Positions 1-31,086 of a stretch of DNA of 31,086 nt are shown here, piece by piece. Source of the stretch: a virus. Positions within the stretch are counted from its first letter, which is position 1, and the number at the start of each line of letters is the position of its first letter. The DNA is taken from the IMG/VR virus record IMGVR_UViG_3300020200_001285, positions 1 to 31,086 of that record; one strand, 5' to 3'. The position numbers and the translations under genes were made by a program. The notes under the pieces are model-generated. The model did no database searches. It saw only the letters and a program-made list of their open reading frames with translations, and was not told the DNA's origin.

Positions 1-5
1 TTGGA

Positions 6-11
6 TATAAT
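6..11 (+). promoter_or_regulatory. Possible -10 box (TATAAT) at the window edge
   Basis: A perfect TATAAT lies 8 nt before the ATG at 20. Any -35 element would be outside the window, so the call rests on the hexamer alone. In AT-rich phage DNA it could be chance. It resembles the arrangement before dut and gp43, where the -10 box also sits only a few bases before the start codon. A TGG-ATA-TAA reading at 2-10 could instead be the last codons of an upstream gene. Confidence 0.3.
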
Positions 12-19
12 AAAATTAT

Positions 20-163
20 ATGTCTACTTACATTGACAAAAAGTATATTGGTATGGTTTCTCCACTATTAAAAAGATTCAAGTGGAAGAAAGATAATCTC
101 GCAAATTGCAGATGTCCTATTTGTGGGATTTGTTGTGTTCTTGATAAGGGAATCAAGCAATGA
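20..163 (+). CDS. 47-aa ORF: truncated copy of the primase zinc-finger N-terminus
   Basis: Residues 1-36 align without gaps to residues 1-36 of the primase encoded at 26817, and I count 26 of 36 identical. The shared stretch includes KWKKDNLANCRCP and the first two zinc-ligand cysteines (CPxC). Similarity stops abruptly at the glycine after CPIC, and an unrelated 11-residue tail (ICCVLDKGIKQ) follows to the stop. The second half of the zinc ribbon and the TOPRIM domain are missing, so this cannot be a primase. The stop overlaps the gp62 start (ATGA). In T4 gp62 is preceded by gp44, so the tail might be the fused end of another gene. It could be a recombination scar, a regulatory decoy or a small zinc-binding peptide. 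The homology is clear; expression and function are unknown. Confidence 0.6.
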   Translation: MSTYIDKKYIGMVSPLLKRFKWKKDNLANCRCPICGICCVLDKGIKQ

Positions 164-528
164 ATCTTGGTAAGGTACTAGAATCCATCAACTATACGAA
201 GGAAGATATTCTTGACCCACAGGGCAAGGATTATGTTCCTTTTATAGTTAACAAATCTCTTTCCTACTTCATGGATACCGTGGCCTATGCCAATGAGATG
301 AACAAGTACCCATTTTTGGATAAGAGAATGCAGTACGACTACCTCAAGGGGTCTATTCGCAAGCGAAAGCGGTTCAGCGGATGGGTCAAGAAGGACAAGA
401 GTGATGTTATCGATGCCATAATCAAGTATTATAGTATTTCTTACCGTAAGGCTACAGAATATGAAAGACTCCTTACCGAAGATCAAAAACAGGAAATCCT
501 AAAACACACCCAAACATTCAAAATTTAA
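160..528 (+). CDS. 62: DNA polymerase clamp-loader small subunit (T4 gp62-like)
   Basis: This is the small subunit of the phage sliding-clamp loader. With the gp44 ATPase it opens and loads the gp45 clamp for the gp43 polymerase. The 122-aa product carries the features I associate with short cyanophage-type gp62: a DYVPFIVNKSLS segment near residues 24-35, DTVAYANEMN near 39-48, LDKRMQYDYL, and a basic SIRKRKRFSGW followed by KKDK. It is clearly shorter than T4 gp62 (187 aa). It has no Walker motif, as expected for the non-ATPase subunit. The start overlaps the preceding stop as ATGA, and regA follows after a short gap, which is the T4 order 62-regA. gp44 and gp45 are presumably upstream of the window. 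The identification is from remembered family motifs, and synteny supports it strongly. Confidence 0.9.
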   Translation: MNLGKVLESINYTKEDILDPQGKDYVPFIVNKSLSYFMDTVAYANEMNKYPFLDKRMQYDYLKGSIRKRKRFSGWVKKDKSDVIDAIIKYYSISYRKATEYERLLTEDQKQEILKHTQTFKI

Positions 529-552
529 TAAATATCCTTGTATGGAGATATT

Positions 553-963
553 ATGAGTACAATTGATGAGGATATTTTTCAAGGTTTGGGTGTAGAAGTA
601 AAACTAAAGTCTGAACATGACTTTCTTAAAGTAAAGGAAACTCTTACTCGTATTGGGGTTTCTTCCAAACAAGAAAAAAAGCTGTATCAATCATGCCATA
701 TTCTGCACAAAAGAGGCAGATATGCCATTATGCATTTTAAGGAAATGTTCGTTCTTGATGGACTCAATAGCGATATGGATGAGAATGATCTGGGCCGTAG
801 AAATGTAATCGTGAAACTTTTGACTGAATGGGGTCTGATACAGCCACTAGACACGAATAGATATAAGGAACCCCAGTTGGGAATCAATCAGATAAAGATT
901 CTTCCTCATTCGGAAAAGAAAGATTGGACCTTAATTCAAAAATATCATATCGGTAAAAAATAA
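553..963 (+). CDS. regA: RegA translational repressor of early mRNAs
   Basis: RegA binds ribosome-binding regions of early phage mRNAs and lowers their translation. The 136-aa protein shows the T4 RegA signature in order: HDFLKVKETLTRIG (about residues 23-36), LYQSCHILHKRGRYAIMHFKEM (about 44-65), LDG, RRNVIVKLLTEWGLI, and a C-terminal WTLIQKYHIG. I place the start at 553 rather than the in-frame ATG at 538, because GGAG at 544-547 sits 5 nt before 553. The N-terminus is then about 14 residues longer than in T4 RegA (122 aa). The gene follows gp62 as in T4, but gp43, normally next, lies about 18.8 kb downstream. Its stop overlaps the next start by one base (TAATG). Confidence 0.93.
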   Translation: MSTIDEDIFQGLGVEVKLKSEHDFLKVKETLTRIGVSSKQEKKLYQSCHILHKRGRYAIMHFKEMFVLDGLNSDMDENDLGRRNVIVKLLTEWGLIQPLDTNRYKEPQLGINQIKILPHSEKKDWTLIQKYHIGKK

Positions 964-1271
964 TGTATATTTGTAATGAAGATTATATGCCTCTTGATAT
1001 AAAAGAAGTCGTTTACAAATTTTTAAAGAAGAGAAATGTTACCAAGCCAGTAGAAGTCTACTGGGGCAGAGGAATAGACGAAGCCGTATTCTTGTACAGC
1101 AAGGATAAGAATAAGACTACTCTGGCCTTCATAGACGATCCTGTAATGACCGAGTTTGCATTGCAGAATATTGGAGAAGTAGAATCGAGTTTCGATTATA
1201 TCTTGACAAATTCTCAAGAACTTTTAGAATACTCTAACAAATTTATTAATTATGAACATAGATCTTCGTGA
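963..1271 (+). CDS. Small unknown protein, possibly a truncated GT10-type glycosyltransferase remnant
   Basis: I do not recognise this 102-aa protein as a whole. Its last 25 residues (DYILTNSQELLEY then NKFINYEHRSS) can be laid without gaps on residues 88-112 of the GT10 protein encoded at 2632 (KKIFTNDRRLIEK then PSFFSYNPPSS), with about 10 of 25 identical. That segment closes the N-terminal acceptor half of GT10-type enzymes, and the donor-binding half with its YxTEK motif is absent here. The reading frame ends 20 nt inside the next gene, a GT25 homologue. It may therefore be a GT10 N-terminal relic at the left border of the glycan cassette, or an independent small protein. It starts by a 1-nt overlap with regA; a second Met at residue 9 is an alternative start. 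Confidence 0.55.
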   Translation: MYICNEDYMPLDIKEVVYKFLKKRNVTKPVEVYWGRGIDEAVFLYSKDKNKTTLAFIDDPVMTEFALQNIGEVESSFDYILTNSQELLEYSNKFINYEHRSS

Positions 1272-1884
1272 AATACCAGCGTATTGGATTAATCTAGAAT
1301 CAAATACTAAGAATAGAGATAGAATGCAAGCACTGCTTGATGGTCTTGGTTTTAAAAACCACCACAGAGTAGATGCAGAAGTTCGTCCTGCTCCTCTAGG
1401 AACTCCAGAATCAGAAAAGCATTATGTCGGTGTAGCTGAATCGATGTTTAAGGTTCTTGGAAACCAGGAAATAAAAACTCCATTTATTCTTTTTGAAGAT
1501 GATGTTGGAGTTTCAGAAGATTTTTGTCCAAATATTGAAATTCCAGATGAAACTGATGCTGTTTATCTTGGCGTTTCTACTGGCAATCGTAACTATATCA
1601 CTCGTAGATATAACGAAGGTTACCTCAAGATAGGTGGAATATTGGCCCTTCATGCAGTTTTGTATCTAACTGAAGAATACAGAAAGGATGTTCTGTCCTT
1701 TGGTAAATTGATCGTTTACCGCTTTAAGAAGCCTATTGATATTGCAACGGCTTCACTTCAGGAAAGAGCTACGGTTCTTACGCCAAACAAGCCATTCTTC
1801 TATCAAAGCGACGAAGCTGCTGGCTTGAACAAGTGGCAATACCTTACTGATAAACCATTGGAGAATCGTAATGTTAACTTTTAA
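1252..1884 (+). CDS. GT25-like glycosyltransferase
   Basis: This is a probable GT-A-fold sugar transferase related to family 25 (LPS and phage or giant-virus glycosyltransferases). It opens with the family's usual N-terminus, AYWINLESNTKNRDRMQALL (residues 10-29), then HHRVDA, and carries an acidic FEDDV motif (E82-D83-D84) that would bind the metal and nucleotide sugar. The 210-aa length is normal for this compact family. The donor and acceptor cannot be told from sequence. The gene overlaps the preceding ORF by 20 nt and the following fucosyltransferase gene by 14 nt. Its base composition resembles the core replication genes more than the very AT-rich genes that follow. Confidence 0.75.
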   Translation: MNIDLREIPAYWINLESNTKNRDRMQALLDGLGFKNHHRVDAEVRPAPLGTPESEKHYVGVAESMFKVLGNQEIKTPFILFEDDVGVSEDFCPNIEIPDETDAVYLGVSTGNRNYITRRYNEGYLKIGGILALHAVLYLTEEYRKDVLSFGKLIVYRFKKPIDIATASLQERATVLTPNKPFFYQSDEAAGLNKWQYLTDKPLENRNVNF

Positions 1885-2635
1885 AAATTTAGGAAAATGG
1901 GGAAGACTTGGAAATCAAATGTTCCAATATGCTCTTCTCTATAATGCCGGAAAGAAAACAGGATTTGAAATAGGTTTTGATTTTAAAAATAAACCAGAAA
2001 TAGCTGAGATATTTAATCTTGAAGGCACAAACTCAGATGGTGTTATACCAAAACAACAAGCAATTGAAATGAACAATTTTGATTATCTTGATACTAAGAC
2101 CATACCTGATAATACAGATTTTTTTGGTTATTTTCAAAATTCAAGATATGTTGAAGAATGTGAAATAGATTTAAGAAAGATATTCACATTTAAGGAAGAG
2201 CTTACAGAAAAGTGTTATAAGTTTATAAAGAACTTAAAAGAAAAAGTCGGAAAGCCATTAGTTTCTATCCATGTTAGACGAGGAGACTATTTGTTAATAC
2301 AGGAGGCATTTGTTCTTTCTGATATGAACTACTTCAATACTGGAGTAGAAATAGTCGGAAAGGATTCATTCTTTGTTATTTTTACTGATGATAAAAAATG
2401 GTGTTCAAGAAATTTTAAACATCTTCCAAACATTATAATGGATAATACAAATGAAATTGATTTAAGATTAATGTCAATGTGTGATCATAATATTATTTCT
2501 AATAGTAGCTATTCTTGGTGGGGATCATGGTTAAACGAAAATCTAGACAAGAAGATTGTAGCTCCTAGAAAATGGTTTAAGCAAAGTCCGCAAAATTGGG
2601 AATGCATCTATAGAAAAGATATGGTTTTAGTGTGA
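1871..2635 (+). CDS. GT11 family fucosyltransferase (alpha-1,2-type)
   Basis: Family 11 transferases move L-fucose from GDP-fucose, usually in alpha-1,2 linkage. The 254-aa protein has the hallmark motifs: GRLGNQMFQYA near residues 11-21, FFGYFQNSRYV near 84-94, the GDP-binding HVRRGDY (residues 134-140), and SNSSYSWWGSWL (about 210-221). There is no signal peptide or membrane segment, so it is probably cytoplasmic. The start at 1871 is preceded by GGAG at 1860-1863. GT11 genes occur in LPS clusters and in some large phages. The two GT10 genes that follow and the gmd gene at 23884 fit a GDP-6-deoxyhexose theme. The family is certain from the motifs; the exact linkage and acceptor are inferred. 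Confidence 0.9.
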   Translation: MLTFKNLGKWGRLGNQMFQYALLYNAGKKTGFEIGFDFKNKPEIAEIFNLEGTNSDGVIPKQQAIEMNNFDYLDTKTIPDNTDFFGYFQNSRYVEECEIDLRKIFTFKEELTEKCYKFIKNLKEKVGKPLVSIHVRRGDYLLIQEAFVLSDMNYFNTGVEIVGKDSFFVIFTDDKKWCSRNFKHLPNIIMDNTNEIDLRLMSMCDHNIISNSSYSWWGSWLNENLDKKIVAPRKWFKQSPQNWECIYRKDMVLV

Positions 2636-3453
2636 ATAGCCTGCATATTATAACAAATGCATTTACGGGTGGTTCATGTTTAAAATATCATCCAAAAAAA
2701 TTCGTTTGGATATTTAATCAATATCCAAAAGATGCTTCTCCAGTTGTTTACTTTGATGATAGCATTTTTGGTAGATTAAAAGATGGTTATTCTGGACCAA
2801 GATATGGATGGCTAGGAGAATCATCAGAAATAATACCTAATTTACTTACGATTGCATCTTCTAATATTGATGGTCTTAAGAAATACTATAAGAAAATTTT
2901 TACTAATGATAGAAGATTAATAGAAAAGGATCCATCTTTTTTTTCTTATAATCCTCCATCATCTAATGTTCCGTGGATAACAAAGCCAAGAATATACGAA
3001 AAGAAAAACTTATGTTCTTACATAACTAGTTTTAAAAGTTCAACCTCTGGACATAAGTTGAGACTAGAGTTATTTCAAAAGCTATCAACTCATCCTATAT
3101 TTAAAGATCATATTTTTGGCAGAGACTATAATTATCTTGAAGATAAGATTGATGGATTGAGCAGCTACATGTTTTCTGTAGTTATAGAAAATGCAAAATA
3201 CCCAAAATATTACACAGAAAAAGTTACAGATTGTTTTGCTACAGGGACTATTCCAATTTATTTTGGAGATAAATCTATATGTGAAGACTTTGATGAAGAT
3301 GGTATAATTTTTATAGAAGAAAAAATAGATCTTAGTATTATCTCAGAGGAAACATATAAATCAAAATTAGAAAGTGTAAAGACTAATTTTGATAAAGTTA
3401 TGCAGCTTAAAATAGCAGACGATTGTATATTTGAAAATATAAACAATGATTAA
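2632..3453 (+). CDS. GT10 family glycosyltransferase (alpha-1,3-fucosyltransferase-like)
   Basis: The C-terminal half contains the GT10 donor-site signature at about residues 181-212: FSVVIENAKY, then YYTEKVTDCFATGTIPIYFGD. This region binds GDP-fucose in alpha-1,3/4-fucosyltransferases. The N-terminal half, with IFTNDRRLIEK and a PWI segment near 114-116, is the more variable acceptor domain. Total length is 273 aa. The likely start is GTG at 2632, overlapping the preceding stop by 4 nt (GTGA). The gene is markedly AT-rich, with A/T-ending codons unlike gp62 or gp43, which suggests a separate origin. Use of GDP-fucose is known for the family; the sugar made here is not shown by the sequence. 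Confidence 0.85.
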   Translation: MNSLHIITNAFTGGSCLKYHPKKFVWIFNQYPKDASPVVYFDDSIFGRLKDGYSGPRYGWLGESSEIIPNLLTIASSNIDGLKKYYKKIFTNDRRLIEKDPSFFSYNPPSSNVPWITKPRIYEKKNLCSYITSFKSSTSGHKLRLELFQKLSTHPIFKDHIFGRDYNYLEDKIDGLSSYMFSVVIENAKYPKYYTEKVTDCFATGTIPIYFGDKSICEDFDEDGIIFIEEKIDLSIISEETYKSKLESVKTNFDKVMQLKIADDCIFENINND

Positions 3454-4297
3454 ATTACATATATGTGATTTTTGGAATGATTTTGATTATAAAAATAATT
3501 TATTTGTAAAATTATTTAAAGAAATATATCCAGATTGTTTATTAACAAATAAAGAAAATGCAAATTTAATTTTAAGTGCAGATGTAAATATACAAAATAA
3601 AATAGATGTACAAAAACAAAAATGTATTTATTATACTGGAGAACCAAATAATATAGATTTTTTAAAATATGATTATGTTTTTTCTTTTGATCCTAGTATC
3701 AATAATAATATAAGATTTCCTCTTTGGTTATTGTATATAAATCACAATCAAGATTATTCGACGGATGAAAATTTTCCAATAGGATTGAAAGAAATTGATA
3801 ATAATAGATGGTTAAGAACAGAAAAGAAAAATTTTTGCGTTGCTCCTTTCTCTGCTATAAAACAAAATAGAATAGATTATTTTAATTTATTGTCTTCGTA
3901 TAAACCAATAACCGGATTTGGAATTCCTTTTGGTAACGGAGATACAGAAAGAAAAATAATAAAAAAATATAATTTTATATCTAACTTTAAATTTTGTATG
4001 GCATTTGAAAATACTAATAAGTTAGGATATATTACGGAAAAGCTATTTCAAGCAAAATTATGTGGATGTATTCCAATATATTGGGGAAATTATTTTTGCA
4101 AAAATGATTTTAATGAAAAATCATTTATAAATGTTTTAGATTGGTCGGATCCAAAAGAATTTTTAGAGTATATTTCTTTGATAGATCAAAATAAAGATTT
4201 ATACGAATCTTTTCAAAAACAATCTTTGTTTAAAACATCGTTTTATGATATAATAGAAAATATAAAAACTAATATAAAAGAAAAAATTTTATTATGA
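3446..4297 (+). CDS. GT10 family glycosyltransferase, second copy
   Basis: This 283-aa protein is a second GT10 enzyme. It has an N-terminal YYTGEP motif (residues 62-67) followed by YDYVFSFDPS, as in bacterial alpha-1,3-fucosyltransferases. The donor-site signature lies at about residues 184-215: CMAFENTNKLGYITEKLFQA, then CGCIPIYWGN. It is not a recent duplicate of the preceding gene, because outside the motif the two proteins differ greatly. It overlaps both neighbours (8 nt and 4 nt), so the three fucosyltransferase genes are probably translated together. The gene is among the most AT-rich in the window. It may add fucose or another GDP-6-deoxyhexose at a different position from its neighbour. 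Confidence 0.88.
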   Translation: MIKLHICDFWNDFDYKNNLFVKLFKEIYPDCLLTNKENANLILSADVNIQNKIDVQKQKCIYYTGEPNNIDFLKYDYVFSFDPSINNNIRFPLWLLYINHNQDYSTDENFPIGLKEIDNNRWLRTEKKNFCVAPFSAIKQNRIDYFNLLSSYKPITGFGIPFGNGDTERKIIKKYNFISNFKFCMAFENTNKLGYITEKLFQAKLCGCIPIYWGNYFCKNDFNEKSFINVLDWSDPKEFLEYISLIDQNKDLYESFQKQSLFKTSFYDIIENIKTNIKEKILL

Positions 4298-5025
4298 ATA
4301 AAAACTTATTAATAATACCAGCTGGAAAAAAATCAGAACATATTAAATGGAATAATGATTTATCTGAAGTAAATTTTGATTTAATTATTTTAAATTATGA
4401 TTCTACACACGTTTTCAATGATATTACTAGTAAAAGTGCTAAAAAAATAGTAAATAAAATTGGAATGAAATGGAAAATGATATCGGAATTATATAAATCT
4501 GATATTCTCTTAATAGACAAATATGATTATGTAATGATGATGGATGATGACATAGAAACTACTCCAGAAAATATCAATTTGTTTTTTGATATAGTTTCTA
4601 AAGAAAATTTTGATTTAGCTCAACCAGGATTAGGAAATGGTAGTACTTTTTCTTATCCAGAAACTTTGAAAAAAGATGGTTATTATCGCACGACAAATAT
4701 GGTTGAAATAATGATACCATGTTTTAGTAAACGATATTTAAAGAAAGCAATTGAAGATATAAATAATTGCCCAACTGGTACTGGTTGGGGTTTAGAAGGA
4801 GCTTGGACTAAAAAATATCATGATAATTTTGGAAGAACTATATTTGGTGGAAATATTGGTATAATAGATTGTGTTGATTTTTTCCACAGAAGACCAGTTG
4901 GAGGAACTGAGTCTAAAATATATGAAAAATTTGGAAATCCTATGATTTCCTTAAGGAAGCAAGAACAAATTAACAATTTTAAATGGTCTGATATGAAATT
5001 TACTATTTACAACACTATAAAATGA
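4294..5025 (+). CDS. DUF707-like putative glycosyltransferase
   Basis: The 243-aa protein resembles the DUF707 family, GT-A-like proteins annotated as putative sugar transferases in plants and bacteria. The visible features are a triple-aspartate motif VMMMDDDIE (D84-D86) with hydrophobic residues before it, then FDLAQPGLG, NMVEIMIPCFS, and a glycine-rich GTGWGLEGAW segment. This order of motifs is what I recall for DUF707. The start overlaps the previous stop (ATGA), and its own stop overlaps the next start in the same way. It is very AT-rich like its neighbours. The donor sugar cannot be read from the sequence. It could also be classed only as a generic GT-A transferase. Confidence 0.7.
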   Translation: MNKNLLIIPAGKKSEHIKWNNDLSEVNFDLIILNYDSTHVFNDITSKSAKKIVNKIGMKWKMISELYKSDILLIDKYDYVMMMDDDIETTPENINLFFDIVSKENFDLAQPGLGNGSTFSYPETLKKDGYYRTTNMVEIMIPCFSKRYLKKAIEDINNCPTGTGWGLEGAWTKKYHDNFGRTIFGGNIGIIDCVDFFHRRPVGGTESKIYEKFGNPMISLRKQEQINNFKWSDMKFTIYNTIK

Positions 5026-5795
5026 AAACAAAAATAATATCTTTACCTTCCGCTACAGATAGACAAAAAACTATTAGTCAGACTTTTGCTGATAAAAATA
5101 TAAAATTTGATTTTTCTACAGGAGTAAATTTAAATGATATTAAATTTGATAAAAATAAATGTGGATTTATTTTTAATAATACTTTTTTTCATTTTAATTT
5201 TTCTCAACTAATAAAATATACAAATAGAAATTGGATTCGATTTGGAGAAATAGGATGTCTTTTATCACATTACAAAATATACAATGAACTTATTAATGAT
5301 GATAAAAATGAAGCATATCTTATTTGTGAGGACGATTGCAAACCATCTATAAATTTTAAAGTAGAAAATTTAAATAAATTTGATTATTCAAAAATAGATT
5401 TATTGTATTTACAATCAATAACAGCTCATTTTCAGAATAAGCAAGTAATTGTTGATACACTTCCAAATTTTGATTCTTATCCTAAAGTCAAACACATAAA
5501 CAAACATATTCCTATTATATGCGAAGGAACTACATCGTATATAATTACAAAAACTGGAGCAAAAAAGTTTTGCGATTATATAAATTTAAATGGGTATGAT
5601 GGACCAATTGATAATTTATTTACAAGAATTCCGAATTTAATTTTGACATGTCCAGAAGATATAAAAAATTATTTTACTCTTGAAGAAACTGCTAAAGAAT
5701 CATCTATACATTCTGGAAATTTTTTGTATAATTACAATTTCTGTGATATAACTTTAAAATCAAATTCTAATCTTGAATTTCTTAATGACAACTAA
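5022..5795 (+). CDS. GT25 family glycosyltransferase
   Basis: This is a clear family 25 (LPS-type) glycosyltransferase of 257 aa. It has the N-terminal KIISLPSATDRQKTI segment, the family-specific GEIGCLLSHYKIYNEL (about residues 75-90), and the metal-binding CEDDC motif (E103-D104-D105). A later TTSYIITKTGAKKF segment matches the region near the catalytic pocket in this family. It is a better match to classical GT25 than the gene at 1252. It overlaps the preceding stop (ATGA) and ends 2 nt before the rfbH-like gene, where base composition changes sharply from very AT-rich to more balanced. The acceptor and donor are unknown. Confidence 0.87.
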   Translation: MKTKIISLPSATDRQKTISQTFADKNIKFDFSTGVNLNDIKFDKNKCGFIFNNTFFHFNFSQLIKYTNRNWIRFGEIGCLLSHYKIYNELINDDKNEAYLICEDDCKPSINFKVENLNKFDYSKIDLLYLQSITAHFQNKQVIVDTLPNFDSYPKVKHINKHIPIICEGTTSYIITKTGAKKFCDYINLNGYDGPIDNLFTRIPNLILTCPEDIKNYFTLEETAKESSIHSGNFLYNYNFCDITLKSNSNLEFLNDN

Positions 5796-5797
5796 TT

Positions 5798-7111
5798 ATG
5801 GAAAATATCTTAAAAGCTATCGAAGAATACATCAACGAAAAGAACCAGAATAAGATATGGGTTGCTGGACAAGATTGGGTTCAATATGCCGGATCTTATT
5901 TTTCAGCAGAGGAATATGTTGAAGTCACTAAGTCTCTGCTTAATGGTTGGCTTGCTTTAGGAGAAAGCGGCATTCGCTTTGAGCAGATCTTTCCTAGACT
6001 CATGGGAAAGGAATATGGAATTCTGACTAACAGTGGTAGTAGTTCAAATCTCATCATGATGTCTGCTATGACATCAAAAAGATTGTATAACTTTCCAAAG
6101 GGAACCAAGGTAATCACTCCAATTGCCGGATTTCCAACGACAATCAATCCCATCTTTCAGGTAGGATTTGATCCTGTTTTCGTTGATATTGATCTTGATA
6201 CTCTAAATCTAAATCTAGATCAGGTAGAGGAAAAGGCCAAGCAAGGCTGCAAGATCATCACCTTTGCACATGTTCTAGGCAATCCTCCAACCATGGATAG
6301 GCTTATGGAAATTGTAAAGAAGTATGATCTAATCCTTCTGGAAGATTGCTGCGATGCTCTTGGTTCTACCTATAGGAACAAGCCTCTTGGTTCCTTTGGG
6401 GAGCTTGCTAGCTGCTCGTTCTATCCAGCCCATCATATCACAATGGGCGAAGGAGGCTTTGTAGCCTGTAATACACACCAGCAAGAGATCGTTACCAGAA
6501 GCTTCCGTGAATGGGGTAGAGGGTGCTATTGTGTCGGTAAGAAGGCTAATCTTCTCAAGAACGGCTCCTGCAAGAAGCGGTTCTCTAATTGGCTTCCTGC
6601 ACTCCCAGACGAGATCTTCGATCACAAGTATGTCTATGATGAGATCGGATACAACCTAAAGCCAACAGAACAGCAAGCTGCCATGGGTCTAGTACAGCTT
6701 AAGAAGCTTCCTCAGATAATCCAGAAGAGAAAGCACAATCACGCAAGGCTACACAAAATCTTCTCAAAGTATGAAGATATGCTGATGCTGCCAAAGGCAA
6801 CTGATGGATCTGATCCTAGTTGGTTTGCTTTTGCAATTACTATTCGTGACGATGCTCCTTTCAGACGAAAGTATATTGTAGAATACTTTGAAGAAAATAA
6901 GATTCAAACCCGGCCATACTTTGCCGGAAATATCATGCTCCAGCCAGCTTATTTTGGTTTAATGAATGAGTTTGAGGTCATACATAATTACCCAAATGCA
7001 AGAAAGGTCACAACTGATACTTTCTTCTTGGGAACAAGTCCAGTTATAACAGATGTGCAGCTGGATTATATTGAAAGCGTGGCAGATTACTTTTTTAATG
7101 ATGCTATATGA
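5798..7111 (+). CDS. rfbH: RfbH-like NDP-4-keto-6-deoxyhexose 3-dehydratase (PMP and Fe-S dependent)
   Basis: RfbH (E1, AscC-type) removes the 3-hydroxyl from an NDP-4-keto-6-deoxyhexose, the committed step to 3,6-dideoxyhexoses such as abequose, paratose and yersiniose. The fold is that of DegT/DnrJ sugar aminotransferases. The PLP-lysine position is histidine: in SFYPAHHITMGEGG the aligned residue is His212, as in RfbH (His220 in the Yersinia enzyme), so it would hold PMP and dehydrate rather than transaminate. Other RfbH marks are LEDCCDALGSTY, WGRGCYC, SCKKRF, HKYVYDEIGYNLKPTEQQAA and RPYFAGN. Cysteines 243, 245 and 258 probably bind the [2Fe-2S] cluster, with a longer spacing than I recall. 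Length (437 aa) is typical. No RfbI-type reductase partner is visible. Codon use is closer to the core genes than to its AT-rich neighbours. Confidence 0.93.
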   Translation: MENILKAIEEYINEKNQNKIWVAGQDWVQYAGSYFSAEEYVEVTKSLLNGWLALGESGIRFEQIFPRLMGKEYGILTNSGSSSNLIMMSAMTSKRLYNFPKGTKVITPIAGFPTTINPIFQVGFDPVFVDIDLDTLNLNLDQVEEKAKQGCKIITFAHVLGNPPTMDRLMEIVKKYDLILLEDCCDALGSTYRNKPLGSFGELASCSFYPAHHITMGEGGFVACNTHQQEIVTRSFREWGRGCYCVGKKANLLKNGSCKKRFSNWLPALPDEIFDHKYVYDEIGYNLKPTEQQAAMGLVQLKKLPQIIQKRKHNHARLHKIFSKYEDMLMLPKATDGSDPSWFAFAITIRDDAPFRRKYIVEYFEENKIQTRPYFAGNIMLQPAYFGLMNEFEVIHNYPNARKVTTDTFFLGTSPVITDVQLDYIESVADYFFNDAI

Positions 7112-7821
7112 ATAAACGAGTTTTAATATTGACTGGAACGACTGACATAGTAAGAAACCCAAATGAAACAGATTCTACTATGGAAGAAGTATTTGATTTA
7201 ACTTTACCATCAAAAATAAAATATGCAAAAAAGCATGGATATGATATCTTAGCTTTAAGATCATTTGGTACAGATCAAAATAATGTATTTACAAATACAG
7301 AAATTGGATTCTTGAGAGAATTAAGAACATTTGATATGCTTAAGCATTACGATATTGTAATGTGGGTTGATGCAGATTCCATCATTACAAATGATAATTA
7401 TTCTATAGATGATTTTGAATTAGATAATGATCATTGTTTTTATGCATCATGGGATTGGACTGGTAAATCAACATTTAGCACTGGAAATTTTATAATTAAA
7501 AATGTACCAAGTACAGAACAAATGTTTAAAGCTTTTTTAAGCGTTGGTAAACATGTGAAAGATAAAAAATATTGGGGTCAGGAACAGACTACTATGAATA
7601 TGATTCTGAATTCTACCCCTCTTGGTAAGAATATCAAAGTATTAGATCATAAGTATTTGAATTCTATTCCCGAAAAAAATATTTTAGGAAGTATTTGGGG
7701 ATCCGATAGACCAGAACCAAAATTTCCATGGTGCAATGATTCATTTTTAGTTCACTTGACTGGAATAGGTAATACTGAAAGAATAAATTTAATTAAAACG
7801 CATTTTAGTAGATTTATATGA
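7108..7821 (+). CDS. GT-A glycosyltransferase, GT34-like (galactosyl/xylosyl transferase type)
   Basis: The 237-aa protein has the pattern of GT34-like transferases: an early KIKYAKKHGYDILAL segment (residues 36-50), then DIVMWVDADSIITN with the D88-A-D90 metal and nucleotide-sugar motif, a STGNFIIKN segment, YWGQEQTTMNMIL, and a final LVHLTGIG histidine motif. No membrane anchor is present, unlike eukaryotic GT34 enzymes. It overlaps the rfbH-like gene and the next gene with ATGA junctions, so it is part of the same translation chain. It is AT-rich again. The donor is unknown; the family name is a best match by motif order. Confidence 0.72.
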   Translation: MNKRVLILTGTTDIVRNPNETDSTMEEVFDLTLPSKIKYAKKHGYDILALRSFGTDQNNVFTNTEIGFLRELRTFDMLKHYDIVMWVDADSIITNDNYSIDDFELDNDHCFYASWDWTGKSTFSTGNFIIKNVPSTEQMFKAFLSVGKHVKDKKYWGQEQTTMNMILNSTPLGKNIKVLDHKYLNSIPEKNILGSIWGSDRPEPKFPWCNDSFLVHLTGIGNTERINLIKTHFSRFI

Positions 7822-8495
7822 ATAAACTTCAGCTTAAAAACATAACTCTTTTATCGTATAATTGTGTTGATCCTATTCAAAGTGTAAAAGCACTTTTATA
7901 TAGCTCTAAAGATATTGATTTTGCAGAACTTATTTTAGTTAGTAATAAAAAACCAGAAAAATTACCAAGTAATATAACATTTATAGAAACAAAATATACA
8001 ACATATAAAGAAGGATCTTTATTTACATATAAAGATTTGCCTGATATAATTAAAACTGAATATTATTTAGGAATTCATGATGATGGATTTGTTATAAATC
8101 CCCATTTATGGAGAGATGAGTTTTTAAAATATGATTATATCGGTGCTCCTTGGAAGTGGGAAGGACGGAGAATTAGAGTGGGAAATGGCGGATTTGTATT
8201 GAAGAGCAATAAATTTATTCAACTCACAAAGAAATTAAAGTTCTTGGGATTCTGTGATGACGGTGAACTAACCAACATGTATTATGACTTTTTTATAGCC
8301 AATAACTGCAAATATGCTCCAGTAGAAGTTGCTATGAAATTTTCTTTAGAATCAAGAATACCAGAATGTGAATTTAACTTAAATAATTGTTTTGGATTTC
8401 ATGGAAGAGGAAACCCAGAAGGTGTGGCTGTTCATGATGGTTTTTATCACCAATTTCAAGAAAAATGTAAATTATTAGACACAATAGAAATTTGA
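7818..8495 (+). CDS. DUF5672-like glycosyltransferase
   Basis: This 225-aa protein matches the DUF5672 pattern: YYLGIHDDGFVINPHLW around residues 83-97, DYIGAPWKW (106-114), and VGNGGFVLKSNKF (121-133). These proteins are predicted sugar transferases found in glycan clusters and in phages. A downstream GFHGRGNPEG segment may form the C-terminal substrate loop. The start overlaps the previous stop (ATGA). A 28-nt gap with GGAG follows before the next gene, so it closes the first tightly overlapped block of glycosyltransferases. No signal or membrane segment is seen. The specific sugar is unknown. Confidence 0.75.
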   Translation: MNKLQLKNITLLSYNCVDPIQSVKALLYSSKDIDFAELILVSNKKPEKLPSNITFIETKYTTYKEGSLFTYKDLPDIIKTEYYLGIHDDGFVINPHLWRDEFLKYDYIGAPWKWEGRRIRVGNGGFVLKSNKFIQLTKKLKFLGFCDDGELTNMYYDFFIANNCKYAPVEVAMKFSLESRIPECEFNLNNCFGFHGRGNPEGVAVHDGFYHQFQEKCKLLDTIEI

Positions 8496-8523
8496 TTGTG
8501 ATTATTATGGAGTAATAATATTA

Positions 8524-9387
8524 ATGAATGATAATAATAAAATTTCAGTATTTGGTGGATCTGGTTTCATAGGATCTAATTTTTGCAAACTTTATTCAAA
8601 TGATGTTATAAAGATTGATCGAAATGATTATGTCCCAAAATCAAACAATATTTTGTATTTTATAAGCACTGTAGATAATTACAATGTTCATGAAGATATT
8701 CATGTCGATATCGATACTAATTTAACTATACTGATGAATGTTCTAGAAAACATTCCTAAGAACAGCGATGTTACTTTTAATTTCATAAGTTCTTGGTTTG
8801 TTTATGGAAAGAACTACGAAATGCCATTTAGAGAAGATCACTCTAAGTGCAATCCAACTGGTTTTTATTCTATTACAAAGTACTGTGCTGAACAGCTTCT
8901 AATTTCTTTCTGTCAAACACACAACATTAAGTATAGAATATTCCGTCTGGCAAATGTCTTAGGTGTTGGTGACAACAAGATTTCTAGAAAAAAGAATGCT
9001 TTGCAGTTCCTAATCAAAGAGATAGTCAACGATAGAGATGTTCACTTATATTACGGTGGTGAGGTTCTTAGAGACTATATTGGCGTTGAAGATGCATGCT
9101 CTGCTCTTAAGTTCTGCATGAGTAAAGGTAATGTCAACGAAGTCATCAACATAGGTAGCGGAAAGCCATATAAGTTCTTGGATATAATCAACAAGGCTAT
9201 TGATTATTCCAAGTCATCTTCTAGAATAGTTCACATAAATCCAACTATGTTCCATGACATAGTTCAGATTAGACATTCTTACCTAGATACTGCAAAGTTA
9301 ACCAGCTACGGTTTTAAGTTGTCTAAAGACATAGACAAGATTGTAGAAGAGTTAGTTAATCATTATAAAGAAGAAAAGAACAAGTGA
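8524..9387 (+). CDS. Extended SDR: NAD(P)-dependent nucleotide-sugar epimerase/reductase
   Basis: The 287-aa protein has the dinucleotide-binding motif GGSGFIG at residues 11-17, the serine pair before WFVYG (about 89-95), and the catalytic YxxxK as Y115-SIT-K119. A later YGGEVLRDYIGVEDAC segment is typical of extended SDR sugar enzymes. It lacks the T-D-E triad of 4,6-dehydratases, so epimerase or 4-ketoreductase activity is more likely. Next to the RmlB- and RfbH-like genes, a role in reducing or epimerising the 4-keto-3,6-dideoxy sugar is reasonable (compare RfbJ, RfbS, YerF). It lacks the motifs I recall for GDP-fucose synthase (Fcl). GGAG lies about 11 nt before the ATG. The exact reaction is not determined. 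Confidence 0.82.
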   Translation: MNDNNKISVFGGSGFIGSNFCKLYSNDVIKIDRNDYVPKSNNILYFISTVDNYNVHEDIHVDIDTNLTILMNVLENIPKNSDVTFNFISSWFVYGKNYEMPFREDHSKCNPTGFYSITKYCAEQLLISFCQTHNIKYRIFRLANVLGVGDNKISRKKNALQFLIKEIVNDRDVHLYYGGEVLRDYIGVEDACSALKFCMSKGNVNEVINIGSGKPYKFLDIINKAIDYSKSSSRIVHINPTMFHDIVQIRHSYLDTAKLTSYGFKLSKDIDKIVEELVNHYKEEKNK

Positions 9388-9388
9388 T

Positions 9389-10339
9389 ATGAAAATAGTA
9401 TATGTGACTGGCTGTTTAGGATTTATCGGTTCATACATCACACGCTTATGCCTTGAAAAGGGCTGGTATGTGAAGGGTGTGGATAAGATGACCTATGCCG
9501 CTAACAAAATCTTATTGAAAGAATTTCAAGAGCACAAGAACTTTTCTTTTGTTCATTGTGATATAAATGAACTAACATTTTTGTATGATTGCGACTATAT
9601 CATCAATACTGCTGCGGAAACACATGTAGGAAACTCAATTGCTAATAGCGATGATTTTGTTAAGTCTAATATTGACGGAGTTCATAATCTTCTAAAGCTC
9701 ATTAAAAATTATAGACAGGAAAATGGTAAAATACCAGTCTTCTTGCATTTCAGCACTGACGAAGTGTATGGAGATATAGTTGGTGATTCGCACAAGGAAA
9801 CTGATATTCTTAAGCCATCTAATCCATATTCTGCTACTAAAGCTGCCGCAGACATGTTAATTATGGCTTGGAATAGAACATATGGCATTCCATATGTCAT
9901 TGTTCGTCCCACAAATAACTATGGTGTTGGGCAATATGTGGAAAAATTGATTCCCAAGACATGTAAGTATTTGAAGCTCGGTAGAAAGATTCCTTTACAT
10001 AACAATGGAACACCGATTAGAAATTGGTTACATGCCGAAGATACTGCTACAGGAATTATAGCAATAATTGAAGCTAATGTTAAAAATCAAATCTACAATA
10101 TCTGTGGAGGTTTTGAACAGACAAATATAGAAACGGTTAAAAAGATTTTGACTGCTCATAACTTGGATGTTTCAGATACAGAAAAGTATATTGATTTTTC
10201 TTGTAATAGACCAGGACAAGATGTAAGATATGCTCTTGACGATTCCAAATTAAGATCACTTGGTTGGAAACCGACGAAGATTTTCGATCAAGAATTAAAG
10301 GTTATTGTAGATTATTACAATAATAAATTTATATGGTAA
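9389..10339 (+). CDS. RmlB/RfbB-like dTDP-glucose 4,6-dehydratase
   Basis: This enzyme type oxidises, dehydrates and re-reduces an NDP-hexose to the 4-keto-6-deoxy form. The 316-aa protein has TGCLGFIG at 7-14, the dehydratase triad in STDEVYG (T123, D124, E125), YxxxK at Y147-K151 within NPYSATKAAADML, and RPTNNYGVGQYVEKLIP, which is diagnostic for RmlB-like enzymes. It is somewhat shorter than RmlB (about 350-360 aa). It does not resemble the CDP-glucose 4,6-dehydratase RfbG that usually partners RfbH, so the nucleotide carrier in this pathway may be dTDP rather than CDP. It would supply the substrate for the RfbH-like enzyme. No dTDP-glucose pyrophosphorylase is in the window. Confidence 0.87.
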   Translation: MKIVYVTGCLGFIGSYITRLCLEKGWYVKGVDKMTYAANKILLKEFQEHKNFSFVHCDINELTFLYDCDYIINTAAETHVGNSIANSDDFVKSNIDGVHNLLKLIKNYRQENGKIPVFLHFSTDEVYGDIVGDSHKETDILKPSNPYSATKAAADMLIMAWNRTYGIPYVIVRPTNNYGVGQYVEKLIPKTCKYLKLGRKIPLHNNGTPIRNWLHAEDTATGIIAIIEANVKNQIYNICGGFEQTNIETVKKILTAHNLDVSDTEKYIDFSCNRPGQDVRYALDDSKLRSLGWKPTKIFDQELKVIVDYYNNKFIW

Positions 10340-12102
10340 AAGTTGCAGATTATATCTCTAATTTTTTAGAAAAAAAGGGCATACGTCACGTTTTTATGGT
10401 AACTGGAGGCGGTGCTATGTTTCTAAATGACGGATTAGCTAAAAGTAAATCCATAAAAGGTATATTTAATCATCATGAACAAGCATGTGCTATGGCAGCA
10501 GTAGGATATTCTAAATTTAATAATGAGATATCTGTTGTAATGCCAACAACTGGTTGTGGTGGCACTAATACTATAACTGGATTATTAGATGCTTGGCAGG
10601 ATAGTAATAAAGTAGTGTTTATTTCTGGAAATGTAAATAAAAAAGAAACAACGCACGGATTAAATATTCCTCTTAGAAAATTTGGTGTTCAGGAAGCAAA
10701 TATTGTAGATATTGTTAAACCAATTACAAAATATGCATTTATGGTCACGGATCCAAATACTATTGCATATCATTTAGAAAAAGCATTTTATCTGTGTGAG
10801 AGTGGAAGACCAGGACCTGTCTGGTTAGATGTTCCTATGGATATTCAAGGAAGTTTTATTGAAGAGGAAAATCTTATTCATTTTTCTCAAGAAACTCCAG
10901 ATCAATCAATTGATTGTTCTATATTTGAAAAATACTTAAAAGAAGCAAAGCGTCCAATTGTTATTGCTGGTTACGGCATACATCTTTCTGGAGCAAAAAA
11001 CGAATTTATTCGTTTTATTGAAAAATATAATTTACCAATAGCATTTACTTATCTAGCTATAGATTTTTTACCATCTAATCATCCTTTATATGTCGGTAGA
11101 CTAGGGACAAAAGGAGATCGTGCTGGAAATTTTGCAGTACAAAATAGTGATCTCGTTATTTCTATAGGTAGTAGCTTAGGTGTCTCTATTACTGGGTTTA
11201 GATATGAGACATTTGCAAGAGAAGCAAAAATAATTGTTGTAGATATAGATAAGCACGAACATAAAAAAAATACAATAAAAATAGATGCTGAAATAAATGC
11301 TGATGTAAAGTATTTTTTAGGAGAAGTACAAAATATAAATTATAAAACAGATCAATTATGGATTGATAAATGTATTTCTTGGAGAAATAAATGGCCAGTA
11401 TTTAAGGACGAATACAAAGATACTTCTAATGGTATTAATATTTACAATTTTGTCGAAAAACTTTCAGAAAAAAATAAAATAGATGCAATCACTATTAGTG
11501 ATGCTGGATCAGCATATTATGCTACCTCTCAATGTTTAAAAATTACCGATAAGCAGAGGTATATTACATCTGGAGCACAAGCTGATATGGGATTTTCTTT
11601 ACCAGCAGCGATAGGAGCAGCTATAGCATCTGAAAGAAAAAATATAATAGCTATTACTGGTGATGGTTCATTTCAAATGAATATTCAAGAATTACAAACA
11701 ATTGTAAATTTTAACTTGCCAGTAAAAATATTTGTATTGAATAATGGAGGTTATCTCTCTATTCGTAATACAATGGATAAATTTTTTGAAAGTCGGTATT
11801 ATGGAACAGATAAAAATTCTGGTCTTTCATTTCCAGAAATTGAAAAAATAGCTTATGCATATAATATTCCATATTATAAATTAGCAACTTCAGAAGATCT
11901 TGATTATAAATTAGAAAAAATATTAAATTATGATGGATATGTTCTCGTAGAAGTAATATGTCCATTCAAGCAAGATATGGTTCCGTCCTCATCAGCTAAG
12001 ATAAATAAAGATGGAAAATTAGTATCTCAACCACTAGAAAATATGTTTCCATTTCTTAGTGAAGAAGAATTTAAAAGTGAAATGATTATTAACCCCCTAT
12101 AA
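10333..12102 (+). CDS. Acetolactate-synthase-like TPP- and FAD-type enzyme, candidate sugar C-C branching enzyme (YerE-like)
   Basis: The 589-aa protein has all three domains of the acetohydroxyacid synthase family. The N-terminal TPP domain has the catalytic glutamate in NHHEQ (E49) and GRPGPVWLDVP near 158-168. The central domain is the FAD-type domain. The C-terminal TPP domain has GDG at 443-445 and NN at 470-471. In Yersinia O:VI the homologue YerE transfers a two-carbon acetyl unit from pyruvate to CDP-4-keto-3,6-dideoxyglucose in yersiniose synthesis. The neighbouring RfbH- and RmlB-like genes fit such a role. Plain acetolactate synthase for valine or pantothenate is the alternative, made notable by the panB homologue next door. 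The gene overlaps its predecessor by 7 nt and is AT-rich. Confidence 0.85.
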   Translation: MVKVADYISNFLEKKGIRHVFMVTGGGAMFLNDGLAKSKSIKGIFNHHEQACAMAAVGYSKFNNEISVVMPTTGCGGTNTITGLLDAWQDSNKVVFISGNVNKKETTHGLNIPLRKFGVQEANIVDIVKPITKYAFMVTDPNTIAYHLEKAFYLCESGRPGPVWLDVPMDIQGSFIEEENLIHFSQETPDQSIDCSIFEKYLKEAKRPIVIAGYGIHLSGAKNEFIRFIEKYNLPIAFTYLAIDFLPSNHPLYVGRLGTKGDRAGNFAVQNSDLVISIGSSLGVSITGFRYETFAREAKIIVVDIDKHEHKKNTIKIDAEINADVKYFLGEVQNINYKTDQLWIDKCISWRNKWPVFKDEYKDTSNGINIYNFVEKLSEKNKIDAITISDAGSAYYATSQCLKITDKQRYITSGAQADMGFSLPAAIGAAIASERKNIIAITGDGSFQMNIQELQTIVNFNLPVKIFVLNNGGYLSIRNTMDKFFESRYYGTDKNSGLSFPEIEKIAYAYNIPYYKLATSEDLDYKLEKILNYDGYVLVEVICPFKQDMVPSSSAKINKDGKLVSQPLENMFPFLSEEEFKSEMIINPL

Positions 12103-12113
12103 GGAGATTTATT

Positions 12114-13052
12114 ATGCCAGCAGATAGCAAAACAAAGAAAACAATTTTAACTCTTAATACGAATAAGGCAAATGGAATAAAAACTGTATTAGTTACTGCT
12201 TATGATTATCCTCAAGCAATTCTTGCCGATAGAGCAGGAGTTGATTGTATTTTAATTGGTGATTCTTTAGGAATGACTACTCTTGGATATAAAACAACTA
12301 TTCCTGTTACTATGGATGATATGATTCGTAGTTGTGAAGCTGTTAGCAAAGGCAATCAAAATGCTTTTTTGATTGGGGATATGCCTTACATGTCTTATCA
12401 ACCATCCAATCAAATTGCAGTAGAAAATGCTGGTAGATTTATAGTTGCTGGGTGTGATATGGTAAAGGTTGAAGGTGCTATGATTGATCGCATAAAAGCA
12501 ATTGTAGATTCTGGAATAATGGTAATGAGTCATTTAGGACTTACTCCCCACACTAGAGCAAAGTTGGGAGGATATAAAGTCCAAGGAAAAACAGCAGATC
12601 AGGCAGAAGTTATTCTGAAACAAGCATTAAAGCTGCAAGAAGCTGGATGTTCTGCGCTTCTTTTAGAAGCAATGCCTAAAGAACCAGCAGGACTAATTGC
12701 TAAAGAATTGAATATTCCAGTTTATGGAATTGGTGGAGGAAACGAAGTTGATGGCCAATTAGTTATTTTTCACGATCTAACTGGATTGTTTTGGGAATTT
12801 AAATCAAAATTTGTTAAACGTTATTGTGAAGCTGGAAAAATTATCCAAGACGCACTTACGAAGTACGCAGAGGAAGTAAGATCAGGCATATTTCCTGGTC
12901 AGGAAAATTTTTACGAAATTAAAGAAGAAGAACTTGAAAAATTATTAGGCGATGATAAATGGAAATATGAACAAGATAGAGTTGAAAATAATGCCAAGCC
13001 AAATCACTCAGCAACACCAATAACAGTAAATATTTCAGATATTAAAAGATAA
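12114..13052 (+). CDS. panB: PanB homologue: ketopantoate hydroxymethyltransferase
   Basis: PanB transfers a hydroxymethyl group from methylene-tetrahydrofolate to 2-oxoisovalerate, the first committed step to pantothenate. The match is strong: VTAYDYPQA, LIGDSLGMT (D50, S51), IGDMPYM (D89), VKVEGA (K118, E120), SHLGLTPH (H140), LGGYKVQGK, LLLEAMP (catalytic-base position E185), YGIGGGNEVDGQ and FHDLTGL. The residues I recall as Mg2+ ligands and catalytic base are present. The usual GIGAG reads GIGGG. About 45 residues extend the C-terminus beyond the usual length (312 versus roughly 264 aa). A good ribosome site, AAGGAG at 12101-12106, lies 7 nt before the ATG. It sits between the TPP enzyme and an SDR (1-nt overlap TAATG), so a sugar-related role is possible. 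No other pantothenate gene is present. Confidence 0.92.
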   Translation: MPADSKTKKTILTLNTNKANGIKTVLVTAYDYPQAILADRAGVDCILIGDSLGMTTLGYKTTIPVTMDDMIRSCEAVSKGNQNAFLIGDMPYMSYQPSNQIAVENAGRFIVAGCDMVKVEGAMIDRIKAIVDSGIMVMSHLGLTPHTRAKLGGYKVQGKTADQAEVILKQALKLQEAGCSALLLEAMPKEPAGLIAKELNIPVYGIGGGNEVDGQLVIFHDLTGLFWEFKSKFVKRYCEAGKIIQDALTKYAEEVRSGIFPGQENFYEIKEEELEKLLGDDKWKYEQDRVENNAKPNHSATPITVNISDIKR

Positions 13053-13960
13053 TGAAAATTTTGATAACTGGGGCTAATGGATTTTTAGGATCTAATACTC
13101 TAAGAATTGCTCTTAAAAAAGGACATGAAATATTTGCTATTTCTCAAAATAATAATAATATTCAAGATTTAAATGATAAAATATATTTTAGAGAAAATAG
13201 ATCCTATGATTATTATAACCTTCGAAAAGAAATAGTTGATTTTTGTCCAGATGCAATCATGCATTTTGCTTGGTGGGGTGGTAATAATTATAATGATATA
13301 AATTCTATTGATCAATATAATAAAAATATTCCATTATCTACTAGCTTATTAGAAATATCAAAAGATTGTTTTAAAAAACCTAAATTTATTGGTATCGGTA
13401 GTTTTGCAGAATATGGTATTTTATCTACTAAAGCAAAAGAAGATCAGCCAGAATTACCAAATTCAAATTATGGGCTTTCCAAAAATATAATCAAAAATAT
13501 TTCTAAATTATTTTGTGAACAATATTGCATGGAGTGGTCTTGGATACGACCATGTTATGTGTATGGTCCAGGTGATGTAAAAACAAGACTAATACCCAAA
13601 ACCATATCTAAACTAAAATTAGATAAAACTATTGAATTGAATAGTTGTACTAGTATAATAGACTATATTTACATAGATGATTTTTGTGATGCAAGTATTA
13701 CAATCGCAGAAAATAGCGCAAATGGAATCTTCAATATCTGCTCTGGTAATGAGTATACCGCGAAGTCTATAGTAAAGATTATTGCAGATAAGTTAAACAA
13801 TAATAGCCAATTAATATTTAACGCAAAATTAGATCGTGAAAACTTTCCTAAATACATTTGCGGATCAAACGAAAAATTATTCCGTGTATTCAATTGGATA
13901 CCCAAGATTGGTATCGAAAGTGGAATCTTAAAGACTATAGAAAAGGATTGTGTGATATGA
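13052..13960 (+). CDS. Extended SDR: NAD(P)-dependent nucleotide-sugar reductase/epimerase
   Basis: The 302-aa protein has GANGFLG at 7-13 and the catalytic Y140-GLS-K144. An SFAEYG segment (about 117-122) sits where dehydratases have T-D-E, so it is more likely a reductase or epimerase. WSWIRPCYVYGPGDVKTRLIP is a typical SDR sugar-enzyme segment. It is only distantly similar to the SDR at 8524. Its start overlaps the panB stop by one base, so it is translationally coupled to panB and, through it, to the TPP enzyme. That position suggests it reduces the product of the branching step, as YerF does after YerE. This function is inferred from context only. The gene is AT-rich. Confidence 0.82.
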   Translation: MKILITGANGFLGSNTLRIALKKGHEIFAISQNNNNIQDLNDKIYFRENRSYDYYNLRKEIVDFCPDAIMHFAWWGGNNYNDINSIDQYNKNIPLSTSLLEISKDCFKKPKFIGIGSFAEYGILSTKAKEDQPELPNSNYGLSKNIIKNISKLFCEQYCMEWSWIRPCYVYGPGDVKTRLIPKTISKLKLDKTIELNSCTSIIDYIYIDDFCDASITIAENSANGIFNICSGNEYTAKSIVKIIADKLNNNSQLIFNAKLDRENFPKYICGSNEKLFRVFNWIPKIGIESGILKTIEKDCVI

Positions 13961-14604
13961 ATAGATTGAGAACTAAAATTACTAAATTTGATGATTGGTT
14001 TTGGCCAGTTACTGGTAAATATACTTACGACGTTCTTTCGAAACAAAATCTTTACAAGGATATCATCATTCCTCTTTGTAAAGGAAAAACCGACACTCTA
14101 GTTCAGGCAGGAGGAAACTGTGGAATAATTGTCTCTCCTTTCTGTGAGATATTCAAAAATGTTTATACTTTTGAACCAGATGCTACCAACTTTTTGTGTT
14201 TGAATCTAAATTTAGACTTTGAAAATGTTCATAAGTATCAAGCCTGTCTTGGTAACGATAGAAAGCTAATTTCTCTTGAAAATCAATTCACTTATCATAA
14301 CGGGGATAATGGAGCGTTCAATGTTTCCAAAAAGGCTGGACACATACCAGTTCTAAGATTGGACGATTTTAATCTTGAATCGTGTGATGCCATAATGCTT
14401 GATGTTGAGGGATATGAACAAGAAGCCGTAAAGGGTGCTATTGAAACAATTAAAAAGCACAAGCCAGTATTGTGCCTAGAAATGGAACCACCGTGGCTAG
14501 CTAGATATGGTGCTACTGTTGAGTCTCTTACCAATATTCTAATTGAATTAAACTACATCCCATACGCAAAATACGAAGCAGATATCATCTTCGTGCAAAA
14601 ATAA
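13957..14604 (+). CDS. FkbM family SAM-dependent methyltransferase
   Basis: FkbM-type enzymes O-methylate sugars or polyketides. From the ATG at 13957 the protein is 215 aa. It has a SAM-binding motif I variant VQAGGNCGI (49-57), the acidic motif TFEPDATNF (about 71-79), a LRLDDF segment, LDVEGYE and a closing KPVLCLEME, all in the family order. The frame is open upstream to 13858, but I chose 13957 because its ATGA overlaps the previous stop, the junction used throughout this region, and because upstream codons would overlap the SDR by about 100 nt. A likely job is capping or decorating the glycan by O-methylation, which is an inference. Confidence 0.85.
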   Translation: MNRLRTKITKFDDWFWPVTGKYTYDVLSKQNLYKDIIIPLCKGKTDTLVQAGGNCGIIVSPFCEIFKNVYTFEPDATNFLCLNLNLDFENVHKYQACLGNDRKLISLENQFTYHNGDNGAFNVSKKAGHIPVLRLDDFNLESCDAIMLDVEGYEQEAVKGAIETIKKHKPVLCLEMEPPWLARYGATVESLTNILIELNYIPYAKYEADIIFVQK

Positions 14605-14606
14605 CC

Positions 14607-15824
14607 ATGAAACCTACTATTACACTATGCATGATCGTGAAGAATGAAACACATGTCATTCTTCGTTGCCTTGAATCAATCTATAAGTACATTGATCGCT
14701 ACGACATCACAGATACTGGTTCTACTGATGGAACACAGGATATGATTCGTGAGTTCTTTGCTAAGAAGGGTATTCCTGGAGAAATCTACCAATCTGATTG
14801 GAAGGGCTTCGGTGATCATGCTGGAAAGATTGGATCACGCACAGAGGCATTCCAGAACGCTAAGGGCAAAGCAGATTATGCTTGGGTTATTGATGCTGAT
14901 GATAGCGTTGAGGGGAATTTTAAGTTTCCTGAAAACCCAACTGGTGATTGCTACACGCTACAATTCCGAAGAGGCGAATTCACTTGGTGGAGAACTCAGA
15001 TATTCAAGAATAACCGAGTCTGGAGATATGTCGGCGTTCTACATGAATATCCAGATACAGAACCAAAACCATACAATATTGAAAAGCTTCATGGCAATTA
15101 CTCCATTGACGCTCGTACCGAGGGCGCAAGAAACATTGGTATTGATCCAAAGGAAAAGTATTCTAGAGATGCAGAACTTCTTGAGAAGGCAATTACCGAT
15201 GATCCGACAAACATAAGATATCATTTCTATCTTGCTCAAAGCTATTTTGATTCTCAGCAATGGGAAAAGGCGTTGGGTGCATATGAAAAGAGAGCAACAA
15301 TGGGCGGATGGGAAGAGGAAGTATTCTTCTCAATTTACCGCGTGGCAATTTGTAAGGTTTTCTTACAACATCCCTGGCCAGAAGTTTATGACATGTTCAT
15401 GAAGTCGTATGAGGTTCGTCCAACAAGAGCAGAACCACTATATCAGCTTGCTAGACTGCATAGAATGCACAATAGACCAAGAGCAGCATATAATTATGCT
15501 CGTCTTGCTATGGAAATACCAAGACCAAATGAAGATACTTTGTTCGTTGAAGAAATTCCCTATGAGTGGGGTAATTTAGATGAGCTTGGTGCAGTAGCAC
15601 ACTCAGTAGGTAAATATCATCTTGGCCTTCAAGCTTGCCACAAGTTAGTTTGTGAAAATAAATTTCCAGAGTCGGAGAGAGCAAGAATAAATCATAATTT
15701 AGAGTCCTATAAGAAGATTGTTACCCATATTCAACATCAAAGGGGAGTCCAGGAGATGATCGAAAAGCAAAATAAAAAGGAGATCAAAAAGATAAATAAG
15801 AAGAAGCATAAGGTAAAAAAATGA
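14607..15824 (+). CDS. GT2 glycosyltransferase with C-terminal TPR-like repeats
   Basis: The N-terminal half is a GT-A family 2 domain: TLCMIVKNET (residues 6-15), ITDTGSTDGT with D36 and D41, and the metal site WVIDADDS (D96, D98). Residues from about 190 to 370 are helical repeats of TPR type, for example NIRYHFYLAQSYFDSQQWEKA and PLYQLARLHRMHNRPRAAYN. This fold combination resembles SunS- and OGT-like enzymes that glycosylate proteins, with the repeats gripping the polypeptide. The 405-aa protein ends in a lysine-rich tail (KKEIKKINKKKHKVKK). The gene overlaps the next ORF, a virion-like protein, by 4 nt, and two genes later comes the tail fibre. A protein-glycosylating role on the virion is plausible but not shown. 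Confidence 0.85.
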   Translation: MKPTITLCMIVKNETHVILRCLESIYKYIDRYDITDTGSTDGTQDMIREFFAKKGIPGEIYQSDWKGFGDHAGKIGSRTEAFQNAKGKADYAWVIDADDSVEGNFKFPENPTGDCYTLQFRRGEFTWWRTQIFKNNRVWRYVGVLHEYPDTEPKPYNIEKLHGNYSIDARTEGARNIGIDPKEKYSRDAELLEKAITDDPTNIRYHFYLAQSYFDSQQWEKALGAYEKRATMGGWEEEVFFSIYRVAICKVFLQHPWPEVYDMFMKSYEVRPTRAEPLYQLARLHRMHNRPRAAYNYARLAMEIPRPNEDTLFVEEIPYEWGNLDELGAVAHSVGKYHLGLQACHKLVCENKFPESERARINHNLESYKKIVTHIQHQRGVQEMIEKQNKKEIKKINKKKHKVKK

Positions 15825-16246
15825 CACCACAAAAAGATCTTGAAACAATAAAAGGAAATAATTTTAATCTTCTTCTGACATATTTCGACGCAAATGATGT
15901 AGCAATTTCTGCAACTTTTAAAAATATAGATTTCAGTATCTTTAAAAGCCTTCCTACAGAACAAAATTTAGTATTCAAATCTGATTTTGTCGGTGTAACT
16001 TATTTAATAAGTGGGTTGACTGGTCTTTCACACGATTCGGGTATAAGTTTCATTCGTATTAATAAAGACGAAAATAATGCAAATTTGACTGGTGGAATAT
16101 ATTTTGAATTCCAACCAAATATTATGAGCCATCTCCCAGTCGGAAGACATTTCTATACTGTAGAATTACTTAAAGGATCTACTTTTTCTGATATGATTCT
16201 AAGAGGTAGATTTGAAATTCTCAATAAAGATGGCGGTCTAATATGA
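15821..16246 (+). CDS. Probable virion-associated protein (tail or baseplate accessory, BppU-N-like)
   Basis: This 141-aa protein is not firmly recognised. It looks beta-rich, with an opening IKGNNFNLLLTYFDAND, a central LTGGIYFEFQPN, and a closing GRHFYTVELLKG and ILRGRFEIL. This pattern (a polar N-terminus, then a strand pair ending in R-G-R-F-E-I) resembles small Ig-like or BppU N-terminal domains that sit beside phage fibre genes. Its place just before the tail-fibre-like gene agrees with a structural or fibre-assembly role. The start overlaps the GT2-TPR stop (ATGA), and its own stop overlaps the next small ORF the same way. The structural role is inferred mainly from context. Confidence 0.6.
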   Translation: MTPQKDLETIKGNNFNLLLTYFDANDVAISATFKNIDFSIFKSLPTEQNLVFKSDFVGVTYLISGLTGLSHDSGISFIRINKDENNANLTGGIYFEFQPNIMSHLPVGRHFYTVELLKGSTFSDMILRGRFEILNKDGGLI

Positions 16247-16368
16247 AAGTTAAAATAAAAGAATTTAAGAAAATTGCCACTTCTAAAACCAAAACATTAA
16301 CGAATAAAGGCATTGTAAATAAAATAAAAATAAAGAAAACGACAAATACTGAAATTTTCTACAGATAA
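16243..16368 (+). CDS. 41-aa lysine-rich basic peptide, unknown
   Basis: A short frame begins with an ATGA overlap on the preceding stop and ends with TAA at 16366-16368. The 41-residue product has a Lys/Thr-rich composition (for example KVKIKEFKK and KIKIKKTTNTE), no cysteines and no membrane segment. It resembles the lysine-rich C-terminal tail of the GT2-TPR protein two genes upstream. The support is the overlapping start in a chain of such junctions and the absence of any other gene in this gap. It could be a nucleic-acid- or polyanion-binding peptide, or non-functional. Confidence 0.45.
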   Translation: MKVKIKEFKKIATSKTKTLTNKGIVNKIKIKKTTNTEIFYR

Positions 16369-16394
16369 TACCCTTATTTTCAATTATATGACCT

Positions 16395-18128
16395 ATGCCA
16401 ATTAGTTTTCCAAACAATCCTTTAATCGGTGACATATACGACTATGGTGGAATCCATTACATTTATACGGGTGATGGATGGGTCAATACAAGCATCTATG
16501 GAGTGACTGCCGGGACGAATATTAGTTTTACCAATTATAACGGTACTGGACCAATTGTAATTTCTGCTACTGATACTACTGGTATAACAAGTGCTGTAAC
16601 TTTATTTAATGGGAAGACAGGAGCTGTTCAAGGTGTTTCGTCCATCAACGGAAGCACTGGTGCGATTTCTAATGTTGCATTTACTAATACGGCGCAGACC
16701 TTTTCTGGTTTGCAAAGTTTCAGTGCAGGCATATCTGCAAGCGGCGGTACATTCAGCGGAAATATAGTTCTTCAGAATAGTGAGTTTATTCGTAATAGCA
16801 CTAATGGATTCATGGATTTTATGCCGGATGTGAATACCGGAAATTCTGCATCAAATTATGGTATGTACATGGATTTTACTAGCTGGGGATATGGTGTCCA
16901 GATAGGTACAGTTCGTTCTTCGGATAATACGAGAAATGTTTCTAACAGAGGATTTTTATTTAATGGTCCAATTACCACAGCAATAGATACTAAATTCTCT
17001 TTTGATTCTGCTCAAAAATATTCTATAGCAACCACGGCAACGGGTTTGGATACCATGCAAATAATTGCATATTGTGATGGATCTGCCAACAGCGGGGCGG
17101 TAGCACTTGTAGATCTTTATGATTTTTCAGCAGTAAATAGAAGTCCGGGAATAGCACACTCAAATCCAAATCTTTACATTTACGCAGCAGGAAATGCAAG
17201 TGCAAATGATTTTATGCGTCTTGAGCACGGAAGAACTGCTGGTTTAATTCAAACTGGAGGTACTAGTGGTTTGACTCTTGCTGCTGGTTCTGGTGTTGTT
17301 GGAATCAGCGGTGGAATAATTACTACTGCGGGTGGAACATTTGCAGGAAATGTGCGAGTGGGTACTGATGGTGGTTCCGCTCAATTGGATATACGAAACC
17401 ACTCCTCGCGGTATTTGAGTTTAATTGACACGGGCAGCGGCGCGAGTCGAATCGTGTCAAGTGGAAACAGTGAACTACAGATTTACCAAGAAAACGGCGG
17501 TTCAATCTATATTGGAGATTCTAGTGGTAATGGCAACCTCACTTACATTATTGTAGACGACTCCAATCAGCAGATCGCTTTTAATTACGGATCGGAGAAT
17601 TATACCTTCCCCACCAGTGTGGGAGGCGCAGGGCAAGTTCTGACAACTGATGGTAATCTTAGCAGTACTCTGTCGTGGGCAACTCCAGTTTCCATCAATG
17701 GAAACACTGGTGCGATTACGAATGTTGCATTTACGAATGTGGCACAGACCTTTAGTGCTTTGCAAAGTTTCAGTGCAGGCATATCTGCAAGCGGCGGTAC
17801 ATTCAGCGGACCCATTCAGTCAACTCGTCTTGCTCGTTTTACATCTGCTCTATTTGAAACAAAGACAGCATCTTGGTCAGTAACAGATGCCGATGACGGA
17901 AAGATTTTCATATCTAATCCTGCCAGCGCAAAAGCAACTCTAACTTGTACTATAGACGGATTAAGCACAGGGGTTCATTTCAAAATACTGGTAAAGAATG
18001 GTACTCTTGCTTTCTCGTCATCTTCAGGAACCATATCAAACGAAAATGTTGGCTCTATTACGGCCCCCGCCAGTGTAACCGTATACTGCACTGGGTCTAA
18101 TTCTTACCATGTCACCGACTCAGCATAA
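16395..18128 (+). CDS. Tail-fibre-like adhesin with internal repeats
   Basis: The 577-aa protein is Gly/Ser/Thr/Ala-rich and beta-prone, as in phage fibres and appendages. The N-terminus (FPNNPLIGDIYDYGG, then YTGDGWVN, residues 5-31) resembles the short attachment motif at the start of many phage fibre proteins. An SINGxTGAIxNVAFTNxAQTF unit followed by LQSFSAGISASGGTFSG occurs twice, near residues 83-122 and 433-472, with a weaker partial copy (GGIITTAGGTFAG) between. The region from about 350 to 420 and the C-terminal 90 residues (SWSVTDADDGK, then VHFKILVKNGTLAF) may be receptor-binding or trimer-forming heads. It is unusual to find it between glycan and replication genes rather than with the tail genes. 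No chaperone domain or endosialidase motif is visible. Confidence 0.78.
   Translation: MPISFPNNPLIGDIYDYGGIHYIYTGDGWVNTSIYGVTAGTNISFTNYNGTGPIVISATDTTGITSAVTLFNGKTGAVQGVSSINGSTGAISNVAFTNTAQTFSGLQSFSAGISASGGTFSGNIVLQNSEFIRNSTNGFMDFMPDVNTGNSASNYGMYMDFTSWGYGVQIGTVRSSDNTRNVSNRGFLFNGPITTAIDTKFSFDSAQKYSIATTATGLDTMQIIAYCDGSANSGAVALVDLYDFSAVNRSPGIAHSNPNLYIYAAGNASANDFMRLEHGRTAGLIQTGGTSGLTLAAGSGVVGISGGIITTAGGTFAGNVRVGTDGGSAQLDIRNHSSRYLSLIDTGSGASRIVSSGNSELQIYQENGGSIYIGDSSGNGNLTYIIVDDSNQQIAFNYGSENYTFPTSVGGAGQVLTTDGNLSSTLSWATPVSINGNTGAITNVAFTNVAQTFSALQSFSAGISASGGTFSGPIQSTRLARFTSALFETKTASWSVTDADDGKIFISNPASAKATLTCTIDGLSTGVHFKILVKNGTLAFSSSSGTISNENVGSITAPASVTVYCTGSNSYHVTDSA
16641..16760 (+). repeat. 120-nt direct repeat, copy 1 (inside tail-fibre gene)
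   Basis: This copy pairs with 17691-17810 at exactly the same length. The last 52 nt (16709-16760) are identical between the copies, and the first 68 nt are similar with scattered substitutions. The copies are 1050 nt apart, a multiple of three, so recombination between them would keep the reading frame and delete 350 codons. Confidence 0.9.
17691..17810 (+). repeat. 120-nt direct repeat, copy 2 (inside tail-fibre gene)
   Basis: This is the second copy of the unit at 16641-16760. The block 17759-17810 is identical to 16709-16760, which points to recent duplication or gene conversion, or strong constraint. Downstream sequence diverges at once and begins the C-terminal domain. Confidence 0.9.
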
Positions 18129-18705
18129 TCCATATACGCTTGAAACAGTTTACACAAAGCCAGCTGAAAATGGTTACGGCAAGCCTTTGGCGTATCAACG
18201 ATTTGAAATTCTGAAACTGTTTGATTTTAATTCGGTCTTGGATGTTGGCAGTGGTGCTTGTTTTCTTCTTGACTGGTTAAAAGAGAATAATATTGAAACC
18301 GATTATTTATGGCTTGTGCCGAGTTATGAAGCCGTGGATATAAGACCTCAAGCACTTGCGCTGTGTAACTGCCAAACATACACACAAATACCAAAAAACA
18401 AAGTATACGATTTGGTGTGTTTATTCGGAACCGTAACTTACAATTTAGATTACGATAACGAAAAGAATAAACAAACTCTTGTCTCGCTTTTACAAGAGTC
18501 TATACAAGCAAGTAAAAAGTATTTGCTATTTACAGTTATGAAAAAAGAGATAAATCATCCCGTGGTGATTGAGGCAAATCGTTTTCTATACTACACCAAG
18601 CAAGATGTAGTAAACCTATTGACAGATTTGAAAGTAACAAAATACGAAATCATAGAAAACGACAACTACGATAGAGAAGAGTATTTTGTTGTAATCCACC
18701 GATGA
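18109..18705 (+). CDS. Class I SAM-dependent methyltransferase
   Basis: The 198-aa protein has motif I as VLDVGSGAC (43-51) and an acidic residue at the second strand (AVDIRPQA). A VYDLVCLFGTVTYNLDY segment follows, in the position of motif IV in Methyltransf-11/25-type enzymes. The substrate is unknown. The gene starts 20 nt before the end of the tail-fibre gene in another frame, so it may be translated with it, and its own stop overlaps the next small ORF (ATGA). Given the neighbours, methylation of a virion protein or of the glycan is possible, but small-molecule or DNA substrates are not excluded. No DNA-methylase DPPY/NPPY motif is visible. Confidence 0.72.
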   Translation: MSPTQHNPYTLETVYTKPAENGYGKPLAYQRFEILKLFDFNSVLDVGSGACFLLDWLKENNIETDYLWLVPSYEAVDIRPQALALCNCQTYTQIPKNKVYDLVCLFGTVTYNLDYDNEKNKQTLVSLLQESIQASKKYLLFTVMKKEINHPVVIEANRFLYYTKQDVVNLLTDLKVTKYEIIENDNYDREEYFVVIHR

Positions 18706-18821
18706 GCCGAGAGCCAGTGCAAGATGTGTCGTGGGGGTATTTGCGCTGCTTTGTCTATTTGTTATGTGAAGCGGGATTAATTGTTGGTTTATTGTTTTTA
18801 GCAGAAAGCTTGGGTCTTTAA
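18702..18821 (+). CDS. 39-aa predicted single-pass membrane peptide
   Basis: A short frame starts with an ATGA overlap on the methyltransferase stop and ends at TAA 18819-18821. After about 10 polar residues (MSREPVQDVS) it is almost wholly hydrophobic (for example FVYLLCEAGLIVGLLFLA), which fits one transmembrane helix. Two cysteines lie at residues 16 and 22. Phage peptides of this sort include small holin-like, immunity or superinfection-exclusion factors, but nothing specific is recognised. It is the last gene before the dut promoter. Confidence 0.5.
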   Translation: MSREPVQDVSWGYLRCFVYLLCEAGLIVGLLFLAESLGL

Positions 18822-18841
18822 TAAAATTCACATTTGAGTGC

Positions 18842-18870
18842 TTGACTTTCAAAATAATTTAGTGTAAACT
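18842..18870 (+). promoter_or_regulatory. Sigma-70-like promoter before dut, predicted leaderless
   Basis: The -35 box is TTGACT at 18842-18847, followed by a 17-nt spacer and the -10 box TAAACT at 18865-18870. The -10 box ends 6 nt before the dut ATG at 18877, so transcription would begin at or within a base or so of the start codon. No Shine-Dalgarno sequence lies in the 6-nt gap. It also marks the junction between the glycan/fibre block and the replication block. Confidence 0.65.
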
Positions 18871-18876
18871 TGTGCT

Positions 18877-19383
18877 ATGGAATCAATAGGAATTTTTAAG
18901 TTACATCCTACGGCAACGACCCCGGCGTTTGCTACAGCAAATTCAGCCTGTGTTGATGTGTTTGCTTTCATTAAAGGCAAAGAAATCTCAGTCTACGATA
19001 GGTACAACAATAAGAGTATCTTTAAGACTGATGAGAACACAGTATCCGTTCGCATTGGACCCAGGGAAAGAATCCTAGTACCCACAGGAATCATTCTGGA
19101 TATTCCAAAGCACTTCTCAGTGCGTATGCACCCCCGTTCTGGTCTTGCGATTAAGAAAGGTCTATCCCTAGTCAACTGCGAAGGGGTAATCGATTCCGAC
19201 TATGTGGAAGAACTAATGATTCCGTTGATCAATACAAGCAATATTTCGTATGATATCGGTCATCAAGAGCGAGTTGTTCAAATAGAACTTGTTCGTGCTG
19301 AGTATTTTGTTTTTAATGATATTTTAGAAAGACCAATTAAAAAGACAGATAGAAGCGGTGGCTTCGGGAGCACAGGCGAATGA
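18877..19383 (+). CDS. dut: dUTPase (trimeric type)
   Basis: dUTPase hydrolyses dUTP to dUMP, keeping uracil out of phage DNA and feeding thymidylate synthesis (ThyX is at 27812). The 168-aa protein has all five motifs: I as ACVDVFA (24-30), II as PRSGLAI (86-92), III as GVIDSDYVEELMIPLIN (103-119), IV as ERVVQIEL (131-138), and V as RSGGFGSTG (159-167). Motif III carries the catalytic Asp and Tyr. An insertion of about 25 residues between motifs I and II makes it slightly long. The promoter predicted just upstream suggests a leaderless mRNA. The stop overlaps the next start (ATGA). Confidence 0.95.
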   Translation: MESIGIFKLHPTATTPAFATANSACVDVFAFIKGKEISVYDRYNNKSIFKTDENTVSVRIGPRERILVPTGIILDIPKHFSVRMHPRSGLAIKKGLSLVNCEGVIDSDYVEELMIPLINTSNISYDIGHQERVVQIELVRAEYFVFNDILERPIKKTDRSGGFGSTGE

Positions 19384-19700
19384 ACAGAGAAGAACTTTTT
19401 AAGCATCACGAAGAGCTTACGAAAACTGCTCTTAGTATAATGAAGAAAAAAAATCATGATTATGCTGGTAATAGTGGCGAACAACCATTTGCAAATTTTG
19501 AACGCTGTGAAGCAATGGGTATTTGTAGCACAGAACAGGGATTTTTGGTGCGAATCACAGATAAGGTATCTCGTCTGAGCACCTTTGCGAGTGCAGGAAA
19601 GCTAGTAGTCGATAACGAAGGTTATCAGGACGCGATACTAGACATCATGAACTATTGCGTTCTATTTTCGGCTTATGTAAAGTCTAAAGATAAAGCTTGA
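19380..19700 (+). CDS. Nmad1/DUF1599-like protein (MazG-like, nucleotide-associated)
   Basis: The 106-aa protein fits the DUF1599 / 'nucleotide modification associated domain 1' pattern: KKKNHDYAGN near residues 22-31, FANFERCE, VRITDKVSRLSTF (about 57-69), and a closing YQDAILDIMNYCVLFSAYV. These small helical proteins are common next to phage nucleotide and replication genes and are thought to act on or bind nucleotides, although their chemistry is not settled. Location between dut and the polymerase supports a nucleotide-metabolism role. The gene starts by ATGA overlap with dut, and its stop lies inside the -35 box of the polymerase promoter. Confidence 0.75.
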   Translation: MNREELFKHHEELTKTALSIMKKKNHDYAGNSGEQPFANFERCEAMGICSTEQGFLVRITDKVSRLSTFASAGKLVVDNEGYQDAILDIMNYCVLFSAYVKSKDKA

Positions 19701-19724
19701 TTTACAAAGAGGTGTGGCTATAAT
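19697..19724 (+). promoter_or_regulatory. Sigma-70-like promoter before DNA polymerase, predicted leaderless
   Basis: The -35 box TTGATT is at 19697-19702, followed by a 16-nt spacer and a perfect -10 box TATAAT at 19719-19724. Only 6 nt separate the -10 box from the ATG at 19731, the same distance as at dut. The -35 box overlaps the preceding stop codon. The GAGG at 19709-19712 would lie upstream of the transcription start and so could serve only read-through transcripts. Confidence 0.7.
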
Positions 19725-19730
19725 CCAAGC

Positions 19731-22271
19731 ATGTCATTTTATACATGTGTCGAGAGCCACGGATCTAAGATCCTCTACAGAGGGGTGGAGAACGGAGTTC
19801 GGGTTCAAAGGGCAATCCCCTTTGACCCAACTTTGTTTATTCCAACCAAGAACAAGACTGAGTGGAGAACTCTCAATGGTGTTCGTCTAGAACCAGTGAA
19901 GCCGGGTAACATGTATGAATGCCGTGAGTTCATCGACAAGTACAAGAATGTCGTTGGGTTCGAAATCTATGGGCAGACCGACTTTGTTTATCAGTTTATC
20001 TCATCGGAATTTCCTCAAGATCTTTCATACGATATTCGTAAAATAGTAATTGCTTATATTGACATTGAAACTACCTGTGAGGATGGGTTTCCTCAGATCA
20101 GCAATCCTTCTGAGCAAGTGATTGCAATTACTGTTCGAATCAATGATCGATCATATGTGTTTGGTCTGGGCGAGTTCAACATAGATGCCCCGAATGTTCG
20201 TTGCCAGAAGTATGACAACGAAAAGCAGCTGCTAGAAGAATTTTTATTGTTCTGGGAATCTCATGCTCCAGATATCATCACGGGATGGAATGTTCGATTC
20301 TTCGATATTCCATATCTCTATAATCGCATCGTAAGAGTTCTTGGTTCTGATGTGGTACTGAAGCTTTCTCCATTTGAACGAATTTACGAGAAGACAATTC
20401 AAACCAGCCGGGGCTATCAGAAATGCTATGAGTTAGTTGGTATATGCACTTTAGATTATTATGAACTATATCAAAAGTTTACTTACAGCAAGCAAGAGTC
20501 GTATCGACTTGATTACATCGCTTCAGTAGAACTAGGTGAGCGTAAATTGTCCTATGACGAGCACGACAATCTCAAGGAGTTCTATAAGAACGACTTCAAC
20601 AAGTTTGTTCAGTATAACTTCCATGATGTCGAGCTAGTATATAAACTTGAACGCAAGATGAAGTTGATTGAACTAGTTCTTGCTGTTGCATATTCCGCCA
20701 AGGTGAACTACGACGATGTATTCAGTCAGGTTCGTACTTGGGACACGATTATCTACAACGAACTACTGAAAGACAAGATCGTGATTCCCCCAAAGAAGTC
20801 TGCACTCAAGGAGCAGCAGTACGAAGGTGCATATGTCAAGGAACCTATTCTAGGTATGAATGACTGGATTGTTTCCTTCGACTTGAACAGCCTTTACCCT
20901 CACCTCATCATGCAGTACAATTTGTCTCCAGAGACAAAGACAGACCGCTCTTTTCTGTTCGTTCGCAACGGTCTAAAGCCTATGGATGTTTTGGAAAAGA
21001 ATGCTAATGCTATTAAATACTTAGAGCAAGCAAAGAAATATGATATCTCTGTTGCCGCAAACGGGGTTGGTTTCACTAGAAACAGCCAAGGCTTTCTTCC
21101 TCGACTCATGGAGAAGATGTACATGGAACGAAGCCAGTACAAGAAGCAGATGATTGAATGCCAGAAGAAGCTTGAGAAGCTTGGTCCAGAGCCAAGTCCA
21201 GAGCGAGAAGAACTGGAACTACAGGTTGCCAAGTTCAACAACTTCCAAATGGCCCGTAAGATTCAGCTAAACTCCGCTTACGGTGCGATTGGAAATGAAT
21301 ACTTCCGCTATTACGATGAAGAGATTGCCGAAGCGATTACACTCTCTGGTCAGCTTTCTATTCGCTGGATTGAAAACAAGATAAACGAGTTCTTGAACAA
21401 GATGCTCAAGACGAATCATGATTATGTTGTTGCTAGCGATACAGATTCAATCTACATCAACATGGGTCCACTGGTAAACACTTTGGCAAAGGGTAAGTCA
21501 ACTGAAGAAATAGTTACTTATCTTGACAAGTGCTGCAAGGAGATTATTGAACCATACATCACGAAGTCCTATGACGAACTTGCTGATTTCATGAATGCAT
21601 ATGCCAACAAGATGTTCATGAAGCGCGAATCAATTGCATCAAAGGGTATCTGGACAGCCAAGAAGAGATACATGCTCCTGGTTCATGACTCAGAAGGTGT
21701 TCGCTACACCAAGCCAAAGACCAAGATCATGGGAATCGAAACATCCCGATCATCCACTCCACAGATTGTGCGAGAGGAGTTGAAGAAGTGTATTGACATC
21801 ATTTTGACCAAGGACAATCCTACTCTTATCAATTACATAGAAAGCTTTCGAAAGAAGTTCCGTAAGCTTGCTCCAGAGGATGTTGCATTCCCTCGTTCGG
21901 TCAACGGAGTCAAGGACTATGCAGATTCGTTTACCATCTATAAGAAGGGTACTCCAATCGCGGTCAAGGGAGCACTACTCTTCAACTACTATATTAAGAA
22001 GTATGATCTTGAAAAGAAGTATCAGTCGATTCGTGATGCCGACAAAATTAAGTTCTTATATCTTAAGTCTCCCAACCCAGTTGGCGGAATCACAGGCAAG
22101 GAGTGTGTAATTTCGTTCATGACTTCTTTGCCGAAAGAGTTTGACTTAAAGAATTACATCGATTATGATACGCAGTTTGAAAAGGCATTCCTAGATCCGC
22201 TCAATAACATTGTAAGTGCTATTGGATGGCAAACGGAAGAACGAAATACATTGGAGTCACTATTTGCATAA
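19731..22271 (+). CDS. 43: Family B replicative DNA polymerase (T4 gp43-like)
   Basis: This is the phage replicative polymerase with 3'-5' proofreading. The exonuclease motifs are YIDIETT (D111, E113), ITGWNVRFFD (to D192) and YNFHD (295-299). The polymerase motifs are DLNSLYP (A, 384-390), KIQLNSAYGAIGNEYFRYYD (B, about 510-529) and ASDTDS (C, 568-573). The 846-aa length compares with 898 in T4. Positions of the first exonuclease carboxylates match T4 (D112/E114) almost exactly, so the N-terminus is well placed. It works with the gp45 clamp and gp44/62 loader. In T4 it directly follows regA; here the glycan cassette and dut intervene. The predicted promoter at 19697 would express it on its own, which makes sense after such an insertion. 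Confidence 0.97.
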   Translation: MSFYTCVESHGSKILYRGVENGVRVQRAIPFDPTLFIPTKNKTEWRTLNGVRLEPVKPGNMYECREFIDKYKNVVGFEIYGQTDFVYQFISSEFPQDLSYDIRKIVIAYIDIETTCEDGFPQISNPSEQVIAITVRINDRSYVFGLGEFNIDAPNVRCQKYDNEKQLLEEFLLFWESHAPDIITGWNVRFFDIPYLYNRIVRVLGSDVVLKLSPFERIYEKTIQTSRGYQKCYELVGICTLDYYELYQKFTYSKQESYRLDYIASVELGERKLSYDEHDNLKEFYKNDFNKFVQYNFHDVELVYKLERKMKLIELVLAVAYSAKVNYDDVFSQVRTWDTIIYNELLKDKIVIPPKKSALKEQQYEGAYVKEPILGMNDWIVSFDLNSLYPHLIMQYNLSPETKTDRSFLFVRNGLKPMDVLEKNANAIKYLEQAKKYDISVAANGVGFTRNSQGFLPRLMEKMYMERSQYKKQMIECQKKLEKLGPEPSPEREELELQVAKFNNFQMARKIQLNSAYGAIGNEYFRYYDEEIAEAITLSGQLSIRWIENKINEFLNKMLKTNHDYVVASDTDSIYINMGPLVNTLAKGKSTEEIVTYLDKCCKEIIEPYITKSYDELADFMNAYANKMFMKRESIASKGIWTAKKRYMLLVHDSEGVRYTKPKTKIMGIETSRSSTPQIVREELKKCIDIILTKDNPTLINYIESFRKKFRKLAPEDVAFPRSVNGVKDYADSFTIYKKGTPIAVKGALLFNYYIKKYDLEKKYQSIRDADKIKFLYLKSPNPVGGITGKECVISFMTSLPKEFDLKNYIDYDTQFEKAFLDPLNNIVSAIGWQTEERNTLESLFA

Positions 22272-22314
22272 TCTAAACATCAATCAATTTTATTGCTTTC
22301 TTCGCAAAGAACAT

Positions 22315-22881
22315 ATGTACCAACACCAAGACCATATTGGTGAATTCGATAAGGTAATGGTATTTGGAATCCAATCATGCTCAGGAAGTGCCATGACTTT
22401 CCATGTCATGACTGATTATGGTTTGGTAAGAAGTAGAGTTCCAATTCATATGTTATGCTGGAAACAAGATGCACCACCAATGCCTCTTGATTATCTACAG
22501 CTATGGGATTGCTTTCATGAAAATGTTTCTGTTGTAGAGTATGATGCTTTGTTTGATACAAGAGCAAAGGTTATTCTCAAAGATAAGTCAGAGCATTGGG
22601 GAGAATATGTTATGACATTTGATTGGTATAGGAATTCTTATTCCGATGAACCATCTCAGTATAAATGTCTTCATATGATTGCTTTGGACAATGGCAACTA
22701 TACCCTACAACCAAATAATAGAGTCTATTGGAAGAATATGTCCTTTGTAACTAAACCTTTCCCTACAAACCCGGATTTCAAGGTTGACAACAAGAGTTGG
22801 AGATGCGAAGGAGAAAGTGATCGCTGGATCATTGAAGGACATGACGATAGTTACTATTATGATATCAAGGAGAATAAGTAA
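22315..22881 (+). CDS. Conserved T4-like gp43-uvsX spacer protein, unknown function
   Basis: The 188-aa protein resembles, from memory, a hypothetical protein found between gp43 and uvsX in cyanophage-type T4 relatives. Typical segments are [20 protein letters not shown] (near the start), [27 protein letters not shown], and a C-terminal [13 protein letters not shown] followed by a region rich in D, S and aromatic residues. There is no recognised catalytic motif. I place the start at the ATG at 22315; the frame is open further up, and a TTG at 22264 would give an 8-nt overlap with the polymerase stop. The stop overlaps the uvsX start by one base (TAATG). Position suggests a role in replication or recombination. 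Confidence 0.75.
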
Positions 22882-23891
22882 TGGATTTTTTGAAGGAAAT
22901 AATTAATGTCTCAGGAAACAAATTCGCAAGTAAAGTCGAGGATGGACTTGATGGATCTGATGTTTGCGGTTATATTGATACTGGGTCTTATACTTTTAAT
23001 GCTCTGTTGTCTGGTAGTCTATTTGATGGTCTACCTAGTAACAAAATTACCTGTCTGGCTGGTGAATCTGCTACTGGTAAGACTTACTTCAGCATTGGTG
23101 TTGTTGCACAATTTCTGGCAGCGAATCCAGAAGGTATCGTTCTTTACTTCGATACGGAACAGGCAGTAACCAGTGACATGTTTACTGAGCGTGGGGTAGA
23201 TCCCAAGCGGGTTGCCGTGTTCCCTGTAGAGACAGTCGAAGAGTTCCGCCATCAGTGCTTGACAATCGTTGACAAGGTTCTTGCAACAGATGAATCTGAA
23301 CGCAAACCAATGATGATTGTTCTTGACTCTCTGGGCATGTTGAGCACTTCAAAGGAAATGAACGATGTCGCTGAGGGCAAGAATGTCCGCGACATGACCC
23401 GCGCACAAGTAATCAAGGGAACTTTCCGCGTTCTTACGCTGAAGCTTGGCAAGGCCAAGATTCCCATGATTATGACAAACCACACCTACGATGTAGTAGG
23501 AGCTTATGTTCCAACTAAGGAACTTGGTGGTGGATCTGGTCTAAAATATGCGGCTTCTACTATCGTAACATTGTCCAAGAAGAAGGACAAGCAGGATGAT
23601 GAAGTTGTAGGTAATCTAATTACTTGCAAACTTTACAAGAGCCGACTAACCAAGGAGAACAAGATCGTTCAGGTTCAACTGAATTTCGATAGCGGTTTGA
23701 ACCGTTACTACGGTCTTGTTGACCTTGCCTTGGATTACGGTATCTTCAAGAAGAACTCTACCAAGATTGAACTTCCTGATGGTACTAAGGCGTTTGAGAA
23801 GCATATCAACGAAGAACCTGAGAAGTATTTCACTCAGGAGATTCTGAAGCAAATTGATGAGCGAGTTCAGGAGGATTTTAAGTATGGTTAA
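22881..23891 (+). CDS. uvsX: UvsX recombinase (RecA-like)
   Basis: UvsX forms filaments on single-stranded DNA and drives recombination-dependent replication and repair. The 336-aa protein has Walker A as GESATGKT (61-68), [10 protein letters not shown] in the position of the strand-2 glutamate, Walker B as [11 protein letters not shown], and a loop-2 region [19 protein letters not shown]. Its P-loop is closer to RecA and cyanophage UvsX than to the unusual T4 version. Length is slightly below T4 UvsX (about 390 aa), mainly at the C-terminus. A strong ribosome site AAGGAG at 22867-22872 lies 8 nt before the ATG. The following gmd gene overlaps its end by 8 nt. Confidence 0.95.
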
Positions 23892-24888
23892 GAAAGCACT
23901 AATCATTGGGGCCAACGGCCAAGACGCATCATATCTCGCAGAACTACTTGTAGGAAAGGGATATGAAGTTCATGGAACCGTTCGAAGAAACTCTGTTCCA
24001 GAATCACAGACTACTCGTATCGACCATCTATGGGTTGATGGAAAGATCAAGTTGCATTATGCAGACTTGACAGATCCAATCAGCATCGAAACGAACATTC
24101 AGAAGCTGCAACCAGATGAAGTTTACCATCTGGCTGCACAGTCCCATGTTCAAGTTTCATTCGATCTTCCCAAGTATACCTTGGATGTGAATGGTGGTGG
24201 TACGCTTGCAGTCCTTGAGGCTGTTCGTAGATTCTCACCACGCTCAAAGGTGTATCATGCTGCTACCTCTGAGATGTTTGGTAACTCTTGTGACGATGAC
24301 AAGTACCAAAGAGAAACAACGCCTATGACCCCTGTTAGTCCATACGGTTGTGCCAAGCTTTACGCTCACAACCTATGCCACAACTACAGAAACTCATATG
24401 GTATGTTTATTTGCTCTGGAATTTTGTTCAATCACGAATCTCCTCGTAGAGGTATCAACTTTGTAACGAATAAGGTAGCACTACAAGCAGCCAAGATCAA
24501 GCTTGGAATGGCAAACAACCTAGTTCTAGGAAATCTAAAAGCCAAGCGCGACTGGGGACATGCCAAGGATTATGTTCGCGGTATGTGGAACATGCTTCAG
24601 ATGCCAAAGCCAGATGATTATGTTCTTGCTACTGGTCATTCATACTCTGTAGAAGATATGGTTGAATATGTCTTTGAGTATCTTGGTATGGATTACAGAA
24701 TGTATGTGAAGACGGATAAGAAGTATGAGCGACCAGAAGAACTTCACTATCTTCGTGGCGATGCTACAAAGGCAAGAAAGGAAATGGGATGGGAACCGAC
24801 CATTACCTTCGAAGATATGATGGCAGAGATGGTCGATCACTGGCTAGATAAGTTGCAGAATCCTAAGTTCGAATTTAATATTATCTGA
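23884..24888 (+). CDS. gmd: GDP-mannose 4,6-dehydratase
   Basis: Gmd converts GDP-D-mannose to GDP-4-keto-6-deoxymannose, precursor of GDP-L-fucose, GDP-D-rhamnose, GDP-colitose and GDP-perosamine. The 334-aa protein has the Gmd-specific nucleotide motif [10 protein letters not shown] (9-18), the dehydratase triad in AATSEMFG (T128, S129, E130), YxxxK at Y154-K158, [13 protein letters not shown], and [15 protein letters not shown] start it at 23884, not at the upstream frame opening at 23854, because [14 protein letters not shown] is the usual N-terminus. It sits among replication genes with a phage-like base composition, away from the AT-rich transferases, and overlaps uvsX by 8 nt. It could feed the GT11 and GT10 enzymes; no GDP-fucose synthase (fcl) is in the window. 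Confidence 0.96.
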
Positions 24889-24895
24889 GGTAACT

Positions 24896-25159
24896 ATGAA
24901 CAATATACTTTTTTGTGATGGTCATGATAATGCCTTCATTGGTTTCATGTGGAGATTTGGTCAAAACGAACCAATCGCAGCATACAGCCAAAAGAAGATC
25001 ATTGATAATTTGATGGCAGATGGTATGACATTTTATGAGGCACAGGAATACTTTGAGTTCAATATCATCGGAGCCTGGGTTGGCTCTGGAACTCCTTGCT
25101 TCATTGAAGACATGTCAATCGAAGAAGCAAAAGAAAGAGCAGAGGAATATGAAGTATAA
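24896..25159 (+). CDS. Small conserved phage protein, unknown function
   Basis: This 87-aa acidic protein resembles short hypothetical proteins seen in many phages and some bacteria: CDGHDNAFIGFMWRFGQNEP (8-27), AAYSQKKIIDNLMADGMTFYEAQEYFEFN and IGAWVGSGTPCF. No catalytic function is known to me. A GAGG ribosome site at 24887-24890 lies 5 nt before the ATG. Its end overlaps the next gene by 11 nt. Its place between uvsX/gmd and the helicase suggests an accessory early function. Confidence 0.75.
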   Translation: MNNILFCDGHDNAFIGFMWRFGQNEPIAAYSQKKIIDNLMADGMTFYEAQEYFEFNIIGAWVGSGTPCFIEDMSIEEAKERAEEYEV

Positions 25160-25466
25160 TATTATCGAAAACGATGGGGATGGAAATGCTCATATTGAAA
25201 TTGCTGAAGGTAGATTTCAGAACATTGCAATTCAATACGGGATTGTAAAGCTAGAAGAAAAGGATAATAATCTTGTTTTAAACTTTGACTATGAAGTAGT
25301 TAAGGGTACAATCCTTGAATCTGAAAAGGAAGAATTCAACAATGTTGTTGGCAATCTTCTAGTTCAGTTTCTAGAAGAACAGAACAGCATGATCGGTGAT
25401 GACTTTGATGGAGAGGTAATTGAACATGATGGAATCAGTTATATTGAAGAATCTGGCGACGAATGA
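25149..25466 (+). CDS. Acidic conserved phage protein, unknown function
   Basis: From the ATG at 25149 the protein is 105 aa and strongly acidic (KYNIIENDGDGNAHIEIAEG at the start, HDGISYIEESGDE at the end). The frame is open further upstream, but those codons overlap the preceding gene and look like its shadow. A GRFQNIAIQYGIVKLEEKD segment and an LESEKEEFNNVVGNLLVQFL helix suggest a compact domain. It resembles hypothetical proteins found before gp41 in cyanophage-like T4 relatives, but I cannot assign a function. It overlaps the helicase gene by 41 nt. A DNA-mimic role is possible from its charge, though untested. Confidence 0.7.
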   Translation: MKYNIIENDGDGNAHIEIAEGRFQNIAIQYGIVKLEEKDNNLVLNFDYEVVKGTILESEKEEFNNVVGNLLVQFLEEQNSMIGDDFDGEVIEHDGISYIEESGDE

Positions 25467-26820
25467 GCAATATGTTCGTAAAGTACATCCATTTCTAAAA
25501 GAAGAATATTTCAGCAATAATGTAAACAAGAAGATCTTCACTCTGGTTTCAGAATTTATCACGAAGTACAACAGCCTTCCCACAAGGGAGGCTCTTGATA
25601 TTAGTCTTGGTAAGCTTGATCTTGTTTCAGAAGACGAGTTTGCAGAATGCTCCAAGTGTGTTGAGGCTTTGTATTCCAACCCAGAGCAAACTGATCTTAT
25701 ATGGCTTATTGAACAGACTGAGAACCATGTAAAGGATAAGGCAGTCTACAATGCTATTATGGATTCTATTCATATTCTCGACGGAAAATCAAAGACACAC
25801 ACAAAGAATGCAATCCCAAGTATTCTTTCTAATGCTCTGTCTGTGTCATTTGACAACCACATTGGTCACGACTATATTGATGATGCTGACAGTCGCTTTG
25901 CGTTTTATCATCAGATAGAAAAGCGCATCCCATTTGATCTTGAGTTTTTCAACGCCATCACTGGTGGGGGAGTACCATCAAAGACTCTCAATATCATCAT
26001 GGCGGGAACTGGCGTAGGTAAGTCTCTATTCCTTTGCCATCATGCTGCCAATTGTCTTGTTCAGAACCTGAATGTTCTGTACATTACTTGTGAAATGGCA
26101 GAAGAAAGAATTGCAGAACGAATCGATGCCAACCTTCTTGACATTACCTTGGATAGTCTAAAGGAACTACCAAAAATGTTATACGACAAGAAGATGGAAC
26201 ACCTGAAGAACAAGGTTCATGGCAAGTTGATCATCAAGGAATATCCAACAGCCAGTGCATCAGTTGCCAACTTCAAGCATCTTCTGGATGAACTGAAGAT
26301 CAAGAAGCGGTTCACTCCCGATGTTATTTTTGTTGACTATATCAACATCTGTGCGTCGGCAAGAATTAAGCATAATGCAAACACAAACAGTTACTTCTAC
26401 ATCAAGTCTGTTGCAGAGGAACTTCGTGGTCTGGCTGTAGAATACAATGTACCAATCTTCTCTGCCACTCAGGTCAATAGAACTGGATTTGCAAACAGCG
26501 ATTTCGGTCTAGAGGATACCTCAGAATCATTCGGTCTTCCTGCCACAGCAGATTTCTTTGTTGCTCTTATCAGCACAGAAGATCTAGAGCAGACTGGGCA
26601 GATTCTAGTTAAGCAGCTAAAGAATCGCTACAACAGCGCAATAGTGAATAAAAAGTTTGTGGTTGGTATTGACCGATCCAAGATGAAGCTGTATGATGTC
26701 AAGCGAGATGAGCAAGATGGCTTGGCCGATTCCAATCAGAACAATCCTGATGGATACGGACAAGGTTATGCTCCGCGTGAGATTCCTAAGTTAGTCAAAG
26801 TGAGTGATTGGACTATATGA
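25426..26820 (+). CDS. 41: Replicative DNA helicase (T4 gp41, DnaB family)
   Basis: gp41 is the hexameric 5'-3' helicase that unwinds the fork and works with the primase encoded next. The 464-aa protein (T4: 475) has a DnaB-like N-terminal helical domain (KVHPFLKEEYFSNNVNKKIF), Walker A as AGTGVGKS (193-200), NVLYITCEMAEERIAERID as motif H1a, Walker B as VIFVDYINIC, and a conserved H3-like FSATQVNRTGF. I chose the ATG at 25426 with GAGAGG at 25411-25416; ATG 25429 or TTG 25420 are alternatives. Its start lies inside the previous gene, and its stop overlaps the primase start (ATGA), giving tight co-translation of helicase and primase. Confidence 0.95.
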   Translation: MMESVILKNLATNEQYVRKVHPFLKEEYFSNNVNKKIFTLVSEFITKYNSLPTREALDISLGKLDLVSEDEFAECSKCVEALYSNPEQTDLIWLIEQTENHVKDKAVYNAIMDSIHILDGKSKTHTKNAIPSILSNALSVSFDNHIGHDYIDDADSRFAFYHQIEKRIPFDLEFFNAITGGGVPSKTLNIIMAGTGVGKSLFLCHHAANCLVQNLNVLYITCEMAEERIAERIDANLLDITLDSLKELPKMLYDKKMEHLKNKVHGKLIIKEYPTASASVANFKHLLDELKIKKRFTPDVIFVDYINICASARIKHNANTNSYFYIKSVAEELRGLAVEYNVPIFSATQVNRTGFANSDFGLEDTSESFGLPATADFFVALISTEDLEQTGQILVKQLKNRYNSAIVNKKFVVGIDRSKMKLYDVKRDEQDGLADSNQNNPDGYGQGYAPREIPKLVKVSDWTI

Positions 26821-26924
26821 GCGCATACATCGACAAGGTGTTTATCAACATTGCTTCAGAACACTTGAAGAAGTTCAAGTGGAAGAAGGATAATCTTGCC
26901 AACTGTCGATGTCCGTTCTGCGGA
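26817..26924 (+). repeat. Segment duplicated (diverged) at 20-127
   Basis: These 108 nt encode primase residues 1-36. The window start (20-127) holds a gap-free diverged copy, with 26 of 36 residues identical by my count. The best-conserved DNA runs over the codons for KFKWKKDNLANCRCP. Many third positions differ, so the copy is not recent or came from a related phage. Confidence 0.8.
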
Positions 26925-27824
26925 GACTCCAAGAAGCGTAAGAACATTGCCCGTGGGTATTTCTACCAAAAGGGCAATGATTTCTTTTTCCGTTGCCACA
27001 ACTGCGGCCATGGAACAAACATGTACAACTTCCTTGAAGCAATCAATCCGTTGCTTGCCAAGGAGTATGCTTTCAAACGATTTACAAGTGGTGAAAATGG
27101 AAGATCAAATTATAAAAAACCAAAGCAGGAAGATCTCTTTGTGCCGACTAAGAAGATCACTACATTCGAAGTGCCTAAGAATTGCGTCAATGTTTGTGAC
27201 CTTGATTTTGCACATCCAATCGTCAAATATCTTGAGAAGAGAAAGATCCCTGACGAATCGTTCTGCTACTTTTATTACGCCGAAGATTTCTCCGAAGTTG
27301 CGAAGGGCCTTAGCAGTGACTACGAACTCAAGCGAGAACCAAGACTGGTCATCCCATTCTATGATGACGAGAAACAACTCATCGGAGTCCAGGGTCGCTC
27401 GCTTGAGGCAGATTCCAAGATCCGATATATTACTCTCAAGAAGGATTCTGTGGAGAAACTATGGTATGGACTCTGGAGAGTAAATTCAAAAGAGCCAATT
27501 TATATCACAGAAGGACCAATCGACAGCATCTTCCTACCTAACGCTCTTGCCATGGTGGGTGCTGCTGGGGACATGAAGCTTCCTGAGAAGATCGCAAACA
27601 GCGAGGTGATCTATGTCTTTGATAATGAGAAACGCAACAAGCAGATTTGTGGCTTCATGGAAACGGTTATTGAGAAGGGCCATAAGATTCTTATTTGGCC
27701 AGATGTTAAGGTCAAGGATATTAACGACTATGTTCTTGCGTTTGGTGATCCGATGGCTATGATACGCTCTAATACTCATTCTGGGCTTGAAGCAAAATTA
27801 AGGTTTATGAAATGGAAAAACTAA
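26817..27824 (+). CDS. 61: DNA primase (T4 gp61-like)
   Basis: gp61 makes RNA primers for lagging-strand synthesis in complex with gp41. The 335-aa protein (T4: 342) has an N-terminal zinc ribbon with C32-x2-C35 and C60-x2-C63, a basic linker, and a TOPRIM core with YITEGPIDS (E232) and VIYVFDNE (D269). The ATG at 26817 overlaps the helicase stop. Residues 1-36 are closely copied by the 47-aa ORF at 20-163. The end overlaps thyX by 13 nt. Confidence 0.94.
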   Translation: MSAYIDKVFINIASEHLKKFKWKKDNLANCRCPFCGDSKKRKNIARGYFYQKGNDFFFRCHNCGHGTNMYNFLEAINPLLAKEYAFKRFTSGENGRSNYKKPKQEDLFVPTKKITTFEVPKNCVNVCDLDFAHPIVKYLEKRKIPDESFCYFYYAEDFSEVAKGLSSDYELKREPRLVIPFYDDEKQLIGVQGRSLEADSKIRYITLKKDSVEKLWYGLWRVNSKEPIYITEGPIDSIFLPNALAMVGAAGDMKLPEKIANSEVIYVFDNEKRNKQICGFMETVIEKGHKILIWPDVKVKDINDYVLAFGDPMAMIRSNTHSGLEAKLRFMKWKN

Positions 27825-28516
27825 ATGTACTGGATAAGGGGTTCGTTCGACTTATCGAAGTGATGGGTTCTGATCTAACTGTAGTAAATGCTGCTAGAGT
27901 CTCGTTTCACAAGGAATCTTCTTGGGACGGAGAACAGCACTGGACAGGATCAATCACTGGTAAGACACTCCAGGATAAGGATAAGAAGCTTATTTCGTAT
28001 CTGGCCAAGCACAAGCATTGGACTCCATTTGCCCATCCCCAGATCATGCTCCATATCAAGGCTCCCATTTCGATTCGAACCCAACTTTTTAAGCATAAGG
28101 TTGGATTTGTTGAAAACGAAATTTCTCGTCGGTATGTTACAGAAGAACCAGAAATTTACATTCCAATGTGGCGTTCTAAGCCAACAAATGGGGCCAAGCA
28201 GGGGTCAGAAGACTTCCTTACCAATGCAGCCACGCTAGAGGCCGCTGAGGCCATGTACTTTGGGGTGGCTAGCGATGCCCTAAAGACCTACAACTGGCTC
28301 CTAGAGGCTGGTATAGCCCCAGAACAGGCTCGTTTTGTGTTGCCCCAGGGTGCATATACCGAATGGTACTGGACGGGATCTTTAGCCGCTTATGCCCGTG
28401 TTTTTAAGCAAAGAATCGACCCCCATGCTCAATGGGAAGTTCGGGAATATGCAGATGCCATGGGTGGCCTAATTCAGCCCTATTTCCCAGTCTGCTGGGC
28501 CGAACTTACCAAGTAA
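27812..28516 (+). CDS. thyX: FAD-dependent thymidylate synthase ThyX, divergent signature
   Basis: ThyX makes dTMP from dUMP using FAD, NAD(P)H and methylene-tetrahydrofolate. The 234-aa protein has NAARVSFHKES (26-36), HKHWTPFAHPQIMLHIKAPI (67-86), NEISRRYV (102-109), and ARFVLPQGAYTEWYWTGSL, with the QARFVLP helix typical of the family. The canonical RHRx7S motif is changed: it reads K94-H95-K96 with eight residues before S105. Similar changed motifs occur, as I recall, in other aquatic phage ThyX proteins. Together with dut and the class II reductase it forms the dNTP supply set. It also competes with PanB for the same folate cofactor. It overlaps the primase end by 13 nt. Confidence 0.93.
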   Translation: MEKLNVLDKGFVRLIEVMGSDLTVVNAARVSFHKESSWDGEQHWTGSITGKTLQDKDKKLISYLAKHKHWTPFAHPQIMLHIKAPISIRTQLFKHKVGFVENEISRRYVTEEPEIYIPMWRSKPTNGAKQGSEDFLTNAATLEAAEAMYFGVASDALKTYNWLLEAGIAPEQARFVLPQGAYTEWYWTGSLAAYARVFKQRIDPHAQWEVREYADAMGGLIQPYFPVCWAELTK

Positions 28517-28519
28517 ATA

Positions 28520-28547
28520 TTGACTAAATATTTACCCCGGTTAGAAT
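28520..28547 (+). promoter_or_regulatory. Sigma-70-like promoter before ribonucleotide reductase
   Basis: The -35 box TTGACT at 28520-28525 is followed by a 16-nt spacer and the -10 box TAGAAT at 28542-28547 (5 of 6 consensus). It lies in the 54-nt gap after thyX. Transcription would start near 28554, giving a short leader that contains the AAGGA ribosome site at 28559-28563. Unlike the dut and gp43 promoters, it predicts a leadered mRNA. Confidence 0.6.
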
Positions 28548-28570
28548 GCCATAACTTTAAGGATTTTCAT

Positions 28571-30493
28571 ATGTCACTACCAACTCCCTATCAGAGTTTT
28601 ATTCACTCTTCTCGTTATGCTCGTTGGATTAACGATGAAACACGAAGGGAGTCGTGGAATGAAACTGTTGCTCGTTACTTTGACTTTTTCGAAACCCATC
28701 TTAAGGAAACTTGCAATTACAAGTTATCTAAGGATCTACGCAAAGAACTTGAAGCGGCTGTTCTGAATTTGGAAGTGATGCCGTCTATGCGCTGCCTCAT
28801 GACCGCAGGCGAGGCATTGGAGCGCGACCATGTAGCAGGGTATAACTGCTCTTATGTTTCTACGAGCAAGGTTCGCTCGTTTGATGAGATTCTATACATC
28901 TTAATGTGCGGTACAGGTGTTGGATTCTCCGTCGAAAGGGATTTCGTTGAAAAACTTCCTACTATTGCTGAAGAATTTACTGATAGCGATACACTCATTG
29001 TTGTGGAGGACTCTAAGATTGGTTGGGCCAAGGCTTACAAGGAACTCTTCTCGCTACTCATTGGTGGTCAGATACCGCGATGGGACATTTCAAAAATTCG
29101 TCCTGCTGGGGCGAGACTTAAAACCTTTGGTGGACGAGCATCAGGACCTGAACCTCTGGAAGACCTTTTCCGATTTACCATTGAAACCTTCCGCAAAGCG
29201 GCTGGTAGAAAACTCACTACGGTCGAATGCCATGATATCGTATGCAAAATTGCTGAAATCGTAGTTGTCGGCGGCGTTCGGCGGTCTGCTCTCATCTCTC
29301 TATCATCTCTTGATGATGATCGTATGCGTAATGCAAAGAGTGGGGCATGGTGGGAGAACAATAGTCAACGCGCACTTGCAAACAACTCCGCGTCATATAA
29401 GAGCAAGCCAGACATAGAAACTTTCATGGAAGAATGGATTTCTTTAGTCAAGAGTAAGAGTGGTGAGCGTGGTATCTTCAATCGTCAGGCCGCAAAGAAT
29501 CAAACCAAGCGTCTTGGTGATCGTCGTAATCCAAACTATGACTTCGGAACCAATCCATGCTCAGAAATTATTTTGCGTGATCGTGAGTTCTGCAATCTAT
29601 CTGAAGTCGTTGTTCGTGCCGACGATACTCCAGATACTCTTGCTCGTAAGGTTCGTCTTGCAACCATTCTTGGTACATTCCAATCAACTCTTACAAAGTT
29701 CCGCTACCTTTCAAGCGATTGGCAGAAGAACTGTGAAGAAGAGCGTCTGCTTGGTGTATCTTTAACTGGTATCATGGATAATGAAATAACCAATGGTCGT
29801 GCTGGTGATCTACCCGATCTACTTGAGCATCTACGCCATGTTGCTGTAGATACCAACAAGGAATTTGCACATAAGCTCAAGATCAATCAATCGGCGGCAA
29901 TTACTTGCGTCAAGCCAAGCGGTACGGTTAGCCAACTGGTAGATGCTGCTTCGGGTATTCATGCTCGTCACGCTAGCTATTATATTCGTCGTGTTCGTGT
30001 TGACTGTAAGGATCCAATCTGCCAGTTTATGATTGACAAGGGATTCCCGGCTGAACCATGCGTCATGAAGCCAAACCACACCATGGTCTTCTCATTCCCC
30101 ACGAAAGCTCCTGAGCATTGCATCACTCGTAATGACATGACTGCTCTTGAGCAGTTGGAACTTTGGCTCACCTATCAGCAATACTGGTGCGAACACAAGC
30201 CAAGCGTTACCATTACTGTTCGTGACGAAGAGTGGATGGAAGTTGGAGCCTGGGTCTATAAGCACTTCGATGAGATCAGCGGTATTTCTTTCCTTCCACA
30301 CTCAGACCACACCTATCGTCAGGCTCCTTACGAAGACTGCACCAGAGAGCAGTATGAAACCATGCTTGCCAAGCTTCCAAAGGATGTCGATTGGAGTGAA
30401 TTGTCCAAGTATGAGAAGGAAGATAACACCACAGGAACCCAGTCTTTTAGCTGCACGGCTGGGGCATGTGAATTAGTCGATCTTACTAAATAA
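28571..30493 (+). CDS. nrdJ: Adenosylcobalamin-dependent (class II) ribonucleotide reductase
   Basis: This enzyme reduces ribonucleotides to deoxyribonucleotides with a radical made from vitamin B12. The 640-aa protein is related to the monomeric Lactobacillus leichmannii RTPR (739 aa). Cysteines fit the family spacing: C330 in NPCSEI (radical site) and C341 in CNLSE are 11 apart, as are C408/C419 in RTPR. C628 and C633 at the C-terminus are 5 apart, as are C731/C736. C93 in GYNCSY would be the partner of the active-site disulphide. MCGTGVGFSV, IVVVGGVRRSA and KPSGTVSQLV are further signatures. I start at the ATG at 28571, with AAGGA 7 nt before it. The open frame back to TTG 28520 overlaps the promoter. 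About 100 residues fewer than RTPR imply a reduced allosteric region. Confidence 0.94.
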   Translation: MSLPTPYQSFIHSSRYARWINDETRRESWNETVARYFDFFETHLKETCNYKLSKDLRKELEAAVLNLEVMPSMRCLMTAGEALERDHVAGYNCSYVSTSKVRSFDEILYILMCGTGVGFSVERDFVEKLPTIAEEFTDSDTLIVVEDSKIGWAKAYKELFSLLIGGQIPRWDISKIRPAGARLKTFGGRASGPEPLEDLFRFTIETFRKAAGRKLTTVECHDIVCKIAEIVVVGGVRRSALISLSSLDDDRMRNAKSGAWWENNSQRALANNSASYKSKPDIETFMEEWISLVKSKSGERGIFNRQAAKNQTKRLGDRRNPNYDFGTNPCSEIILRDREFCNLSEVVVRADDTPDTLARKVRLATILGTFQSTLTKFRYLSSDWQKNCEEERLLGVSLTGIMDNEITNGRAGDLPDLLEHLRHVAVDTNKEFAHKLKINQSAAITCVKPSGTVSQLVDAASGIHARHASYYIRRVRVDCKDPICQFMIDKGFPAEPCVMKPNHTMVFSFPTKAPEHCITRNDMTALEQLELWLTYQQYWCEHKPSVTITVRDEEWMEVGAWVYKHFDEISGISFLPHSDHTYRQAPYEDCTREQYETMLAKLPKDVDWSELSKYEKEDNTTGTQSFSCTAGACELVDLTK

Positions 30494-30496
30494 GGT

Positions 30497-31086
30497 ATGG
30501 ACCATAGGCTTAAACTGGTAAAATTTTTAATTGAACAAAAAGATCATAGAGAATCTGTTGGTGCTATTTTTAGTACTATGTTAGGTATGCTTAGAGGGGA
30601 CACTGGAAAGGGTGCTCCAGAAGAATATACTACTAGAATTATGCACGGTATTAAATCGTTAAGTGTTGTTCATGGAGCACAAGAAGGATTAGATAAGTTT
30701 GTTGAAGCGTTTGGAAATATATCGAATAAACCAGCAAATGAAAATAGTAGAACCAAATGGACGGATATGTTTGGTAATACAGGAGGACCAGCGGGGGAAA
30801 TAAGACCCGATAGCAGAATTATAATACCGGGAGCAGATGGAAAACCAGTTGTTAGTGATGTTGAAGTTAAAGGAGGCAAGGCATCTATGGGGGGAGATTT
30901 AAGTGTACCAAAATTAATAGATGTCGATAGTCAAATTCTTGGATATGAACCGGATACATTAATTCTAGTTGGTGGAAATAAAAAACCTCATGTAATCTCT
31001 GGTAATCCCTCTAGTTTAACTAAATCAATGCAAGATGCAAGAGAGCATAGAAGAAATCCAAACTCTACAGAATATCAAGGAGCAAT
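30497..31086 (+). CDS. Unrecognised protein, 5' part only (runs off the window)
   Basis: A frame opens at the ATG at 30497, three nt after the reductase stop, with AAGG just before it, and stays open for 196 codons to the window edge. The start reads MDHRLKLVKFLIEQKDHRES. A Gly- and polar-rich stretch follows, then VVSDVEVKGGKASMGGDLSV near residues 121-140, and a basic DAREHRRNPNS near the edge. The E-V-K within VSDVEVKGG resembles the (D/E)xK half of PD-(D/E)xK nuclease active sites, and the ILVGGNKKPHVISG segment could be a core strand. This is a weak suggestion from a short motif. A structural or other role is equally possible. It is AT-rich compared with the reductase gene. Confidence 0.6.
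   Translation, partial: MDHRLKLVKFLIEQKDHRESVGAIFSTMLGMLRGDTGKGAPEEYTTRIMHGIKSLSVVHGAQEGLDKFVEAFGNISNKPANENSRTKWTDMFGNTGGPAGEIRPDSRIIIPGADGKPVVSDVEVKGGKASMGGDLSVPKLIDVDSQILGYEPDTLILVGGNKKPHVISGNPSSLTKSMQDAREHRRNPNSTEYQGA

Follow-up and report, generated by a model that had tools for sequence, protein, structure and literature searches.

The yersiniose A pathway comprises RfbF, RfbG, RfbH, YerE and YerF. The physiological substrate of the ketopantoate hydroxymethyltransferase PanB (EC 2.1.2.11) of E. coli is 3-methyl-2-oxobutanoate, and its native product is ketopantoate. Free 2-oxoacids are formed from pyruvate or PEP by HMGL/DmpG-like enzymes, by NeuB and by the HpcH/HpaI family, to which YfaU belongs. 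With formaldehyde, E. coli PanB and YfaU convert 2-oxoacids to 4-hydroxy-2-oxoacids (PMC7611260, PMC10127515), and PanB variants at I202 and I212 are altered in substrate range (PMC7611260). In the erwiniose pathway of Pectobacterium, the YerE-like enzyme ErwE favours 4-hydroxy-2-oxoacid donors, e.g. 4-hydroxy-2-oxobutanoate (PMC12247030). A viral 'pantoate transferase' from a marine survey was read as vitamin B5/CoA supply (PMC8940887).

The window analysed here, 31,086 nucleotides of the IMG/VR record IMGVR_UViG_3300020200_001285, is a contig of a T4-like phage with replication genes at 19731-30493 (B-family DNA polymerase, UvsX, DnaB-like helicase, primase, ThyX and ribonucleotide reductase). 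A first-pass annotation had named five enzymes of a candidate branched-sugar route, encoded by ORFs starting at 8524, 9389, 10333, 13052 and 5798. All five ORFs are intact, their coordinates were correct and the enzyme families are genuine, with profile scores far above chance. The genes form one tightly packed run on the plus strand, with the RfbH gene upstream at 5798-7111. While these five genes stand, a sixth gene of the interval 8524-13960 had been overlooked, encoding a PanB-family 2-oxoacid hydroxymethyltransferase (12114-13052, plus strand). It starts 11 bp after the end of the TPP gene (10333-12102), which in turn overlaps the RmlB-like gene (9389-10339) by 7 bp. We regard it as likely that the phage encodes enzymes that build a C-branched 3,6-dideoxy sugar in nucleotide-linked form, destined for a glycan that the phage modifies, with PanB as the maker of the donor.

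The TPP protein (589 aa) is a YerE-like ThDP carboligase and not an acetolactate synthase. It carries all three TPP_enzyme domains and scored 597 bits against JanthE (PDB: 8rph) versus 405 bits against AHAS. Its predicted structure (AF2 pLDDT 88.6) matched JanthE best (TM 0.94; AHAS, TM 0.84), and in a quick tree 96 YerE-like rows were separated from 13 AHAS rows with an SH-aLRT of 100%, the phage protein falling with JanthE/YerE and outside AHAS. An identity as IlvB was thus ruled out by bit scores, tree and fold TM. The C-terminal tail PLENM..EEF is a motif common to JanthE, and by profile, fold, tree and tail the enzyme groups with YerE, ErwE and JanthE. In contrast to JanthE, to which it is 34-36% identical, it has the cofactor motif GDG instead of CDG. 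Carboligation onto a ketone would be its predicted activity.

The protein encoded at 5798-7111 (437 aa) is an RfbH-type PMP/[2Fe-2S] 3-dehydratase, as is found in CDP-3,6-dideoxy-4-keto pathways. It scored 467 bits against the equivalog NF011936 (cut-off 423), and its best PDB matches were the E1 structures 3bcx and 3bb8. His212, which replaces the PLP lysine, aligns with the residue mutated to Lys in 3bb8. The motifs HHITMGEGG, EDCCD and CxC..C are present, and the Fe-S cysteines of the latter two are retained in the alignment to 3bcx. The first-pass assignment, including the histidine, is therefore borne out at the sequence level, and with His and cysteines in place the dehydratase role remains the predicted one. 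The second dehydratase (9389-10339, plus strand) contains GDP_Man_Dehyd/Epimerase domains, has 2hun as its best PDB match and carries the catalytic motifs TDE at 123 and YSATK at 147. Because its score of 302 bits against TIGR01181 is under the cut-off of 365, it is labelled only as RmlB-like. Against the CDP-glucose dehydratase model it reached 75 bits (cut-off 278), in agreement with the earlier view of an RmlB-like rather than RfbG-like enzyme. Among 215 viral TPP loci, RfbH was matched in 187 and RmlB in 124; RfbF-like and RfbG-like proteins were found in three and one, respectively. No nucleotidyltransferase was evident in the window and no cytidylyltransferase was recognised there; among its annotated ORFs there was also no candidate for E3, the reductase partner of RfbH.

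Two SDR proteins, both NDP-sugar reductases/epimerases with GxxGxxG and YxxxK motifs, are encoded on the plus strand at 8524-9387 (SDR1; Pfam Epimerase, 97 bits) and 13052-13960 (SDR2; 124 bits). Glycosyltransferase genes flank them on the same strand: an array of GT11, GT10, GT10 (FucT), DUF707 and GT25 identified by Pfam (1871-5795), a Glyco_transf_34-like gene (7108-7821; Pfam, 41.9 bits), a DUF5672 gene for a probable glycosyltransferase (7818-8495; Pfam, 52.9 bits) and a GT2 gene with TPR repeats (14607-15824; Pfam, 44 bits). An FkbM-type methyltransferase is encoded at 13858-14604 on the plus strand (TIGR01444, 50 bits; cut-off 37.7); its real start is probably near 13957, internal to the listed ORF. 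Outside the cluster, a GDP-mannose 4,6-dehydratase-like protein (23854-24888, plus strand; TIGR01472, 392 bits; cut-off 415) could be a supplier for the GT10/GT11 fucosyltransferase-like genes.

PanB scored 320 bits with Pfam and 271 bits with TIGR00222 (cut-off 208), and its fold matches 1o68 and 1m3u. All catalytic and metal residues of ketopantoate hydroxymethyltransferase are present, the catalytic ones in 69/69 viral proteins. Unlike cellular PanB, the viral proteins form a separate clade (66/70), have an additional C-terminal tail and carry the group-specific changes I200Y, V183M, I212L and V214I. They also differ in having a TPP neighbour in place of panC. A TPP ORF lay within about 100 bp of 86 of the 88 PanB ORFs. 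In a broad viral scan seeded with cell-type PanB, a YerE-like TPP gene was adjacent in 78 of the 80 loci and panC was found in one. The cellular neighbourhood searches, centred on phyla other than Pseudomonadota and Bacteroidota, gave the reverse for PanB (panC in 54 of 80 loci, TPP in none) and a PanB neighbour in 0/60 bacterial YerE-like loci. The phage-borne, PanB-linked enzymes are in this respect unlike cellular YerE-like genes; phage-like PanB may occur in cellular genomes beyond the matches listed. One PanB clade adjoins at least four separate TPP lineages, and in locus L011 a second PanB lineage adjoins a TPP protein 75% identical to that of the window. A Microcystis phage panB (L002) has a panB-panC-suf neighbourhood with no sugar cluster. 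The first-pass statement that no described phage carries such a gene set holds for the named phages searched at protein level. Neither TPP nor PanB had a close relative in such phage records or in those of named plasmids. The module is nevertheless present in more than 100 IMG/VR contigs.

Where PanB is absent, the neighbour of the TPP gene is often another 2-oxoacid-forming C-C enzyme, in viruses as well as in bacteria. An HMGL/DmpG-like gene takes this place in six loci (L276, L277, L280, L281, L284 and L285), most HMGL/DmpG-like loci having the same RfbH/RmlB neighbours; an HpcH/HpaI-like gene does so in L217, L223 and L271, and a NeuB-like gene in L275 and L282. Bacterial YerE-like genes (60 loci) likewise have HMGL, HpcH or NeuB neighbours. 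In a TPP-led scan, 17 of 62 non-redundant TPPs had neither PanB nor HMGL immediately adjacent, some of them having HpcH or NeuB. No locus contained PanB together with either HMGL or HpcH (0/150). A mutual exclusion of PanB and all other 2-oxoacid formers is nevertheless refuted by 19 loci in which a NeuB-like gene, itself not next to TPP, co-occurs with PanB. We lean towards a general scheme in which YerE-like enzymes are served by a swappable donor-making partner (HMGL/DmpG-like, HpcH/HpaI, NeuB or PanB), PanB having been recruited by viruses at least twice, so that a widespread viral 'vitamin B5' gene would be a sugar-branching gene that uses folate one-carbon units.

The proposed phage pathway draws on the enzyme families, their intact catalytic residues, the YerE-like membership of the TPP enzyme, the co-conservation of PanB with TPP and the swapping of partners; all of its reactions, as well as the exact donor, the carrier and the glycosylated target, are predictions from sequence. 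Host NDP-glucose would be converted to an NDP-4-keto-6-deoxyhexose by the RmlB-like enzyme, and from this RfbH, with an assumed host reductase, would take the 3-hydroxyl, leaving an NDP-4-keto-3,6-dideoxyhexose; nucleotide activation is likewise assumed to be supplied by the host. PanB, acting outside vitamin synthesis, would use methylene-tetrahydrofolate to hydroxymethylate a small 2-oxoacid; pyruvate is the most likely one and would yield 4-hydroxy-2-oxobutanoate. The YerE-like enzyme would decarboxylate this 2-oxoacid and join the resulting acyl unit to the sugar at its C4 carbonyl, creating a tertiary-alcohol branch. Reduction or epimerisation of the product would fall to one or both SDRs, and lastly the glycosyltransferases would attach the sugar. 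In its predicted donor (a 4-hydroxy-2-oxoacid) and acceptor (a 4-keto-3,6-dideoxy sugar), the phage route resembles the erwiniose pathway (PMC12247030); the likeness concerns ErwE chemistry. PanB is the proposed donor maker in the phage, and the phage carrier may be dTDP instead of CDP.

A variant of the same donor-supply logic, possible but unlikely in our estimate, has ketopantoate or another branched hydroxymethyl 2-oxoacid as the donor in place of 4-hydroxy-2-oxobutanoate. Given the physiological substrate of PanB, the donor could be its native product or a different 2-oxoacid, and with formaldehyde the E. coli enzyme takes many 2-oxoacids (PMC7611260). The group-specific changes of viral PanB speak against this variant, though weakly either way. 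Viral PanB retains I202 and has leucine in place of I212, which leaves donor size undecided. Equally weak in either direction is the replacement of PanB by HpcH and HMGL enzymes: these usually act as pyruvate aldolases and hence suggest pyruvate-derived donors.

Doubtful is the yersiniose-like route, in which two carbons of pyruvate are added directly by the TPP enzyme, an SDR reduces the product and PanB is an unrelated passenger. RfbH, a YerE-like TPP enzyme and an SDR are indeed all in the cluster, as in the yersiniose A pathway, and five Omnitrophota loci look to be of this type: their YerE-like TPP gene adjoins RfbH and an SDR but no gene for a 2-oxoacid-forming enzyme. In contrast to the yersiniose A pathway, however, the phage has an RmlB-like instead of an RfbG-like dehydratase, lacks a recognisable cytidylyltransferase in the window and includes PanB. 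The adjacency of PanB across divergent TPP lineages (78/80 viral loci) and the occupation of its slot by HMGL or HpcH genes elsewhere are not expected of a passenger. The evidence supports the first-pass prediction of a phage-encoded branched-sugar route, with a YerE-like TPP enzyme, an intact RfbH and an RmlB-like dehydratase. The yersiniose analogy, with two carbons taken directly from pyruvate, is not supported, as the adjoining, co-conserved PanB suggests a longer, hydroxymethylated donor, nearer to erwiniose-type chemistry.

We consider it improbable that PanB follows the TPP enzyme and hydroxymethylates a keto branch already on the sugar. Gene adjacency gives no order of steps; however, the enzymes that replace PanB form free 2-oxoacids, as known for their families, and PanB binds its 2-oxoacid on the metal, as in the ketopantoate complex 1m3u.

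A pantothenate/CoA auxiliary metabolism, with TPP as acetolactate synthase and PanB feeding pantothenate synthesis to boost host CoA, is very improbable and was rejected on gene context: although PanB exceeds the TIGR00222 cut-off with complete catalytic residues, panC, ilvC and ilvN are absent from all 215 viral TPP loci (cellular loci as positive controls), panC accompanies PanB in 54/80 cellular versus 1/80 viral loci, the TPP enzyme is outside AHAS, the neighbours are sugar genes and aldolases occupy the PanB slot elsewhere.

With PanB as donor maker, the phage pathway would not be a copy of yersiniose synthesis, and a role of the viral 'pantoate transferase' as a CoA gene becomes unlikely; judging from context, the vitamin label of viral PanB is probably a misreading. 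The gene of the marine survey (PMC8940887) is probably such a viral PanB gene too, and the context found here favours sugar branching for it. If this is true, a gene assigned there to viral support of host coenzyme A would move to a viral glycan pathway, and such auxiliary genes would need reinterpretation. PanB would gain a second role, and the adjoining gene would predict the donor of YerE-like enzymes. Phages would then make branched sugars themselves, presumably altering virion or host surfaces.

All open reading frames named in the first-pass annotation are present, intact and co-directional, and a T4-like replication block, which makes up the remainder of the contig, identifies the window as phage DNA. 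The RfbH-type 3-dehydratase exceeds the cut-off of NF011936 (467 vs 423 bits); in alignments its Fe-S cysteines are kept and His212 corresponds to the residue changed to Lys in 3bb8. Domain searches confirmed the family membership of both SDR enzymes and detected all three TPP domains in the TPP enzyme (10333-12102). The predicted dehydratase matches TIGR01181 with 302 bits, under the cut-off of 365, and is thus RmlB-like only. A gene of the ketopantoate hydroxymethyltransferase family (PanB, 12114-13052) lies inside the annotated interval, yet had been omitted from the proposed pathway. A GDP-mannose 4,6-dehydratase-like gene (23854-24888) within the replication block and GT10/GT11 fucosyltransferase-like genes (1871-4297) in the glyco cluster suggest that a fucosylated glycan is also made.

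The TPP enzyme is YerE-like, and its reading as an acetolactate synthase (AHAS, IlvB) is rejected. Its closest solved structure is 8rph (399 bits, AHAS 259 bits), the YerE-like enzyme JanthE (PMC12188165). An AF2 model (pLDDT 88.6) superposes with TM 0.94 on JanthE and 0.84 on AHAS. Against a profile of 17 viral homologues, JanthE scored 597 bits, 5ahk (which we take to be PpYerE) 442 and AHAS I of E. coli 405; only the JanthE alignment extended through the C-terminal tail. In a quick-search IQ-TREE phylogeny of 109 rows, AHAS and YerE-like rows separated at 100% SH-aLRT, and JanthE fell into the 72-row clade of the window enzyme, placing the latter outside the IlvB type, in line with the first-pass annotation. 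The ilvB genes in several named phage records (among hits H1-H40) are apparently host DNA in assemblies.

Abundant viral pantoate transferase has been interpreted as a CoA gene (PMC8940887) and viral ilvB placed under pantothenate biosynthesis (PMC8226683). In a scan by PanB similarity, biased to close relatives, TPP adjoined PanB in 80 viral loci (in L081 as a fragment at the contig edge). Since that scan favoured close relatives, it was repeated with an alignment led by cell-type PanB: on contigs that are mostly fragments, TPP occurred in 78 of 80 viral loci, panC in one and neither in one. Among the matches listed, 80 cellular PanB loci included 54 with panC and none with TPP. Neither ilvC, ilvN nor panC was found in 215 viral TPP loci; cellular positive controls worked. 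This gene context argues that PanB belongs to the sugar-branching pathway together with TPP. In the record of Microcystis phage MaAM05 (L002, MW495066), the stretch that carries panB, panC, guaD and the suf genes looks bacterial; the record is possibly mislabelled.

The residues taken as catalytic in E. coli PanB (D45, S46, D84, K112, E114 and E181; numbering and roles as in 1m3u) are all kept in 69 of 69 viral proteins, and the core of the AF2 PanB model matches solved PanB structures. A single clade takes 66 of 70 viral PanB, the other four likewise adjoining TPP; group-specific residues and a longer C-terminus mark the viral proteins. Variants at I202 and I212 of the E. coli enzyme alter the range of substrates it accepts (PMC7611260). 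In viral PanB, I202 is conserved and position 212 is L, and the donor pocket is not confidently readable from sequence.

The position beside TPP is also occupied by other 2-oxoacid-forming enzymes. In a TPP-led scan, the immediate neighbour of 62 non-redundant viral TPPs was PanB in 37, HMGL-like in five, another protein in 17 and truncated in three. Pfam assigned HMGL-like (L284), HpcH_HpaI (L271 strongly, L217 and L223 just over the cut-off) and NeuB neighbours (L275, L282). An aldolase lies between RmlB and TPP in six viral loci (L276, L277, L280, L281, L284, L285) whose RmlB is 60-78% identical to that of the window, as is RfbH at 75-78% in the last four. Neither HMGL nor HpcH accompanied PanB in any of 150 PanB loci; 19 held a distant NeuB-like gene several kb off. 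A 4Fe-4S protein, weakly LdpA/DUF561-like, follows HpcH or TPP in L217 (8589-9728) and L296 (6818-7972) and might be related to electron supply for RfbH. A DJ-1/PfpI-family gene is found beside or near TPP in viral and bacterial loci without PanB (L216, L220, L286, L336, L338, L339).

Branched sugars from YerE-like enzymes are already known in bacteria. Spirochaete clusters show the order RfbF-RfbG-RfbH-HMGL-TPP. YerE-like TPPs from the phyla of an Omnitrophota-type (G006) and a deltaproteobacterial MAG (G002) reach 570-793 bits over the full length of the viral profile, with which AHAS stays under 480; they adjoin NeuB, HpcH, HMGL, transketolase or RfbH with SDR. PanB was absent from all 60 bacterial YerE-like TPP loci, in a sampling of cellular genomes outside Pseudomonadota and Bacteroidota. 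In the 109-row tree, HMGL-linked viral TPPs are nearest to those of Spirochaetes, HpcH-linked ones nest next to the window's clade, and PanB presence needs at least six changes on this quick-search topology. HMGL-type clusters of phages (L281, 7814-9190) and a Spirochaete (L201, 4664-6148) share a phosphoribosyltransferase-domain protein adjoining TPP (42% identity). Transketolase-like genes adjoin one bacterial YerE-like lineage and its PanB-linked viral relatives (L344, L357, L362, L064, L068).

Two E. coli enzymes, PanB and the YfaU aldolase, convert 2-oxoacids and formaldehyde to 4-hydroxy-2-oxoacids (PMC7611260, PMC10127515), a reaction that YfaU performs with pyruvate (PMC7918591). For the YerE-like carboligase ErwE, 4-hydroxy-2-oxobutanoate and its longer analogues are the preferred donors, and pyruvate is not accepted (PMC12247030). 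Pyruvate is the donor in the yersiniose-like route of the first-pass annotation. Because products of this kind are preferred by ErwE, PanB is proposed as the donor maker. Among the open-licence papers searched, we found no description of YerE-type branched sugars in phages or of PanB in such a role. PanB would supply a 2-oxoacid donor to the adjacent YerE-like enzyme, which is the simplest account of both its adjacency to TPP and its replacement by aldolases.
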